Shown: piece by piece, positions 1 through 64,000 of the stretch
Layout: each line of letters begins with the position of its first letter
How positions within the stretch are numbered: the first letter of the stretch is position 1
The notes under the pieces: generated by a model
Told to the model about the DNA's origin: nothing
The model's input: only the letters and a program-made list of their open reading frames with translations
Databases searched by the model: none
Source of the DNA: Muribaculaceae bacterium
GTDB lineage: Bacteria > Bacteroidota > Bacteroidia > Bacteroidales > Muribaculaceae
Length of the DNA: 64,000 bases
Direction of reading: 5' to 3'
Assembly (NCBI GenBank): GCA_017473615.1
Contig: JAFUKL010000004.1
Coordinates: 17,420 to 81,419 of the forward strand
Position numbers and translations under genes: made by a program

Positions 1-2311
1 CCACGATAGTGCGACCGTTAACAGATGCATTGGCGAGAGTACCAAGGTCGGTAGCTTCGGTAACTACTACATCCACAAGTTTAGCCTTGTCAAAGCCTTC
101 TGTAACATTGATTAGTTTAACAACAGCCTTTCCATCAACTTCATCAGCTGCTACCATAAATGATGCACCTGCATATTTGAAGAATTCCACTTTAGCAAAC
201 GGCTTGTTTAAAAGACCTTCTGCAAGAACTGTGTTGGTAGTTTCGGAGTCGCTTAGGATGATTTCCATTGGCAATTTACCGGTACCTGACACTACATAAT
301 AATTTTCATCAAGTGGTGAAAGATTCCATGTGTAGTCTGTTTCATATTCAGTACTTGAGTGCATATCAGGGCGTGCGAATGCGTCACCGGCAACAGCTCC
401 ATCAATAATAGAGATAACAATATTCCAGATTTGTGTAGAAGAACCTGTTGTTTCGGCTGTAACCACAACACTACCCTTTTCTATGGTTCCTTGATAATAG
501 AAAGAATTTCCTACAAGAGCACGGTAGAAGTTACCGGTCTTTTGGGTATAGAACCATTCTACTGCTTCTCCTGTTGCTACTCCGTTTTCATCATTTTCCC
601 ACTTATAGAAATATACTTTACCTCTTTCTTCTCCGTCTTCAGAAGATTGTGTTGAGCTATAGTGATTCTTTCCCTTCGCACAACCTACAAGAACTCCGTC
701 GGCTGTAAGTTGAATATCAGACAAAGCCAATCTTGTACCTTGGCAAACGGTGGTTCCAAGTTGAGAAATGACACTCTTGTTTACAAGGTCATATACAAGA
801 AGAACGGGTGTGTTGTCTTCTTTAATAGCAAGGATATACATTACATCGTCTTTTATTTGTGTACGACGAATTGTTGTTCCTTCCAATTCTTCTATTGCTT
901 GAGCAGCATATTCTTCCACTACGTTGTATGAAGAAGCTGCCTTAATACCGCCTTCGATGATTTCGTCCGGATAATCCACATAAACAATTGCCGGTGGAAC
1001 ATAAGCGATATTTTCCAAGAATACTTCAGGTAAAGCATTCTTTCCAACTTCTACTGTAACGGCTACCGGCTCTTCAAGAGGCTTGTAGTCAGCATGTGTA
1101 CATTCTATTGTATAATTTCCCGGTTCTACACCATTGAATACGAAAGCACCGTTGTATTCATCATCGGTAGTGTAAGTTGCCACTTCTGTACCGTCTTTTT
1201 TCAAGGTTACCACTACGTTGTTAAGTGGCATAAGCAAGTCGTTGGTGCTTGCATTAGCTTTATAGTAGTCATGAGAGAAGTGCTCATGCTTATCGCGAAC
1301 GATACCGTAGATTGTACCGGTGGTTTCTTTTTTGTCCCATCCGAAATAATCGGCGATACCACGAGCGTAAGCCACGCCTTCAAGATGACACACGTCCCAG
1401 TTCATATAGCGGTGACGTGCCGGCTGATAAGTGTGGAAATAGCCTTCTGCAAGGAATCCCGGAACACCATGCTTGATTACGCCGAGGTATCCTGTATAAG
1501 CCACTGTATCGGGTACGGTTTCATCAGCTCCCGGAAGAAATTCCGAGAAGTTATCGGTTTCATCAAATACGTAATCCGGGTCTGTGATAGGATAGTATGC
1601 AGTTCCCGGACTTCCATAGAAACTGTGGTCTCCGCGTATATTAGTACCGTTCTTGTATGCACTCCATTGCTGGTGTCCCACATTATAAAGATATGACCAG
1701 CATGCTTTACTTACCGCAATACTGCCCGCATTACCTTCTTGTGCGTCGGTACCGCGATATAAGAACAATGGGAAGTTTACATTATCCCCATCTGTATTTG
1801 CGTTTGAGTGAATGGAAACAAACAAATCGAAATCATTGAATTCCACTTCTGCAGAAATTTCAGACAAAGAACGGTTGTAATAGTCATTTTCTGGGTTTTC
1901 CTTATGAGTAGTATAGTCAAGGTAAGGAGCCCAACTACCACATTTAACATGACTCATAACGATATTTTGTGACATGTCGAGAGCGGCACCCACACGGTGA
2001 GGGTTGTCATTGGTTTGGTTTTTGGTTCTGTCGAACGGAACACCAAAACTTACTAATTTTTCCAATAAAGCCAGACCTTTTTGAAGGTTGGTGTTTGATT
2101 CAAAGAAGTTTGTTGTATCGTTGTTGGCGTCGCTATAGGCATTGTTTGCTCCATGCTTAACAGTACCCATTGGGCGATCTCCTGCTGTCCAAGAACCATG
2201 TCCCGGATTGATATATATACGGACATCTTCAACAGTCGGGTTTTGAGCGTTTGCGCTTGCGCCCATTAGGAACGCCATAGCTGTTGTTGCTAAAAGTTTT
2301 CTTAGTTTCAT
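1..2311 (-). CDS. Secreted N-acetylmuramoyl-L-alanine amidase (Amidase_3) with beta-rich C-terminal region, partial (copy 1)
   Basis: Reading the minus strand from the ATG at 2311 gives an open frame that runs off the left edge, so the C-terminus is missing. AGGAGG lies 7 nt upstream of this ATG. A signal peptide ends near ANAQ. The zinc amidase motifs follow: INPGHGSW (first His), an FFESNTNL Glu, SIHSNA (second His) and LAEGYFHT (catalytic Glu). After the catalytic domain comes a carboxypeptidase-regulatory-like beta-sandwich (GAFVFNGVEPGNY) and a long beta-propeller-like region. Amidases of this family cut the bond between N-acetylmuramic acid and L-alanine in peptidoglycan. The gene sits 14 bp behind the propeller gene at 2326-3228 and is a close paralogue of the amidase at 60101-63793. 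Family assignment is firm; the role of the long C-terminal region is unknown. Confidence 0.88.
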   Translation of the reverse strand, partial: MKLRKLLATTAMAFLMGASANAQNPTVEDVRIYINPGHGSWTAGDRPMGTVKHGANNAYSDANNDTTNFFESNTNLQKGLALLEKLVSFGVPFDRTKNQTNDNPHRVGAALDMSQNIVMSHVKCGSWAPYLDYTTHKENPENDYYNRSLSEISAEVEFNDFDLFVSIHSNANTDGDNVNFPLFLYRGTDAQEGNAGSIAVSKACWSYLYNVGHQQWSAYKNGTNIRGDHSFYGSPGTAYYPITDPDYVFDETDNFSEFLPGADETVPDTVAYTGYLGVIKHGVPGFLAEGYFHTYQPARHRYMNWDVCHLEGVAYARGIADYFGWDKKETTGTIYGIVRDKHEHFSHDYYKANASTNDLLMPLNNVVVTLKKDGTEVATYTTDDEYNGAFVFNGVEPGNYTIECTHADYKPLEEPVAVTVEVGKNALPEVFLENIAYVPPAIVYVDYPDEIIEGGIKAASSYNVVEEYAAQAIEELEGTTIRRTQIKDDVMYILAIKEDNTPVLLVYDLVNKSVISQLGTTVCQGTRLALSDIQLTADGVLVGCAKGKNHYSSTQSSEDGEERGKVYFYKWENDENGVATGEAVEWFYTQKTGNFYRALVGNSFYYQGTIEKGSVVVTAETTGSSTQIWNIVISIIDGAVAGDAFARPDMHSSTEYETDYTWNLSPLDENYYVVSGTGKLPMEIILSDSETTNTVLAEGLLNKPFAKVEFFKYAGASFMVAADEVDGKAVVKLINVTEGFDKAKLVDVVVTEATDLGTLANASVNGRTIV

Positions 2312-2325
2312 AGCTTTGCCTCCTT

Positions 2326-3228
2326 TTATTGGTTAATATTAATTACGAACAATTGTCCATTCGGTGTAACATATGACAATTTGTTGCCCTTACCTGATAC
2401 GGCAGGATACATTGCCATAGATGAAGCTTGTGTCAAGTCTTGGTGTACGCTGCCGTCAATCTTAGACGCTACAATCTTAGATGAAGTAACAATTTCGCCG
2501 TTGTCTCTGTCAAGCATACCCACAACCACTTCGTTGTTGTACCATTGTGGAGCGCGAATTACGCCAAGTGATACCGGGTTGCTTCCGTCAAGGTTGCACA
2601 CGTATGCACCGCGTCCCGCCAAATAATAAAGTACTTTTGTTCCATCGGGTGAAACAGATGGCCATAGATAGCTTTGTCCTTCTGTACCTTGTGGTGAGAT
2701 ATTGCGTGTTACTCCGTTTACGGTCACGTTCAATGCTCCGCGGTTGATAGAGGCAACCGGAGCCGATGCTGCAGTTGCAGTAGCGTTTAATGCCTTGGTG
2801 GAAATTTTCCCTTTGTTGATAGCGTTGACACGATTCCCAACAACGTTGAAACCTTGCAAATTACGAGAAGGTGCCACAAGGGTAACTTCTTTGCCATTGC
2901 TAAGGTTCACGCTCTTCAATGCTGTGTAGCGCAATCTGTTTTGATAAGATGATTGTTTGAATACAACGGTTGAACCGTCTTCGCTGATTTCAATTCCTTG
3001 CAATGAAGCATTTTTTGCTATTTGCACTGTTGCTCCTGTAGCAAGGTCAACTTTTACAAGACCGCCGTTTCCGTTGATAACGGCAAACGAACCGTCATGG
3101 CTCATTGCTGACTGAACAGCCGTTACTCCTTCAGGAAGGTTTACCTTTTCGGTAGAACCAACATTCAGAAGTTGAGCCGATGCCGCAGAACTGATCAGAA
3201 CTGCGATAGAAAGTAAGATTTTTCTCAT
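2326..3228 (-). CDS. Secreted TolB/WD40-like beta-propeller protein (copy 1)
   Basis: A 300-residue protein with an N-terminal signal peptide (about residues 1-19, SAASAQ). It contains repeated PD40-like units such as SHDGSFAVI, SEDGSTVVF and SPDGTKVLYY, the pattern of TolB-type propeller blades. No catalytic motif is visible. It is the first gene of a two-gene unit with the amidase downstream, so it probably acts with that enzyme in the periplasm or at the cell surface (inference). Its last ~60 residues are nearly the same as the truncated ORF at 63808-64000, which shows that the whole two-gene cassette is duplicated. Confidence 0.8.
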   Translation of the reverse strand: MRKILLSIAVLISSAASAQLLNVGSTEKVNLPEGVTAVQSAMSHDGSFAVINGNGGLVKVDLATGATVQIAKNASLQGIEISEDGSTVVFKQSSYQNRLRYTALKSVNLSNGKEVTLVAPSRNLQGFNVVGNRVNAINKGKISTKALNATATAASAPVASINRGALNVTVNGVTRNISPQGTEGQSYLWPSVSPDGTKVLYYLAGRGAYVCNLDGSNPVSLGVIRAPQWYNNEVVVGMLDRDNGEIVTSSKIVASKIDGSVHQDLTQASSMAMYPAVSGKGNKLSYVTPNGQLFVININQ

Positions 3229-3455
3229 TTTCTGTTGGTTTTTAGGTTAATATTTAATGATACTTTTAAAGTAATAGTTTCTCTAATTTTATATATTAGG
3301 GATTTGTGCTCTCTAATTCTTTATATGAGAATATCCTTTTTGATTGTAAAAATACAAAATATTTCGGTAAATTATTAAAATAAATGTGAGAAAATTGAGA
3401 GTATGTCGATGTTAACAATGTTTAAAGATAAAAAGTTGTCCCTAATATATAAATT

Positions 3456-3492
3456 TCGGGATTATTTTAAGAAAATTCAAAACAGCTTCTTA
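3456..3492 (-). repeat. Partial copy of MITE-like repeat
   Basis: On the minus strand this stretch begins AAGCTGTTTTGAATTTTC and continues into CTTAAAATAATCCCGAAA. The first part matches the left end of the repeat at 57569-57683 and the second matches its right-hand inner part, so this looks like an internally deleted copy or solo end. Confidence 0.55.
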
Positions 3493-3567
3493 GATGTTTT
3501 TTTATCTGTTGGGACTGCATGTATGGCTTCAGTGATATATTTTTTATAACAATTCTCGGCTAAACGC

Positions 3568-3598
3568 TTTGTTATTGAGTTGATTTAAGCTACTTTTG
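3568..3598 (+). promoter_or_regulatory. Bacteroidetes-type promoter for the namZ-like gene
   Basis: TTTG at 3568-3571, 19 bp, then TACTTTTG at 3591-3598. This matches the -33/-7 consensus TTTG-N19-20-TAnnTTTG of the Bacteroidetes primary sigma factor. It lies about 45 bp before the start codon at 3644. Confidence 0.75.
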
Positions 3599-3643
3599 CA
3601 GAAATTACCTATTTAACAGAAATCAAAAACAACTAAAATTCAC

Positions 3644-4825
3644 ATGAAAATCTTTAAAAGACTTTTTGTTGCCGTTTTTATGGCTTTAGTTACAATGAAC
3701 GTGTACGCGGCTAAACCGGTGGAAGTGGGTGCGGCTCAAGTAAATGAGTATGTACCGCTACTCAAAGGTAAGCGTGTGGCGTTGTTAAGCAACCACACCG
3801 GAATGGTGGGGGATAAGCATACTCTTGACATTATGCTTGAAAACGGTGTAAATGTTACCACTATTTTCTCTCCGGAGCACGGATTCAGAGGTAATGCCGA
3901 TGCCGGCGAACATGTAAACAGTGGTGTCGACCAGAAAACAGGTATTCCTATCGCATCGCTTTATGACGGTAAAAGCTCTATGCCGAGCAAAAAGACTATG
4001 GCGAAATTTGATGTGCTTGTAGTGGATATTCAAGATGTGGGTTTACGTTACTACACATATTATATCACTATGATGAAACTTATGGAGGCTGCGGCAACCT
4101 ATGGAAAGGAATTTATTGTCCTTGACCGTCCTAATCCTAATGGAATGTATGTGGATGGTCCTATATTAGACATGAAGTACAAGTCGGGTGTGGGATATGC
4201 TCCTATTCCTGTGGTTCATGGGCTGACTATGGGTGAGATAGCGAAAATGGCTAATGGTGAAGGCTGGTTGAAGGACGGATTGAAGCTTTCCGATGGCAAA
4301 TTGCATGTGGTGACTTGCAAAAACTATACGCACCAAACCCGTTACCGTCTTCCTATAGCTCCGTCTCCTAATTTGAGAACCATGCAGGCAGTTTATCTTT
4401 ATCCTTCTACATGCTATTTTGAAGCTACTCCGGTGAGTCTCGGGCGCGGAACCGATAAGCCGTTCTTGTGCTACGGGCATCCTAATATGAAAGGGTATGA
4501 TTATAAATTCACTCCTCGCAGTGTCGATGGAGCGAAGAATCCTCCACAGCTCAATCGTGAATGTTATGGTGTGGATTTGTCAGGTGTTTCTGAAGACGAG
4601 GCAATAGCTATGGGTATAAATCTCGAGTATGTCATAGATGCTTATAGGAACCTGAATCTTGACGATCATTTCTTCCGCAGTTTCTTTGAACTGCTTATAG
4701 GGGACAAAGACGTTCGTAAAATGATAAAAGAAGGAAAAAGTGCTGCCGAAATAAAGGCGACTTGGGCAGATGACGTGGAAAGTTTCAAGCATCAGCGTCG
4801 TCCTTATCTTCTCTATGCAGAATAA
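3644..4825 (+). CDS. namZ: DUF1343 / NamZ-type exo-beta-N-acetylmuramidase
   Basis: A 393-residue protein with a signal peptide (cleavage near VYA, residue 22). The sequence carries hallmarks of the DUF1343 (YbbC/NamZ) family: LLSNHTG near residue 50, SPEHGFRG, DIQDVGLRYYTY, LDRPNPNG and SLGRGTDKP near residue 265. NamZ enzymes release terminal N-acetylmuramic acid from the non-reducing end of peptidoglycan fragments. The neighbour 35 bp downstream is a sodium:solute symporter, which suggests a cut-and-import unit for cell-wall sugars; in Tannerella forsythia, MurNAc uptake and NamZ activity are established. The symbol rests on family membership only. Confidence 0.85.
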   Translation: MKIFKRLFVAVFMALVTMNVYAAKPVEVGAAQVNEYVPLLKGKRVALLSNHTGMVGDKHTLDIMLENGVNVTTIFSPEHGFRGNADAGEHVNSGVDQKTGIPIASLYDGKSSMPSKKTMAKFDVLVVDIQDVGLRYYTYYITMMKLMEAAATYGKEFIVLDRPNPNGMYVDGPILDMKYKSGVGYAPIPVVHGLTMGEIAKMANGEGWLKDGLKLSDGKLHVVTCKNYTHQTRYRLPIAPSPNLRTMQAVYLYPSTCYFEATPVSLGRGTDKPFLCYGHPNMKGYDYKFTPRSVDGAKNPPQLNRECYGVDLSGVSEDEAIAMGINLEYVIDAYRNLNLDDHFFRSFFELLIGDKDVRKMIKEGKSAAEIKATWADDVESFKHQRRPYLLYAE

Positions 4826-4860
4826 AAGAATATAAACCATAAAATAAATATAAAAATAAC

Positions 4861-6321
4861 ATGACACCTTGGGTAGTTTTAGCAACAATTGTCGGGTATT
4901 TTTGCCTGTTGTTTCTTATAACATTCTTGGCTAACCGCAAAAGTAAGAATGCCGGTTTTTATGCCGATAGTGTGAAAGCTCCGTGGTATATCGTATCGTT
5001 TGCTACGATGGGAGCGGCAATTTCGGGAGTGACTTTTGTTTCGGTTCCCGGAATGGTTGAGGCTAAGGGTTTCTCTTATCTTCAAATGCAATTCGGCTTT
5101 ATTATAGGTTATGCCGTAATAGCATTTATGCTTGTGCCTATGTTCTACAAGCGTAATCTTGTTTCTATTTATGGTTATTTGGCTCAACGTTTCGGCTCAA
5201 GCACACACAAGAGCGGCGCATGGTTCTTTTTTGTATCCAAGATGCTTGGTGCTGCTGTACGTTTCTATGTGGTGTGCGTCACTTTGCAGGCTTTGGTGTT
5301 TGAACCGTTGAATATACCGTTTGAAGTGAATGTGCTGTTTACTGTGGCTCTTATATGGCTGTATACAAAGCAAGGCGGAGTGAAGACGGTAATATGGACC
5401 GACACTCTGAAGTCATTCTGTTTGGTGGCTTCGGTTGTTCTTTGTATAATTTTGATAGCTGATAGTCTCGGATACGGTTTCAGTGGAATATTCGGAGCTA
5501 TTGCTGATGATCCGCACAGCAAATTGTTCTATTTCGATAATCCTAAAGAAGGTACATATTTTTGGAAACAATTCATTGCGGGTATTTTCATGGTGATTGC
5601 GACATGTGGTCTTGATCAAGACATGATGCAACGCAATCTTGCCTGCAAGAATTTTAAGGAATCGCAAAAGAATATGCTTGTGAGTGCGGTTACGCAAGTG
5701 TTCGTTGTGGGATTGTTCCTTTGTCTCGGCGTTCTTTTGTATCAATATGCCGGCAAGATGAACATTGTAGCCGAGAAATCGGATGATTTGTTCGGTCTTA
5801 TTGCTGCGGGCGGTACTATGCCTATATTTGTGGGAATATTGTTTATCGTGGGCTTGTGTGCAGCGGCATATTCGGCTGCTGGCTCGGCTCTTACGGCTCT
5901 TACCACATCGTTTACCGTGGATATACTGAAAACTCAGGATAAGGAAGATAAAAGCAAGGAAAAGACTAAGCGTGAAATGGTTCACGTGGCAATGGCGGTC
6001 GTAATGGCAATTGTCATTATAGTGTTCTACTATTTGAACAGTCAAGATGCTATCAGTGCCGTATACTCTATTGCAAGCTACACTTACGGTCCTATCCTCG
6101 GTCTGTTTGTGTTCGGAATGTTCATCAAGAATAAAGTGCGTGATGGGCTTGTTCCGTTTGTGTGTATCGCATCACCTGTAGTATGCTACTTTGTACAGGA
6201 TTGGCTTTTCAATGCATTCGGTTATGTGATGAGCTTTGAACTTCTGTTGCTGAATGCATTCGTAACGGTGTTAGGTCTTGCCTCGATTGCAAAGAAAGAC
6301 AAGGTGAAAGAAACGGCATAA
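4861..6321 (+). CDS. Sodium:solute symporter (SSS family)
   Basis: A 486-residue, strongly hydrophobic protein with about 13 predicted membrane spans and no signal peptide. The start WVVLATIVGYFCLLF and the segment GAAISGVTFVSVPG are typical of the sodium:solute symporter family, and a charged loop (DKEDKSKEKTK) lies near residue 365. It follows the NamZ-like gene by 35 bp in the same orientation. The context suggests uptake of N-acetylmuramic acid or a related muropeptide sugar driven by sodium. The substrate is inference; the family is clear. Confidence 0.88.
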   Translation: MTPWVVLATIVGYFCLLFLITFLANRKSKNAGFYADSVKAPWYIVSFATMGAAISGVTFVSVPGMVEAKGFSYLQMQFGFIIGYAVIAFMLVPMFYKRNLVSIYGYLAQRFGSSTHKSGAWFFFVSKMLGAAVRFYVVCVTLQALVFEPLNIPFEVNVLFTVALIWLYTKQGGVKTVIWTDTLKSFCLVASVVLCIILIADSLGYGFSGIFGAIADDPHSKLFYFDNPKEGTYFWKQFIAGIFMVIATCGLDQDMMQRNLACKNFKESQKNMLVSAVTQVFVVGLFLCLGVLLYQYAGKMNIVAEKSDDLFGLIAAGGTMPIFVGILFIVGLCAAAYSAAGSALTALTTSFTVDILKTQDKEDKSKEKTKREMVHVAMAVVMAIVIIVFYYLNSQDAISAVYSIASYTYGPILGLFVFGMFIKNKVRDGLVPFVCIASPVVCYFVQDWLFNAFGYVMSFELLLLNAFVTVLGLASIAKKDKVKETA

Positions 6322-6330
6322 TTGCTATTG

Positions 6331-7224
6331 ATGGCAAAAAATGTAGTAAATAAATATATTTGGATAGTTGATACTATCCAACGTTATGGAAGAATCACCC
6401 GCGAGGAATTAAACAACTTGTGGGTGAATTCTTCTTTCTCGGACGGTATTCCAATGTCGCGCCGCACGTTCTACAATTACCGTCAAGGCATTGCCGATAT
6501 GTTCAATATAGATATTGAGAATGATTCCTCTACCTATGAATACTATATTACGGGGGAGAACGGCGGACAGTCTTCAAAATTACTTAATCTACTGCTTGAT
6601 ACAGCTTCTATGAGCGGAATGTTGCGTGATTCTCATGATGTGAGCGACCGTATTATATTGGAAGATGTACCCTCTGCCCGTGTCAACCTGCCTATTGTGA
6701 TGCAGTCGTTGAAATCATGTAACCGCATAGTATTCTCTTATTGCAGTTATAACAGGGTGAACACGTCGCATGGCGTAACGATAGAGCCTTATTGCGTGAG
6801 ACTTTTCAAGCAATTGTGGTATGTAATAGGCTACAATCTTAAAGATCGTAAGATTAAAACATATTCGCTTGACCGCATGAGCGATGTGGTAATTAATCAA
6901 GAAACGTTTGAAATGCCTGCCGATTTTGATGGTACTACATATTTCAACGATTGTTTCGGTGTGATGACCAGTCGTGGCAATGCGAGGGACGTCGTTCTGC
7001 GTGTATCGTTGAATAAGGCAAAATATCTGCGTGCTTTACCGTTGCATCATAGTCAGCGGGAAGAAATACATGACCATTATTCATTATTCTCTTATCATTT
7101 ATTCCTTACGAATGACTTTGTATCCGAAATTCTTTCGCATGGAGCTGATGTTGAGGTGGTCTCTCCACCCGAACTCCGGGCGATAGTAATCTCCCAACTT
7201 CGCTCCGCACTCAACCAATATTAA
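6331..7224 (+). CDS. WYL-domain transcriptional regulator
   Basis: A protein of 297 residues if the ATG at 6331 is used. A TTG at 6322 is also in frame but abuts the previous stop codon and is less likely. The N-terminal part (about 1-75) is a winged-helix-like region (GRITREELNNLW, MSRRTFYNYRQ). The C-terminal part is a WYL domain (FKQLWYVIGYN, YSLDRM). WYL regulators respond to small ligands, often nucleic-acid-derived. It is 9 bp behind the symporter and probably co-transcribed with it, so it may regulate this unit. It is convergent with dnaX. Confidence 0.82.
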   Translation: MAKNVVNKYIWIVDTIQRYGRITREELNNLWVNSSFSDGIPMSRRTFYNYRQGIADMFNIDIENDSSTYEYYITGENGGQSSKLLNLLLDTASMSGMLRDSHDVSDRIILEDVPSARVNLPIVMQSLKSCNRIVFSYCSYNRVNTSHGVTIEPYCVRLFKQLWYVIGYNLKDRKIKTYSLDRMSDVVINQETFEMPADFDGTTYFNDCFGVMTSRGNARDVVLRVSLNKAKYLRALPLHHSQREEIHDHYSLFSYHLFLTNDFVSEILSHGADVEVVSPPELRAIVISQLRSALNQY

Positions 7225-7232
7225 AAAAACTT

Positions 7233-8981
7233 CTAAGCTAAGGCGAGGTCGAAGTCGGTGATAAACTTGTCGAAGTAGGTGTTACTTTCCTTTATTGATG
7301 CCACTATCTCTTGCGGTGTCCAGAATTTAGGCTTTTCAATATTCGGGTTAAGCTTTATGTCTATTGCCAGCATATCGTTCTGCACGTGGTTGCGTAAATA
7401 TGAAATGATATTCATTTTGTGAGCGTTAAACGATTCTACTTGGACTTGATTTTCAACTTCGATTTCATATAATGTGTCGTTGATTTTTCTCGGAAGAGAA
7501 CAACGCATGGTGTTAATGATAATCTGTTCGCGCGGATGCTCGTCAATGAATTGTTGCCAAGCTTTTAGTAGTGCGTGTTCGTCGAAAGGCGTTGTTCGTC
7601 GTTGTGAAATGTTTCTTTGCGTTTGTGTACCTTGTTCGGCTGCCTCCTTATTGTTAATCAGTATTCGTGGAGTATTTCCAACGGTTCGTTTCACTGTGTT
7701 TGTCGATTGTTGTGCCGGAGACGGTGCTATTGGCGGAACTGCGGTCGAAACCACAGTTGCCGTAGCTTGTTTTGATGTTGCCGGCGCTACTGTTGCAGGA
7801 GTAGCCGTTGCAGCCTGTTGTCGTATGGGCTGAACTTTGCGTAACGCATCTGTACCGCCATCGCCGCCGGCGGGCAATGGGGTAGATTTATCAAAAAGCT
7901 GACATAGTTTTATAAGAGTAAGCTCCACAAGCAATTGCTTATTGGTGGCTGTGCGATAATCCAAGTCGCACTTGTTGCACAAATCGAGTGCGCGGTAGAA
8001 GAATTGCGGCGTGAGTTTTGCTCCTTGTACCACAAATTGATTGGCGACCTCTTCGGTAGTTTCAAGTAAGCATTTTGTGGCGGGAGTTGCAGCTACCATC
8101 AGGTTTCTGATATGTTCTGCAAGTCCGTTGATGAAGAAAAGAGAGTCAAACCCTTTGTCTCTTATGTCTTTGTATATAAGCAAGGCTTGTGGGACATCTA
8201 CAGCCATGAATGCCTCGATAAGCTTGAAATAATAATCGTGGTCGAGAACGTTCAGATTATCGATGGCAGACCGATATGTTATATTGCCTTGTGATGAAGC
8301 TGCTACTTGGTCGAAAATGGAAAGGGCATCACGCATAGCCCCATCTGCTTTCTGTGCTATGACATTCAGAGCGGTAGTCTCAGCCGTAATGTTCTCTTGT
8401 GATGCGATATAAGTAAGTTGGTCTACGATGTCTTGTACTGTGATGCGGGAGAAGTCGTAAATTTGGCAACGTGAAAGAATTGTGGGTATAACCTTGTGCT
8501 TCTCGGTGGTCGCAAGAATGAAAATTGCGTGAGCCGGTGGTTCTTCCAGCGTTTTCAAGAACGCATTGAAAGCGGCTTGGGACAACATGTGAACCTCGTC
8601 GATAATAAACACGCGGTATTTACCTATTTGCGGCGGAATACGCACTTGTTCGGTAAGGGTGCGTATATCATCCACAGAATTATTGGATGCCGCATCCAGT
8701 TCTACTATATTATAGGAACGTTGCTCATTGAGAGCGATGCATGATTCACACTCATTGCAAGCCTCTCCGTCGGGAGTAGGCTTTAGGCAGTTGATAGTTT
8801 TTGCGAAAATACGTGCACATGACGTTTTGCCCACACCGCGAGGACCGCAGAACAAGTAAGCATGTGCCAGTCTTCCCGAGTCTATCGCCGTCTTGAGCGT
8901 GTGTGTAAGAGCTTGCTGTCCCACCACACTGCGGAATGTACTTGGTCGGTATTTTCTTGCCGATACGATATAATTTTCCAT
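7233..8981 (-). CDS. dnaX: DNA polymerase III subunit gamma/tau
   Basis: A 582-residue clamp-loader ATPase. Visible motifs are the Walker A segment GPRGVGKT near residue 46, a zinc-binding cluster of four Cys (NCLK to CNECESC), the DEVHMLS box near residue 127 and the sensor segment FILATTEKHK. After residue ~370 comes a low-complexity Ala/Thr/Pro linker and a tau-like C-terminal domain. The protein loads the sliding clamp and couples polymerase to helicase at the replication fork. A minus-strand promoter lies just upstream at 9003-9034. Confidence 0.96.
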   Translation of the reverse strand: MENYIVSARKYRPSTFRSVVGQQALTHTLKTAIDSGRLAHAYLFCGPRGVGKTSCARIFAKTINCLKPTPDGEACNECESCIALNEQRSYNIVELDAASNNSVDDIRTLTEQVRIPPQIGKYRVFIIDEVHMLSQAAFNAFLKTLEEPPAHAIFILATTEKHKVIPTILSRCQIYDFSRITVQDIVDQLTYIASQENITAETTALNVIAQKADGAMRDALSIFDQVAASSQGNITYRSAIDNLNVLDHDYYFKLIEAFMAVDVPQALLIYKDIRDKGFDSLFFINGLAEHIRNLMVAATPATKCLLETTEEVANQFVVQGAKLTPQFFYRALDLCNKCDLDYRTATNKQLLVELTLIKLCQLFDKSTPLPAGGDGGTDALRKVQPIRQQAATATPATVAPATSKQATATVVSTAVPPIAPSPAQQSTNTVKRTVGNTPRILINNKEAAEQGTQTQRNISQRRTTPFDEHALLKAWQQFIDEHPREQIIINTMRCSLPRKINDTLYEIEVENQVQVESFNAHKMNIISYLRNHVQNDMLAIDIKLNPNIEKPKFWTPQEIVASIKESNTYFDKFITDFDLALA

Positions 8982-9002
8982 CGTTAAAATACAAATTTAT
9001 CA

Positions 9003-9034
9003 CAAAGATAACTTAAAGTTAAGAGCAATACAAA
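9003..9034 (-). promoter_or_regulatory. Promoter of dnaX
   Basis: On the minus strand, TTTG (9034-9031), 20 bp, then TATCTTTG (9010-9003). This fits the Bacteroidetes -33/-7 consensus and leaves a leader of only about 15 nt before dnaX. Confidence 0.7.
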
Positions 9035-9044
9035 ATTTTCTCTG

Positions 9045-9052
9045 TAACTTTG
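9045..9052 (+). promoter_or_regulatory. -7 element for the LOG-family gene
   Basis: TAACTTTG matches the -7 consensus TAnnTTTG. The -33 box is weak. The start site would fall around 9057-9060, which favours translation from the second in-frame ATG at 9076. Confidence 0.55.
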
Positions 9053-9075
9053 CTGCTGAAATGAATTGTAGAGTG

Positions 9076-9666
9076 ATGTCGGAGCGTAAATATAATAAAA
9101 TTACTGTGTTCTGCGCGTCGAGCGCATTGGTTGACAAGGCATATAGTGATGCCGCTTATCGTCTCGGTGAATTATTTGCACAACGGGGGATTACCTGTGT
9201 GTGCGGTGCCGGTAATTGCGGACTTATGCGTGCTGTTGCCGATGGTACGCTTGACCACGGAGGAGCAGTAACAGGTGTGATACCTCAATTTATGGTAGAT
9301 AACGGTTGGTGTCATACCAGACTTACAGAGACTATTATTACTGCAGATATGCATGAGCGGAAAGAGACAATGAGCCGTCTTGCCGATGCTGTAATAGCTC
9401 TTCCGGGTGGTTGTGGTACTCTTGAAGAACTGCTCGAAATTATAACATGGAAACAGCTTGGGCTTTATAAGGGAGTTATCGTTATTCTAAATATCAATGG
9501 GTATTACGATAATCTTATTGCCATGTTATGCCATTGTATAGAAGAAAAGTTTATGAAAAGTTCGCATGCTTGTTTATGGCATGTGGCTGAAACTCCTGAA
9601 GGGGCTATGTCTCTGTTGGAAACTATTGATATTGATGCTGAAATGTCGGTTGAATCTAAATATTAA
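9076..9666 (+). CDS. LOG-family (TIGR00730) protein, putative nucleoside 5'-monophosphate phosphoribohydrolase
   Basis: About 196 residues from the ATG at 9076; an in-frame ATG at 9061 would add five residues but would leave essentially no leader after the promoter at 9045-9052. The protein begins with a Rossmann strand (ITVFCASS), has GAGNCGLM and carries the signature PGGCGTLEEL followed by WKQLGLY. Family members hydrolyse nucleoside monophosphates of the cytokinin type to a base and ribose 5-phosphate; the bacterial substrate is often unknown. It precedes the DUF4271-hemD pair by 9 bp. Confidence 0.88.
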   Translation: MSERKYNKITVFCASSALVDKAYSDAAYRLGELFAQRGITCVCGAGNCGLMRAVADGTLDHGGAVTGVIPQFMVDNGWCHTRLTETIITADMHERKETMSRLADAVIALPGGCGTLEELLEIITWKQLGLYKGVIVILNINGYYDNLIAMLCHCIEEKFMKSSHACLWHVAETPEGAMSLLETIDIDAEMSVESKY

Positions 9667-9675
9667 TACGCTCTC

Positions 9676-10422
9676 ATGCAATCAGAACAGGTTCAACAAG
9701 TACAACCGCGCATAATCGCTGTTCCGGAGAGTCGGGAAGGGATAGCTTTTGAGAATACGCCGCTTAATGATACCGGCACGATGGGCATTGTTATGCTTGT
9801 ATTTTTCCTTATGGCTGTGATTTTCCGACGCGGATACAAATATGTTTCAGATTTTTCACATCACATGTTTTCGGTGCGAAAGCGTCAGAACGCTTTTGAA
9901 GATCACACAATGAATGAGACTCTGATGATGGTGGTAATGCTGGTGAATACCTGTATTATGGTGGGGATTATGCTGCATATAGGCATTAACTATTATTATC
10001 CTGAATTTGAAATGTCCAAGAACGTGTTTAAGTCGGTGGGATACTTGTCATTGCTCATGGGAGTATATCTCTCGTTACAGCTATTGATGTACCGTGTGCT
10101 TGGTTATGTATTTTCCACAGATGCCGAAGATACACGCTTATGGATTGACGGATTCAATGCTTCTCAGTCTATGTTAGGACTGTTGTTGTTCCCTATTGTG
10201 TTCATAGGGATGCTCATCCCCGGTAGTATATCGTTTATGCCGAAAGTTGCGGTGTTGATGTATGTGTGCGCACGTTTAGTGTTTGTTAGTAAGGGATTTA
10301 GGATTTTTTTTAACAATATTTCCTCTTGTGTCTATTTTATTTTGTATCTTTGCACCGTTGAAATTGTTCCTGTTTTTATGATTTATAAAGGAGCAATTTA
10401 TTTGAGTGGAACTATAGTATAA
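9676..10422 (+). CDS. DUF4271 membrane protein
   Basis: A 248-residue protein with several hydrophobic segments (near residues 35-50, 90-108, 120-137, 160-178, 190-205 and 222-245). It matches the Bacteroidetes DUF4271 family, which is usually found directly upstream of hemD, as here (14-bp gap). No catalytic residues are recognisable and the function is unknown. It may support haem biosynthesis or its membrane link, but this rests on neighbourhood only. Confidence 0.8.
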   Translation: MQSEQVQQVQPRIIAVPESREGIAFENTPLNDTGTMGIVMLVFFLMAVIFRRGYKYVSDFSHHMFSVRKRQNAFEDHTMNETLMMVVMLVNTCIMVGIMLHIGINYYYPEFEMSKNVFKSVGYLSLLMGVYLSLQLLMYRVLGYVFSTDAEDTRLWIDGFNASQSMLGLLLFPIVFIGMLIPGSISFMPKVAVLMYVCARLVFVSKGFRIFFNNISSCVYFILYLCTVEIVPVFMIYKGAIYLSGTIV

Positions 10423-10436
10423 AAAACAGTATTATC

Positions 10437-11189
10437 GTGAATATTAAGAAAATACTGGTTTCTCAACCGAAACCTTCATCTGAAAAATCCCCATACTATG
10501 ATATTGCAGCTAAATATGGAGTGGAAATCGTGTTTCGTCCGTTCATAAAAGTTGAGGGGCTGAGCGCAAAGGAATTCCGTCAACAGAAAGTTTCCATATC
10601 CGATTATACCGCAATTATTTTCACGGCAAGAACAGCAATAGATCATTTTTTCCGTTTATGTGAAGAGACGAGAGTGACTATACCCGATACGATGAAATAC
10701 TTCTGTACAACCGAAGCCATTGCATTGTATTTACAGAAATATATTGTGTATCGCAAGCGAAAAATTTTCTTTGGCAAATCGGGAAAATTGGATGATCTCA
10801 TACCATCGCTCACCAAGCATATCAAGGAGAATTTCCTACTGCCTGTTGCCGATGTACATAAAGATACTCTATCGGTATTGAATGACAATAAGATTCCTTA
10901 TACCACTGCTGTGATGTATCGCACTGTGAGCAATGATTTTGAGGACGGTGAGGCTTTCGATTATGATATGCTGATGTTCTTCAGTCCTTCAGGTATAGAT
11001 TCGTTGAAAAAGAATTTCCCTGACTTTGTGCAAGGTGACATAAAAATAAGTGCATTCGGTCTTGCTACGGCAAAAGCTGTTAAGGATGGAGGTCTGCGTT
11101 TGGATTTGGAAGCGCCTACAGCTGAATGTCCTTCTATGACAAGTGCATTGGATATGTTTTTGAAGAAAAACAACAAAGCAAAAAAATAA
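10437..11189 (+). CDS. hemD: Uroporphyrinogen-III synthase
   Basis: A 250-residue protein starting at a GTG (10437), chosen because Bacteroidales HemD proteins begin with the same MxIKKxLVSQPKP sequence. The N-terminal half has YYDIAAKYGVEI and FTARTAIDHF; the C-terminal half has FFSPSGIDSL. HemD closes and rearranges hydroxymethylbilane to uroporphyrinogen III in haem and sirohaem synthesis. It is followed by a palindrome at 11199-11225 and then a strong terminator at 11247-11283. Confidence 0.92.
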   Translation: MNIKKILVSQPKPSSEKSPYYDIAAKYGVEIVFRPFIKVEGLSAKEFRQQKVSISDYTAIIFTARTAIDHFFRLCEETRVTIPDTMKYFCTTEAIALYLQKYIVYRKRKIFFGKSGKLDDLIPSLTKHIKENFLLPVADVHKDTLSVLNDNKIPYTTAVMYRTVSNDFEDGEAFDYDMLMFFSPSGIDSLKKNFPDFVQGDIKISAFGLATAKAVKDGGLRLDLEAPTAECPSMTSALDMFLKKNNKAKK

Positions 11190-11198
11190 TGTAAAAAT

Positions 11199-11225
11199 GA
11201 ATCTGTTTAAATTTTAAACAGATTA
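11199..11225. repeat. Minimal palindromic copy of the MITE-like repeat end
   Basis: AATCTGTTTAA and its reverse complement TTAAACAGATT are separated by 3 nt. This is the same sequence as the terminal inverted repeats of the element at 49973-50174 with the interior missing, so it may be a solo remnant. Confidence 0.5.
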
Positions 11226-11246
11226 GAAAAATACCCTTTAAAGGAC

Positions 11247-11283
11247 AAAAAAGAGATGAAAACCACATTTCATCTCTTTTTTT
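11247..11283 (+). terminator. Rho-independent terminator after hemD
   Basis: AAGAGATGAAA (11251-11261) pairs with TTTCATCTCTT (11268-11278) across a 6-nt loop and is followed by a T-run. The hairpin overlaps an upstream in-frame ATG (11256) of the rnpA frame, which argues against that start. Confidence 0.8.
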
Positions 11284-11285
11284 CG

Positions 11286-11293
11286 TATTTTTG
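11286..11293 (+). promoter_or_regulatory. -7 element of rnpA promoter
   Basis: TATTTTTG fits TAnnTTTG. It begins directly after the hemD terminator T-run and lies 22 bp before the rnpA start codon at 11316. Confidence 0.6.
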
Positions 11294-11315
11294 CAACAAG
11301 ATAAATATCGAAGGA

Positions 11316-11735
11316 ATGACAGGTAACAGATTATACAAGTTTGAAAAACTATGCAGTCGCACGATGATCAATAATATGTTTCATGGTGGCAAGTCTGCTA
11401 TTTGTTATCCTTTGCGAGCAGTGTTCAGTGTAACGGATAAAGAATCGACGCCGGCTCAATTCCTTATAACCGTACCTAAAAAAAAGATACGAAAGGCTGT
11501 TAACCGCGTCTTGCTGCGTCGCAGGATACGTGAAGCTTATCGCCTTAATCGTAATTTACTCATACCATGCCTTGAGGATAATGATTGTTCATTGAAAATA
11601 GCTTTTGTATATCTTAGTGATGAAATAGTCGATTATGGTGTAGTGAACGAGAAAATGCAGGCTCTTATGAATAAGATTTCGGGTATGGTATCCAAGGATA
11701 GAAGTCAGGGTGATGTAACACAAGCAGAGCCATGA
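11316..11735 (+). CDS. rnpA: Ribonuclease P protein component
   Basis: 139 residues from the ATG at 11316, which has an AAGGA just before it. The longer in-frame start at 11256 lies inside the upstream terminator and is rejected. The conserved RnpA features are seen: LYKFEKLCS at the start, [25 protein letters not shown] as the basic RNR helix, and a hydrophobic C-terminal part. RnpA binds the catalytic RNA of RNase P for tRNA 5' maturation. The stop overlaps the start of yidD by 4 nt (ATGA). Confidence 0.92.
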
Positions 11736-11953
11736 GAAAAATATGTATATTCATATTGATTCTTCCTATACGATTTTATCAGTGTTGTATTTCTCCGCTG
11801 TTTCCGCCTATGTGCCGCTTTACGCCTACTTGCAGTGAGTATGCCATACAGGCTATACGTAAGCATGGGGCGATAAAGGGGGTGTTGCTTGCCATTAAGC
11901 GTATTTGCCGTTGTCATCCTTTTGGTGGCGGTGGTTATGACCCTGTTCCCTAA
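11732..11953 (+). CDS. yidD: Membrane protein insertion efficiency factor YidD
   Basis: A 73-residue protein with an amphipathic N-terminus and the family signature [11 protein letters not shown] followed by HGAIKG and [13 protein letters not shown]. YidD assists YidC-dependent membrane protein insertion. It is translationally coupled to rnpA by a 4-nt overlap, an arrangement widespread in bacteria. Confidence 0.93.
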
Positions 11954-11960
11954 GCAGCCT

Positions 11961-12626
11961 ATGATAACAGATGCGCATACACATCACCAAGAGCGTATGG
12001 GGGCTGTCATAAACTCTTCTTTTCAAGATTTCAAGCCTCAAGCAGGTTTGTTTTATTCTTTGGGGATACATCCTTGGGATATTATAGCCGGATGTGATTT
12101 AGAAAAGAATCTTAAAGCGGTGGAAACTTTGGCAGCAGAATGTGAACAAGTGGTTGCTATAGGCGAATGTGGGGTAGATTCTCTGACAACCGCTCCGATA
12201 GAGGTACAGTTAAAGGTGTTTGAACGTCATATTGAATTGTCGGAACGGTTAAGAAAACCTCTCATAATACACAGTGTGCGCAGCAGTAATGATATAATGG
12301 CATCATACCGAAAGCATAAGCCCGTCATGCCTTGGGTAATACATGGTTTCCGCTCGAATGTGAATGTTTTAAGAACCTTTCTTTCCGGGGAGAATATTTA
12401 TATATCTGTTGGAGAAAAATTCTGTGAAGAAGCCGTAAAATCCATTCCCGAAGAGCGTCTTTTGATAGAAACCGATGAATCACTTTTACCGATAGAATCT
12501 ATAGCCGAGCGTGTTGCCAAAGTACGCAATCAATCTGTAGAGGGCATAATGAACCTTATATTAAAAAATTTAGGGCGTTGTGTCATGATTAACAATCTGC
12601 CCGTTATTATCGATATTAGATCTTAG
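11961..12626 (+). CDS. TatD-family metal-dependent hydrolase
   Basis: 221 residues from the ATG at 11961. A longer in-frame start at 11889 would overlap yidD and add a hydrophobic stretch that is just the other frame of yidD. Metal-ligand motifs are present: TDAHTHH (HxH), AIGECGVD (Glu), PLIIHSVR (His), WVIHGFRS and IETDESLLP (Asp). TatD proteins are 3'-5' exonucleases or related phosphoesterases. The protein is at the short end of the family, as in other Bacteroidales. Confidence 0.85.
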   Translation: MITDAHTHHQERMGAVINSSFQDFKPQAGLFYSLGIHPWDIIAGCDLEKNLKAVETLAAECEQVVAIGECGVDSLTTAPIEVQLKVFERHIELSERLRKPLIIHSVRSSNDIMASYRKHKPVMPWVIHGFRSNVNVLRTFLSGENIYISVGEKFCEEAVKSIPEERLLIETDESLLPIESIAERVAKVRNQSVEGIMNLILKNLGRCVMINNLPVIIDIRS

Positions 12627-12697
12627 TCATGTACTTCAGTACACTCCAATTGAGCTAAAAATCAATGCCTTGCGTCTTGTCAATTCTTACAAACCTA

Positions 12698-12736
12698 AAG
12701 GAGCTGAGCCAAAAATAAATTTTGACACAGCTCCTT
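12698..12736. repeat. Inverted repeat, possible bidirectional terminator or IS-end scar
   Basis: AAGGAGCTG at 12698-12706 is the exact reverse complement of CAGCTCCTT at 12728-12736, and the inner CAAAA/TTTTG also pair. There is no strong T-run. It sits between the convergent tatD and glycoside hydrolase genes. The ends resemble transposon termini of the GAGCTGTGTCAAAA kind, so it could also be a remnant. Confidence 0.4.
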
Positions 12737-12778
12737 GTTACAGATGATTTTCCTTAAAGAGGGAAAAGTATTTTCTTC

Positions 12779-15700
12779 TTATTTTATTATAATCTTTTGA
12801 GTGTGAACGTTTCCGTTAACTGTTGCAGACACAATATAGATGCCTGATGCCAGATTTACGGTCATTTCGGCTGTGTTTACAGCATGTGCCACTTGTGCTC
12901 CTGTCAGATCATAAACCGATACCGATTGTGCCGTATCGCTCATAATGATATTGTTGCCTCTTGCCTTTATGGTGAAATGAGTATCCTCACTCATAGTGCT
13001 TTCAATGCCTGAAATGCTTGTATCGGTAATGTCATAAGCGCAAAGTCCGCATCCCGGTACATACATGAATATTCTCACTGTATTGTCGTCGATATTGGCG
13101 TAATCGACCGGAGCATGCATGGTTCCGCTATATACGTTTCCAAGTCCTTTCTTCGGCAAAGTCCAAAGTAGTTGCATTGAAGAGAATGACATATTGTCAT
13201 CGGTAGATACTACGTTAAATGTCCAAGGCACATCGGTTCCGTCATCACCGTATGAATACAATACATACTTTTTATTGTTGAGAGTAAAGAATGTACAACC
13301 GTTGCCTTCGGTCTGTTCCGGTGCTAAAGCTGTATTGTTCTTGAAAGAGTCTTCCATTGCCCCGGTCGAGAAGTTGTAACGTGTCATCGGTGTAGCAGCA
13401 CCGTCTATAAGTATCGAATTCTCATCGATTACGGTAACGGTAGGAGCTGTACCGAAGTGAGAGCCGGAATAAACATCCTTAACTGTAGTGGTCTCTTCCT
13501 TTGTCTGTGAACCGTTTTCAAAAGTCCAGCGTACAACATTCAATGATTCGCGGATAGCTGCGTAAATCTTGAAATTGCCGGTACTTACATCGCCCCATAA
13601 TGCAACATGATCCAAACGAACACTTTTGGATGTGGCAACCGATGCAACTTGTGTTACCGCTCCTGTTTCAAGGTTTACCAAGAATATTTTCAATGGTGTG
13701 GAATTTGCGCCCAAAGTAAGGTTTGTGACACACACATTGCCTTTGCTGTCCTTAATAACATCGTTGCAAGGATAATATCCTATTGAAACTTCTTCACCAA
13801 GTTTCAAGTCTCCCATGTGTTCACCGGTATTGATATTGTATTTACGCAGGTAGGTATTTGCTCCCGATGAATTTTCGCTTCTGCCTGATACATATACATA
13901 ATCACCGGATACGCACATACCGCGATTAAATGAGCCGTTGCTTTCAAAGACGATATTATTGTAATCGCTCAAGATAGAACGCATCCACACATTTTCCACT
14001 TTTAATGAGCCTGCATCGCTGTAGCTGTCGTTGTCATATTTGATTTCATATCCCGGTTCAAAATTGCCTACGCTAAGTTTCGTAATGGTGAAAGAGCGCG
14101 ATTCCGAGACACCTGTATTGAAGTGAGAACCTTTGGTCAATACTCTCCAATGGAAAGTACCCTTACCGAGCAGAGATGCCGGAATTGTGTGAGACACGCT
14201 TTCTTCTTCAAGCACAGCGTCTATATCACCACTGTATTTTAATGTTGAGAAATCACTTGATGCTGTTATTTCAATAGTATATTTCTCTACATCAGCATTG
14301 CCTGCGCCTTTCCATACGAAGAAACATTCATCCTCGATTTCGGCACCGTTCACAGGAGATGTAAGAGTTACTACAGGTCCGGCGGTACGTGTTGGAGCTT
14401 TGAATGTTGCTGTTTCGCTCACAGATTCTAATTTTTCCGGTTGTGAGGTGCGCACATGCCAATAATAAGTCTTTGCATCTGAAAGGAACCCTAAATCTAT
14501 AGTGGTTGAATTCTCTTTAATGTTTTTCTCTTGATAGATTATTTTAGAGAAAGTATTGTCTTCAGCAATTTCAATGGTGAAAGTAGCGTTGTCAATTTTA
14601 TTCCATGAGAATGTTGTTACCCATTCGGCTGTTGTTCCACCTATAGGAGATACCGGCACAGCTGTCTCAGATTCTCCGTTAGGATAGTTGAGTATAGTGG
14701 CTGTATGTTCTTTGCCATATCCGTCAAATACATGTACTGCATACCAGTAATTACCCTGTTTTTCTGGTGCTAATGTATAGGATGTTCCATAAACCACCTT
14801 TTGCAAGTATTGTACGTCGAAACCATCGCCGTCGGCAGCTTGAGCCTTCTCATAAGAAACAGCGTGAGGTACGGCATATACGGTATAGCGTATAATCGCA
14901 TTGCCGTTTTTTGTTGCATCCCAAGATAGAGTTCCGTCATTGTAAGCGAGGTTTGCAACTTCTCCGTAATTTGTGCCTGATTTCCATGTAATCTCCGGTG
15001 TCAATGCAGGAGTTGAATAAACATCGTTTGCAAGAGACTTTAAATAACTCTTGAAGGTGTTTGTGTTGTAGAAAATACTGCCGCAATTATTATTTTTAGC
15101 GTAAGTGCGGTTATGCTTTATTTGTTTGGCTATTTCTGTTGCACCCCAACCGGAATTGTTGACCTTATAAGAAGCCTGACTTGCATAGTAGTGGCATTTG
15201 AGCTTTTCGGCAGCATCGCTCCACCAGTGGGTTAATTCCTCATATCCGTTGGTTGAGTGTGTGGTTTCCCAATAAAGCTGAGGAGAGATGAAATCTACAG
15301 AACCTTCTGCCATCCAAGCCAATGGATCGGAATAAATTTGTGCGTATTGCCAGTCACTTGCGGATGATCCGTAAGAAGAAACCGACGGAAGACCGTATTT
15401 GCTTGCCGATTTGTGTGCTACACCTGCAGGACCTATTCCAAAACGTACATCAGGACGCAATTCTTTAATAGCATTATAGCAATCGGCAACCATATCGTTT
15501 ACATTACGGCGACGCCAGTCTCCTATCGACATTGTTGTTCCGCTTGCCTTATAGTGACTGTAATCCGGTGCGGAAGAAGATTCTGTAGTTCCGCCGCCGG
15601 GATAGAAATAATCATCAAACAGAATACCGTCGATAGCGTAGTTGTTTAGGATTTCTTTTATAACGTTTACAATTAATTCGCGTGTTTCTTTAAGCGCAGG

Positions 15701-16201
15701 ATTAAATGTTACATAAGTTCCGTTGTCTCCGGCAATAAGCATATCTTTCTCTTTCCATTCGTTGTCTATATCTGTTGACCACGTATTCCATCCTCCTGAA
15801 CTCCAGCGGTAAGGATTGAGCCAAACATAAGCCTCAATGCCGCGTTTGTGCGCTTCTTCAACGAAATATGCCAATGGATCCCATCCCGGATCTACTCCTC
15901 TTGTACCTGAAACGTAGCTCGACCATGGTGCGTATTGTGACGGATATAAAGCGTCACCCATAGTGCGCACGTGTAAGCATGTAGAAGTCATGTTTAATGC
16001 TTCAAGATTGTCAAGATATGCCAATAATTCTTTTTTCTGAGCGGCTTGAGCTGAAGCAGACGCACCTTTGGTAGAGGGCCAGTCAATATTAGACACAGCA
16101 GTGAGCCATGTGGAGCGCATTTCTCGTTTTGGATTTGCGGCAAACATAGTTCCCGCTGTTACCGTAATAGCCAATAGGGCTGTAAAGATTTTCTTTGTCA
16201 T
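12779..16201 (-). CDS. Secreted family-10-like glycoside hydrolase (GHL10) with Ig/FN3-like domains and sorting tail
   Basis: A 1140-residue protein with a signal peptide (cleavage near TMFAA). The N-terminal ~400 residues are a GHL10/YngK-type TIM barrel: REMRSTWLTAV at the start, GIEAYVWLNPYRW, GILFDDYFYPGG and ISPQLYWE. Residues ~410-700 hold two or three fibronectin/Ig-like repeats (YYWHVRTSQP, FHWRVLTKG). A propeller-like region follows, and the last ~75 residues (VSVYDLTGAQV, LASGIYIVSA, KIIIK) look like a type IX secretion sorting domain. It is likely a surface or secreted glycan hydrolase; the substrate is unknown, though peptidoglycan fits the neighbourhood. A -7 element lies at 16237-16244. 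Confidence 0.85.
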   Translation of the reverse strand: MTKKIFTALLAITVTAGTMFAANPKREMRSTWLTAVSNIDWPSTKGASASAQAAQKKELLAYLDNLEALNMTSTCLHVRTMGDALYPSQYAPWSSYVSGTRGVDPGWDPLAYFVEEAHKRGIEAYVWLNPYRWSSGGWNTWSTDIDNEWKEKDMLIAGDNGTYVTFNPALKETRELIVNVIKEILNNYAIDGILFDDYFYPGGGTTESSSAPDYSHYKASGTTMSIGDWRRRNVNDMVADCYNAIKELRPDVRFGIGPAGVAHKSASKYGLPSVSSYGSSASDWQYAQIYSDPLAWMAEGSVDFISPQLYWETTHSTNGYEELTHWWSDAAEKLKCHYYASQASYKVNNSGWGATEIAKQIKHNRTYAKNNNCGSIFYNTNTFKSYLKSLANDVYSTPALTPEITWKSGTNYGEVANLAYNDGTLSWDATKNGNAIIRYTVYAVPHAVSYEKAQAADGDGFDVQYLQKVVYGTSYTLAPEKQGNYWYAVHVFDGYGKEHTATILNYPNGESETAVPVSPIGGTTAEWVTTFSWNKIDNATFTIEIAEDNTFSKIIYQEKNIKENSTTIDLGFLSDAKTYYWHVRTSQPEKLESVSETATFKAPTRTAGPVVTLTSPVNGAEIEDECFFVWKGAGNADVEKYTIEITASSDFSTLKYSGDIDAVLEEESVSHTIPASLLGKGTFHWRVLTKGSHFNTGVSESRSFTITKLSVGNFEPGYEIKYDNDSYSDAGSLKVENVWMRSILSDYNNIVFESNGSFNRGMCVSGDYVYVSGRSENSSGANTYLRKYNINTGEHMGDLKLGEEVSIGYYPCNDVIKDSKGNVCVTNLTLGANSTPLKIFLVNLETGAVTQVASVATSKSVRLDHVALWGDVSTGNFKIYAAIRESLNVVRWTFENGSQTKEETTTVKDVYSGSHFGTAPTVTVIDENSILIDGAATPMTRYNFSTGAMEDSFKNNTALAPEQTEGNGCTFFTLNNKKYVLYSYGDDGTDVPWTFNVVSTDDNMSFSSMQLLWTLPKKGLGNVYSGTMHAPVDYANIDDNTVRIFMYVPGCGLCAYDITDTSISGIESTMSEDTHFTIKARGNNIIMSDTAQSVSVYDLTGAQVAHAVNTAEMTVNLASGIYIVSATVNGNVHTQKIIIK

Positions 16202-16236
16202 GTTTATTATGTAATTGTTAGTTTCTTATTTTTGTG

Positions 16237-16244
16237 CAAAAATA
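16237..16244 (-). promoter_or_regulatory. -7 element for the GHL10 gene
   Basis: TATTTTTG on the minus strand, about 36 bp before the start codon at 16201. No clear -33 box was found. Confidence 0.5.
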
Positions 16245-16284
16245 GTATAATTCAATTAAATACACATGTTTTTTTGAATTTAAA

Positions 16285-16327
16285 TAAAAAAACAATGGCG
16301 ATGAGTTTTGTTCTCACCGCCATTGTT
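16285..16327 (-). terminator. Rho-independent terminator after pgi
   Basis: On the minus strand, CAATGGCGGTGAG pairs with CTCATCGCCATTG across a 7-nt loop and is followed directly by a run of seven T. Confidence 0.85.
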
Positions 16328-16347
16328 GTAATCCCTGATAAGGATGA

Positions 16348-17682
16348 TTATTTGATTTTTGCCTGAATGGCTTTGCTTTCTTCTTCGTAACCCGGTTTGT
16401 TGAGTAAAGCAAACATATTGCGCTTGTAGTCTTCTACTCCCGGCTGATTGAACGGATTTACATCAAGGATGTATCCGCTTATACCGCATGCGATTTCAAA
16501 GAAATAAATCAATCCGCCAAGATTCTTTTCATCAAGGCGAGGAAGGGTGATAAGCATGTTAGGCACACCGCCATCCACGTGTGCAATACGTGTTCCGAGT
16601 TCTGCCATTTTATTTACTTCATCTATACGTTTGCCGGCTATGTAGTTAAGCCCATCGAGGTTGTCTTTGTCGGCAGGTATAGTGATTTCGTGGGATTGTT
16701 CCTCTACGGTGATGACTGTTTCAAATATTGTGCGTTCTCCGTCCTGAATCCATTGCCCCATAGAATGAAGGTCGGTAGTGAAGTCGACCGATGCAGGGAA
16801 AATGCCTTTTTTGTCCTTGCCTTCGCTTTCTCCGTAAAGTTGTTTCCACCATTCGGCGAAGTAGTGAAGTTTAGGATTATAGTTTACAAGGATTTCGATT
16901 TTTTTACCTGCCTGATAAAGCGCATTGCGGGTAGTAGCATATTTAACAGCTATGTTTTCATCGTCTGCTTGTGCCGTAGCCGCCTGCATGGCTCTTGCTC
17001 CTTCAACGAGAGCCTTGATGTCGTATCCTGCTGCTGCAATAGGCAGAAGTCCCACCGGAGTAAGAACAGAGAAACGGCCTCCTACGTTGTCGGCTATAAC
17101 GAATGTCTTGTATCCTTCTTCGGTTGCAAGTTTGCGTAGCGCACCTTTTTTTGCATCGGTAATAGCAACAATGAGTTTGGATGCTACAGCTTTCCCCTCC
17201 TGTGATTCAAGCAGTTCCTTTAAAATGCGAAAAGCAATGGCAGGTTCTGTTGTTGTACCCGACTTGGAGATTACGATGATACCGAATTTTTTACCTTTCA
17301 ACAAATCAACAAGTTCGTATGTGTAATCTTCTCCGATATTTTGTCCGGCGAACAGGATGCGCGGACCTTTCGCCGGCTTGTATTCGGCAAAAGCATCACT
17401 TAAAGCCGAAATCACGGCTTTTGCGCCAAGGTAGCTGCCGCCAATACCGATGGCAACTACATATTCGCAGCCGTTAAAGGCTTTTGCTGCATCGTTGATT
17501 TCATCAAGTAGGGCATCCGGTGTTTCGGCGGGTAATTTCACCCAACCTAAAAAATCATTGCCTGCTCCTGTTCCTTTGTCCAATTTTTCAATGGCATCGG
17601 CTGCGGCGCAGTTAAGAGCCTTAATGACATCTTCGCTCACCGAACCAAGTACGTTTTGATTGTTTATGCTAATCTTTTTCAT
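16348..17682 (-). CDS. pgi: Glucose-6-phosphate isomerase
   Basis: A 444-residue protein of the bacterial short PGI type. Motifs include [32 protein letters not shown] (sugar-phosphate binding), [14 protein letters not shown] and [12 protein letters not shown] near the C-terminus. It interconverts glucose 6-phosphate and fructose 6-phosphate. It is the last gene of a minus-strand lysS-gpsA-pgi group with gaps of 37-39 bp and ends at a strong terminator. Confidence 0.96.
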
Positions 17683-17721
17683 TCTATTGTTTTATTAAAA
17701 CATTTTTTAAATTTCGATTGT

Positions 17722-18729
17722 TTACACCAATTGTGTTGCGATTTTGCTCATTGCTACAGCAGGTGATACTTTTTCATATAGGATAGAGTACACCCCTTCA
17801 AGTATAGGCATATATACGCCGTATTTCTTGTTGATTTCATATATGCACTTTGTCCCGTAGTATCCTTCCACAACCATTTCCATCTCCATCATAGCCGATT
17901 TTACCGAATATCCTTTACCTACCATGGCTCCGAAATTGTGATTTCGGCTGAATTTGGAATAGCAGGTGACAAGCAGGTCGCCAAGGTATACGGAGTCACA
18001 TATATTGCGTTCGCATGGATTCACTTTATTTAGGAATCTGCCCATTTCCTTAATGGCATTGCTCACCATCATGGCTTGGAAATTGTCCCCGTTTTTCATC
18101 CCGTGAAGTATTCCCGATGCTATAGCGTACACGTTTTTCAGTACAGCACCGTATTCAATGCCTGTGACGTCTTTTGAAAGCGCGGTTTTCATTTTCGGAC
18201 CGTTGAGACGTTCTCCAAAAAGGCGGCTCAACTCTTCGTCAACAGAACCTACAGTAAGATAGGACATGCGTTCGAGAGCGACTTCTTCGGCATGGCAAGC
18301 ACCGCTCACTACAAGAATGTTCTCTTGTTTCACATGATAAAAATCACGCATGTATTCTGTGATTACCACGTTTTCGTCAGGAACAATTCCTTTTATGGCT
18401 GTTACTACATATTTGTTGCTTATGTCGGCTGTGATTTTCTTAAGATGTTCTTTCATATAAGGTGAAGGCATTGCCAGTAGCAACGTGTCGGCTTGTCGGC
18501 ATACCTCATTTATATCGCTGGAGAATTCTATTCTGTCGGTATCGAAACGAACATCACTCAGATAGGCGGGATTGTGTCCCGTCCTTAGAAAGTCGGCTAT
18601 GCGGTCATCGCGCCGCATATACCACATTATCTTTTCATCCCTATTGTTGGTTAACAACAGCTTTGCGAGAGCGGTAGCCCAGCTACCGCCTCCCATAACT
18701 GCTATTTTACCGGGGAAAACATTATTCAT
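17722..18729 (-). CDS. gpsA: NAD(P)+-dependent glycerol-3-phosphate dehydrogenase
   Basis: A 335-residue protein with the N-terminal dinucleotide fold GGGSWATALAKLL, the VVTAIKGIVPDE segment, the catalytic-domain segment EYGAVLKNVYAIASG (catalytic Lys) and NHNFGAMVGKGY. It reduces dihydroxyacetone phosphate to sn-glycerol 3-phosphate for phospholipid synthesis. It lies between lysS and pgi on the same strand. Confidence 0.95.
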   Translation of the reverse strand: MNNVFPGKIAVMGGGSWATALAKLLLTNNRDEKIMWYMRRDDRIADFLRTGHNPAYLSDVRFDTDRIEFSSDINEVCRQADTLLLAMPSPYMKEHLKKITADISNKYVVTAIKGIVPDENVVITEYMRDFYHVKQENILVVSGACHAEEVALERMSYLTVGSVDEELSRLFGERLNGPKMKTALSKDVTGIEYGAVLKNVYAIASGILHGMKNGDNFQAMMVSNAIKEMGRFLNKVNPCERNICDSVYLGDLLVTCYSKFSRNHNFGAMVGKGYSVKSAMMEMEMVVEGYYGTKCIYEINKKYGVYMPILEGVYSILYEKVSPAVAMSKIATQLV

Positions 18730-18766
18730 AATCCCTCTGTTTCGTTGATTGTTCTATTGTTGTAGT

Positions 18767-20497
18767 TCAATTTGCGGCATTTGCAATCCAGCCTGCAATT
18801 TCTTCGTTGCCCGGATTTTTCAAACCCAGTTTATGTTTCTTGTTCAATCCGCATATTTCCTGCATCAGTTTGCCCGGATTGGCTTCTTTCAAGCTATCCA
18901 CAGTCAAGTAGCCTGCTTTCTGGATTACTTCCACCCATTCTTCGGGTACTCCTATCTCTGTGTACTTGCTTGCTGCATCACGCTTAGCCACTTTTTCCGG
19001 TCGCATCTGCGGGAACAGCAGAACTTCCTGAATGGTGCTTTGTCCGGTCATGAGCATAACGAGACGATCCATTCCTATTCCCATTCCTGATGTTGGAGGC
19101 ATACCGTATTCCAATGCACGGACGAAGTCCTGATCGATGAACATTGCTTCATCGTCGCCCTTTTCAGATAGACGTAATTGTTCTTTGAAACGTTCTGCTT
19201 GGTCGATAGGGTCGTTCAACTCGGAGTATGCGTTACACAATTCCTTACCGTTAACCATAAGTTCGAAACGTTCGGTAAGGTCGGGATTTGAGCGGTGACG
19301 CTTGGTGAGCGGTGACATTTCCACAGGATAGTCGGTGATGAATGTAGGCTGTATATAGTTGCCTTCGCAGAACTCGCCGAATATTTCGTCGATAAGTTTG
19401 CCCTTACCCATTGTTTCGTCTACCTCCATCTTCAATTCCTTGCAAATGGCGCGTATTTCATCTTCGCTCTTGCCTGTCAAGTCATATCCTGTAAATTCCT
19501 TGATACTGTCAAGCATCGTGACGCGCTTGAACGGTGCTTTGAAACTTATCATGTTTTCACCTACTTTCACTTCATGTGTTCCGTTTACGTCCATACACAC
19601 TTTTTCAAGCATCTTTTCGGTGAAGTCCATCATCCAGTTGTAATCTTTGTAGGAAACATAGATTTCCATGCAGGTGAACTCGGGATTGTGAGTGCGATCC
19701 ATACCTTCGTTACGGAAATTCTTGCCGAATTCATATACGCCCTCAAAACCGCCCACGATAAGACGTTTCAAGTATAGCTCATCGGCAATGCGCAAGTATA
19801 GCGGTATGTCAAGCGCATTGTGGTGGGTGATGAAAGGGCGAGCGGCTGCTCCTCCCGGTATAGACTGTAAGATAGGAGTTTCTACTTCAAGATAGCCTTT
19901 GCTGTTGAAATATTCGCGCATGGAGCTGTACACCTTGGTGCGCTTGATGAAAATCTCTTTTACTCCCTCGTTTACCACCAAGTCTACATAACGCTGGCGA
20001 TAGCGAAGTTCGGGGTCATCGAAAGCGTCATATACAACGCCGTCTTTCATCTTTACTATAGGAAGAGGGCGAAGTGATTTGCTTAATACCGTGAGTTCTT
20101 TGGCATGGACGGTAATTTCCCCCATTTGAGTGCGGAATACAAATCCTTTTATGCCTACGAAATCTCCTATGTCGAGCAACTTTTTGAATACGACATTGTA
20201 CATGTCTTTGTTTTCATCGGGACAGATGTCGTCGCGGCTTATATACACCTGAATTCTGCCTTTTGAATCTTGTAATTCCATAAAAGACGCTTTACCCATG
20301 ATGCGGCGGCTCATGACACGTCCGGCTATGCTGACTTCACGTTCCGGTTCGTCATCTTTAAACTCTGCCTTTATATCGGTTGTATGTGCAGTAACGTTGT
20401 ACTCGGCAGCGGGGTATGGCTCGATACCCAAATTTCTCATTTCGGCAAGACTGTTGCGTCTCACGATTTCTTGTTCGCTCAAATCTAATAAGCCCAT
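18767..20497 (-). CDS. lysS: Lysyl-tRNA synthetase, class II
   Basis: A 576-residue protein. The N-terminal part is an OB-fold anticodon-binding domain ([18 protein letters not shown]). Class II catalytic motifs follow: [12 protein letters not shown] (motif 1 region), [15 protein letters not shown] (motif 2) and [13 protein letters not shown] (motif 3). An extra ~70-residue C-terminal tail after the catalytic core contains [12 protein letters not shown], a helix-hairpin-like extension seen in Bacteroidales LysRS. A -7 element lies at 20562-20569. Confidence 0.96.
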
Positions 20498-20561
20498 TCG
20501 ATTCAGTATTTTAATATGTTATTATTATCGTTAAATCAAGGCATACTTTGCCATTATCTTG

Positions 20562-20569
20562 CAAAAGTA
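20562..20569 (-). promoter_or_regulatory. -7 element for lysS operon
   Basis: TACTTTTG on the minus strand, about 65 bp upstream of the lysS start codon, matches TAnnTTTG. The -33 box is not obvious. Confidence 0.55.
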
Positions 20570-20782
20570 CAAAAAAACGCACATTCTCCGCTCTTTATCC
20601 TCAAATTATTGTTGTTTTTCCGGTTTCATGGATGCGTATGGGTGAAAATGCAATGTTTTTTTTACTTCATAAAACATCGTTTTTAATGGAAGAGCCTTTT
20701 GAATAAAAATGATATAGCACCTAAAAACAAGAATCTGTTTAATTTTATTCCGATAAAAATCATCGCATATAAATCAGGTATA

Positions 20783-21985
20783 ATGACATCAATAAAACTT
20801 AAATTCAGGAAACCGACTGCAGATAAGTCTCTCGGTACGCTTTATTATTCTCTCATTCATAATCGTGTGGTGTGTAATATAACCACCTCCTACCATATTG
20901 CTCAAGATGAATGGGACGGAGGCAATGTAGTGGCATCGATGCCTGTCGGCAGAGAACGAAAAGCGTATCTGAAGAAAACGAGAACTCGTACTATAATAGA
21001 GCAGTGTCGCTTGGAACGAATCGTAAGACGACTTAAAGACAGTCCATTGTTTTCTCTTGATGCCGTAGTAGACGAGTTCAGGCGTATAGAACGAGAGGGG
21101 ACACTCCATCGTTTTATGAATGGGATAATTGCGGCTCTTATGGCTTTGGGCAAGAGCCGTACGGCAGAAACCTATATTTCGGCTCTATGCAGCTTTGAAA
21201 AATTCACTGAGGACAAGGATATGATGCTGGAAGAAATCACATCCGATATGATGAAACGTTATCAGGCTTTCTTACTCGATAACGGTGCATCGATGAATAC
21301 GGTATCTTTTTACATGCGCATACTTCGTGCTGTATATAACAGGGCGGTGGAAAAAGAGATAATTGAACAGAAACATCCGTTCAGGCAGGTGTATACCGGA
21401 GTGGGGAAAACTGTGAAACGTGCTGTTTCTCTGCAAAGCATACGGCGTATAAAGCAGCTCAACCTGTCGGGTCAGCCGACTATGGAATTTGCTCGCGATA
21501 TGTTTCTGTTCAGTTTTTACACAAGAGGTATGTCTTTCGTCGACATATCGTTTCTTAAAAAATCCAACCTCAAGCATGGCATGCTTGTTTATAGGAGACG
21601 TAAAACGGGACAATTGTTGTCAATCAAATGGGAGCGGTGCATGCAAGACATCGTTGACCGATATGGTAAGCCATGCTCGGAATACATGTTCCCGATAATA
21701 ACAACCAAGGATATGGAGCAGGCGCGTTCACAATATAAGAACAAACTTTATATCATCAACAGGAAATTGAAACGCATAGCCGAAATGGCAGGAATCACCG
21801 TGCCGCTCACCACTTACGTGGCTCGCCATTCTTGGGCAAGTATAGCCCATAGTAAGAACATACCGGTTTCGGTAATAAGCGAAGGTATGGGACACGATTC
21901 GGAAAAGACGACAAGGATATATCTTGCTTCGCTCGACACCACGACCATAGACCGAGCCAACAGCCTCATCCTCCGCTCATTGTAA
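20783..21985 (+). CDS. Tyrosine recombinase / site-specific integrase
   Basis: 400 residues from the ATG at 20783 (MTSIKLKFRK, the usual start of Bacteroidetes integrases); an in-frame TTG at 20699 would add 28 unlikely residues. The N-terminus is an Arm-type DNA-binding domain, then a SAM-like core-binding domain (FMNGIIAALMALGKSRTAETY), then the catalytic domain. Active-site elements are visible: Arg in FYTRGMSFVDI, Lys in KTGQLLSIKW, ARHSWAS, GMGHDSEKTT and the nucleophile Tyr in RIYLASL. Such single recombinases next to outer-surface loci often invert nearby DNA. An inverted-repeat-bounded promoter segment begins 78 bp after its stop codon, so it is a good candidate local invertase. Confidence 0.9.
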   Translation: MTSIKLKFRKPTADKSLGTLYYSLIHNRVVCNITTSYHIAQDEWDGGNVVASMPVGRERKAYLKKTRTRTIIEQCRLERIVRRLKDSPLFSLDAVVDEFRRIEREGTLHRFMNGIIAALMALGKSRTAETYISALCSFEKFTEDKDMMLEEITSDMMKRYQAFLLDNGASMNTVSFYMRILRAVYNRAVEKEIIEQKHPFRQVYTGVGKTVKRAVSLQSIRRIKQLNLSGQPTMEFARDMFLFSFYTRGMSFVDISFLKKSNLKHGMLVYRRRKTGQLLSIKWERCMQDIVDRYGKPCSEYMFPIITTKDMEQARSQYKNKLYIINRKLKRIAEMAGITVPLTTYVARHSWASIAHSKNIPVSVISEGMGHDSEKTTRIYLASLDTTTIDRANSLILRSL

Positions 21986-22063
21986 AAAAGAATGTTACGC
22001 CACAAGACAAACATGACGTAACATCTTATAGTAGCTTTAATACACTAAAAATCGCCCGGTCAA

Positions 22064-22078
22064 TCTCTTGTGAAGAGA
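22064..22078 (+). repeat. Left inverted repeat of putative invertible segment
   Basis: TCTCTTGTGAAGAGA. Its exact reverse complement occurs at 22238-22252. Each repeat is itself a 6-bp palindrome around a 3-bp asymmetric core (GTG), the layout expected for a tyrosine recombinase crossover site. Confidence 0.8.
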
Positions 22079-22188
22079 TACTTAATAAGTTGCAAATTTA
22101 TAAAAAAATATTGATTATCAACCTATTTACTCCGCAGAAAACAAAAATCTGTAAAAAATAAGTCCTATTTGTTGAAAATTCGTAATCA

Positions 22189-22221
22189 TTTGTTTGAAAT
22201 TTTTCACCATTAGTTCCTTTG
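22189..22221 (+). promoter_or_regulatory. Rightward promoter inside the putative invertible segment
   Basis: TTTG at 22189-22192 (another at 22193-22196) and TTCCTTTG at 22214-22221, one mismatch from TAnnTTTG, with 21 or 17 bp between. Transcription would start near 22229 and read into the FHA/kinase/ubiquitin-like operon. If the segment inverts, this promoter would face the recombinase gene and the operon would be off. Confidence 0.55.
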
Positions 22222-22229
22222 TATGAGGA

Positions 22230-22265
22230 CTGTATCCTCTCTTCACAAGAGAGGATACAGTTTTT
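22230..22265 (+). terminator. Perfect 14-bp hairpin with T-run overlapping the right inverted repeat
   Basis: CTGTATCCTCTCTT pairs perfectly with AAGAGAGGATACAG across a CAC loop and is followed by TTTTT. It looks like an intrinsic terminator, yet lies at the predicted 5' end of the operon transcript and 23 bp before the first ATG. It may attenuate transcription or protect the 5' end. The outer part of the left arm lies inside the invertible segment, so the full hairpin forms only in the present orientation. Confidence 0.6.
22238..22252 (+). repeat. Right inverted repeat of putative invertible segment
   Basis: TCTCTTCACAAGAGA, the exact reverse complement of 22064-22078. The two repeats enclose 159 bp, close in size to known invertible promoters of Bacteroides surface loci. 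Confidence 0.8.
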
Positions 22266-22287
22266 AACCCCAAAAAGCTATAATATT

Positions 22288-23046
22288 ATGTCACAAAACA
22301 AAACAGTTTTTCCGGGAGCTGAATCAAATGGCAACATGAATCGCTCCAATCGCCAACAGCAGTCTTTTGGTAATAAACCCCATTCAGGAACAAGACGCAG
22401 AGCCACGCTATGCGGAGATGTTAATGATTCTCAAAAAGATAATGGCTCGATAGATCAAAAGAATACAGGAAACAGTAAACCTATTGCCGGTTTCCTATAT
22501 TCGATTTCTCGTACCTCTATAGGAGAATTCTGGCCTCTTTATGTAGGTCAAAACAAAATAGGCACTAATGACGATTGTGATATTGTACTGAGAGAAGCTA
22601 CGGTATCGGGTCACCATGCCATCCTACATATCAATAAGATGAAAAGACCGGAAAAGACGGAGGCTACAATTATAGATTGTCAATCTACCAACGGAACAAT
22701 GATTAATGGTAATAGTGTTTCGGTAGCTCGTCCTGAATTATGTAATATGGGAGATGTTATCACTATCGGTAATAGTTATGAGCTACTTGTGATACTTATT
22801 GATACTAAGGCTTGCGGTCTTTCAGTTGCTGAAAACTTCATATCTACTGATGATGAGCAATATGATATTCCGGAACCAATGCCTTTTAATTCCGGCGGTA
22901 CTCGAAAAACCCGTCCCGGAACAGATGAACCATACTTTGTTAATCCGGATCAGCAAATGGATTCCCCAACTGAACCCGGTACGGTTGGAATAGATCCTAC
23001 TACAAATAGAGGATTCACAAAAGGCAAAACAGAATACGGTATTTAG
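22288..23046 (+). CDS. FHA-domain protein with Thr-rich N-terminal tail
   Basis: 252 residues from the ATG at 22288 (an in-frame TTG at 22219 lies in the promoter/hairpin and is rejected). The first ~65 residues are polar and disordered-looking with KTVFPG at residues 5-10 and RRRATLCG near 40. An FHA domain spans about 85-170, with VGQNKIGTNDDCDIVL, VSGHHA and STNGTMINGN, the residues that bind phosphothreonine. The tail is disordered. This layout (Thr-containing N-terminal motif plus FHA) recalls GarA/OdhI switch proteins, in which a phosphorylated Thr folds back on the FHA domain. It heads the operon, 17 bp before a Ser/Thr kinase. Confidence 0.85.
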   Translation: MSQNKTVFPGAESNGNMNRSNRQQQSFGNKPHSGTRRRATLCGDVNDSQKDNGSIDQKNTGNSKPIAGFLYSISRTSIGEFWPLYVGQNKIGTNDDCDIVLREATVSGHHAILHINKMKRPEKTEATIIDCQSTNGTMINGNSVSVARPELCNMGDVITIGNSYELLVILIDTKACGLSVAENFISTDDEQYDIPEPMPFNSGGTRKTRPGTDEPYFVNPDQQMDSPTEPGTVGIDPTTNRGFTKGKTEYGI

Positions 23047-23063
23047 TCTTAACGTTAACGGAG

Positions 23064-24644
23064 ATGCCTATAATCAAAATACAAAGTGACTTAAATAGGA
23101 AACAAAGGGTCTATTATGAGTATAATTCCTCCGACGCACCTTTAGGTGAAGGCGGAATGGGCAAAGTATATAAGGGCCGATGTCGTCATGAGATAACAGG
23201 ACAAGAGCGTGAAGTTGCAATAAAATGCCTTCATAGCGACTTGCCCCCTCATGTAATTGCCCGTGCTAAACGAGAGGCATCGGTTAAGCTCCGGAATGAT
23301 AATCTTATCGAAATGATTGAGTTCATCGAAATCAGCGGGCAAACTGAGATTGGCGAACCGGTGGTGAGATATTATGTCGTGAGTGAATATTTGCATGGTG
23401 TAACTCTTGAACAATTGCTCTCAGGGAAAGTTACCGATTATAGAGGTGATACTATTTCATTTTTGCAAAGATTATATGAACGGTGGCAGAGAGATCCATA
23501 TCATTTTGCTTTGGAAATAATACGCAATTTGCTTTCGGGTTTGTCGGCTCTTCATGATAACGGATATATACATCGTGATATAGATCCGTCTAATATAATG
23601 ATTACCTCAAACGGTAAAATAAAACTGATTGATTTCGGTATCGCCAAGGATTTAAGAAACAGAAGGCGGGAGTTCTCTGTACATGGGCAATTTATAGGTA
23701 GACCTAAATATGCTGCACCGGAACTTGTGAAAGGTCTTGTCGGAGACCAAAACCAACCTACCGATTTATATGCTGTAGGCATATTGTTGTATTACCTTGT
23801 AGTAGGCACGGTTCCGTTTGACGGAGAAATGGCTGAAGTGCTTGAGCAGCAACTAACGAAAAAAGTTCCGTTAAAAAACATCAAGCAAAACCTGCTTAAA
23901 TCGGTTATTAAAAAGGCTACACAAAAAAAGAAAGCCGACAGGTATCAAAGCTGTGCCGAATTCCGATTGGAGATAGATAAACTTATGTTGCGTCCTTATC
24001 CTGATGATTCTAAGCCTATATTTAAGTCTCTTGCAATAGGAGTGTCGGTGGCAGCGGTTGTCTTTGTATTGATTGTAGCTATGGATTATTATTTTAGAGT
24101 GCAAGAACAAAAAGATGTTGAAAAAAAACAGGCATATAAAGAGAAACATTTAAATGACTCTATACCTCTAAATCCGATTGTTACTTATGAGGAGGCGTTG
24201 GCTCTTCTGAAGGATAATGCTACAGCAAAGAAAGGCTTTGAGGAGATGCAGAAGTTGGCGAATAGCAAAGACCACCCTGACTCGGATGCGTTGTTATTGT
24301 TAAGCGGGCTGTATTTTCAGAGTGAAGAAAAGGAGGATAAGAACAATGTGGATTCTTTGAAGGATATTCGTGACAGGCTCAATATAGAGATTGACAATAA
24401 AAAGGCTCACGCTTTATTGATTGAAGCTGTAAAACTTAATCCAAGTAATTATAAAGCGCAGTATGAGTTGGGCTGTAATTACAAATCGGGAGCAAAAAGA
24501 GGTACTGAGAGGGATGGAGATTCTGCTTATATACATTTTAAGGCAGCTCTTGATAGTGCCGATTCTGTAGGAGACAAGAAGTTCAGTGAAATAATCAGAG
24601 AGAAGATGTCTAATGTGAAACCTAAAAAATATAACCTAAAATGA
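23064..24644 (+). CDS. Membrane-anchored Hanks-type Ser/Thr protein kinase
   Basis: 526 residues. Kinase domain ~20-310: glycine loop GEGGMGKVYKG, VAIK with Lys54, HRD at 170-172 within HRDIDPSN (Asp in place of the usual Lys after HRDI), DFG at 190-192 and AAPE near 217. A single membrane helix spans 321-343, and the C-terminal ~180 residues (helical, TPR-like, with KAHALLIEAVKLNPSNYKAQYELG-type spacing) would be periplasmic. The last codons overlap the next kinase gene by 4 nt. Likely phosphorylates the FHA-partner proteins of this operon on Thr (inference). Confidence 0.9.
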   Translation: MPIIKIQSDLNRKQRVYYEYNSSDAPLGEGGMGKVYKGRCRHEITGQEREVAIKCLHSDLPPHVIARAKREASVKLRNDNLIEMIEFIEISGQTEIGEPVVRYYVVSEYLHGVTLEQLLSGKVTDYRGDTISFLQRLYERWQRDPYHFALEIIRNLLSGLSALHDNGYIHRDIDPSNIMITSNGKIKLIDFGIAKDLRNRRREFSVHGQFIGRPKYAAPELVKGLVGDQNQPTDLYAVGILLYYLVVGTVPFDGEMAEVLEQQLTKKVPLKNIKQNLLKSVIKKATQKKKADRYQSCAEFRLEIDKLMLRPYPDDSKPIFKSLAIGVSVAAVVFVLIVAMDYYFRVQEQKDVEKKQAYKEKHLNDSIPLNPIVTYEEALALLKDNATAKKGFEEMQKLANSKDHPDSDALLLLSGLYFQSEEKEDKNNVDSLKDIRDRLNIEIDNKKAHALLIEAVKLNPSNYKAQYELGCNYKSGAKRGTERDGDSAYIHFKAALDSADSVGDKKFSEIIREKMSNVKPKKYNLK

Positions 24645-25552
24645 GCGTATTTCAGCGTCAAGGTGATCCGTACCTGTATCTGAAAGTTATGGGTAGATGG
24701 TATTGTTATGATGTAAATAGTGAACCGTTAGGCAGCGGAGCTATGGGCAGGGTATATTTGGGATATAATGTAGATACAAAAGAAAGAATAGCTGTAAAAC
24801 GAGTTATAGACCAATATTCCAATAACCCAACCATAAGGGAACGTGCTCGCCAGGAAGCATCGCTTGCATTCCGTCATCATAATTTAGTGGAGATGATAGG
24901 GTATTGCGAATATGCTCCTGATAGTGGTCCTATATTCCTGATTAGCAAATACGTTGACGGTATGGATATAGATAAATATGTCCAAACTCGTTTACAAGTG
25001 CATGATCGTACTGAAAAGATTTGTAATGCGATGTGTCAGGTTTTGGATGCTTTGGAATACCTGCATTCAAGAGGTGTCGTGCATAGGGATATAAAGCCCT
25101 CTAATATAATGGTGGAAAATGATTCCAACGTAAGGCTGATGGATCTCGGTATTGCGAGATTGAATGGTGGAAATAGTTTCTCAGCGTACGGATTTATAGG
25201 TACACCTCAATATGCAGCACCTGAACAAATTCTGCGCGACAGAACGGGCAGTGTACAGTTGAATGCTGCTACCGATATATATGCTTTAGGTGTAACATTC
25301 TATGAATTGCTCACAGGAATTAATCCTTTTGATTGCGATACAGAAGCAGATACGCTCACGCGACAAATGAGAGAGCCGTTACCTGATAGCAGGGATGTCC
25401 CCAAGAGATTGATGACCGTGCTATGGAAAGCAACGGAAAAAGAGTCATTAAAACGCTATCAAAGAGCCGCAGAGTTCAGAGAAGCCATAAAAGAGGCTAT
25501 GTTACCGCCTAAGTCTTTATTTACAAGAATCAAAGAATGGTTTTTAGATTAA
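24641..25552 (+). CDS. Soluble Hanks-type Ser/Thr protein kinase
   Basis: 303 residues, translationally coupled to the first kinase (ATGA overlap). Motifs: GSGAMGRVYLG at 31-41, AVKRV with Lys53, VVHRDIKPSN with HRD at 148-150, and MDLG at 167-170 where DLG replaces DFG. AAPE and TDIYALG follow. It lacks a membrane helix, so it should be cytoplasmic. Two different kinases side by side suggest a cascade or distinct substrates. Catalytic Lys and Asp are intact. Confidence 0.9.
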   Translation: MSVFQRQGDPYLYLKVMGRWYCYDVNSEPLGSGAMGRVYLGYNVDTKERIAVKRVIDQYSNNPTIRERARQEASLAFRHHNLVEMIGYCEYAPDSGPIFLISKYVDGMDIDKYVQTRLQVHDRTEKICNAMCQVLDALEYLHSRGVVHRDIKPSNIMVENDSNVRLMDLGIARLNGGNSFSAYGFIGTPQYAAPEQILRDRTGSVQLNAATDIYALGVTFYELLTGINPFDCDTEADTLTRQMREPLPDSRDVPKRLMTVLWKATEKESLKRYQRAAEFREAIKEAMLPPKSLFTRIKEWFLD

Positions 25553-25574
25553 TTAGAATTCAAAAAGTGTCAAT

Positions 25575-26606
25575 ATGGAGGATTTAATTCAGATACCTAC
25601 CCCCAAATATATAAAGGCATACGCCGAATCGAGAATAGGAGGTAGGTCGGAAAATCAAGATAGTTTCGGTTATGCCGAAACTCCTTATGGCTTTCTTGTG
25701 ACCGTTTGTGACGGAATGGGGGGCGGTCCGGGTGGGAAAACAGCCTCATCAATAGCTGTAGAAGAAATCATCAATGGCGTAAAAGAAGGAAATATAGAAG
25801 ATACTGTGCCAAACATCCTGATAAAGGCAATTCGCAGAGCCAATATGGCTATAATCAATTACGGTATGGAGAAACCGGAACTTAAAGGAATGGGGTCTAC
25901 GTGTACAGTTTTGATTATCAGTGAGAAGTGCGCTACGGTAGCACATGTGGGTGATAGCAGAGTATATCAATTGCGTGGTAAAAGCAAGGTATTCCGCACT
26001 TTCGATCATTCCATGGTATTTGACCTTGTGAAACAAGGGGTTATTTCAGAGGAACAAGCACGTCTTTCGGCTCAGTCAAATGTGATTACACGTGCCTTGG
26101 GTGTAAAATTAGATGTGGAAGTTGACGTTGTGGAATTGTCTTATGAGACGGGTGACCGTTTTCTGTTGTGTACCGATGGAATTCACGGTACTATGCCCGA
26201 AACCCAGCTGATTGCAGCCGTCAGTGATCGTAAATTACAGCTTGGTGCGATAACCGATACCTTGGCTACAACGGTTGATGGAACAGGCCGTTCTGAAGGT
26301 GGTGGTCATGACAACCTTACTTTAGCAATAGTAGAAACCAATATTAATTCAAAATTAAAACAGACTATGAGCAAGAATATGAAAATATCCTTTTTGATTT
26401 TGTGTGTCGTGTGTGCAATAAGCCTTATCGTAAATGTCTTTGCTGTTTCAAGTAAATCGGAGGTTGAGTTCAAGGATGGGTTCCTGACAATGGACTCTGT
26501 AACGTATGATAAAAACTTTAAGGATTCTGTGCAAATTAAAGTAGACAACGATACTACTACTATTACATATTATAATCAAAACGTCACTAAAAAAGAAAAT
26601 AAATAA
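25575..26606 (+). CDS. PP2C-family Ser/Thr phosphatase with C-terminal membrane helix
   Basis: 343 residues. The PPM/PP2C metal-binding motifs are present: ENQDS (Asp29), VCDGMGGGPGG at ~44-54, AHVGDSRVY, LLCTDGIHG and GGHDNLTLAIV. A hydrophobic helix near 270-292 (ISFLILCVVCAISLIV) anchors it, with a short periplasmic tail. It lies 22 bp behind the kinases and is the expected opposing phosphatase that removes phosphate from Thr/Ser. Confidence 0.92.
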   Translation: MEDLIQIPTPKYIKAYAESRIGGRSENQDSFGYAETPYGFLVTVCDGMGGGPGGKTASSIAVEEIINGVKEGNIEDTVPNILIKAIRRANMAIINYGMEKPELKGMGSTCTVLIISEKCATVAHVGDSRVYQLRGKSKVFRTFDHSMVFDLVKQGVISEEQARLSAQSNVITRALGVKLDVEVDVVELSYETGDRFLLCTDGIHGTMPETQLIAAVSDRKLQLGAITDTLATTVDGTGRSEGGGHDNLTLAIVETNINSKLKQTMSKNMKISFLILCVVCAISLIVNVFAVSSKSEVEFKDGFLTMDSVTYDKNFKDSVQIKVDNDTTTITYYNQNVTKKENK

Positions 26607-26615
26607 AAATACAAT

Positions 26616-27236
26616 ATGAAAACTTATTCTATAGGTCGCGAATTAGGTTGCGACATCGTAATTAATGACTCAACCGATGTGGTGAGCCGTCGTCATGCCA
26701 TATTGAATGTGACACCTACCGGTTCTATGACTATCATAGACCAAAGTAGCAATGGAACGTATGTTAATGGTATACGAATCAATTCAAATGTTCCGGTACC
26801 GGTTACTCGCAAGGATATAATATCATTTGCCCATGTTGCTAAACTTGATTGGAACATGGTACCTCGTTCTAATGCTTGGGTTAAATATGCCGTGAGTGCT
26901 GTGGTTGCGGTAGCTATTGTTGCATTCTTGGCATTTGGCTTGGATTATTTCAAGAATACAGATGTAGAACCGGTAACACCTCAAGATAGGACCGCTTTAA
27001 TCGATTCTGTAAAGAAAGCTGAAATGGCTAAGCAGGATTCTTTGCATAAAATCGAAAAGGCTAAGCAAGATTCCATAAAGAAAGCCGAAAAAGGAAAACA
27101 AGATTCTATAAGGAAAGCAAAGAAAGCTGAAGAAGCCAAGAAAAAGAAAGCAGAGGAGTCCTCAAAGAAAAAGTCAAAAAAGAATAAAGAAAAAGAAGAT
27201 TCAACAAAACAGAGAAGTGAAAGAGTTATAGGATAA
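26616..27236 (+). CDS. FHA-domain membrane protein with Lys/Glu-rich tail
   Basis: 206 residues. FHA domain at ~1-75 (SIGRELGCDIVI, VSRRHA, SSNGTYVNGIRI). A membrane helix lies at ~88-111 (YAVSAVVAVAIVAFLAFG). The tail repeats KAEKAKQDSIKKAE-like units and ends in a very basic/acidic coiled coil that would be periplasmic. Nine bp from the phosphatase gene. It probably recruits phosphothreonine partners to the inner membrane (inference from FHA chemistry). Confidence 0.85.
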   Translation: MKTYSIGRELGCDIVINDSTDVVSRRHAILNVTPTGSMTIIDQSSNGTYVNGIRINSNVPVPVTRKDIISFAHVAKLDWNMVPRSNAWVKYAVSAVVAVAIVAFLAFGLDYFKNTDVEPVTPQDRTALIDSVKKAEMAKQDSLHKIEKAKQDSIKKAEKGKQDSIRKAKKAEEAKKKKAEESSKKKSKKNKEKEDSTKQRSERVIG

Positions 27237-27261
27237 AAACAACCCTAAAAATACTATCATT

Positions 27262-28833
27262 ATGAGATTACTTAAAATAGGTAGAGATACTGCATGTGAT
27301 ATAGTTTTACACAGCAGTAAAGTGAGTTCACTTCATGCCGAAATTACATTGCTAAACAACGGTGACATTTTGCTTGAAGACAAGAACAGCACCAATGGAA
27401 CTTATGTAATGAACCGCCCTATCAAGCCGGGTACACAAGTAACCATTAAACATGGCGATGCCATACGTTTCGCCGATGTGGAATTACTATGGAGCCAGAT
27501 TCCAATGCCTGAGGATAATTCCGGTTATAAGGCTGTATTTGGCATCGGTTCCAATTTCCGTAACGAAATACAACTTTCAGGAAATACTGTGAGTCGTTTT
27601 CATGCTACATTGAAAATCGATAAGAAAGGAAAAGCATTCTTGCAGGATCACAGTAAGAACGGTTCTACGGTAAATGGAATGCCGGTGAAAAACGGTCAAA
27701 CTGTGAGGGTGAAACGTTCCGATTCTATTGTCTGTGGTGGCGTTCCGGTAAATATATCTCAATATATCCCCGGCAATATGGCAGCTAAGGCAATGCGTAT
27801 AGCTGCTTCTCTCATTATCCTTATAGGTTGTGCGTATGGAATTTATAAATACTTTTTTGATAGTGTTACTCCTATAACTACAGAAGCTATGCAGAATGCT
27901 ACGGCATGTGTATATGGAGGATACTATTTCACAGTTGAAATAAAAGATGATCCATTTAATGGTAAATTCAAAGATTGGCCAACCGTATGGACGTTTGGTC
28001 ATGATGGCTCACGCAGATTAGTAAACAAAAATTTCAATATATATTGTGATGAACTAGATATGTATAGAGGAGAAGTAAAAGCTTTTAATTATACGGGAAC
28101 AGCATTCTTTATTTCAGAAGATGGAGAAATGGGAACTAACCGCCATGTAGCCGTTCCTTGGGAATATGACAAAAAAGATTATGAAGAAGTTATACGAAAT
28201 TTTATCGGAATGATGAAAACGTATTTTGCAGGTAAGTTGGCTTCCAAAATCACTTCAGATTCTATTAAGAAAACGGTAATATCAGAGCGATATAATAAGT
28301 CAGATATAGAAATAGGTGGAATATTTGAATTTTTGGGTATTGGTTTAACAGGAACAAAAGTTAATAGTGTACTTGATATACATCACTGCCAAGTCATCGC
28401 TGAGTCAGGTGACAAAGATAAGGATGTTGCACTTATTCGACTAAATACTCGTAAAACTCCGGAATATCTTGTGAAGATGAAAGCAGTTTATGATATTACA
28501 AAGGCGCGTGTAGATGAAACCTCGTTGAAACCACAAGAAGATGAATTTTTAATCACAGGTTATCCTTTAGGTGAATGGATTGGAACAAAGCTGTTTAATG
28601 GAGCCGAGCTACGTCCAACAATGCACAAAGCAACATTAAGTAATATCCCGGATGATAATTGTATTCAAATACAGGTTGTAGGAACCGGAGGACAGAGCGG
28701 ATCTCCTGTAATAGACAAGAAACATCGTCTTGTGGGTGTGTTGTGCAGTGGATTCGGAGGTACTGAAGTTACCTACTGCTGCAATATTAAGCATCTTGTG
28801 GAACTTTATAACAAGCACAAGGTTAGAAAATGA
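27262..28833 (+). CDS. Double-FHA, membrane-anchored trypsin-like serine protease
   Basis: 523 residues. First FHA ~1-75 (KIGRDTACDIVL, VSSLHA, STNGTYVMN), second FHA ~90-165 (GIGSNFRNEIQL, VSRFHA, KNGSTVNGMPV), a membrane helix at ~178-198, then a protease domain. The catalytic triad can be placed: His295 in GTNRHVAVPW, Asp388 in KDKDVALIRL and Ser479 in GGQSGSPVID. The FHA pair would be cytoplasmic and the protease periplasmic. This suggests that phosphothreonine binding inside the cell controls proteolysis outside the membrane. ATGA overlap couples it to the next gene. Confidence 0.9.
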   Translation: MRLLKIGRDTACDIVLHSSKVSSLHAEITLLNNGDILLEDKNSTNGTYVMNRPIKPGTQVTIKHGDAIRFADVELLWSQIPMPEDNSGYKAVFGIGSNFRNEIQLSGNTVSRFHATLKIDKKGKAFLQDHSKNGSTVNGMPVKNGQTVRVKRSDSIVCGGVPVNISQYIPGNMAAKAMRIAASLIILIGCAYGIYKYFFDSVTPITTEAMQNATACVYGGYYFTVEIKDDPFNGKFKDWPTVWTFGHDGSRRLVNKNFNIYCDELDMYRGEVKAFNYTGTAFFISEDGEMGTNRHVAVPWEYDKKDYEEVIRNFIGMMKTYFAGKLASKITSDSIKKTVISERYNKSDIEIGGIFEFLGIGLTGTKVNSVLDIHHCQVIAESGDKDKDVALIRLNTRKTPEYLVKMKAVYDITKARVDETSLKPQEDEFLITGYPLGEWIGTKLFNGAELRPTMHKATLSNIPDDNCIQIQVVGTGGQSGSPVIDKKHRLVGVLCSGFGGTEVTYCCNIKHLVELYNKHKVRK

Positions 28834-30374
28834 GATTAAAGCGTTTTGTTATAGCAATATTGTGCGTGATATCGTCACTCTATGGTTCTGCCAGAATCAT
28901 AGAGTGGTGTGTTGCGCCAGAATATGATGAAATAAAACCATACGCAGCCGGTTTGTATATGTGCAGTAATAACGGCAAGTGGGGATTGATTTCGTCAGTT
29001 GGGAAATTGCTGCAACAGCCTCAATATGACTTTATTATGCCGCTTCAAGGCGGATATGCAATAGCCGGAATAGGTGACGGATATGATTATCGTATAACCG
29101 GTATAATAGATAAGGAAGGACGAATAGTATCGGTAAACGGACAATATTATATAGCCAATAATAACTATACTTATTTTTCTGAAGGTCTCTTGCCGGTAAA
29201 AGATAGTTCCGGCAAGCAGGGCTTTATTAACACGCAAGGATTTCTTGTTGTAAAATGCAAATTTGGAGAAGTTCATCCGTTCAGTTATGGATTGGCTTCA
29301 GTAAAAGATAAAAAAGGAAGAGCCGGTTATATAAAAAAGAATGATCCTAAAAGTGTTAGATACAAACCGGAATTGAACAACGGTTTCATTGCTTTTGCTT
29401 CAACGTTTCATGAGGGGAAAGCCGTTGTGTCAGTTAATGGTAAAGCTGAAGAAATTAATACACAGTTAAAAAAGATTTCTTCATATAACGGAGATTTGAC
29501 GACTAATGAATTGAATCATAAACTAAAGAGTGTTGACAGTGAATCTGCTCAGGCACAATATTTTGTGCCTAAAGAGGATACTCTTATTGAATCTTTTGCT
29601 GAGAACGGGCTATACGGCTATAAGGACACCTATGGTATTGCTGTATATCCTTACTTTTCGTTGGCAAAGCCTTTTAATCAAGACGGATGTGCTATTGTAT
29701 CGGTAAATGGAAAAATGGGACTTCTGAAACAGTCTTCAGGTGGAACTTATTCTTCTTTTATCGCCAAGAAAGACGAAAGTACTTCATTAAAAACATCGCT
29801 TGACATATCTCGAAAAGGAGTAATAGAAGCATGTGACTATATAATTTCAGTACCTACTGCTATAGATGCGTCAAAGCTTGAAGTGAGAATGACCTGCGGT
29901 GACGGTGTTATGAAAAAATGTGACTTTGAGAATATTGGTAACGGTAATCTGAAAATATCCTTTACGCCGCATGCTGAGTCTAAAGCTGATGTTTTCGCGG
30001 TAAAAGCCGATGTGGAATATGACGGTTTGCCGGTATATAAATTTTCTCAATCCATAGGATTGAAGTATCCTAAAGCACTTGTGGTATCTGTTCCTAATAC
30101 AGTGACAGATAAAGCAGATAGTAACGATCGTCAAGTAATAAGTGCTGTGATAAAAAATGACTCAAATGAGGATGTTACGCTTACTGCTACACTTGAAATT
30201 CCGAGTAAACTCGATAAATCGGTATCAAAACGCATCACAGTGCCTGCTTGGGGAAGTAAGTCAATCTCGGCTGAGGTGAATGTAACAGAGGAACAACGAG
30301 TTACAGCAAAAGTGTCGTTAAGTACCGGAGAGACTGAAACCAATGGAAACGTGATATTGAGACCTTATTATTAA
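28830..30374 (+). CDS. Secreted WG-repeat protein
   Basis: 514 residues with a signal peptide (residues ~1-20, SSLYGSA). WG/KWG repeats are visible: NNGKWGLISSVGK, SGKQGFINTQGFLVVKCKF, KKGRAGYIKK, ENGLYGYKDTYGIAVYPYF and VNGKMGLLKQSS. The C-terminal ~200 residues look like one or two Ig-like beta-sandwiches. WG repeats usually make protein-binding beta-rich folds. Likely periplasmic or outer-membrane associated; start overlaps the protease gene by 4 nt. Confidence 0.82.
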   Translation: MRLKRFVIAILCVISSLYGSARIIEWCVAPEYDEIKPYAAGLYMCSNNGKWGLISSVGKLLQQPQYDFIMPLQGGYAIAGIGDGYDYRITGIIDKEGRIVSVNGQYYIANNNYTYFSEGLLPVKDSSGKQGFINTQGFLVVKCKFGEVHPFSYGLASVKDKKGRAGYIKKNDPKSVRYKPELNNGFIAFASTFHEGKAVVSVNGKAEEINTQLKKISSYNGDLTTNELNHKLKSVDSESAQAQYFVPKEDTLIESFAENGLYGYKDTYGIAVYPYFSLAKPFNQDGCAIVSVNGKMGLLKQSSGGTYSSFIAKKDESTSLKTSLDISRKGVIEACDYIISVPTAIDASKLEVRMTCGDGVMKKCDFENIGNGNLKISFTPHAESKADVFAVKADVEYDGLPVYKFSQSIGLKYPKALVVSVPNTVTDKADSNDRQVISAVIKNDSNEDVTLTATLEIPSKLDKSVSKRITVPAWGSKSISAEVNVTEEQRVTAKVSLSTGETETNGNVILRPYY

Positions 30375-30398
30375 CAATAATAAAACATTAAATAGAAA

Positions 30399-31115
30399 AT
30401 GAAAAAAACATTATTATGCGCAATAGTCGCAATTACAACATTTTGCGCCCAAGCACAAATGGTGCGTATTGAGGAGCCGGAAATACAATCGGCAGATTCT
30501 ATTAAAATAGAGGAAAAAATAAAAAGTACAGACTTTGCGGAACAGGAAGTATTTGAAATTTACAGAGACTATGTACTTTCCATAGGTCCTAAAGTGGGAG
30601 CAAGTTATGTGATGGCAGGAGATCCTGATGGTATGGGGGATCTTGGCATGAGCGGTAATATAGGTTTCTCTGCCGGTGTTGCTGCTAATCTTCGTTTCGC
30701 TCGTCCTGAAGGAGATCCGTTGGGAACTGAGCGTTTCGGAGTGCAGGTTGAGGCGTTATATTCTATGCGTACACTGAAGAACGATGTGGAAGACCTTAAA
30801 TTGAATTGTTTTGAAATTCCGGTGCTTTTCCAATGGTATGCGTTACCTGCATTATGCGTTGAGGCAGGACCTACATTTACAGGGGTACTATCAGCATCTC
30901 CCGACAATCTCAAATATAACAACACAGTATACCAAACAAGTGAAATCAAGGGGTATGACGTGATGTTGACTATTGGAGCAGAATATAAGGCTAAGAATGG
31001 ATTTACAGCCGGAATACGCTATAATATGGGTAACAGCGAACTTGCCGACAATTTCAAGACCAAAGTAAGTTCCCTTTCCGTAAGCATAGGATGGATGTTT
31101 ACACTTGTGAAATAA
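30399..31115 (+). CDS. Outer-membrane beta-barrel protein (PorT/OmpA-barrel-like)
   Basis: 238 residues with a signal peptide (FCAQAQ, ~1-19). After a ~35-residue linker the sequence alternates polar and hydrophobic residues as in an eight-strand barrel (LSIGPKVGASYVM, FGVQVEALYSM, VMLTIGAEYKAKNGFTAGIRYNMG, SLSVSIGWMFTL). The family resembles Bacteroidetes outer-membrane beta-barrel (OMP_b-brl_2) proteins. It would give the operon an outer-membrane anchor. Confidence 0.8.
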   Translation: MKKTLLCAIVAITTFCAQAQMVRIEEPEIQSADSIKIEEKIKSTDFAEQEVFEIYRDYVLSIGPKVGASYVMAGDPDGMGDLGMSGNIGFSAGVAANLRFARPEGDPLGTERFGVQVEALYSMRTLKNDVEDLKLNCFEIPVLFQWYALPALCVEAGPTFTGVLSASPDNLKYNNTVYQTSEIKGYDVMLTIGAEYKAKNGFTAGIRYNMGNSELADNFKTKVSSLSVSIGWMFTLVK

Positions 31116-31165
31116 TCAGTTATAGTGTGATAAAATTAATTATCAATTTAAAATAAGAAACAGAT

Positions 31166-32197
31166 ATGAAAAAATATATATTGATGCTTGCTGTAGCATT
31201 TGCAGCCGTTTTTTCATCTTGTACCAATGATGAAATACCCGTTCAACAATCAACCTCTTTCAAAATCAACCTGGCAACAGTTGTAGATGGTTTCGCTTCA
31301 ATTGAACTTAGTCCAGGTGAATTGACAACACCTCCTTTTAACTCAAGGTTAAGAGTTTGTCTGTTGGTATATAACAAAGCCGGTGTCCTTGTAAATAAAG
31401 AGATACAATATGCTCAAAGTTATTCTCAAATAATAAGTTCAAAAATGGATTTATCTGAAGGAGATTATACAATACTTGTTATCACAGATGTGGATTTAAC
31501 GGATGAAATATATAATCGTTGGAAACTTGAAGGTGAAGAAAATTTAGCTACAACTAAAATAGTAGGAACCGGTTATATAAAGAATGAATTAGCGATTCTT
31601 GGTATTAAATCCCAACAAATAAAAATAAATAGCAATGACAATATTGAATATAAAATTAACGTTGAACCTGCCGGTGCTATAATAAGAGTTGATTATTATA
31701 ATTGTAATAAATGGGATTTTGTTGAATCTTATGAATTAGCTGTAAAACAAATAAGTTCTGATATAAAATTTGATTCAAACGGGGAACCTCAATATTCTAT
31801 AGAAACTTCTGATGTTTATAAATGGCGTATAAATAGCGTTGATACAAGGTATGAAGAATATTATAACGGACAAGTTTTAGCCGGAGAATATCGATATTCT
31901 TTCTCATTCCCTCAAAAGAATGCTTATTTTAGATTTGAAGAAAACGAAATAGATGGAGATGAGAGTTATAGTGATTTTTGTATTTGTGATATTAATAAGG
32001 GCTGGGGATATATTTTTGAAATAGATACATACGATCTTACAACTCAGTGGTATTATTATGATCCGAGTGCTGATCGTTCACCCGAAAATAAAGGACTATT
32101 GAAAGGTGATTTGAAATTACAAATGACTGATCGGAATTTGCAAAAGGTTGATTTGTCAAAGGTTGCAACTGCTACAAGCATTTATGTAACGGATTAG
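31166..32197 (+). CDS. Predicted outer-membrane lipoprotein, unrecognised
   Basis: 343 residues with a lipoprotein signal ending in VFSSC (lipidated Cys19). The body is beta-rich and AT-rich in codon use, with segments such as SRLRVCLLVYNKAG and SEGDYTILVITD that resemble FimB/Mfa2-type beta-sandwich lipoproteins, but the match is weak. No catalytic motif. Seven bp before the S41 protease gene, so the two are likely made together. Confidence 0.75.
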   Translation: MKKYILMLAVAFAAVFSSCTNDEIPVQQSTSFKINLATVVDGFASIELSPGELTTPPFNSRLRVCLLVYNKAGVLVNKEIQYAQSYSQIISSKMDLSEGDYTILVITDVDLTDEIYNRWKLEGEENLATTKIVGTGYIKNELAILGIKSQQIKINSNDNIEYKINVEPAGAIIRVDYYNCNKWDFVESYELAVKQISSDIKFDSNGEPQYSIETSDVYKWRINSVDTRYEEYYNGQVLAGEYRYSFSFPQKNAYFRFEENEIDGDESYSDFCICDINKGWGYIFEIDTYDLTTQWYYYDPSADRSPENKGLLKGDLKLQMTDRNLQKVDLSKVATATSIYVTD

Positions 32198-32204
32198 ATT
32201 AAGA

Positions 32205-33575
32205 ATGAAAGGTAATCTATTATTGATATTATTTTTAATTACAATTTTTTGTAGCTGTTCATCCGACAAAGACGAACCGTCTTTGTCGGATGAACCGACT
32301 ACTTCCATAGAAGGAGCATCTACTGATTTCAATCAATGGATTTATTCTCATATGAATCATTATTATCTGTGGCGTGAGGATATGCCGGACTCTTTGGAAT
32401 GTGATTATACTATTGATCCGGTATCTTTTTATAAGAACTTGTTCTCTCCAAAAGATAGATTTTCATATTGTTCTTATAATAAAGGTTACAATCCTTCAAG
32501 GATACAAGACTTGTCCAAGTGGGGATTTGCTTATCAACTATATAAGGACAATAGTGGCAATACCTTATATCAGGTACTTTATGTTCAATCACGGCAATTA
32601 AAAGCCCAAGGCTTGAAACGTGGAGACTTGCTTAAATTGAAAGAGAGTAATAGTATATCGACTACGTTCTATATTGTAGAATATAGAAACAGAGAATTGC
32701 AAATAAAGAAAGAAATTATCACGGAAACATTAGGAACTGATTCCGAAAGCAACACGATTCTATTAGATTCCATTTACAATATTAAAGATAAAAACATAGG
32801 ATACCTTTGTTATCTTCAGTTTGACGGCAAGCAGGATCTTACTCGGGTGATAAACCAATTTTATGTGAACGGTATTGATGAATTGGTTCTTGATCTTAGG
32901 TATAACCCGGGAGGTCTTGTTAGTACTTGTAGGTATTTATGTAATTGTATTGTTCCGGAGCAAGGGTATTGCAAAATATTTCAACAACATAGTTTCAATG
33001 AAGTCTATTCTGAAGAGGTCTATCGTGAAACCGGAGATTATCGGGAATATAGCTACTTTGAGAGACCGCCGGAATATACCGATGATAAATTAGGAACAAA
33101 ATTGTATCCGTTAAAGTTATCAAGAATTTATGTACTTACGTCGCAACACACGGCATCGGCAAGTGAGGCTACAATAAACAGTTTAAAACCTTATATGGAT
33201 GTAGTCGTGATAGGGGAGCAAACTACCGGAAAAGGTGTAGGCATGTTTACTCTTTCAAGTCCGGAATATAAATATGCTTTAGTTCCTATAACTTTTCGCT
33301 ATTACAATGCATTGGGAGAAACTGTACCCGATGAAGGGATTGTCCCCGACTATTATGTCCCCGATGGATATTCTACCCTGAAAAGAGAAATAGGCGATAT
33401 AGAGGAACCTCTTTTGCGCCAAGCATTGACGCTGATCTGTCCCGACATTTTCGATTATATGCCAATGGGAAGAGCGTCACACATTGAACAAGAAAACAAT
33501 TATCTCACTCCGGTGGGAGAACCATCATATATAACAGAATTTAAACAAAAACAATATCTATATGAAAACAACTAA
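32205..33575 (+). CDS. S41-family (tail-specific protease-like) lipoprotein
   Basis: 456 residues with a lipoprotein signal (TIFCSCSS, Cys16 or Cys18). The S41 core is recognisable: IDELVLDLRYNPGGL (substrate-strand motif), TSQHTASASEA with the nucleophile Ser and VVIGEQTTGKGVG with the general-base Lys region. The N-terminal part (NQWIYSHMNHYYLW) matches the helical domain seen in Bacteroidetes S41 lipoproteins. It should act in the periplasm or at the outer membrane. A perfect 14-bp hairpin lies inside the early coding region (32261-32291). The 3' end overlaps the next gene by 14 nt. Confidence 0.87.
   Translation: MKGNLLLILFLITIFCSCSSDKDEPSLSDEPTTSIEGASTDFNQWIYSHMNHYYLWREDMPDSLECDYTIDPVSFYKNLFSPKDRFSYCSYNKGYNPSRIQDLSKWGFAYQLYKDNSGNTLYQVLYVQSRQLKAQGLKRGDLLKLKESNSISTTFYIVEYRNRELQIKKEIITETLGTDSESNTILLDSIYNIKDKNIGYLCYLQFDGKQDLTRVINQFYVNGIDELVLDLRYNPGGLVSTCRYLCNCIVPEQGYCKIFQQHSFNEVYSEEVYRETGDYREYSYFERPPEYTDDKLGTKLYPLKLSRIYVLTSQHTASASEATINSLKPYMDVVVIGEQTTGKGVGMFTLSSPEYKYALVPITFRYYNALGETVPDEGIVPDYYVPDGYSTLKREIGDIEEPLLRQALTLICPDIFDYMPMGRASHIEQENNYLTPVGEPSYITEFKQKQYLYENN
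32261..32291 (+). repeat. Perfect intragenic 14-bp hairpin
   Basis: ATCCGACAAAGACG and CGTCTTTGTCGGAT are perfect complements separated by AAC. It lies within codons ~19-29 of the S41 lipoprotein gene, just after the lipobox, with the same arm and loop sizes as the hairpin at 22230-22260. Confidence 0.7.
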
Positions 33576-34803
33576 ATGTATTTTATTTTTGGCAGCTGCA
33601 TTAGGCTGTTTTACACAACTAAACGCTCAGGAAGGACTGAAAATGGTTCTTAAGAACGGGTCTGAACTTAATGGTTATATCTCACGCCAGCGACCGGGTG
33701 AGAATTTCACATTTTCTTCAACGAGTGCGACAATAATCCTGCCGGCAACGGAGGTTTCAAGCATTACCGACAATCAAGTGAAATATACAAATTTGTCGGC
33801 TGAGTGGGCTGAATGGGCTGAAGAAAATAATGCTTTTATAGGAGAAGATGAAAATCGTGTGCTTGTATTAAGTAACATCATAAAGAAAAACGGTACAGTG
33901 AACCAAGTGAGAATACTCGAACGCGGTGCTAAAATCAAGTACTATACCGTAGAAAGCGATACTCACACGTTAAATTGGGACACAATAAGTGTAGTAAAGG
34001 CTGAAACGCGTTCGAAAGAATTGCTATCGGGAGTGAACCGTTGTTATAAGTTGAAATCGGGAATAGAATATGAGGGAGAATATGTGGAAGAAGTTCCCGG
34101 AGAGACTGTAAGTTTGTTTAATAAAAACGGATATGTAGATGTGTTTAATACGGCCGAGGTGCTTAAAGATACTCGCGTAGGTGTTAATCCTAATCAAAGT
34201 CTGTTCGAACAGTCTTCGCTTCTTGATGTCGTTGAATTGAAGAAAGGCGGTACTTATAAAGGTATTATTTTTGAAAGAAATTACTTTGAACAGCCAAGCG
34301 ATGACTATCTCCTAATACAATTGGAGGATGAAAAGATCATGAGTGTTAAGCTTGATGATATCGCAGAATATCGAAAGGAAACTAATGAGAAATATAATCC
34401 GTTAATAGATGTTTTCCTTGAGGAGAATGAATTCATGCTAAATCGTCATGAAGCCATAGGGTATGTTACTGAAGAAGTTAAGGGTGTTATTTGCTTTGTC
34501 CCGGATTCCGCAGTGGTAAAATTGCAAAAAGGATTGATTTCTCTTGAGACAAAATTGAAAAACCCGCTACAGAGCCAACAATTGAAAGTGTTGAAAGCAT
34601 ATCAGTATAAGGATAAAAAGAAAAAGACCTCTTTCTACGGTTTCACTTATGAAGATATCGTTAAGTCTGCCATACAGCCGATAAAGGTGGAAACAAGCGT
34701 TAACGGAACAACCAAGATGGATTATAACATTCCTGCTCCGGGCTTTTATGTGGTGTATAATCCGTTGACAAAGGTAGCGATTCCGTTCCGTCTGCATAAT
34801 TAA
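33562..34803 (+). CDS. Secreted protein with internal beta-strand repeats, unrecognised
   Basis: 413 residues with a signal peptide (TQLNAQ, ~1-22). Three units share the pattern LKxGxxxxGxI/Y: LKNGSELNGYISR, LKSGIEYEGEYVEE and LKKGGTYKGIIFE. This suggests a repeated SH3-like or Sm-like small barrel. No catalytic residues are evident. The start overlaps the S41 gene by 14 nt, which supports coupled expression. Periplasmic or outer-membrane location is inferred from the signal peptide. Confidence 0.78.
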   Translation: MKTTKCILFLAAALGCFTQLNAQEGLKMVLKNGSELNGYISRQRPGENFTFSSTSATIILPATEVSSITDNQVKYTNLSAEWAEWAEENNAFIGEDENRVLVLSNIIKKNGTVNQVRILERGAKIKYYTVESDTHTLNWDTISVVKAETRSKELLSGVNRCYKLKSGIEYEGEYVEEVPGETVSLFNKNGYVDVFNTAEVLKDTRVGVNPNQSLFEQSSLLDVVELKKGGTYKGIIFERNYFEQPSDDYLLIQLEDEKIMSVKLDDIAEYRKETNEKYNPLIDVFLEENEFMLNRHEAIGYVTEEVKGVICFVPDSAVVKLQKGLISLETKLKNPLQSQQLKVLKAYQYKDKKKKTSFYGFTYEDIVKSAIQPIKVETSVNGTTKMDYNIPAPGFYVVYNPLTKVAIPFRLHN

Positions 34804-34849
34804 GAATAATATGTTAAGTCTTAGATAACAACTGAAAAAAAGACCGGAT

Positions 34850-35767
34850 ATGAAACGTTTTATTACAGTGATGTGTGTGGTTCTGCTATCGGTTTCGGTA
34901 GTTTTTGCACAAGAGATAACACATAAAGTGAAAAAGCACGAAACCATTGCCTCTATAGCAAAAACTTATGGAGTTTCGTCCGATGATTTGTTAAATGCCA
35001 ATCCTACTCTAAAGTCGCGTATGTATGTGGGTATGGTTTTGAATATACCTGTGGCAAAGACGGCAGAAGTCAGTCAACCTAAAAAATCAGCTGAGCCTAA
35101 AATTAAGCAGAAAGAGAGTCGGCAAACCGTTACTCAAAAGAGCGAGCCGAAAATTGTTCAATCTGAAATAAGAGAAGACAAAATCAAGGTCAAAGATGAA
35201 AATAATGCGGTCGATGAGAATGAGGTTGAATCTGAATTTACTCGTAGAGCCGGTAAGGGTGGAGTAAATATGGAGATGTTTTGGGGATTTCTTGAAAATC
35301 CGCATGATATGTATGATTGGTTTGGTCATGGTTCTTTAATGGCTCATTTTAAGTATAAATACTATCTGCATGATAATATTTATGCCGGAATCGGTTTGGG
35401 GTTTGGTTGGTCTGTCTTTGATACAGATGAAGATAAAATGGAATATGATATGAAACAAACATGTTGGTTTGTACCAATCCCGATAGAAATTGGTTTGGAT
35501 TTAGCTCCCCAATCAAAAATTGCGTTAATACCAAGTTTGGGATTGAATGCGAATATTTGTGTTTCTGAAGAAACTGAAATTGACTCGAAAAAAAAGAAAA
35601 ATAAAATGGGTGGTGAAGTCGGGCTTGAAGGACGAATTGGGTTAGCATTGCGTTTGAGTGAAGGCTTTGCTATAAAAGCGAGTTATAATACACCTTTCAG
35701 TGATGAAAACAAAGCGTTTTTTGGAGAGGATGGCTATCTTACAATTGGCTTTGTGTCAGGTTTTTAA
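34850..35767 (+). CDS. LysM-domain outer-membrane beta-barrel protein
   Basis: 305 residues with a signal peptide (VVFAQ, ~1-20). A LysM domain follows at ~23-67 (HKVKKHETIASIAKTYG, NPTLKSRMYVGMVLNIP), which binds peptidoglycan. A charged linker (~68-125) leads to a C-terminal barrel-like region (IYAGIGLGFGWSVF, EVGLEGRIGLALRLS, ending YLTIGFVSGF). The layout would connect peptidoglycan with the outer membrane, as OmpA-type proteins do. Confidence 0.83.
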   Translation: MKRFITVMCVVLLSVSVVFAQEITHKVKKHETIASIAKTYGVSSDDLLNANPTLKSRMYVGMVLNIPVAKTAEVSQPKKSAEPKIKQKESRQTVTQKSEPKIVQSEIREDKIKVKDENNAVDENEVESEFTRRAGKGGVNMEMFWGFLENPHDMYDWFGHGSLMAHFKYKYYLHDNIYAGIGLGFGWSVFDTDEDKMEYDMKQTCWFVPIPIEIGLDLAPQSKIALIPSLGLNANICVSEETEIDSKKKKNKMGGEVGLEGRIGLALRLSEGFAIKASYNTPFSDENKAFFGEDGYLTIGFVSGF

Positions 35768-35802
35768 AAGATTGGGAATAAAATAATAGAGTAATAATAA
35801 AT

Positions 35803-36375
35803 ATGAGAAAAATAACAATAGGGCGTGCTTCAGATAACACGATAGTGTTTTCATCACCAACGATAAGCGGTCATCATGCCGATGTGTTAGTGTTTGACGA
35901 TGGAAGAGTCGTTTATACCGATCACTCCTCAAACGGAACATGGGTTAATGGAAGCCGGTTGCATAATGAATCTTATGAAATCAGGGAAAATGATAGAGTT
36001 ATACTTCCCGGAAATGTGCTGCTTGATTGGTCTATGCTGCATATAAGAACTCCAAAAACTCATTTTGAAACATACAATTCCAACTCCGGGGGAGTAAAAC
36101 AGGGATATTCCCATCAGTATGCGGGTCAAATTTTAAAAAATCGTCCAAAAACGAAAAAACCATTAAAGAATTTGTTATATGGACTAAAATTTATTTTGAT
36201 TCCTTCTACTGTCTGGTTCGTTTTGCATTTTATTGAAGAAGGTACCGATTCAGATGGAATTACAAGTAGTGAAGCATGGATAATGTATTCTGCTATTGGG
36301 CTTTTAACAGTAAATACTTGCTTATTTATATTTAATCGAAAATGGCAAAAATTAATAGATCATTGGTTACCATAA
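35803..36375 (+). CDS. FHA-domain protein with two C-terminal membrane helices
   Basis: 190 residues. FHA domain at ~1-80 (TIGRASDNTIVF, ISGHHA, SSNGTWVNGSRL). Two hydrophobic segments near 127-146 and 158-175 form a hairpin in the membrane. It lies between the LysM protein and the ubiquitin-like gene and resembles the start of the FHA protein at 26616. It probably brings phosphorylated partners to the inner membrane. Confidence 0.84.
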   Translation: MRKITIGRASDNTIVFSSPTISGHHADVLVFDDGRVVYTDHSSNGTWVNGSRLHNESYEIRENDRVILPGNVLLDWSMLHIRTPKTHFETYNSNSGGVKQGYSHQYAGQILKNRPKTKKPLKNLLYGLKFILIPSTVWFVLHFIEEGTDSDGITSSEAWIMYSAIGLLTVNTCLFIFNRKWQKLIDHWLP

Positions 36376-36411
36376 TAAAAAATAATATTGTATTAAAATA
36401 CCTATATTGAT

Positions 36412-36741
36412 ATGATGACAGACGAATTTTATAATAGTGATGAATTTATTATCTTTTTAACTATAGATGGAACTTCTTACGAAGAGGTAGAAGTAAGGGT
36501 ATCAGACCCTTATAAGACCATCCGAGACCAAATAAACAGTATCGTGACGGTATTTGAACTGCCTAAGATAGACAACGGAGGCAATCCTATTCAGTACCTG
36601 ATCGGTCAGATAATGGAGGACGGCGGCGAACCGGAGATTCTTGAATTTGAGGATGCCAACGGACGTGAACAGGCGTTGATTGATTATGACATTCAGTCGG
36701 GCGACCATCTGCATTTGATTTCAGTTCCGATTGCCGGATAA
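36412..36741 (+). CDS. Ubiquitin-like beta-grasp protein ending in Gly
   Basis: 109 residues. The pattern fits a beta-grasp Ubl: an N-terminal strand pair (EFIIFLTIDG, EEVEVRVSD), a helix (KTIRDQINSIVTVF), then strands ending GDHLHLISVPIAG. The C-terminal residue is Gly (AG), as needed for adenylation by an E1, so no processing is required. Identification leans on the adjacent genes: E2-like 22 bp downstream, then JAB, RING and E1 genes. Bacterial Ubls of E1/E2/JAB operons have this size and ending. Confidence 0.78.
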   Translation: MMTDEFYNSDEFIIFLTIDGTSYEEVEVRVSDPYKTIRDQINSIVTVFELPKIDNGGNPIQYLIGQIMEDGGEPEILEFEDANGREQALIDYDIQSGDHLHLISVPIAG

Positions 36742-36763
36742 TACAGTAAAATTATAGCATGAG

Positions 36764-37420
36764 ATGAACGCAACTATCAACGATTATAACCAAGAGGAAC
36801 TCACCGGACGTGATGCACGCTTATGGAAGGAGTGGAAAGAGCTTGACATGTTATGTGCAAAGCGTAAAGCTACAGCCTCCAATCCTCGCCGTCCATCGCT
36901 GTCGTATATAATCCGTAGGAAGAATGTTCTTGGGCTTCCTACGGAATATGAAATATGGTATCGAGTGAAATCTATCGTGGGAGTGAAAGGAGACACGACT
37001 CCTCGCGAGCCTGTATTCGGCTATCTACACAAGATGAGTATTGTGCTTCCCAACAATTATCCATCAGCCGACGGAAATCCTATATTTACTTTCCGCACCG
37101 ATATATGGCATCCCAATATCCGATCTTCAGGAGGTTTTAAAGGGCATGTATGTCTCACTATAAAGGAGATGGGCGTATTGGCATCGTTGAAGGACTTGGT
37201 GCTGCGTGTAGAGCAGTATTTGAAGTACCAGCTTTACCATGCGCAAAACACTTATCCTTATCCTGAAGACCAAAATGTGGCGGAATGGGTGCGAGAGGAA
37301 GGCGAACCTAACGGCTGGGTGAGATTCGGTCAGGACAAGCCTGAACAGGAAGATACTCCCCCCGTAGTAAGTAAAAAAGATACAGATAAAGGATTAACTA
37401 TAAATTTAAAGACAATATGA
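36764..37420 (+). CDS. E2-like ubiquitin-conjugating enzyme
   Basis: 218 residues with a UBC fold. Diagnostic residues are LPNNYP (95-100, equivalent to the FPxxYP element), HPN at 116-118 (IWHPNI) and catalytic Cys130 in GHVCLT. Helices follow (SLKDLVLRVEQYLKY), and the C-terminal ~35 residues are charged and disordered-looking. E2 enzymes accept the Ubl from E1 as a thioester and pass it to substrate. No membrane helix. The stop overlaps the next start by 4 nt. Confidence 0.9.
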   Translation: MNATINDYNQEELTGRDARLWKEWKELDMLCAKRKATASNPRRPSLSYIIRRKNVLGLPTEYEIWYRVKSIVGVKGDTTPREPVFGYLHKMSIVLPNNYPSADGNPIFTFRTDIWHPNIRSSGGFKGHVCLTIKEMGVLASLKDLVLRVEQYLKYQLYHAQNTYPYPEDQNVAEWVREEGEPNGWVRFGQDKPEQEDTPPVVSKKDTDKGLTINLKTI

Positions 37421-38526
37421 AAAAAAGAATTTCAATATTATTTCTGTTGCTGTTGACAATGACTACAGTCTCTTTTGCTGATGTGCAGAAACATGTAAAA
37501 TTGGATAACGTTAAGAAGACAGGAGAACGTATAGTGTTTGATTATTTCGATATATGTTTGAAACTTACCGAAGATGCGAATGATTATATAAAAGTTGATG
37601 TGGATATAGAAAACACCGATGAAGAGAAAGGTATATTGCTTTTTGGTAGAGCCTATTCGGAAGATGAACTGAAAAAAAGGCAACCAAAGATTAAGTTCCA
37701 TAAGGATTTTTCAGGTTCTAAAGGCAAGAGAATTACTGACGCATACAGTCCTCATATCCGCAATAATATAGTTTATATAGAACCGGGTGAAAAAACTGAT
37801 TTATTGACAATGATCTTTGAAAATAAAGGAGGAGACGGAACATTGAATTTACCTGTTTATATGATTAATTATAAAGAGGGCAGGAATTCAGTGCCATTTG
37901 AAAAGAATGAGCTTGTTATATCAAAGGAAGAGAAAGTGGAGTTGGTAGTAGAGGTGGAAGTTAAACAAGAGCAAGGGCAAGAGCTGGAGCAGGAACAGGA
38001 AAAAGTTGATCCTAATATAGTCAGTGAATATAATAAGTTGAAAGCTGAATATGACACTGCATCTTTCTGTAACAACGAGGCTCATGAGCCTTCATTGGCT
38101 GAGCAAAAAATGGAATTTCAGAATAAGATAGATTCACTGAAAGAAAAAATAAACGATGAAATATCAGCCAAGACCCTTCTTACTGGAAGTTCGTTGTATG
38201 ATGAGTATGACGCATTGAAAAAGAGCTTGGATACGCTGGATCTATCCAAAAAAGAAAGTGATTGTGGCGAGCATGGAGAACCTAATGTACACTCCTGTTG
38301 GTTATGCAGTTCTTCGTTAGAACAGATGTATAAAAGTTTGGATAAAATCTATCAGGAAATATATAGCAGTCATGGTCAAGACCGTGAGGCTAAAAAAGAG
38401 AAGTATTATTATGATGTTCGTGGTATGTATAGATGTGCGCAACAACGTGAAGAATGGCAACATAGCGAATACAAGGATAAAATCGAAAAATTTTATAACA
38501 AGACTATGGAGTTCTACAAAAAATGA
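37417..38526 (+). CDS. Secreted coiled-coil protein with Cys/His cluster, unrecognised
   Basis: 369 residues with a signal peptide (VSFAD, ~1-21). Residues ~25-170 look beta-rich (YIKVDVDIENTDEE, IVYIEPGEKTDLL). An acidic/Gln-rich segment near 180-200 (EQGQELEQEQEK) leads to a long helical region with heptad-like spacing. A Cys/His group sits near 283-297 (CGEH and HSCWLC), possibly a metal site or disulfides. Coupled by ATGA overlap to the E2 gene. Function unknown; probably a periplasmic partner of the membrane-bound JAB and RING proteins. Confidence 0.75.
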   Translation: MKKRISILFLLLLTMTTVSFADVQKHVKLDNVKKTGERIVFDYFDICLKLTEDANDYIKVDVDIENTDEEKGILLFGRAYSEDELKKRQPKIKFHKDFSGSKGKRITDAYSPHIRNNIVYIEPGEKTDLLTMIFENKGGDGTLNLPVYMINYKEGRNSVPFEKNELVISKEEKVELVVEVEVKQEQGQELEQEQEKVDPNIVSEYNKLKAEYDTASFCNNEAHEPSLAEQKMEFQNKIDSLKEKINDEISAKTLLTGSSLYDEYDALKKSLDTLDLSKKESDCGEHGEPNVHSCWLCSSSLEQMYKSLDKIYQEIYSSHGQDREAKKEKYYYDVRGMYRCAQQREEWQHSEYKDKIEKFYNKTMEFYKK

Positions 38527-38588
38527 TTAACTGATTATGCATAATATTATTTTATCATATACCAATAAAAACGAAAAAACTATCTGAT

Positions 38589-40679
38589 ATGGATATGAAA
38601 ATTTTAGTCAGGAGATGCTTAATAAGTATTCTGATGATGAATGTTTTTGTGCCTCTCTTTGCGGATATAGATTGGAGGGATGTAGTAATAGAAAAAGATT
38701 TAAAATCAGACTCTGTAATAAGAGTTAAGAGCATAAAAAATAATAGTGATAATGATATAAAAATAATATTAAGAGATCACAATAACGATGTCTGCTATGA
38801 GGTTGAAATCCTCAAAGGTGAAAGTAAAACAATAAATAAGGAATGTAGCAGAATAGATGCTAATACATCAAGCGTTAACACTTCCTTGTGGAATAAAAAA
38901 AAGACAAAGGAAGAATGGGATAAGGAACATCCTGTAGCTCGTGATGAGAAAATTAAAGAAAAGAAAGAAGCTGAAGAAAAAAAGGAGGAAGAGAAAAAAG
39001 AAAACCCGGTTGTTCCTATAGATCCAAATCCAGATCCGATAAAAGAGGAGGTAAGCGGGGAGGATGTTATCAAAGATTACAAGAATGAACTTGAAAAAGA
39101 TTCTTTATTGTCTCTTTCAGCAATAGATAATGATAAGAATATAATTAATTCTATCGGTAAATCGGAAGATAAGGTTGCATACATAGATCACCATAACCTA
39201 AAAGGTTACATTAAAGAAAAATCTGAGGAATTAACAAAGCAATATACGGATGAAGAGATAGAGACAAAAGCCGATCTTTTCTTAAAACGTTATGATTATA
39301 AGATAAAAAGCGATTTCAATTGTAAGGATAGTATAAAGAGTATCATAAAAGAACGGTTGGAAATGCGTAAAGCGACTATCGATCAGTTAAAGAATTTGAT
39401 TGATACCGTAGACCGAAACAAGGAAACAAATAATTATTTACCGATAGGTATCGGTGTCATAGTAGTTCTTGTGGGATTGATTGCATGGATAATACTATTA
39501 GCCAAGAAGAAAAAAGATGGGCGTAAACAGGATAATATTCAGCAATCACCGGATACAGGCTTGTCACCGGCTATAGTTGTGAAAAAAACTACTTCAACGG
39601 TGTTGAAAGAGCAAAGTATCGAGAATGTCGTGAATAATAAAGCCTATTACAAAATCGAGTGTTCTGAATTTTGTGATGATTCGGCGGTAAAAAGCATATA
39701 TATCAAGAATACGTGCATAAAGGCAATCTATAATATGTATGCCGATGATTTGAGAAATCCCAATAATCCCAAGGAAGACGGCTGTATGGTTCTCGGTCGC
39801 TGGATTTGCGATGAAGTGGAAAAAGAATATTACGTATCATTGGAAGAAATCGTATTGCCGGGCAATGATGCTGTATTCAAGGAATATGAATTGAACTTCG
39901 GAGGAAAAATCAAGTTGAGAGTTGCCGAAAAATTACGCAAGTTGCGTAAGGAATCCAATTTGCAATACGACTTGACCTGCTGGGTACACTCACATCCGGG
40001 ATTAGGTGTTTTCTTCAGTAACTCCGACTCCGGTGTGCAGATGCAGCTCAAGCATCCCACACATCCTAATTTCCTTATTGCGATAGTGGTGGATATACTC
40101 ACACCGCAACAGGAGTTCGGAATATTCACATTCAAGCACGACTCTACTATTAATTCCAAGAATGATTTGAAGAAGATGTATTCTTTAGAGGAATTATATA
40201 AATGGGCAATAGAAAGCGAGCGATTCTCTTATAAACCGGAGGACTATTATAATTCATTGTCTAAGGCAGACCGGGTAAATGACAATTGCCGGAGCATAAT
40301 GCTAAGTAACGGTGCCATTATCGATATATCTTCACTTGTAACCGGAAGAAATACAGGATTATCGGGGTTGGCATACGGCTATGAGTTGCGTAATAACGGA
40401 AAGACCGAATTGATAATCAACTCAATATCCAAGAGCGAGAATGCCAACGGCGATGATTTATTAGGATGCTTTGTTATTGGAACACATTGCGACATGCAAA
40501 CGATAAGAAATGTGATGTCGAAATATGCCGGAGAGATAAGATTTGTAATGTTCTATTCCATGCCGGAAGAAACCGTTACACTCATTCCGGTGATAAACAA
40601 TCAAATGAGCATGGATTCGAAATATTTTGCAGAAGAAAAATTAGAAGATTTAAAGATATGGACAAGACGAAAAAGATGA
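38589..40679 (+). CDS. Membrane-anchored JAB/JAMM-domain peptidase
   Basis: 696 residues. An N-terminal signal-like segment (~5-25) leads to a ~260-residue extracytoplasmic part with a Lys/Glu-rich stretch (~105-140). One membrane helix spans ~284-305. The cytoplasmic JAB domain (~370-520) has the full JAMM signature: Glu396 in KEDGCM, and HSHPGLGVFFSNSD giving His467, His469 and Asp480 (HxHx10D). A second ~150-residue region follows. JAMM peptidases remove Ubls from targets; since the Ubl here already ends in Gly, deconjugation is the likely role. The start could also be the Met at codon 3. The stop overlaps the RING gene start. Confidence 0.9.
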   Translation: MDMKILVRRCLISILMMNVFVPLFADIDWRDVVIEKDLKSDSVIRVKSIKNNSDNDIKIILRDHNNDVCYEVEILKGESKTINKECSRIDANTSSVNTSLWNKKKTKEEWDKEHPVARDEKIKEKKEAEEKKEEEKKENPVVPIDPNPDPIKEEVSGEDVIKDYKNELEKDSLLSLSAIDNDKNIINSIGKSEDKVAYIDHHNLKGYIKEKSEELTKQYTDEEIETKADLFLKRYDYKIKSDFNCKDSIKSIIKERLEMRKATIDQLKNLIDTVDRNKETNNYLPIGIGVIVVLVGLIAWIILLAKKKKDGRKQDNIQQSPDTGLSPAIVVKKTTSTVLKEQSIENVVNNKAYYKIECSEFCDDSAVKSIYIKNTCIKAIYNMYADDLRNPNNPKEDGCMVLGRWICDEVEKEYYVSLEEIVLPGNDAVFKEYELNFGGKIKLRVAEKLRKLRKESNLQYDLTCWVHSHPGLGVFFSNSDSGVQMQLKHPTHPNFLIAIVVDILTPQQEFGIFTFKHDSTINSKNDLKKMYSLEELYKWAIESERFSYKPEDYYNSLSKADRVNDNCRSIMLSNGAIIDISSLVTGRNTGLSGLAYGYELRNNGKTELIINSISKSENANGDDLLGCFVIGTHCDMQTIRNVMSKYAGEIRFVMFYSMPEETVTLIPVINNQMSMDSKYFAEEKLEDLKIWTRRKR

Positions 40680-43066
40680 TTTCTAAAGTATTGGCGGTAA
40701 TAGTGATGCTGTTAGGCGCAACCGGCATACTTCAGGCACAAAAAGTAGAAAAAATAGAGTTTTGTGACAAGCATTATGAGTATAAACCCGGAAAGGACAG
40801 TATTACATTATTCTTTAACTTGCTGGATTCAACAGGCAACCATGTCAAAATATCAGGAAATGATATAAAATTAGGAGATAATTTTGACATAAAAGAGGAC
40901 GGAGAGTATATTAATCCGGAAAATTCCAAAATAACGGTTTTAAGTTCCGGACAACGTATTTCTGCCGAATATACCTTTTCTGTTCTTGTGGATTTGACAA
41001 TACCGCAAAGCGGGAAAGATGATATTTATAAAACAATCAGGAAATTGGTTGACAGTGCTCCTGACAGTTGTGTGTATTTGTCGTTTTTCGGTGATGAAGT
41101 ATCGGAAAGCCGTGTTGTGACTAAGGCTAACTATAAGGAATTTAAGAATAACTTTGAGAAAAAGGCTGAAAACAAATATTTTTATAGCGGATTGTATGCT
41201 AAATTGCTTGAGTTTGGTAAATCTGAAGTGTTTGAAGACAGCGTAAGAGCAGAGACCGGATACAAGAAAAACACAAAAATTGCCGATAGAGCTGAATCAA
41301 ATAAAGAGAAGAATATACTGTTTGTGTTTACCGAGGGAGGGAATGATCCTACGGAAGAGGATTTGAGTTTTATTGAAGTGACCGGTTTTCAGGGAGATTT
41401 GTCACATATAGCTCCCAAAGTCGTGGCTTTGTATTATACTGAAGAAAATGAAGAACCAAATATCAAGAAGACTTTAGAGGGTATATGCAAACCGCGAAAT
41501 ATTACGGGAGACATAATAAAGGAACGTGAGGGAAAATATCTGCCTGCTAATGAAATGGAGGATATTCTGAAAAACTTTGAGGAGGTCGTAAATGATGCTA
41601 TGTATGATTATGCGTTTACCTATAAGGTGGTCGGTTCTAAGAATTATTCAGGTAAAGTCGGATATGAGGCTGAATGGAAAAACAATATAATCGGTTCAGG
41701 TGAATTCTCGGTAGGTACAGCCGAAAGGTCATGGCCTATAAGAGTGGAGGATACCGGTGATATCGCATTAAAGTATCTTTATGCTTTGCTTATCACGTTA
41801 GGAACCATTGCATTTTTCTTTATAGTAACAAAGATACTTGTACCGTATATACGGTTTAAGTCATTTTCTCTGAAATATTACAAAAGGTACGTTCCTGAAG
41901 CAAATGTTTCAAGACGAATATGTCATTATTGCAAGCAGGATATTCAACCGGGTCAATATGTGGTAATGAAGTGTAAACACATTATGCACGTATTTTGTTG
42001 GCAACAGAATGGTTATAAATGTGCCGAGTACGGGCAAAATTGTAAAACCGGGATTCAAAGTCACATAGAGTGGAGTGGTCTGTTCAGTCTTAATTCAATA
42101 AAAGATTGTGGACAATCCATTTCGGGTATCATAGCCGGATTTATCAGTTGGATTTGTTATGAGATTTTTGGAGGAGGCTTATTGGATGTTATATCAACGC
42201 ATATAGTAGAACTTTTTTATAGCAGTAAGATAGAAAACGGAACTTTATTTACTGATTGTGTGACTAAGACTTCTGCGTTTTTGATTATCGGAATATTGTT
42301 GGGATTCTTCTTATCACTGATTTTCAGAAGTAATGATGAATATAAGAAGAAAGATTTCAAGGTGTGGTGCAAGATACTCGGATTGTCGATACTGACCGGT
42401 GTCATCGGAATGATTGCTTTTGCATTGGGTGCTAACATAATGTGTTTACTCTTGTCTGCAACAGAGATGACATACATCCCATGGTATTGCTCATTGCCTG
42501 CTTATATATTGTTCTCTATAAGCGTATCATTGGCTTTGACAATAAAATCCACCATTCCTGTGAAGAGCGCATTGCTTGGCGGTTTATGCTCGGCACTGAT
42601 AGGCTTTATCGTCTTATATTGCTCAAGCTATGCCGGTAACACAAGCGGTAGGATGAATATGCTGTTGGATTTCATTATATATGGCGGCGGTCTGGGCGCT
42701 TCGTTGGTTACGGTAAGAATGCTCGCAGAAAAATATTTCTTGGTTATTCAAAACGGAGTCAGAGCCGGTCAAAAGATACCTATACATAAATGGATGAATG
42801 CAACCGGCGGTGGAAACAAAGTCACAATAGGAATGACCGGGGAGTGTGAAATCCAAATGAATTGGGAGAAGAGTAATAAAGTAGCTAAGGAACACGCTCA
42901 ATTATTTATCGATTACGATAAGCAATTGCCTATGCTGAAACCGTTGGCGGCAGGAGTGGTTTTCAATACCCGTGCCGAATTGCCTGTAGGTAAGCCGTCG
43001 GTATTGTCTAACGGAGACAATTTCAAGATAGGTGATACAATTTTCTTATATCAAGAAACCGAATAA
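40676..43066 (+). CDS. vWA - membrane - RING-H2-like - multi-pass - FHA-like protein (candidate E3)
   Basis: 796 residues from the ATG at 40676 (ATGA overlap with the JAB stop; 40658 is also in frame). Signal peptide ~1-22. A vWA-like domain spans ~99-260 (FSVLVDLTIPQSG, LFVFTEGGND) with a degenerate metal site. Membrane helix ~368-388. A RING-type cluster follows: C416, C419, C433, H435, H438, C441, C449 and C456, an H2 arrangement with a wider last pair. About six further membrane spans (~480-685) and a C-terminal FHA-like region (~705-795: VTIGMTGECEIQM, AKEHAQL, LSNGDNFKIGDTIF). RING and FHA parts would face the cytoplasm, vWA the periplasm. RING proteins act as E3 ligases. Direct proof is lacking. 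Confidence 0.82.
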   Translation: MISKVLAVIVMLLGATGILQAQKVEKIEFCDKHYEYKPGKDSITLFFNLLDSTGNHVKISGNDIKLGDNFDIKEDGEYINPENSKITVLSSGQRISAEYTFSVLVDLTIPQSGKDDIYKTIRKLVDSAPDSCVYLSFFGDEVSESRVVTKANYKEFKNNFEKKAENKYFYSGLYAKLLEFGKSEVFEDSVRAETGYKKNTKIADRAESNKEKNILFVFTEGGNDPTEEDLSFIEVTGFQGDLSHIAPKVVALYYTEENEEPNIKKTLEGICKPRNITGDIIKEREGKYLPANEMEDILKNFEEVVNDAMYDYAFTYKVVGSKNYSGKVGYEAEWKNNIIGSGEFSVGTAERSWPIRVEDTGDIALKYLYALLITLGTIAFFFIVTKILVPYIRFKSFSLKYYKRYVPEANVSRRICHYCKQDIQPGQYVVMKCKHIMHVFCWQQNGYKCAEYGQNCKTGIQSHIEWSGLFSLNSIKDCGQSISGIIAGFISWICYEIFGGGLLDVISTHIVELFYSSKIENGTLFTDCVTKTSAFLIIGILLGFFLSLIFRSNDEYKKKDFKVWCKILGLSILTGVIGMIAFALGANIMCLLLSATEMTYIPWYCSLPAYILFSISVSLALTIKSTIPVKSALLGGLCSALIGFIVLYCSSYAGNTSGRMNMLLDFIIYGGGLGASLVTVRMLAEKYFLVIQNGVRAGQKIPIHKWMNATGGGNKVTIGMTGECEIQMNWEKSNKVAKEHAQLFIDYDKQLPMLKPLAAGVVFNTRAELPVGKPSVLSNGDNFKIGDTIFLYQETE

Positions 43067-43090
43067 ATAACATAATTAAAAATTATCAAA

Positions 43091-43846
43091 ATGAAAAAAA
43101 TTATTTTATCAGCTATCCTGTTTGCAGCAGCAGTTGCCGGATATGCACAAAGACCAGACAAATTAGAAATAGGACCGTATGAAGTGGAATATTTTGGTGA
43201 AGGGGATTATAAAGCTCGTCTTCGCAAAGGCATAGACCTTTATAAGTATTTTGATTTGAAAAGGGATACGGTAATCAAAAAGAACGTAATCATGCCAAAT
43301 CCTAAATCTGAATCCAACCCTGTAAAGTGTGGCATTCAAGCAAGTGTATTCATGAGTTTGCCGAGATTTGCCGTAAGCGGAAATTCTAATATGTTTGGTG
43401 TAAGCGGAAGCTGGAAACAACAATTCGGTAAAAAATACTATTGGAATGCCGGTTTATCATTGGGATATTTATATGGAGAATACAGCAGCCCGTCTTACAG
43501 AGAGGATGCCATGATAGAAGTAGGAATACCTCTTTCAGTGGAATTTGCCTGCTTGGATTACAAAAAATCATCGGTTTATGCAGGAATAGGGTTGACTCCT
43601 ACATTTTACAGCACATTAAAAGCAGATGAAATTGACGAAAACGGTGCAACGGTCAATGGCGAGAAAGATTCTGGCTTTTTAATCGCTCCGCGAGTGGATT
43701 TCGGTGGATATATACCGCTAAGCAAGCATATACTTCGTGTAGGTATATTCGCTGAATATAAGATAAATTGCTCAGGTGACGTGAATATTTATAAAGAAAG
43801 AATAGGCAGGGCATTTGTAGGAGCGAATGTCGGCATAATTTTCTGA
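43091..43846 (+). CDS. Outer-membrane beta-barrel-like protein
   Basis: 251 residues with a signal peptide (AGYAQ, ~1-19). The mature part ends in alternating strands (YYWNAGLSLGYLYG, SSVYAGIGLTPTFYS, RVDFGGYIPLSKHILRVGIFAEYKI, AFVGANVGIIF), as in small Bacteroidetes barrels. It lies between the RING gene and the E1 gene (24 and 22 bp gaps). It gives the conjugation half of the operon its own envelope protein. Confidence 0.78.
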   Translation: MKKIILSAILFAAAVAGYAQRPDKLEIGPYEVEYFGEGDYKARLRKGIDLYKYFDLKRDTVIKKNVIMPNPKSESNPVKCGIQASVFMSLPRFAVSGNSNMFGVSGSWKQQFGKKYYWNAGLSLGYLYGEYSSPSYREDAMIEVGIPLSVEFACLDYKKSSVYAGIGLTPTFYSTLKADEIDENGATVNGEKDSGFLIAPRVDFGGYIPLSKHILRVGIFAEYKINCSGDVNIYKERIGRAFVGANVGIIF

Positions 43847-43868
43847 TGCTGTAAAATAAAATTATCGG

Positions 43869-45080
43869 ATGCAGAAGAAAGAAACTTATGAATGGGGAGA
43901 AGGAGTGTACACACTCCTCTCCTGGTTCAAAAAAGAAAAAGTTAAAAACGCCCGGGTTTTGGTTGCCGGTGCGGGTGCTTTAGGCAACGAAGTTGTGAAA
44001 AATCTTGCATTATTCGGTATAGGTCATATCTATGTGGTGGACTTTGACCGAATAGAGATTTCAAACTTGACCCGTTCTGTCCTTTTCAGAGAAGAAGATG
44101 CGTATAACCATTCTTATAAATCGGAAATTGTAGCAAAACGGGCTATGGAAATTAACCCGCAGATAAAAGTTGTGCCGATAGTAGGCAACTTGTATTCCGA
44201 AGTAGGTTTTGGTCTGTATAAGTCGGTGGATGTTATTATAGGATGCCTTGACAGCCGTATTGCCCGGTATTATTTAAATAAATTAGCTATGCGTGCAGGC
44301 AAAACATGGATAGACGGCAGCATTGAGAATATGATCGGTGTCGTCAGGGTTTTTACCCCCGGAGTAAGCTGCTATGAATGCGGACTTTCTCGAGAGGAGT
44401 TTAATAACATCATGCTTAGGTTAGGTTGTGCCGATGTTGTAAGGATGCAGGAGAATGCGGGGCGTGTAGCAACAACGCCTATAAGTGCATCTATTATTGG
44501 AGCAATGCAGGTGCAGGAAGCAATGAAAATAATACATCTTTCCGCAGGTGAGACAGAGGAGGTTCCGTTCAAGACATTGCAAGGAAAGATGCTGAGATAT
44601 GAGGGCATGACAAATTCCGTGAATATATATAAATATGCTTCTTGGAAGAGTATTTGTCCTGCTCATGAAGAATGGAGCAATATAGTGAAAGCAGAAAGTC
44701 TGTCGGCAGAGGATACCGTTGACACCGTATTAAAGACATTGAAAAGTATTCTTAATGTTAATGCCTTAGAAATTAACATGAGGAATAACAAATTTATAGA
44801 TAAGATTGTATCGGATAAACCGGAAAAGGAATTTATGGTAAAAATTCCGGAGTCACAACTTGATGATTATATCGCAAATAATGAAGAACTGAGGAAGTTA
44901 AGTTATAAAACCATCTTCCATAAAGATTTCATTGAGAATATAGATGAGACATTCCCATATAAGGATATGTCGCTTAAGGATATAGGCATTCCGTTATTTG
45001 ATATAATGCAGGTTTCAACAGAAAAAGGTCAATATTTCGTAGAACTTACTAAGGACGCATCAGTATATAATTTGGCATAA
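43869..45080 (+). CDS. E1-like (ThiF/MoeB superfamily) Ubl-activating enzyme
   Basis: 403 residues. The adenylation domain has GAGALG at 34-39, VVDFD (Asp58 region), SNLTRS with Arg69, and IGCLDSR (catalytic Asp128). A zinc site is likely formed by C168/C171 (CYEC) and C263/H266 (CPAH). The segment LGCADVV to ATTPISASIIGAMQVQEA places candidate thioester Cys187 before the conserved TTP. The C-terminal ~130 residues form an extra domain (Ubl- or E2-binding, inferred). It closes the operon and is followed by a terminator at 45138-45178. It should activate the Ubl of 36412-36741. Confidence 0.93.
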   Translation: MQKKETYEWGEGVYTLLSWFKKEKVKNARVLVAGAGALGNEVVKNLALFGIGHIYVVDFDRIEISNLTRSVLFREEDAYNHSYKSEIVAKRAMEINPQIKVVPIVGNLYSEVGFGLYKSVDVIIGCLDSRIARYYLNKLAMRAGKTWIDGSIENMIGVVRVFTPGVSCYECGLSREEFNNIMLRLGCADVVRMQENAGRVATTPISASIIGAMQVQEAMKIIHLSAGETEEVPFKTLQGKMLRYEGMTNSVNIYKYASWKSICPAHEEWSNIVKAESLSAEDTVDTVLKTLKSILNVNALEINMRNNKFIDKIVSDKPEKEFMVKIPESQLDDYIANNEELRKLSYKTIFHKDFIENIDETFPYKDMSLKDIGIPLFDIMQVSTEKGQYFVELTKDASVYNLA

Positions 45081-45137
45081 TATGTTAAAGTCATTTCCTA
45101 AAAAATAAATATGAGCTAAATAAAAGGGCTCTAATAG

Positions 45138-45178
45138 AATCAGCCACTTAGTTTTTATTACTATGTGGCTGATTTTAT
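45138..45178 (+). terminator. Terminator at the end of the ubiquitin-like operon
   Basis: AATCAGCCAC (45138-45147) pairs with GTGGCTGATT (45165-45174) across a 17-nt loop and runs into a short T-rich tail. It lies about 60 bp after the E1 stop codon. Confidence 0.7.
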
Positions 45179-45203
45179 TGTTGAATACGTTTGTTTGGGG
45201 GGA

Positions 45204-46592
45204 TTAGAAGTTGAGGTGGGCGGCGGCGGCTATTTTCTTGGGGATGTCGATGTTGTTGTTTACCCCGTTGAAGATTTCTGCTCCTGCTCCTATGGCGAAT
45301 ACCGGGGTGAAATCTCCGGTGTGTCCGGTGGTGGTCCAGCCTATGCCTGTATAACGATTGAATACGCTGAATACGTCGGCAATAAAATTGTTGTAGGTGG
45401 TATACAATGTCTTTACATCTTCAACATTCTTTTGGTTGAAGGTTTTATCGAAAGACTCTTTTATCATCTTGTCGTCTTTTTCATCGACCTCAATGGCACC
45501 GTACAGTCCTAAATTGTCTTTTATATAGGTTTTCATGTCTTCCCAAAGGATGCTTTCTCCTGTTTTTTGTAAATTCTTGCAATATTCCTGAAATCTGGAT
45601 ATTGACACTTTTTGATAGTCAAGATTTTTCAGGGTTACGCGTTTGTTTCCTTTCACACCGAAGGTTAGTCCGCCGGTGTTATGGTCGGCTGTGACTATTA
45701 TAAGTGTTTCGTCGGGGTGTTGCTTGTAGAATTCATACGCAATTTTTACTCCGGCATCGAAGTCAAGGATGGATTTAACCACGCCGGGGTCATTGGCGTG
45801 AGCAATCCAGTCGATGTTTCCGCCTTCTATCATCATGAAGAACTTGTTGGGAGAGACGCGTTGCAGATGGTTGAGGCATGTCTGCGTAAGGTAGGGAACA
45901 TTAAAGTTCTCATTACCCAAACTGTCTACGGTATATCCGCAGTGTCCTTGTCCGTTAGGCTTATTAAGATATACAATCTTGTCGTGATTTTTTACAGTTT
46001 CAAATTCTTCTTTCCCGGTGGCGAATGTGTAACCTGCCTTTTTGATTCTGTCGTAAAGGTCGGTTTCTTCTCCTTTGTTGTTGTTTCTGCTAAGCAGATT
46101 GTATCCTGCAAAGAAATCGTATCCGCTATCTATGATTCCCTTACCGGTTTCGTAGTAATGCTTGCGACTTGGTGCATGCCCGTAGAAAGCAGCCGGGGTG
46201 GCATCGTTAAGAGTGACGGTTGTGGCTATTGCCACGCCATATCCATTTTCTTTAAGCAATTTAGCCACACTGAAAGTCGGAAGGCTGTCGGGGGTAACGC
46301 CAAGCATTGAGTTGTTGGTCTTGCTACCGGTGGAAAGAGCAGTGCCTGCTGCGGCCGAGTCGGTGATGTGCCTGTTTGCCGAGTAGGAAGTGGCAAGTGC
46401 TGTTACCGGGAATTGGAGCATTTGCAGATGCTCGGTGTTGTTGAGAACGGTGCGGTTATAAGCTTCTGTCACCATGATGGGACCGAGACCCATGCCGTCG
46501 CCTATGAAATAGAAAATATACTTCGGAGTTGCTGCCCATGACTCTGTAACGGACATCAAGCAGATGACTAAGGATAGAATTTTAGAATTCAT
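45204..46592 (-). CDS. Alkaline phosphatase
   Basis: 462 residues with a signal peptide (TESWAA, ~1-21). Metal-binding and catalytic motifs: FIGDGMG with Asp32, HITDSAAAGTA with nucleophile Ser79, EGGNIDWIAHAND, ITADHNTGG and GHTGDFTPV. It is a periplasmic phosphomonoesterase that releases phosphate from organic esters. The gene is convergent with the E1 gene. A -7 element TACCTTTG is at 46636-46629 on the minus strand. Confidence 0.93.
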   Translation of the reverse strand: MNSKILSLVICLMSVTESWAATPKYIFYFIGDGMGLGPIMVTEAYNRTVLNNTEHLQMLQFPVTALATSYSANRHITDSAAAGTALSTGSKTNNSMLGVTPDSLPTFSVAKLLKENGYGVAIATTVTLNDATPAAFYGHAPSRKHYYETGKGIIDSGYDFFAGYNLLSRNNNKGEETDLYDRIKKAGYTFATGKEEFETVKNHDKIVYLNKPNGQGHCGYTVDSLGNENFNVPYLTQTCLNHLQRVSPNKFFMMIEGGNIDWIAHANDPGVVKSILDFDAGVKIAYEFYKQHPDETLIIVTADHNTGGLTFGVKGNKRVTLKNLDYQKVSISRFQEYCKNLQKTGESILWEDMKTYIKDNLGLYGAIEVDEKDDKMIKESFDKTFNQKNVEDVKTLYTTYNNFIADVFSVFNRYTGIGWTTTGHTGDFTPVFAIGAGAEIFNGVNNNIDIPKKIAAAAHLNF

Positions 46593-46628
46593 TGAATCTG
46601 ATTTTTTTGAGTTTATTTTTTATGCAGA

Positions 46629-46636
46629 CAAAGGTA
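46629..46636 (-). promoter_or_regulatory. -7 element for alkaline phosphatase
   Basis: TACCTTTG on the minus strand matches TAnnTTTG and lies ~37 bp upstream of the start codon. The -33 box is unclear. Confidence 0.5.
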
Positions 46637-46672
46637 ATTAATATTTTCGTTATAGTGATTTGTGTTATGGTA

Positions 46673-46715
46673 AAAAATAAGAACACCTACTATATATGTA
46701 TTGTATGGTGTTCTT
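46673..46715 (-). terminator. Terminator after mscL
   Basis: AAGAACACC (46679-46687) and GGTGTTCTT (46707-46715) pair. On the minus strand the hairpin is followed by TATTTTTT, and on the plus strand by ATTTTTTT. Confidence 0.65.
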
Positions 46716-46727
46716 ATTTTTTTGTGC

Positions 46728-47159
46728 TTATTGTTTTTTCAGCAAGTCGCGTATCTCGGTAAGCAATTTTTCTTCTGCTGATGGTTCCGGTGCGGGAGCC
46801 GGAGGAGCCGATGCCTCTTCTTTCTTGCGGTTCAATTTACCTATAAGGCGGATGAACAGGAATATGCAGAATGCGATGATGATGAAGTCTACCGTAGTCT
46901 GGATGAAATTACCGTAGTTCAAAGTCGCTTCAGGAGTGATTACCGTACCTGCCGCATCTTTAACTTCCGGCTTAATAACCCATTTGAGTTCCTTGAAGTT
47001 AATGCCTCCCACAAGAAGCCCTACGGTAGGCATAATCACATCATTTACCATAGAAGTCACGATTTTTCCGAATGCACCACCAATGATGACACCCACAGCC
47101 ATATCCAGCACGTTCCCCTTCATGGCGAAATTTTTGAAATCTGTAAGAAATTTATTCAT
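46728..47159 (-). CDS. mscL: Large-conductance mechanosensitive channel
   Basis: 143 residues. The N-terminal helix and first pore helix are typical ([27 protein letters not shown]), then [22 protein letters not shown] as the second helix and the charged C-terminal bundle ([13 protein letters not shown]). MscL opens under membrane tension during hypo-osmotic shock. Between the helices is a longer periplasmic loop than in E. coli. It is divergent from gapA. Confidence 0.95.
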
Positions 47160-47293
47160 AAGTATAAAATAAAAGTTTATTTATATGGTATAATTATCAG
47201 TGTTTTAAACCGGTTTTCGGATGACGAGCAAAAATAAAGAAAAATTTCCATTATTTATGAGGCTTAATAAGTATTTTTTCAAAAAAAAAGTAT

Positions 47294-47301
47294 TACTTTT
47301 G
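47294..47301 (+). promoter_or_regulatory. -7 element for gapA
   Basis: TACTTTTG fits TAnnTTTG. The start codon is ~136 bp downstream, so the transcript would have a long, AT-rich leader in which no known riboswitch was recognised. Confidence 0.55.
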
Positions 47302-47434
47302 CAGGGAATTAGTATGGCTTATTGTGATTAGCTCTAATTCTCAATGTTTTAGGTGTAAAAACGGTAATAAAAGAAGATTGCAACTAACCTATAAAAATAG
47401 GAACTTATACTTTAACTAAATAAATTTATTTTAG

Positions 47435-48448
<1,014 letters not shown>

Positions 48449-48475
48449 TTTTTTAACCAAAGAACAAAATAACCA

Positions 48476-48508
48476 TAGCTCGGAGGTGAAAACTCCGGGC
48501 TATTTTTT
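48476..48508 (+). terminator. Terminator after gapA
   Basis: TAGCTCGGAG pairs with CTCCGGGCTA (one G-U pair) across a 7-nt loop, followed by six T. The -7 element of the next gene begins in the T-run. Confidence 0.85.
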
Positions 48509-48515
48509 ATATTTG
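48508..48515 (+). promoter_or_regulatory. -7 element for the C_GCAxxG_C_C gene
   Basis: TATATTTG overlaps the end of the gapA terminator and lies 17 bp before the start codon at 48533. No clear -33 box. Confidence 0.45.
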
Positions 48516-48532
48516 CCGAAAGGTTTTATTTT

Positions 48533-49012
48533 ATGAAAAGAAGATTGACACAAGAGGAAATAGAAGAACGTGTGGCTCGAGGTGTGGAACTTTTTAAAAG
48601 CGGTTTCAATTGCGCTCAGGCAGTGACGGGTGCTTTTGCCGACCTGTATGGTATTCCTCAAGACGTAGCTATGCGAATGAGTGCGTCGTTTGGAGGTGGT
48701 ATGGGACGAATGCGACTCACCTGCGGAGCGGCAAGCGGCATGTTTCTATTGGCAGGATTGGAAAACGGATGTGCTACGGTAGAGGAACCTCAAAAGCGTG
48801 CCGAGAATTATGCGCTTGTACAGGAATTGGCAGGTGAGTTCAAGAAAGAAAACGGTTCGCTCACTTGTGCCGAACTTTTGGGGTTGCGTTCAGGGAAAAC
48901 GGAATCACCGATACCCGGAGAACGTACAAGGGAGTATTATAAGCAACGTCCTTGCACCATGATGGTGGAAAGTGCGTGCCGTATTTTCGCCGAGAAAATC
49001 AATATTCGCTGA
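48533..49012 (+). CDS. C_GCAxxG_C_C family protein
   Basis: 159 residues with the Cys pattern that names the family: SGFNCAQAV, TCGAASGMF (the GCAxxG-type site), LTCAELLG and RPCTMMVESACRIF. Members are small, probably redox-active or metal-binding proteins, some annotated as split-Soret-like. No signal peptide. The function is unknown. The 3' end overlaps the convergent phospholipase-like gene by 14 bp. Confidence 0.82.
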   Translation: MKRRLTQEEIEERVARGVELFKSGFNCAQAVTGAFADLYGIPQDVAMRMSASFGGGMGRMRLTCGAASGMFLLAGLENGCATVEEPQKRAENYALVQELAGEFKKENGSLTCAELLGLRSGKTESPIPGERTREYYKQRPCTMMVESACRIFAEKINIR

Positions 49013-49844
49013 ACCATTTGGGCTTGATTACGATACCGAAACGAAGTCGGGAATGGTATTGCTTGTAATCGAGCAGACTTTCGCCGTATCCGTTGTAATA
49101 TTGTAGAAAGAGGTATTGGTTTGCTTTGTTTGACATGTGATAATTAAGTTCTACAACGGTATTGAAATTGAAATTCCATCCGCTACGCTTGATAAGAGTT
49201 ACGGCGAATCCGAGTTTCTTGTTGCGACTCATCACTTGTATGCCGTTCTGGTATATACCGCTGTATTTAAGTATATCGCGATTGTTTTCGCCGTCTATAA
49301 TAGGAATCCAGTACTTAGCGTGAATCATGAATTGCGGGCTTATGAAAAACGAGCCGCAAAATGAAACTTTGTTCCAGCTGCGCGAGTTCAAGGAATCTCG
49401 TCCGTTGCTTTCATGCTCAATCAGCACCGATGCTTTTCCCACGATTCTGTCTTTAACGATAAGAAGCTTGCTGAGACCGATACCCGGATTGAAATTGAAA
49501 TCTCTTACAGGCATGGACTTCTCGAACACGTTCCAGAATACCTTTTGATTGTAGAACAAGAATAGATAAGTGTTGAACGGCAAAGAACTCTTGGTAAGAC
49601 GTTGAGAGATACTTATCTGGAACTTGACATCGGAATTATATCGTGTGATTTTTGAACCAAGTGTGGTTCCGCCAACAAAATAGTTGTCTTTGTATAACGT
49701 GAAATAAGGACCGTTGTCATATTCGCGTCTCACGCTATCGGCATTCATCTTGTTGTCATCCTCAAATTTTACTATTTGAGCATGCAGAGCAGTTGACACT
49801 CCGGTAACAATCAATAATATAAAAACAATGAAATTCCTTATCAT
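48999..49844 (-). CDS. Outer-membrane phospholipase A-like protein
   Basis: 281 residues with a signal peptide (TALHAQ, ~1-22). It carries the OMPLA signature HESNGRDSLNSRSWNK, which holds the catalytic His and Ser, and NGYGESLLDYKQ near the C-terminus. The body is barrel-like (FNFNPGIGLSKLLI, FNFNTVVELNYHM). OMPLA enzymes hydrolyse phospholipids in the outer leaflet. It is not a typical full PldA, so the family name is used without a gene symbol. A -7 element lies at 49868-49875. Confidence 0.83.
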   Translation of the reverse strand: MIRNFIVFILLIVTGVSTALHAQIVKFEDDNKMNADSVRREYDNGPYFTLYKDNYFVGGTTLGSKITRYNSDVKFQISISQRLTKSSLPFNTYLFLFYNQKVFWNVFEKSMPVRDFNFNPGIGLSKLLIVKDRIVGKASVLIEHESNGRDSLNSRSWNKVSFCGSFFISPQFMIHAKYWIPIIDGENNRDILKYSGIYQNGIQVMSRNKKLGFAVTLIKRSGWNFNFNTVVELNYHMSNKANQYLFLQYYNGYGESLLDYKQYHSRLRFGIVIKPKWFSEY

Positions 49845-49867
49845 TTTTGTTCAAGCCTTTTTCAGCG

Positions 49868-49875
49868 CAAAAATA
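49868..49875 (-). promoter_or_regulatory. -7 element for the phospholipase-like gene
   Basis: TATTTTTG on the minus strand, ~24 bp upstream of the start codon at 49844. Confidence 0.5.
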
Positions 49876-49972
49876 TAGATAAAAATCCAATGCTACAATT
49901 TCCAAAAATCTGTTTTTTCGGTATCTTTGATTTTCTCTATGGAATGTATCGGCAGGATATTTCATAAAGTAC

Positions 49973-50174
49973 TTAGAATCTGTTTAAAATTTTCTTGTAA
50001 TTTTGATTACAGTTCTACTTGGGACAAGTTTCGGATTCTTTAAGGCTCTTTTGGTTGTCTTTTTTTATCAAATCGCTTGGAAATAGCTCGCTATTATCTG
50101 CGCAATTTGATAAAAAAATCCATTCCAAAATACTGCTTAAAATAATCTCGAAATAAAATTTAAACAGATTCTTA
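49973..50174. repeat. MITE-like element, full copy
   Basis: About 200 bp bounded by inverted repeats: TTAGAATCTGTTTAAAATTT on the left and its near reverse complement AAATTTAAACAGATTCTTA on the right. An inner palindrome (TTTTTATCAAAT and ATTTGATAAAAA) lies near 50087-50135. It has no ORF. The right half (CCAAAATAC, TTAAAATAATCTCGAAATAA) recurs at 57638-57670. It fills most of the 423-bp gap between the phospholipase-like gene and the sigma factor. Confidence 0.65.
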
Positions 50175-50267
50175 AATTTGGAGCTGTTAAAGATTTTTTA
50201 ACTTATAAAACGGTATTTAAATGTAGAATTGCATGTCTTAACTATAGAGACGAGAAACAAGAGAAAG

Positions 50268-50759
50268 ATGACATCCCAAAAGTTTGACATATTGTATCGC
50301 AAAAATTATCCGGTGTTATACCGGTTGGCGTTTATGATACTGCGCGATGACGAGGAGTGCCGGGATTTGGTGAATGAAGTATTTGCCGACCTGCTTGACG
50401 GCGGTCGTTGCGACGAAATAGACAACATCGACGGCTATCTGTTCCGTACGGTGCGAAACAGGGCTTTATCGGTGATTTCCGGCAGGAGCGTGCAAGAGCG
50501 ATTCTGTCGCTTGTATCCTATTGAACAGGAGCTAATTACCTCCTACGATCACAATTATGATAAAAAACTGTTTTTAATCATGCAATTTTTAGATTCGCAT
50601 CTCACTCCTGTAGCCCGAAGTGTAATAAGGCTGATTTTCGAGCATGGAAAAAGTTATAAAGAGACAGCCGAACTTGAAGGAATCAGTGTGCCTATGGTGA
50701 ATAAGTATGTGGTTAAGACGTTGCGAATGCTTAGAGAAGAGTTTAAGAAAGAAAGTTAA
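50268..50759 (+). CDS. ECF-type RNA polymerase sigma factor
   Basis: 163 residues from the ATG at 50268 (an in-frame ATG at 50229 is less likely). Region 2: FDILYRKNYPVLYRLAFMILRDDEECRDLVNEVF; region 4: ARSVIRLIFEHGKSYKETAELEGISVPMVNKYV, a helix-turn-helix for -35 recognition. It precedes an anti-sigma-like gene and a TonB-receptor-like gene, the standard Bacteroidetes cell-surface signalling set. Confidence 0.9.
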   Translation: MTSQKFDILYRKNYPVLYRLAFMILRDDEECRDLVNEVFADLLDGGRCDEIDNIDGYLFRTVRNRALSVISGRSVQERFCRLYPIEQELITSYDHNYDKKLFLIMQFLDSHLTPVARSVIRLIFEHGKSYKETAELEGISVPMVNKYVVKTLRMLREEFKKES

Positions 50760-50772
50760 ATTAGATACTGTT

Positions 50773-51432
50773 ATGAAGACAATAGACGATAATACAAGGG
50801 ATGAAATAATATCTCGAGTAATAGATGCTCCGGAGACATTAACCTCGGAGGATATACGATTGATTCATGAGGATAAGGAATTGAATGAACTTTACAATTC
50901 GGCAGTGTTATGCCGAGATGCACATGTTGCTGTCGACACGGTGATACCTGATGTGGAGACTGAGTTGGCGAAGTTCAAGGCTCAGAAAAAGAAAGTGATG
51001 CCGTTATACAGGCGTTGGAATGCACTGATGCGCATAGCGGCGGTATTTATCGGTGTGGCTGTATCCGTTCTTGTAGTGGCAAGGGTGATGGAATACCGCG
51101 GATTTACGATGTTCACTGCCACAGAAAAAATCCTTGAAGAAGAACTGTCAGCTGAGATTAATATTGCTCCTGTGGCTGCTGTTGTTGAAAGTGAAACAGA
51201 AATCGTGAACGATAAGGAACTTGTTTATGATAATGTTTCTCTTGAAGAGATAATGAGCGAACTCGCTCAAATTTATAACGTGAGTGTGGAGTTTGGTAAT
51301 GATGATGTTAAATCATTGCGCTTATATGTGAAGATCGAGCGGGGCAAAACAATTGCTGAGGTAGTCAGCATGCTTGGTGCCTTCGAGAAATTCGACATCA
51401 GTATAAACGAAAACCATGTGATAGTGAAGTAA
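50773..51432 (+). CDS. FecR-like anti-sigma factor (DUF4974)
   Basis: 219 residues from the ATG at 50773; a longer frame from 50707 would overlap the sigma gene. The N-terminal part is cytoplasmic (~1-80), a membrane helix spans ~83-103 (MRIAAVFIGVAVSVLVVARVM), and the C-terminal DUF4974 domain (LVYDNVSLEEIMSELAQIY, IAEVVSMLGAF) would be periplasmic. It lacks the long FecR middle domain, so it is a short version. It should hold or activate the sigma factor 13 bp upstream. Confidence 0.85.
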   Translation: MKTIDDNTRDEIISRVIDAPETLTSEDIRLIHEDKELNELYNSAVLCRDAHVAVDTVIPDVETELAKFKAQKKKVMPLYRRWNALMRIAAVFIGVAVSVLVVARVMEYRGFTMFTATEKILEEELSAEINIAPVAAVVESETEIVNDKELVYDNVSLEEIMSELAQIYNVSVEFGNDDVKSLRLYVKIERGKTIAEVVSMLGAFEKFDISINENHVIVK

Positions 51433-51467
51433 GTTTCAGTACATCGTATAAAAACACATCATCAGTT

Positions 51468-54014
51468 ATGAATAAGAAAATATATGCCGCATTGTTGGTG
51501 GCGATATTGTTTGCTGCACTTACGGCAAGGGCAGAGACAATAACCCGAACCTATAAGGACGAACCTATGCCAAACGTGTTGCGTGACATAGATAATGCTT
51601 ATACCGAGGGAAATATAAGTTTCATCTATAATGAACTTGAGGATTTTACCGTTACAACCGATATTAAGGGGAAGACAATTATAGAGACAATATATGAGGT
51701 GGTAGGTTTTTATCCTATCAGAGTTACTCATGTGGATGGCAATATATTTCTTGAATGCTGGCAGAAAGAACCGCATCGCATGAAAGGCAGATTGCTCGAT
51801 GAAAATATGCATCCTGTGGAATATGCCAATGTGCAGTTGTTTAATCCTGCCGATACGACGTTTATAACCGGCGGTGTGAGTAATGCCAACGGAGATTTCG
51901 TTATACCGGTAGATGCCGAGAAGGTGCTGTTGAGGACACATTGTATAGGCTATATGCCGTATTCATGCGTGTATGAAGTAGGCAGTATAGGCATCGTTCG
52001 CCTTCACACGAATGCGAAATTGTTGCGGGAAGTAAAGGTCGAGCAAAAACATGTGGAGTATAACGGAGACAAGATTGTTGCGCATCCCACAGCCACCCAA
52101 ATCAAGCATAGCTATGATTTCTTCTCATTGCTTGGGCAAATGCCTTTTCCCGGAGTATTTGTCGACGAGCTGAATCGTTCCATCTCTTCATTCAGTGGTA
52201 CGCCTATTATACTTGTGGATGGCGTAAAACGCAGTACTCGAGATTTGTACAGCATTCAACCTAACAATGTCAAAAAAGTAGAATACTCGATGAGTGTTCC
52301 CATGAAGTATGCCGATAGCGGTGCTTCCGGTGTGATTTACATATATCTTAAAGACCCTAAAGCCGCCGGAGGCTCTTTTTATACCAATGTTATGGCATCT
52401 CCTACCACCGGTTTTGTGAATGCCGACGCCGGTTTTTCTTATAATCAAGGGAAGTCTCAATTTACACTTGACTATGTATTCAATCTACGCGATTACAATG
52501 AACGTATTATAGACCGAGAGGAAAGTTATGTGGGAGATGATTTCAGGGTGGATTTCAAAGAAGATGGCAGCAGTTCGCCTTTCGACTACAATACTCACGA
52601 CATAAGTGCAGGATATAAGTATCGCCATGACAATACGATGTATTTCTCGGTGAAATTCAACAACGAAATATACACTCGTCATGCTGAAGAGATGGGGTAT
52701 GTGGAGGATTCGTTCTTGGGAAACTATAACCGTGTGACAAGCAACCGTAATTATTCTTATAAGCCATCGCTCGACTTATATGTGCAAAAAGAATGGAACG
52801 GCGGTCACACAGTGGAGGCACAAGTAGTAGGTTCATTGTCGGATAACGGGTATGAACGCACTTATAATGATAAACTTGAAACGGGTGAAACGAAATCCTT
52901 CCCCTCAAAAGTGAATAGCGATAATCAATCGTTGGTTTCAGAGGTTACTTACCGGAAAGTGCTGTCGCAAAAGACTTCGTTGTCGGCAGGTGTTCAAAAC
53001 CAACTGTCCAAATCTGAAAACAACTATACATTGAGTGATTATGTTACCACTCTTAATGAAAATAATAATTACGCCTATGTGAATTTGAGCCAAAAGATAG
53101 GAAAAATGAGTTTGAATATCGGAACCGGGGTGAAATATATAGTGATGAAGAGCGAAAAGAATGAACGTGAATTTACACGTAATATTACTTCGCTGAGTTT
53201 TGCCGGCAGTCCGTTGAAGAAACTTTATGTGTCTCTTACCGGAAGTTATCGTCCAAGTATCCCGGGATTATCGGCACTTACCGACTTGGAACAGGTGAGC
53301 AACGATTATCTATTGGTGAATGGTAACCCAAATCTAAAGACCGGTCACAGATTTAATACCCGAGTGTCTTTGGCTACCGATATTAAAGATGTATTCGGCA
53401 TAGTGCTTGTGAATACATTTTATACCACCATAGACCCTTTTTATAGCAATATCATTTATAAAGGTAATGGAAAATTTCTTCAGCGTACCGAGAACTACGA
53501 CAGATGGCAGGCTTATGAAGCACGGCTTGTACTTACTCTCAAAGAAGTGTTTAATAAACATTTATCGGCAAGGGTGGAAACTTTCTACAACAACTACCTT
53601 ACATGCGGCATAGACTGGAAACACCGTCTTAACAGTGTGGGACTGTTCTTTTCGGCAACGGGATATTTCGGCAAGTGGACGGCACAGTTGAGCTATAGAA
53701 TGCCGTATAAGACACTTTCTGCCCAACGTATTGAAAAGACAGAGCCGTGGTCTTCGGTATCACTCGGTTATCGTCATAAGAATTGGTTTGTATCGGCATC
53801 GGGACATTTGTTGTTCAGCAAGAAAGGAACTCAATATCCATTCCGGAATTTGAGTGACACCTATTCGGGCTCGGGTAATGTTTACATCAAGGATAATGCC
53901 AATATGATATCGTTTACGGTGCGTTACAATGTGAGTTTCGGTAAACTGTTTGGCAAGACCAAGAGACGTACGTTGTTTAATCAAGGCTCCGGAGCTTCGG
54001 TGTTGACGTTGTAA
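51468..54014 (+). CDS. TonB-dependent receptor-like outer-membrane protein
   Basis: 848 residues with a signal peptide (ALTARA, ~1-22). An STN-like signalling domain (~28-90) is followed by a carboxypeptidase-regulatory domain (~104-190: MKGRLLDENMHPVEYANVQLF), a plug-like domain (~200-325: GTPIILVDGVKR, GASGVIYIYLKDP) and a beta-barrel to the C-terminus. The STN part would relay substrate sensing to the FecR-like protein and sigma factor upstream. No SusD gene follows, so this is not a classical glycan-uptake pair. Confidence 0.86.
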   Translation: MNKKIYAALLVAILFAALTARAETITRTYKDEPMPNVLRDIDNAYTEGNISFIYNELEDFTVTTDIKGKTIIETIYEVVGFYPIRVTHVDGNIFLECWQKEPHRMKGRLLDENMHPVEYANVQLFNPADTTFITGGVSNANGDFVIPVDAEKVLLRTHCIGYMPYSCVYEVGSIGIVRLHTNAKLLREVKVEQKHVEYNGDKIVAHPTATQIKHSYDFFSLLGQMPFPGVFVDELNRSISSFSGTPIILVDGVKRSTRDLYSIQPNNVKKVEYSMSVPMKYADSGASGVIYIYLKDPKAAGGSFYTNVMASPTTGFVNADAGFSYNQGKSQFTLDYVFNLRDYNERIIDREESYVGDDFRVDFKEDGSSSPFDYNTHDISAGYKYRHDNTMYFSVKFNNEIYTRHAEEMGYVEDSFLGNYNRVTSNRNYSYKPSLDLYVQKEWNGGHTVEAQVVGSLSDNGYERTYNDKLETGETKSFPSKVNSDNQSLVSEVTYRKVLSQKTSLSAGVQNQLSKSENNYTLSDYVTTLNENNNYAYVNLSQKIGKMSLNIGTGVKYIVMKSEKNEREFTRNITSLSFAGSPLKKLYVSLTGSYRPSIPGLSALTDLEQVSNDYLLVNGNPNLKTGHRFNTRVSLATDIKDVFGIVLVNTFYTTIDPFYSNIIYKGNGKFLQRTENYDRWQAYEARLVLTLKEVFNKHLSARVETFYNNYLTCGIDWKHRLNSVGLFFSATGYFGKWTAQLSYRMPYKTLSAQRIEKTEPWSSVSLGYRHKNWFVSASGHLLFSKKGTQYPFRNLSDTYSGSGNVYIKDNANMISFTVRYNVSFGKLFGKTKRRTLFNQGSGASVLTL

Positions 54015-54073
54015 GCAAAAAACTCCCAATCTGTGCATATAGAAGATGTAAAAGGCGATGTGTCGAGTGGTTT

Positions 54074-55729
54074 TTATTTCCGGTCTTTTTCACGTATTTC
54101 AACACGGCGTATTTTACCGCTTATCGTCTTAGGCAATTCATCGACGAATTCTATTATACGAGGATATTTGTAAGGTGCGGTTGTTCGCTTTACATGATTC
54201 TGTATCTCATTGATAAGCTGCTCGTTTGCCTTGTCTTTGTATTCTTTGGAAAGGACAATAGTGGCTTTTACCACTTGCCCGCGTATTTCATCGGGAACTC
54301 CTGTTATTGCGCATTCCACTACTGCGGGATGAGTCATAAGTGCGCTTTCTACTTCAAACGGACCAATGCGGTAGCCGGAAGACTTGATGACATCATCTTT
54401 ACGCCCTATGAACCAGTAATAACCGTCTTCATCGCGCCATGCCACATCTCCGGTGTGGTATATTCCGTCGTGATAAGCTTCTTTGGTGAGAGCCGGGTCG
54501 CGGTAGTATTCCTTGAATAATCCTACGGGGTGTTTCCCGTGTGTACGCACCACAATTTCGCCTTGTTCTCCATCTTCAGCCCAAGTTCCGTCGTTTTTCA
54601 TCAAATCGATGTCGTATACGGGACCTTTCTTTCCCATAGAGCCGGGACGAGGTTCTACCATCGGATAAGTGCCTACGGTGATGGTCGTTTCAGTTTGTCC
54701 GAATGATTCATACATTTTTATGCCTGTCAATTCGAGCCATTTTTCATATACGCTGTGGTTTAATGCCTCACCTGCGGTAGTGCAGTATTTAAGTGCAGAA
54801 AGGTCATATTTTGATACATCCTCGCGAATCAAAAAACGGAATACTGTGGGAGGAGCGCAAAAAGATGTTATATGGTATTTTTCGAAAATGACAAGTAAGT
54901 CGGCCGGTGTAAACTTCTCAAAATCATATACGAAAACATTAGCTCCAACAATCCATTGCCCATAGTATTTACCCCACACGGCTTTCCCCCAACCGGTATC
55001 GGCAAGAGTGAGGTGGAGACTATTCTCATTAACGTTGTGCCAATATTTGGCTGTAATGATATGCCCCAAAGGATAGGTGAAGTCGTGTGCCACCATTTTA
55101 GGCTCTCCTGTGGTTCCTGATGTGAAATACATCAAAGAAATGTCATCGTTTGTATTGGCGATTTCGGGGCGTGTGAATTCGGGAGCATTATCAACGCCTT
55201 GGTTGTAATCGTCCCATCCTTCAGGCACTTCAGGACCTATTGATATATAGTTTTTTACCGACGGGCAACCGGGTCGTGCCTTTTCAACATGCTTGATGAC
55301 CTCGTCATCGCCCACAGCTACGATAGCTCTGATGTCGGCTGCGTTGGCGCGATAAATGATGTCTTTTTCGGTAAGAAGATGAGTGGCGGGAATTACAGCC
55401 GCTCCTATTTTGTGAAGAGCCGTTATTGCCATCCAGAACTGGTAACGGCGTTTCAGAATCAACATTACCATGTCGCCGCGCTTGATACCGAGCTGGGTGA
55501 AGTAGCTTGCTGCTTTGTCGCTTTCTCGTTTAACATCGGCGAAAGTGAATTGAATTTCATCGCCTTTGTCGTTGGTCCAAAGCAGTGCTTTTTTATCAGG
55601 ACTGATTCGTGCCCATTCGTCTACTACATCATATCCGAAATTGAAATTTTCAGGAACTTTGATGTTGAAGTTTTTCATGAAATCATCGTATGATTCAAAA
55701 TCGGTCTTATCAAGAAATTTTTCAAGCAT
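54074..55729 (-). CDS. AMP-dependent acyl-CoA synthetase
   Basis: 551 residues of the ANL adenylating family. Motifs: [17 protein letters not shown] (AMP-binding P-loop), [32 protein letters not shown] and [13 protein letters not shown] with the C-terminal catalytic Lys. The overall pattern is like bacterial medium-chain/acetyl acyl-CoA synthetases. It converts a carboxylic acid, ATP and CoA to acyl-CoA. It lies 24 bp behind an HTH-cupin regulator on the same strand, a frequent pairing. Confidence 0.92.
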
Positions 55730-55753
55730 GTCTTTATAGATGTTTATTGTAGT

Positions 55754-56308
55754 TTACGAAATAATAGCAATGAATTTTACGGGTTTGCCATCAAGAGCTT
55801 TCATGCCGTGCGGGCGTTTTGAGTCATACATTATACTGTCGCCCTGTTCTAATGTAAGCACTTTCTCTCCTATTTGTATTTGCAAGCGTCCTTCAATGAC
55901 GCAGTCCCATTCTTGTCCTTCATGGCTGTTGAGGGTGATGGGTGCATCGTTTGGCTCTACGGTTACGACAAGTGGGTCGAAAATGCGGTTTTTGAAACCT
56001 GCTGCAAGTGATTGGTAGCTGTATGCCGCTGTTCGTTCCGCTTTAGCTCCTTTTCCTGCTCTTGTCACAAAATAACTACTCATTTTCGGGTCTTCATTGA
56101 AGAGCAGAGCGTGCAACTCGATATTGAATTTGCGTGCAACCTCGTTGAGAAAACTCAGAGGAATGTCGGTTTCTCCGTTTTCATAAGATATATATGTATC
56201 TTCGCTTACGTTGATGGTTTCAGCGAGTTCTTTGGTCGTCAGGTCAAGGGCGTCGCGCAATCCTTTCAAGCGGATGGCAACTTGTGCCATTTGTTCTGTT
56301 TTTGTCAT
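55754..56308 (-). CDS. XRE-family HTH regulator with C-terminal cupin domain
   Basis: 184 residues. The N-terminal HTH (~10-65: LRDALDLTTKELAETINVSEDTYISYENG) is XRE type; the cupin domain (~110-180: EGQEWDCVIEGRLQIQIGEKVLTLEQGDSIMYDSKRPHGM) would bind a small ligand. Such regulators often control the adjacent acyl-CoA synthetase. A -7 element lies upstream at 56361-56368. Confidence 0.9.
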   Translation of the reverse strand: MTKTEQMAQVAIRLKGLRDALDLTTKELAETINVSEDTYISYENGETDIPLSFLNEVARKFNIELHALLFNEDPKMSSYFVTRAGKGAKAERTAAYSYQSLAAGFKNRIFDPLVVTVEPNDAPITLNSHEGQEWDCVIEGRLQIQIGEKVLTLEQGDSIMYDSKRPHGMKALDGKPVKFIAIIS

Positions 56309-56360
56309 AATATATTCCCTTTAGCCGGTTTTTTCATTATATATGAATATTCACCCATTG

Positions 56361-56368
56361 CAAAGATA
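56361..56368 (-). promoter_or_regulatory. -7 element for the HTH-cupin/acyl-CoA synthetase unit
   Basis: TATCTTTG on the minus strand fits TAnnTTTG, ~52 bp upstream of the start codon. Confidence 0.5.
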
Positions 56369-56451
56369 GAAAAAGGAACGACAAAACAATAAGTTTTTTT
56401 CAAAAAAATATTTTTTTGCACACACATAAATCATTAGTGTGCAATGTGTTG

Positions 56452-56472
56452 CACAAACCTATCAGGTTTGTG
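56452..56472 (-). repeat. Hairpin downstream of the methyltransferase gene
   Basis: CACAAACCT and AGGTTTGTG flank a 3-nt loop. It lies just after the methyltransferase stop codon on the minus strand and may help end that transcript, although no T-run follows. Confidence 0.4.
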
Positions 56473-56492
56473 TAATGATTTTTGCTTTGAAA

Positions 56493-57545
56493 TCAAAAAG
56501 CAAGATTAATTTGTGTGGCTGTAACAGCTTGTTTGGAAATCTTGCGATATAGTTCGGGATTTTCTATGTGCCTTTTAATTTGCATGGCTAAATGAAAGGC
56601 AAGATTGACAGGAACGGCGTTTCCGATCATCTTATATCCATAATTAACATCTTCATACAGGAATTTAAAGTCGTCGGGGAATCCTTGTATACGAGCGACT
56701 TCTCTTACTGTCATTCTACGGTATAGATGCTCTTTGCCTTCAACGAATTTATGTAGATTGGGTGTTATTTTAGACATTTTTGGTGCTTGAGGATGCAATT
56801 GGCATTGTCTTCCGCTTGCTTGTACTGTAAATCCCGGTTCATCCCAAGAACGGACTCTGTTCCTTGACATGAAAATGGGAGAAAAAGAGCCGATGAAATA
56901 TTCGTGGTTCGGAATTATGCAGTTGTTGCCGTTAGTCTTGTTCTTTTCTTTTGCGGGAATGGCTGTATCTTTTAAATCCCAAATACATCTTCGTAGTGTA
57001 GGCTTGTCTTTAATGGGTTCGGGAAAGCTGAAATTCTTTATATTCAGGTCTTTTCTGAAACCTATATAGAAAACTCGTTCTCTATCCTCTGCTACATCAT
57101 AGTCGTTGGCATTTAGTAACTTTATACTTACATCATATCCGGCTTTGTCAAATAGTCGTATGAAATTAGCTACTGCGTCAGAATGTCTTTGAGCAAGCAT
57201 TCCTGAAACATTTTCAGCGAGGAAAAACAATGGTTTGACGTGTTGTAGGATACGTATGTATTCAAAAAATAATTGTCCTCGTTCGTCATCTATTCCTCTT
57301 AATGAGCCGGCTTCACTCCATGATTGGCACGGAGGACCGCCTATGATTCCATCTATTTTGTATTGAATATGTTCGGGTGATATATTTCTAACATCACCTT
57401 CGATTAAATGAACATCAGGAAAATTTGCCTTGAATGTCGGGTATATCTTTTTGTCGTATTCATTGGCTACAATGGTTTTGAATCCTGCTTTATGAAAGCC
57501 AAGATCCAACCCGCCTGCACCACAGAATAGACTTAATAAATTCAT
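56493..57545 (-). CDS. DNA (cytosine-5-)-methyltransferase, M.HaeIII-like (predicted GGCC)
   Basis: 350 residues with the ordered m5C motifs: [14 protein letters not shown] (I), [16 protein letters not shown] with the catalytic Cys (IV), AENVSG (VI), and [14 protein letters not shown] (X). The target-recognition segment ([34 protein letters not shown]) closely follows what I recall of M.HaeIII, so a GGCC specificity is predicted from memory of that protein, not from a search. It is divergent from the controller and endonuclease genes and protects host DNA from the endonuclease. Confidence 0.9.
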
Positions 57546-57568
57546 AGATAAAAAATGTATATAATATT

Positions 57569-57683
57569 AGAAGCTGTTTTGAATTTTCTTAAAAAACGGT
57601 CTGCTATTACTGCGTTATTTGCCGAAAAATCTATTCCAAAATATTCCTTAAAATAATCTCGAAATAAAATTCAAACAACTTCT
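57569..57683. repeat. MITE-like element, shorter copy
   Basis: Begins AGAAGCTGTTTTGAATTTTC and ends AAAATTCAAACAACTTCT, imperfect inverted repeats. The inner right part (TATTCCAAAATA, TTAAAATAATCTCGAAATAA) matches the full copy at 49973-50174. It sits between the divergent methyltransferase and controller genes. Confidence 0.6.
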
Positions 57684-57733
57684 GTTTGCAAAAATAAGAA
57701 TTTTCCATAACGCAAACAAAAAATGTTTGTATT

Positions 57734-57768
57734 GTGTTGACTATAGTCCGTTGTATTATTGTCGACAT
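57734..57768 (+). promoter_or_regulatory. Putative C-box operator of the restriction-modification system
   Basis: The stretch contains GACTATAGTC (57739-57748), CCG, and a second half ending TTATTGTCGACAT. It follows the dyad pattern of C-protein operators (tandem GACTnnnAGTC-type sites with a TCCG spacer) known from Esp1396I-like systems, and lies 18 bp before the controller start codon. Confidence 0.65.
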
Positions 57769-57785
57769 AATGATAAGTTTGCAAC

Positions 57786-57986
57786 ATGAATATAAATGAG
57801 AAATTTGGGAATAATGTGAAAGATATTCGTTTGAAAAAAGGTCTTTCGCAAGAGAAACTTGCTAATATGGCTGAAATCGATAGAACCTATTTACCTGACA
57901 TTGAAAGGGGTAAAAGGAATGTATCGTTAGCAGTTGCCGATAGGATAGCAAGAGCATTGGATGTATCACTTAAAGATTTGTTGTGA
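57786..57986 (+). CDS. Restriction-modification controller (C) protein, XRE family
   Basis: 66 residues that form a single HTH domain (IRLKKGLSQEKLANMAEIDRTYLPDIERG). The size and sequence fit C proteins, which dimerise, bind C-boxes and first activate, then limit, endonuclease expression. The putative operator at 57734-57768 lies directly upstream. Its stop is followed at once by the endonuclease start. Confidence 0.9.
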   Translation: MNINEKFGNNVKDIRLKKGLSQEKLANMAEIDRTYLPDIERGKRNVSLAVADRIARALDVSLKDLL

Positions 57987-57988
57987 AT

Positions 57989-58909
57989 ATGCCTAAATTC
58001 GGAGATACAGAAAGATATGTATTAGGACTATTTTCTATCGGTAAGACATTTAGTTTTCGAGGAGAAGAATATACGGTTATTCATAGTGGAAAACCGAGAC
58101 CGACAAAAGGTGAGTGTAAAACTGATGTTTATGTTCTTGCTTCAAAAAATAAGGGAGAACGAATAGAGTTTAAAATATCGGTAAAACAATCAAATGCTGA
58201 CTTTGTTGAAAACAAAATAGAATTACCTCGGGCGAAAGAAATCTTAGGAGAAGATGCTCAAAATATCATAAGAAACAGTGTAGAAGAAATAAAGGATGCT
58301 TTTGCACGTGATTATTTGATTTGTTTCGATAAATACAAGAGGACTGATCCCGGTTCAATTAAATTAGGTTGGCGTTTTGAGTTTGTAAATGTCAATAATG
58401 GGGAGAAATCGGGTTTAATCAAGTTATCAGATATACAGAAAGTAGGTGTTTATGCCGGAACGAATCTTTCTTTGGAGAAAAAGAATTGTATAGTTGGTGA
58501 TGCAGTTGTGCCAAATTCCGGTATAGCAAATTATATCTTAGTGACAGAGGGAATTTTGACTTTACAGGAATGTGTGGATAAATTGATGCCTATAGAGGAT
58601 TATGCAAAAAGACAAAATGTGTATTTTGCTTGTAAAGCATTGAATTATCAATTCTTCAGAAAGAAGTGTGAAGGAAATAGAGGGCTTGCTGTATATGTGA
58701 ATTGGAGCATAAAAGGAGGTAATTTATGTGCCGAATTGGTATATGATGATCCGTTGTCTCATAAAGGTTTTGAAATAAGGGATAATCTGATGTCTATATT
58801 GGAAAGGTTAAATATCGGAAACAATTTAGATGAATTAAAGAAATATTTGGACAAAGGTGTGAAATTTTACACGAAAAAACTTGATGTATATGGAGAAGGC
58901 GGAATATAA
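57989..58909 (+). CDS. Candidate type II restriction endonuclease
   Basis: 306 residues from the ATG at 57989; a GTG at 57983 overlapping the controller stop is an alternative. The segment TDVYVLAS, with IEFKISVKQ about 14 residues later, is compatible with a PD-(D/E)xK nuclease core, but the fit is loose. The assignment rests mainly on position: directly after a C protein and opposite an m5C methyltransferase. If correct, it should cut the methylase site (predicted GGCC). Its last 20 bp overlap proB. Confidence 0.7.
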   Translation: MPKFGDTERYVLGLFSIGKTFSFRGEEYTVIHSGKPRPTKGECKTDVYVLASKNKGERIEFKISVKQSNADFVENKIELPRAKEILGEDAQNIIRNSVEEIKDAFARDYLICFDKYKRTDPGSIKLGWRFEFVNVNNGEKSGLIKLSDIQKVGVYAGTNLSLEKKNCIVGDAVVPNSGIANYILVTEGILTLQECVDKLMPIEDYAKRQNVYFACKALNYQFFRKKCEGNRGLAVYVNWSIKGGNLCAELVYDDPLSHKGFEIRDNLMSILERLNIGNNLDELKKYLDKGVKFYTKKLDVYGEGGI

Positions 58910-59990
58910 GCGTGTGGCAGTAAAGATAGGCAGTAATGTCCTTACTCGAAAAGACGGGACGCCGGACATTACACGGATGTCGGCTCTTGTCGATCAAATT
59001 GCCGAATTGTACAAGAATGGTGTGGAAGTGGTGATGATTACCTCCGGAGCTGTAGCATCGGGACGTAGCGAACTGAAACATCTTGCAGGGAAAAAGATGG
59101 ATGAAGTGTCGGCACGCCAGCTGTATTCAGCCGTAGGACAGGCTAAACTGATAAACCGCTACTATGAACTGTTTCGTGATCATGGAATAGTGTGCGGTCA
59201 AATCCTTACCACCAAGGAGAATTTCTCTACGCGTCAACATTATCTTAATCAAAAGCATTGTACTGAGGTTATGCTTGAAAATGGTGTTATTCCCATTGTT
59301 AATGAGAATGATACAGTGTCGATTACCGAATTGATGTTTACCGACAATGATGAGCTTTCGGGTATGATGGCATCTATGATTGGAGCTCAAGCATTGATAA
59401 TATTAAGCAATATCGATGGAGTTTATGACGGTGACCCTTCATTGCCGGAATCACAGGTGATTACAGACATTTATCTTGATACCGCACTTGATGCGGATAA
59501 TTTCATACAGGTGAAAAAATCTTCTTTTGGTCGAGGCGGTATGGGCTCGAAATACCGTATATCGCATAAGGTGGCAGAAGAAGGTATAGATGTGATAATT
59601 GCCAATGGTAAACGCGACAATATCTTGCCGGAGATTATTTCAGGCAGAAGAAATGTACCATATACAATGTTTCATGCCAATAGCGATACGATATCCGGTG
59701 TGAAAAAGTGGATTGCTCACAGTGATGGGTTTGCCAAAGGAAAAGTCAAGGTGAATCAAGGTGCTTATGATGCACTTATTGCCGGAAATGCATCGAGTTT
59801 GCTTGCCGTGGGAGTAACCGAAATCGAGGGTGATTTCGACAAGGACGATATTGTACAGGTTATTTCGCCCGATGATGCAGTGTTTGCCGTGGGACGAGTG
59901 TCGGTGGATGCCGACAAGGCTCGTTCTGTTATAGGAAAAAGGGGGGAGCGCCCGCTCATACATTATGATTTCTTGTATATCTTTGAATAG
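58890..59990 (+). CDS. proB: Glutamate 5-kinase
   Basis: 366 residues from the ATG at 58890 (in-frame ATGs at 58884 and 58890 were weighed; the protein starts MEKAEYKRVAVKIGSNVL as in relatives). The amino-acid kinase fold shows ITSGAVASGR, NENDTVS, DNDELSGMMAS and FGRGGMGSKYRI; a PUA domain ends the protein (~280-366). It phosphorylates glutamate in proline synthesis. The start lies inside the endonuclease gene, so the R-M module was probably inserted directly upstream and now carries proB in its transcript. No proA follows. Confidence 0.93.
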   Translation: MEKAEYKRVAVKIGSNVLTRKDGTPDITRMSALVDQIAELYKNGVEVVMITSGAVASGRSELKHLAGKKMDEVSARQLYSAVGQAKLINRYYELFRDHGIVCGQILTTKENFSTRQHYLNQKHCTEVMLENGVIPIVNENDTVSITELMFTDNDELSGMMASMIGAQALIILSNIDGVYDGDPSLPESQVITDIYLDTALDADNFIQVKKSSFGRGGMGSKYRISHKVAEEGIDVIIANGKRDNILPEIISGRRNVPYTMFHANSDTISGVKKWIAHSDGFAKGKVKVNQGAYDALIAGNASSLLAVGVTEIEGDFDKDDIVQVISPDDAVFAVGRVSVDADKARSVIGKRGERPLIHYDFLYIFE

Positions 59991-60012
59991 GGGAGGTCTA
60001 TGATAAAATAAC

Positions 60013-60052
60013 AATATGGGATGTGTTCCGGCAAGAACACATCCCATATTTT
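60013..60052. terminator. Bidirectional terminator between proB and the amidase
   Basis: A perfect 16-bp hairpin (AATATGGGATGTGTTC and its complement 60035-60050) with a 6-nt loop separates two convergent genes. A second, imperfect hairpin follows at 60060-60088 (TAAGGTCTTTAG and CTAAAGCCTTAA). Confidence 0.8.
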
Positions 60053-60100
60053 AGATATTATAAGGTCTTTAGTGATGCTAAAGCCTTAAAATATGGTTAC

Positions 60101-63100
60101 TTATAGTACAACTTTGGTGGCTTTTGCGCCTTGACGCTTGATGAAGATACCGTTTTCAGGATTAGCAACCTTCACACCCTGCAAGTTGTAGTACTCAACA
60201 GGAGCATTAACGTCTTCTGCTTCGATGATATCGATAGCTGATGGACCGCTACCTTTAATCAATGAAGCAGCCTTTGCCGGAGTAACCAATGTGTTAGCAT
60301 CACAAGGAATAGCGTGAACACAGTAACCGGCTTGTTCATTGTAGCAGTGCAAGTTGTTTGCATAGTCAAATGCCAAGCCCCAAATTACACCATCGGTGCT
60401 TTGGACAGATGTCTTATGTGTGAATGTAGGTAAACCATTATTCCATGTTACATCATAAACTTGGATTTGAGCATTCAATCCTACGATTGCAAATAATGTG
60501 CCGTCTTCAGAAAGTGCCATACCACTCTTCTTACAACCCGGCAATGTGCTTGCAAGATTAGTTGCATAGTCGGTGTAAGTACCGCTATAGTCAGTGAAGA
60601 AGAAGCCCGGTGCATAATCTGAACTACCTTCACGATATTGAGAAATCAAAGCTCCACTTTCTGTTGTAATCAATGATTGACAAGAAGAATTGAATAATCT
60701 TTTATCTGCTCCTGATACCCATTCAGGACTGCCGCTCCAAGTATCGGAAGTACCGATGTTCTCATATTTCAGTAATTGGTATCCGGATGCTCCACTATAA
60801 GCTCCGATAGCATACATATCGCGGTCTTCGCCTTCTCCAATGAAATCTACGGCGCAAACAGTATTACCTGAAGTCACTTGATGTTCTGCTGTTGGGTTGG
60901 CAGGGTCAAGCATCCATATTCCGGCATTGTTTTTGCTGTCGTCAGCCACATAGAATTTACCGTTTGATACAGCTCCGCGGCTTAATTTGCGGTCTTCTTT
61001 AGCCATATAACCGGTTGTATTCTTTGCGATAAGGTCGGCTCCATAGATGTAGATACCGAGAGTGTCGGTGCTTACATATACATTACCGAAGAAGTCACTT
61101 TCAGGATCGTTATCTACAGCTACTCCACCGTTTAATAAAGCGTCTGCACTTGCACCCCAAGCATTGTCGCTAAATACGGCATCGGTACCGATATTTGTCT
61201 TGTTGGCAACAGAGATGCCCCAAGTATATTCACCTTCAGCAAGTTGAGCCAAATCGATTTCATAGGTATGTTCGCCTTCTCCAAGAGCACCGATACTGTA
61301 AATTACATCTTTACCCTCGTTTGTCGGAGTGAGAACAACATCTACATGAGTTGACGAGCCTGTCAAATTGAAAGTAAGCGTAGCTTTACTGTCAGCCTCT
61401 GTCATGGCAAGGTTATATGCATAAGTGTTGAGAGTAGCAGGTTGTTCTACGCCTGCAGTAGTGTATTTATGTACATTTCCATCGATTACCAAGAAGAATT
61501 CGATTTCAGCTCCTATGGTCTTAGGATTATCTCGGTCGCTTGCATCTATTTCAAGAGCCAATTCTCCGTGAGCCGATGCGTGGGTGTATTCTACCGGTTC
61601 GATTGCAGTACCATTCACCTTTATTTCTGTAGCTTTGTCAAGACCTGCGGTCACGTCAAATGCTTTCAATCCGGCAACTTTACCTTCTTCATTAATGTCC
61701 GGTGTAACAAAAACAATCTTGCCGTTATATTTGAAGAACGAGCCGTTTAGAGATGCAGCCGGAGCTGTACCTTCAGGCATTACCGACAGGATGGAGTTAT
61801 CCACCAATTGTCCGCCATCGGTTTCAAATTCTGTAGGAAGTGCAATGTCGCCGTCCATAACGAATTGATCGTTCTCATAAGTCGGGTCTAATTCATTATA
61901 GAAAGGAGATGGAGTAATAGAGTGCTTTTCACCGAAAGCTCCACAGTTCCAAGGAGACTCTGCCACGTAGTTGTTCATGCCCAGTTCTCCGCCTTTCTGT
62001 CCATCAATGATACCGAAACCGGCAAAACGGAAGTGCTTGTTGTAGTTTCCGGCATTGTGCATAACGGTTGCAATGTAATATCCGTCTTCAAGAGTTCCGC
62101 TATATGAAATAGTTAAACCGATGCGTCCTGTAGCATACATGGCAGCAGTTTGAGAAGAGAATAATTCAACGGCTTCTCCGGTAGGAACACCGTTATCGTC
62201 ATTTCCCCACTTATATGCACGGTAAGTACCTGTAAGCGGGCTGTATGTGTTCTTGCTGTAGTTACCGCCAAGCAGATAACCGTCGGCTGTCAATGTGATG
62301 TCGGCAAGGACAAGACCTTCTGCAAAGTCGGCGTCTGTTTGGCATGCTGTTGTGCCTAATTCAGTAACTGTATTGTTGATTAGGTCAGCCACATATACTG
62401 ATGGTACGTTGGTTGTGTCAAGAGCAAGTACATAGAGCTTGTTATCGCGTACTATTTGACGGCGAACGGTCTTTCCTGTCAATTGTTCTGCAAGAAGACT
62501 TATTTCAGTTCCTTCCACATTATAAGCATCAGCTAAAGTGTAATCTTTGCCTGCAAGAGAGTCCGGATAGTTCACGTAAACTTGTTTCGGCGGAACATAA
62601 CCTACGTTTTCAAGGTATGCAGTAGGATAAGCGGTAGCTGCTGCTGTTACGGTGACAGTTACGGGATCTATCGGCTTGTAGTCGTCGTGAGAGAACTCAA
62701 CGGTGTATTCTCCCGGTTCCAATCCTGTGAATACGAAAGCTCCGTTATATTCGTCATCGGTAGTGTAGGTAGCCACTTCTACACCTGCTTTCTTCAACGT
62801 AACTTTTACGTTGTTAAGAGGCAGATAGATGTCGGGAGTACCCACGCGACCATGATAAAATTCGTGAGTGAATTTTTCATGCAAGTCGCGTACTATACCA
62901 TAAATGTCGCCGGTCTTTTCTTTTTCCCAACCGAAGTAGTCGGCAATACCGCGAGCATAACTTACACCCTCGCAACGGTCAACGTCCCAGTTCATTGCAC
63001 GGTGACGTGATGGCTGGTAAGTATGGAAATAGCCTTCTACAAGGTAACTCGGTACGTTATGACGCAGTACACCAAGTTGTTGCTTGCCGATTTTTCCTTT

Positions 63101-63793
63101 TCCTGCAGCGAGATCGGCTGCAGTCATGGTATAGTCATAATGTGTCCATTGCTGGTGACGGTCAAGGATGCTGTGATTCCAACCGCAACGGCTCATTTCT
63201 TTAGAAAGAGCATCCTTTGCGTCATCACTTCCGTAACCATCTATAGCATAATAGAGATAATTGGTTTCGATGCCTGATGCTGCATTTGAGTGAATCGAAA
63301 TCATCATATCGAAATCGTTATTCTCCACTTCGGCAGCGATAACCGATAGCGTTCGGTCATAATAATCGTTGTCTGGATTTTCTGTGTGAGACTCATAATC
63401 GGTGTATGCAGGATATCCTCCTACTTTCACGTGGCTCATCACAATGTTTTGTGACAAGTCAAGAGCCGCACCTATACGGTGTTTGTTGCTGTTTGTTTGG
63501 TTCTTGGATCTGTCAAAAGGAACGCCGTATTCTATAAGTTTTTCGAGAACACCGAATGCTTTTCGCAAGTTGGTATTTGACTCGAAGAAATTTGTTGTAT
63601 CGTTGTTTACATCGGTATATGCGTTGTTTTCTCCGTGTTTAACTGTACCCATCGGACGGCAGTTTGCCGACCAAGAACCGTGACCCGGATTAATGTAAAT
63701 ACGTACATCATCCACTGTAGGGTTTTGTGCTATTGCATTCGCACCTACACAAAGAGCCATAGCGGCTGTAGCAAAAATTTTTCTCATTTTCAT
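60101..63793 (-). CDS. Secreted N-acetylmuramoyl-L-alanine amidase (Amidase_3) with beta-rich C-terminal region (copy 2)
   Basis: 1230 residues from the ATG at 63793, which has GGAGG ~7 nt upstream; an earlier ATG at 63808 overlaps the upstream stop (TAATG) and is less likely. Signal peptide to ~24. The catalytic domain (~30-290) has INPGHGSW, FFESNTNL, ISIHSNA and LVEGYFHT. A carboxypeptidase-regulatory-like domain follows (~330-395), then a long propeller-like region, and the C-terminus (EYYNLQGVKV, GIFIKRQGAKATKVVL) resembles the surface-sorting tails common in this group. It cleaves peptidoglycan stem peptides from glycan. Close paralogue of the gene at 1-2311. Confidence 0.9.
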   Translation of the reverse strand: MKMRKIFATAAMALCVGANAIAQNPTVDDVRIYINPGHGSWSANCRPMGTVKHGENNAYTDVNNDTTNFFESNTNLRKAFGVLEKLIEYGVPFDRSKNQTNSNKHRIGAALDLSQNIVMSHVKVGGYPAYTDYESHTENPDNDYYDRTLSVIAAEVENNDFDMMISIHSNAASGIETNYLYYAIDGYGSDDAKDALSKEMSRCGWNHSILDRHQQWTHYDYTMTAADLAAGKGKIGKQQLGVLRHNVPSYLVEGYFHTYQPSRHRAMNWDVDRCEGVSYARGIADYFGWEKEKTGDIYGIVRDLHEKFTHEFYHGRVGTPDIYLPLNNVKVTLKKAGVEVATYTTDDEYNGAFVFTGLEPGEYTVEFSHDDYKPIDPVTVTVTAAATAYPTAYLENVGYVPPKQVYVNYPDSLAGKDYTLADAYNVEGTEISLLAEQLTGKTVRRQIVRDNKLYVLALDTTNVPSVYVADLINNTVTELGTTACQTDADFAEGLVLADITLTADGYLLGGNYSKNTYSPLTGTYRAYKWGNDDNGVPTGEAVELFSSQTAAMYATGRIGLTISYSGTLEDGYYIATVMHNAGNYNKHFRFAGFGIIDGQKGGELGMNNYVAESPWNCGAFGEKHSITPSPFYNELDPTYENDQFVMDGDIALPTEFETDGGQLVDNSILSVMPEGTAPAASLNGSFFKYNGKIVFVTPDINEEGKVAGLKAFDVTAGLDKATEIKVNGTAIEPVEYTHASAHGELALEIDASDRDNPKTIGAEIEFFLVIDGNVHKYTTAGVEQPATLNTYAYNLAMTEADSKATLTFNLTGSSTHVDVVLTPTNEGKDVIYSIGALGEGEHTYEIDLAQLAEGEYTWGISVANKTNIGTDAVFSDNAWGASADALLNGGVAVDNDPESDFFGNVYVSTDTLGIYIYGADLIAKNTTGYMAKEDRKLSRGAVSNGKFYVADDSKNNAGIWMLDPANPTAEHQVTSGNTVCAVDFIGEGEDRDMYAIGAYSGASGYQLLKYENIGTSDTWSGSPEWVSGADKRLFNSSCQSLITTESGALISQYREGSSDYAPGFFFTDYSGTYTDYATNLASTLPGCKKSGMALSEDGTLFAIVGLNAQIQVYDVTWNNGLPTFTHKTSVQSTDGVIWGLAFDYANNLHCYNEQAGYCVHAIPCDANTLVTPAKAASLIKGSGPSAIDIIEAEDVNAPVEYYNLQGVKVANPENGIFIKRQGAKATKVVL

Positions 63794-63807
63794 AGCTCGT
63801 CCTCCCA

Positions 63808-64000
63808 TTATTTGTTAACGTTGATGATGAACAATTCTCCGTCAGGAGTAGAGAATGCGATACGCGAACCGTTACCTGCCACTGAAGGATACATTGCCAT
63901 TGAAGACACTTGGGTCAAGTCCTGACGTACACTGCCGTCAACCTTAGCAGCCACAAGCTTGGAAGCTGTAACCACTGAGCCGTCGTCGATGTCGTTCATA
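63808..64000 (-). CDS. C-terminal end of TolB/WD40-like beta-propeller protein, partial (copy 2)
   Basis: An open frame that enters from the right edge and ends at 63808. Its last 60 residues (KLVAAKVDGSVRQDLTQ, SSMAMYPSVAG, FIINVNK) closely match the end of the propeller protein at 2326-3228. The stop overlaps an ATG (TAATG), and the amidase starts 15 bp further on. It confirms the second propeller-amidase cassette. Confidence 0.85.
   Translation of the reverse strand, partial: MNDIDDGSVVTASKLVAAKVDGSVRQDLTQVSSMAMYPSVAGNGSRIAFSTPDGELFIINVNK

Follow-up and report, generated by a model that had tools for sequence, protein, structure and literature searches.

A predicted ubiquitin-like conjugation operon of a Muribaculaceae bacterium, with related sets in type VI secretion loci of Bacteroidota

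Our analysis supports the presence of a complete ubiquitin-like (Ubl) conjugation set, comprising a predicted Ubl modifier, E1, E2, RING protein and JAMM protease, in one operon of a Muribaculaceae bacterium, with FHA, kinase and envelope genes attached, as the original prediction had proposed. We consider it rather probable that this set represents a reversible Ubl-conjugation module, with a membrane E3 and a membrane deconjugase, of TssN-less Bacteroidota contractile injection systems.

The window, that is, the whole stretch of 64 kb analysed here, carries between positions 36412 and 45080 genes for the Ubl, the E2, a predicted periplasmic protein (p37417), the membrane JAMM protein, the membrane RING protein, a predicted outer-membrane protein (OMP2) and the E1, all on the + strand (ORFs and Pfam; Table 1). 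With the corrected start of the RING gene the successive intergenic gaps are 22, -4, 62, -22, 24 and 22 bases; the five components of the prediction are found where they had been placed, on one strand and with gaps of -22 to 62 bases. To collect relatives we scanned with a 12-row E2 profile, to which T6SS-bearing genomes contributed 10 rows, and kept 80 of 87 relatives. Genes in these 80 loci (L numbers) are mechanical ORFs with HMM labels, and T6SS gene names come from profiles seeded on genome G137. Several of the loci belong to genomes that also bear G numbers, examples being L088 (G056), L090 (G012), L094 (G218), L097 (G1068), L098 (G137), L103 (G275), L146 (G926), L147 (G863) and L163 (G166). 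The proposed search for the same set in relatives recovered E1, E2, JAB, Ubl and RING together in 62 of the 80 loci, and the motifs of the operon are not a matter of chance because they are conserved across these relatives. Set-bearing strains include Barnesiella sp. An22, Xylanibacter muris PMUR and Mediterranea massiliensis.

Table 1. Features of the window, with window positions (aa, amino acids; TM, transmembrane segment).
Feature	Position	Strand	Basis	Description
Tyrosine recombinase/integrase	20699..21985	+	Phage_int_SAM_5 3.9e-20, Phage_integrase 5.9e-8	
Upstream phospho-signalling and envelope block	22219..36375	+	Pfam	
Block, first part				FHA 22219, Ser/Thr kinases 23064 and 24641, PP2C 25575, FHA-TM 26616
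Block, middle				FHA2-TM-trypsin 27262, WG repeats 28830, OMP 30399, lipoprotein 31166
Block, end				S41 peptidase 32205, 33562, LysM-OMP 34850, FHA-TM 35803
Ubl modifier	36412..36741	+	family profile vs PDB	109 aa, C-terminal -IAG
E2 conjugating enzyme	36764..37420	+	Pfam UQ_con	218 aa
p37417, predicted periplasmic	37417..38526	+	HMM relatives	369 aa, signal-peptide-like start
Membrane JAMM protease	38589..40679	+	motif and profile	696 aa: signal-peptide-like start, N-terminal region, TM, JAMM domain, C-terminal domain
Membrane RING E3 candidate	40658..43066	+	RING pattern and profiles	802 aa: signal-peptide-like start, vWA-like region, TM, RING, several TM, C-terminal FHA-like domain
OMP2, predicted outer-membrane protein	43091..43846	+	by eye (signal-peptide-like start, barrel-like)	251 aa
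E1 activating enzyme	43869..45080	+	Pfam ThiF	403 aa, one ThiF domain

The Ubl of the window has no Pfam match of its own. When a profile of 34 Ubls was compared with the PDB, the best 60 of 272 matches (E up to 5) were ubiquitins or ubiquitin variants, single matches among these 60 lying mostly at 0.0004-0.03, and the segment LxDYNIQ..LHL stands in the same register as in ubiquitin, at an equal number of residues from the C-terminus. The terminal Gly claimed for this 109-residue protein is there, in a C-terminal -AG, and recurs in 77 of 82 Ubl ORFs of the 80 loci. The E2 matches Pfam UQ_con (2.6e-6, 27.5 bits; cut-off 27), and its profile matches eukaryotic E2s down to 7e-9. Both of its predicted landmarks, HPN at residues 116-118 (37109-37117) and the putative catalytic Cys130 (37151-37153), are present and conserved, W-H-P-N and C being invariant in 12 of 12 aligned sequences and WHPN..C occurring in 80 of 80 loci.

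The enzyme described as E1/ThiF-like carries a ThiF match over residues 22-258 (1.9e-49); its PDB matches include UBA7, UBA6, SAE2, MccB and others, and it matches Citrobacter BubCD at 1.6e-6. The candidate catalytic Cys187 is invariant (10/10), a position that rests on the E1 alignment, as a loose motif-count pattern for this residue was not relied on. GxGALGNE and CYxC are present in 74 of 74 proteins, and the CxxC at 168/171, together with C263 and H266, likely provides zinc ligands. A conserved C-terminal domain is present, the PDB profile search of which returned six weak matches (best 0.35); no E1 that would point to a UFD was among them.

In the JAMM protein the expected HxHx10D takes the form H467-x-H469-x10-D480, accompanied by E396 and S477; the motif is invariant in 10 of 10 aligned proteins and the H-x-H..S..D pattern occurs in 65 of 66. 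The match to Pfam Prok-JAB (0.016) lies under the cut-off, and profile matches comprise Rpn11 (1.4e-10), CSN5 and AMSH-like proteins. The TM near residues 285-310 was placed by eye, and relatives have a TM at the same place. The gene is absent from 10 of the 80 loci in the DNA examined, though these are not cut at the set.

The RING protein was first seen as an 866-aa ORF at 40466, the true start of which is most likely 40658, since its residue 65 is where the proteins of the relatives G056, G218 and G012 start; the G137 protein aligns from residue 50. The Cys/His cluster (residues 422-462 of the 802-aa protein, 41921-42043) reads C-x2-C-x13-C-x-H-x2-H-x2-C-x7-C-x6-C. The eight ligands of the RING-like cluster first proposed are present, but the last pair is C-x6-C, where a textbook RING has C-x2-C. 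This segment alone matches zf-RING_16 at E=4.8e-5 (23.4 bits; cut-off 27.4), and the RING profile finds mostly RING E3s in the PDB (RCHY1, 2.4e-4); among 36 RING segments, 33 match zf-RING_16, 31 zf-RING_2 and 27 Prok-RING_1. The pattern occurs in 73 of 75 proteins and all eight ligands in 36 of 36 alignment rows, the 35 relatives there having been chosen by that pattern; several ligands are missing in G360 and G454. A TM near residues 371-391, placed by eye, is seen also in relatives, and the FHA-like domain spans about 42800-43063. Support for the vWA-like region is weak, its best PDB profile match having E 0.26; Pfam VWA and FHA are found in 3 and 4 of 11 full-length relatives, respectively, and neither in the window protein itself. 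Here and below, the folds of the Ubl and the RING, and the topology, chemistry, target and role of the proteins, are inferred, the folds from sequence profiles.

The conjugation genes are under constraint, with pN/pS against locus L087 of 0.08 (Ubl), 0.15 (E2), 0.14 (E1) and 0.29 (RING), at synonymous sites near saturation; JAMM, p37417 and OMP2 are less constrained (0.37-0.49 against the same locus). Neither p37417 nor OMP2 has a significant Pfam family. HMM relatives of p37417, a fast-evolving protein with 28-40% identity to those of L087, L089 and L091, occur in 61 of 80 loci, and those of OMP2 in 14 of 80.

The genomic context of the relatives, absent from the first reading of the sequence, is that of a type VI secretion system (T6SS). 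T6SS genes are found in 79 of the 80 loci, the remaining one being a 6.7-kb contig, and in all of these 79 the recognised T6SS and Ub genes have the same orientation. In 72 of 74 loci E1 is followed by tssG as the next gene recognised, many loci have the set between VgrG/PAAR-type and baseplate genes, and a further gene (gene X) is recognised in 60 of 80. Pfam identifies in G137 TssC (PF17541), TssD, VgrG domains and TssK, core genes held in common with T6SSiii, and Ub-locus profiles of TssB, C, E, F, G, K, VgrG, Hcp and ClpV match canonical loci. Across 297 genomes of the family, TssC and E2 occur together in six, TssC only in two and E2 only in one (Fisher 2e-10); in a sample of the phylum an E2 match was found in 4 of 395 genomes (the window's, G360, G454 and G476). 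G056 and G012 have TssC on a different contig from the set, which is adjoined by baseplate genes. In another family, a diverged set whose RING protein has Pfam VWA and FHA shares a contig with a contractile injection system, at a distance of about 20 kb. G476 falls outside the pattern because it has E2 (E 4.4e-4) and JAB only, with no T6SS gene in 19.5 kb. Distances among Ub proteins follow those of TssG (r 0.92-0.96; 0.78-0.88 for three proteins tested within the main group), a correlation also expected from linkage alone, and those of VgrG at r 0.44-0.55, over fewer loci.

What these loci share with T6SSiii does not extend to TssN at the curated cut-off. As far as the portions consulted of one study go (Bongiovanni 2024, PMC10781749), T6SSiii is the only T6SS type in the phylum and its membrane complex, TssNQOPR, occurs in whole or in part in all; TssN is the hub of this complex, has an EccD-like ubiquitin-fold domain and binds TssK, and TssR has a vWA-like domain. 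Among 25 T6SS-bearing genomes, E2 was found in 10, TssN in 7, both (at the curated cut-off) in none and neither in 8; over 26 genomes E2 and TssN above cut-off never occur together, and none of the 11 E2-bearing genomes has TssN above the PF17555 cut-off. In the set-bearing G1068 a different contig matched TssN below threshold (E 0.0016, 18.2 bits; cut-off 30.3), and a TssN profile built here matched nothing in the Ub loci. Single-sequence searches, which are weak, with TssR, TssP, TssO and TssQ of one canonical locus, named from gene order, found no match in the 80 loci, and the TssP search gave one protein each in G360 and G931. TssN as a distant homolog of the RING or the JAMM protein was rejected (hhalign probability 0.7% and 2%). 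E2 and TssN are both missing from G097 and G647, whose T6SS loci form the sister group of the main Ub-bearing clade.

The T6SS link is not visible in the window itself, since no T6SS genes were found in its 64 kb or in the remaining 17 kb of the contig, and neither TssC nor VgrG in its genome (78% complete, 51 contigs; the VgrG search without positive control). The sheath, tube, spike and baseplate genes of T6SSiii, present in relatives, are absent from the window locus, and no gene X was found in the window either. The module may therefore serve an apparatus whose genes lie elsewhere or are lacking from the assembly, or have been reused for envelope signalling. The latter possibility, in which gene X and the T6SS genes were lost from a derivative now working in kinase-linked envelope signalling, deserves serious thought although the odds are somewhat against it; it agrees with these absences and with the constraint on the core genes, but the genome is incomplete and fragmented, Bacteroidota T6SSiii loci are often split (PMC10781749) and the window contig may be chimeric.

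Parts of the phospho-signalling and envelope block that precedes the operon recur in the same order upstream of clpV in two T6SS loci: FHA, FHA-trypsin, WG, OMP, lipoprotein and 33562 in G097, and FHA, kinase, PP2C, FHA, FHA-trypsin and 33562 in G647, separated from clpV by a kinase and a WG gene. No relatives of the S41 and LysM-OMP genes were found beside T6SS genes in these two genomes. The integrase lies at the left edge of a low-GC block (0.377, against 0.42 at 1-20000 and 0.411 at 46600-64000); no 13-mer was common to the flank intervals tried for integration sites. Carriage by plasmids and by viruses was rejected, as neither 72,556 plasmid records nor a pattern-based viral-contig scan yielded a relative of the E2.

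In the mechanism we propose, the E1 would adenylate the Ubl at its C-terminal Gly and hand it to Cys130 of the E2, and the RING protein would steer conjugation at the inner membrane, its vWA-like region predicted to be periplasmic and its RING and FHA-like domains cytoplasmic. The FHA-like domain may read the output of the linked Ser/Thr kinases and PP2C, and the membrane-anchored JAMM protease would take the Ubl off. In nearly all relatives the module goes together with a T6SSiii-like apparatus for which no TssN was found; its likeliest targets would therefore be apparatus parts, in the baseplate or membrane complex, on which the Ubl might allow reversible docking or license firing. A bolder version, which we offer tentatively and think rather unlikely as a whole, is that in a T6SS subtype of gut and rumen Bacteroidota a free Ubl, covalently attached by E1, E2 and RING and released by the membrane JAMM, replaces the fused ubiquitin-like domain of TssN in a phosphorylation-gated cycle of assembly and recycling, a like module serving the contractile injection system of another family.

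The position of many sets between VgrG/PAAR-type and baseplate genes would also suit a Ubl that is attached to the cargo of the T6SS (effectors, Hcp, VgrG, PAAR) as a loading or export tag and that the JAMM trims before or during loading. This seems unlikely to us, as E1 adjoins the baseplate gene tssG, the Ub distances track TssG more closely than VgrG (the latter over fewer loci), and both the E3 and the JAMM protease are predicted to sit in the membrane. Less likely again is a mainly non-covalent, structural Ubl with accessory enzymes, after the manner of YukD/EsaB, the EccD domain or the cytoplasmic domain of TssN: the G360 Ubl resembles YukD (1.3e-5, 26.3 bits, just under the cut-off of 27) and the TssN fold and TssK binding reported in part of PMC10781749 fit, but the catalytic residues of E1, E2 and JAMM are near invariant and the terminal Gly is widely kept. 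An antiviral module of CBASS or Bil type, the role mainly ascribed to other bacterial E1-E2-JAB-Ubl sets in what we consulted of PMC12687455, is very improbable and was set aside, because the PADLOC matches are confined to E1 (E1-E2, 1.9e-15), both kinases (PD-T4-6, to 3e-59) and PP2C (PDC-M21C, 3.4e-11), which read as general enzyme folds, Ubl, E2, p37417, JAMM and RING have none at E 0.01, the 20 window proteins scanned with Pfam include no CD-NTase, and nearly all loci carry T6SS genes.

The preferred reading, a conjugation module of injection systems, has to be set against earlier work. Burroughs, Iyer and Aravind reportedly predicted, in 2011, bacterial RING E3s accompanied by E1, E2, JAB and YukD-like Ubls. 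The operons of that RING-linked class unite E1, E2, RING, JAB and Ubl as the window does, and the Prok-RING_1 matches are a further likeness; as to its YukD-like Ubl, the G360 protein resembles YukD below cut-off, whereas the family profile of the window Ubl matches ubiquitin. A UFD at the C-terminus of the E1 is another trait of this class; the window E1 has a conserved domain there, with no E1 among its PDB profile matches. The differences from the class would be the setting among T6SS or contractile-injection genes, the RING protein with its vWA-like/TM/RING/TM/FHA-like architecture, and the attached kinase/FHA block. The FtsH-type vWA-MoxR ternary conflict systems, in the portions consulted of Kaur 2020 (PMC7159879), also share the enzyme set (JAB, E1, prokaryotic RING E3, Ubl, E2) and the vWA theme, but have Ubl and E2 in one protein and MoxR, FtsH and typically caspase-like effectors as partners, in place of the T6SS baseplate genes found in relatives of the window set.

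Like the window, Bil, CBASS Cap2/Cap3 and Bub have E1, E2 and JAB enzymes that work on a modifier; the window differs in its separate E1, E2 and JAMM genes and in its predicted membrane E3 and membrane JAMM. As far as the consulted parts of PMC11354881 describe Bil, BilA is a tandem ISG15-like Ubl, where the window Ubl is single, and the Bil E2 has a CEHH arrangement (C, E at +6, H at +8, H at +13), where the window E2 has M136, V138 and K143, and HPN. The Bil E1 has an inactive and an active adenylation domain against one ThiF match here, and CBASS Cap2 is an E1-E2 fusion with a CD-NTase target. In the features tested, the predicted distinctness from CBASS and Bil is upheld. The suggestion that the arrangement may be undescribed holds in part: among the titles, abstract openings and passages covered by our literature search, no Ubl cascade in a T6SS was found, so that the contractile-injection link is the part not found in print, but RING E3s with Ubl sets had been predicted or described before.

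If the preferred reading is true, Ubl conjugation in bacteria, so far linked mainly to antiphage defence, would be tied to machines by which animal-gut bacteria inject proteins. With its membrane RING protein, in a layout like that of eukaryotic membrane ubiquitin ligases, the cascade would also bear on the question of the origin of E1-E2-E3 systems. The presence of a Ubl kit inside the T6SS clusters of nearly all relatives points to tagging that runs the injection machine, and suggests a possible answer to how Bacteroidota T6SSs without recognisable TssN are anchored.

The predicted set of genes for a ubiquitin-like protein (Ubl), an E2, a RING protein, a JAMM protease and an E1, closely spaced on one strand, was borne out: seven plus-strand genes follow one another with gaps of at most 62 bases (see table), the RING reading frame most likely starting at 40658 rather than at 40466. 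Among the window proteins, the E2 (2.6e-6) and the E1 (1.9e-49) had direct Pfam support, the JAMM protein (Prok-JAB, 0.016) and the RING protein (zf-RING_16, 0.0025) matched below the Pfam cut-offs, and the Ubl gave no match in the Pfam scan.

Location of the ubiquitin-like (Ub) set, its relatives and associated features
Feature	Location	Strand	Content
Ub set, window	36412-45080	+	Ubl, E2, secreted protein (37417), membrane JAMM protease, membrane RING protein, outer-membrane-like protein, E1
T6SS locus, genome G097	L061-L062		parts of kinase/FHA/trypsin block
T6SS locus, genome G647	L072-L073		parts of kinase/FHA/trypsin block
Diverged set, genome G360	L023/L024/L185		E1, Ubl, E2, JAMM, RING
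Diverged set, genome G454	L025/L026		E1, Ubl, E2, JAMM, RING
Hcp-like protein, genome G275	L020, 5751-7847		698 aa, C-terminal Hcp-like domain
First of two Ubl-like genes	L087, 8094-8474		no terminal Gly; C-terminal extension

In relatives, this set is linked to type VI secretion system (T6SS) genes. The E2 search found seven matches in 297 genomes of the window's family, and in the six E2-bearing genomes other than the window's own, T6SS genes adjoin the Ub set. In one of them (G137), Pfam recognised TssC (4.6e-133), TssD (1.3e-34), TssK (2.7e-5), VgrG domains and a ClpB-type AAA protein, with TssB below threshold (1.2e-3); its TssG, TssE and TssF candidates had no match in the Pfam scan, and their profiles matched the counterparts in the canonical Bacteroidota system, T6SSiii (best E values 4e-47, 4e-27 and 5e-84). 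TssC was found in eight of the 297 genomes, six of which also carry the E2; TssC alone occurs in G097 (85% complete) and G258 (79%), and E2 alone in the window genome (Fisher 2e-10; 3e-11 without the latter). Two same-genus genomes among those listed, G021 and G042, have neither.

A wider scan with the E2 profile, covering 84,980 species with one genome apiece, returned 87 relatives; the 80 kept were all from Bacteroidota taxa as far as recognised and included Barnesiella sp. An22, Xylanibacter muris PMUR, Parabacteroides distasonis An863 and Mediterranea massiliensis. T6SS genes lie within 10 kb on either side in 79 of the 80 loci, the sole exception (L121) being a 6.7-kb contig, and in all 79 the T6SS and Ub genes that were recognised lie on a single strand. 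In 72 of 74 loci the E1 is followed, as the next recognised gene, by tssG, mostly a few tens of bases and at most 212 away; in the other two, the E1 is the last recognised gene of the stretch. A subgroup (L153, L158-L166 and genome G166) has the order E1-TssG-TssK-TssE-TssF-Ubl-E2-RING with no JAMM gene recognised, and its inspected Ubls end in -PG. An uncharacterised protein, u17157, is encoded upstream of the Ubl in 41 of the 80 loci; inspected copies end in QPxGAW[LI]W, and it may serve the PAAR-type gene next to it as an immunity or adaptor protein. The Hcp-like protein of L020 is a possible Hcp-fused effector.

A diverged set occurs in two genomes of another family, G360 and G454. Domain matches are clearer in G360 (JAB 2.8e-8, VWA_2 1.6e-7, FHA 3.2e-8), whose Ubl matches YukD just below the cut-off (1.3e-5) and ubiquitin at 9e-4. 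The neighbours of the G360 set include PAAR (2.6e-12) and a giant protein with eCIS_core (5.2e-17), and the same contig carries, at a distance of about 18-37 kb, a contractile injection system with tape measure (3.8e-84), tube (3.5e-28), three gp19-like proteins, sheath (1.8e-10), Pvc16_N (3.9e-25) and spike (5.2e-19). The set of G454 has a sheath match about 44 kb away. The RING segment of both lacks several ligands and reads DPITQ, which may recall a U-box.

Family profiles served to assess the folds of the Ub proteins. The one built from 34 Ubls gave 272 matches up to E 5 against all PDB sequences; the 60 listed were all ubiquitins or variants, single ubiquitins among them scoring mostly 0.0004-0.03 and polyubiquitins far lower because of their repeats. 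From the aligned part (L-x-D-Y-N-I-Q...L-H-L) to the C-terminus, counted by hand beyond the alignment, Ubl and ubiquitin have the same number of residues, so that the Ubl -AG would occupy the position of the ubiquitin -GG. The profile of 36 RING segments had 36 PDB matches with E up to 1; most were RING E3 ligases, led by RCHY1 (2.4e-4), and a handful were LIM proteins or others. Pfam recognised zf-RING_16 in 33, zf-RING_2 in 31 and Prok-RING_1 in 27 of the segments. The 35 segments from relatives were selected by a Cys/His pattern that fits 73 of 75 RING proteins, and their ligand conservation is thus partly by choice. The JAMM profile matched Rpn11 (1.4e-10), CSN5 and an AMSH-like protease, and the E2 profile eukaryotic E2s (7e-9). 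Of 11 full-length RING proteins, Pfam found VWA in three and FHA in four, and neither in that of the window.

Across the 80 loci, the E2 motif is present in all, the JAMM pattern in 65 of 66 proteins, the E1 nucleotide motif in 74 of 74 and a C-terminal Gly in 77 of 82 Ubl reading frames. Two neighbouring Ubl-like genes occur in L087, L093, L101 and L143. Between the window and L087, synonymous differences are near saturation and pN/pS is low for Ubl (0.08), E1 (0.14), E2 (0.15) and RING (0.29) and higher for JAMM (0.37), the predicted outer-membrane protein at 43091 (0.38) and the predicted periplasmic protein at 37417 (0.49); selection thus maintains the core Ub genes.

The window itself is an exception. 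No T6SS genes were found in it or in the 17 kb of its contig that lie outside it; neither TssC, by a search positive in other genomes, nor VgrG, by a search run without positive control, was found in its genome (78% complete), and gene X, a transmembrane protein recognised in 60 of the 80 loci, was not found in the window. The upstream block (FHA-kinase-PP2C-FHA-trypsin-WG-OMP-lipoprotein) is partly matched in G097 and G647, where the counterparts keep the same order and lie upstream of clpV; in G056 and G137, kinase, WG and PP2C genes come after the baseplate genes as well. Given these T6SS-linked counterparts and the lack of T6SS genes nearby, the window joins two T6SS-associated modules without machine genes. 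The machine may lie elsewhere in the genome, be unassembled or have been lost.

According to Bongiovanni 2024 (PMC10781749), TssNQOPR form the membrane complex of T6SSiii, the sole T6SS type found in the phylum, all of which have the complex or part of it, and tssN lies between tssK and tssG. Among 26 genomes, 25 TssC-positive and the window's, TssN was above cut-off in seven and the E2 present in 11, never together (Fisher 0.013 in the 25); eight TssC-positive genomes had neither. The E2-bearing genome G1068 shows a TssN match below threshold (E 0.0016) at another place in its sequence, and our own TssN profile found no match in the Ub loci. In a 47-row tree of TssC, G012 and G056 were scored Ub-bearing by genome and G258, on the basis of a 4.8-kb contig, as having neither. 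The Ub-bearing rows require three changes, forming one main clade, a deep group and G735 next to the TssN clade; long branches leave the deep parts unsure. The sister of the main Ub clade is formed by G097 and G647, which carry neither TssN nor the Ub set. The Ub set thus accompanies a TssN-less T6SS and is not the only TssN-less arrangement.

The suggestion that the arrangement may be undescribed holds only in part. RING-bearing bacterial Ubl operons were reportedly predicted in 2011 by Burroughs, Iyer and Aravind. A related Ubl set is described in PMC7159879. The enzyme set is therefore a variant of bacterial Ubl operons already predicted or described; no account of its placement in T6SS or another contractile system turned up in the literature searched, the coverage of which was incomplete.

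Most likely, the E1 would activate the Ubl, the E2 would carry it and the membrane RING protein would place it; FHA-like domains would supply a phosphorylation input, and the membrane JAMM protease would remove the Ubl. Ten loci without a JAMM gene, although not cut at the Ub set, count against this scheme. In view of the coupling to tssG, the predicted membrane location and the absence of TssN, the likeliest target of the Ubl, ahead of rival readings in which it serves as a cargo tag or a scaffold or in which the module acts in defence, would be the injection apparatus itself.
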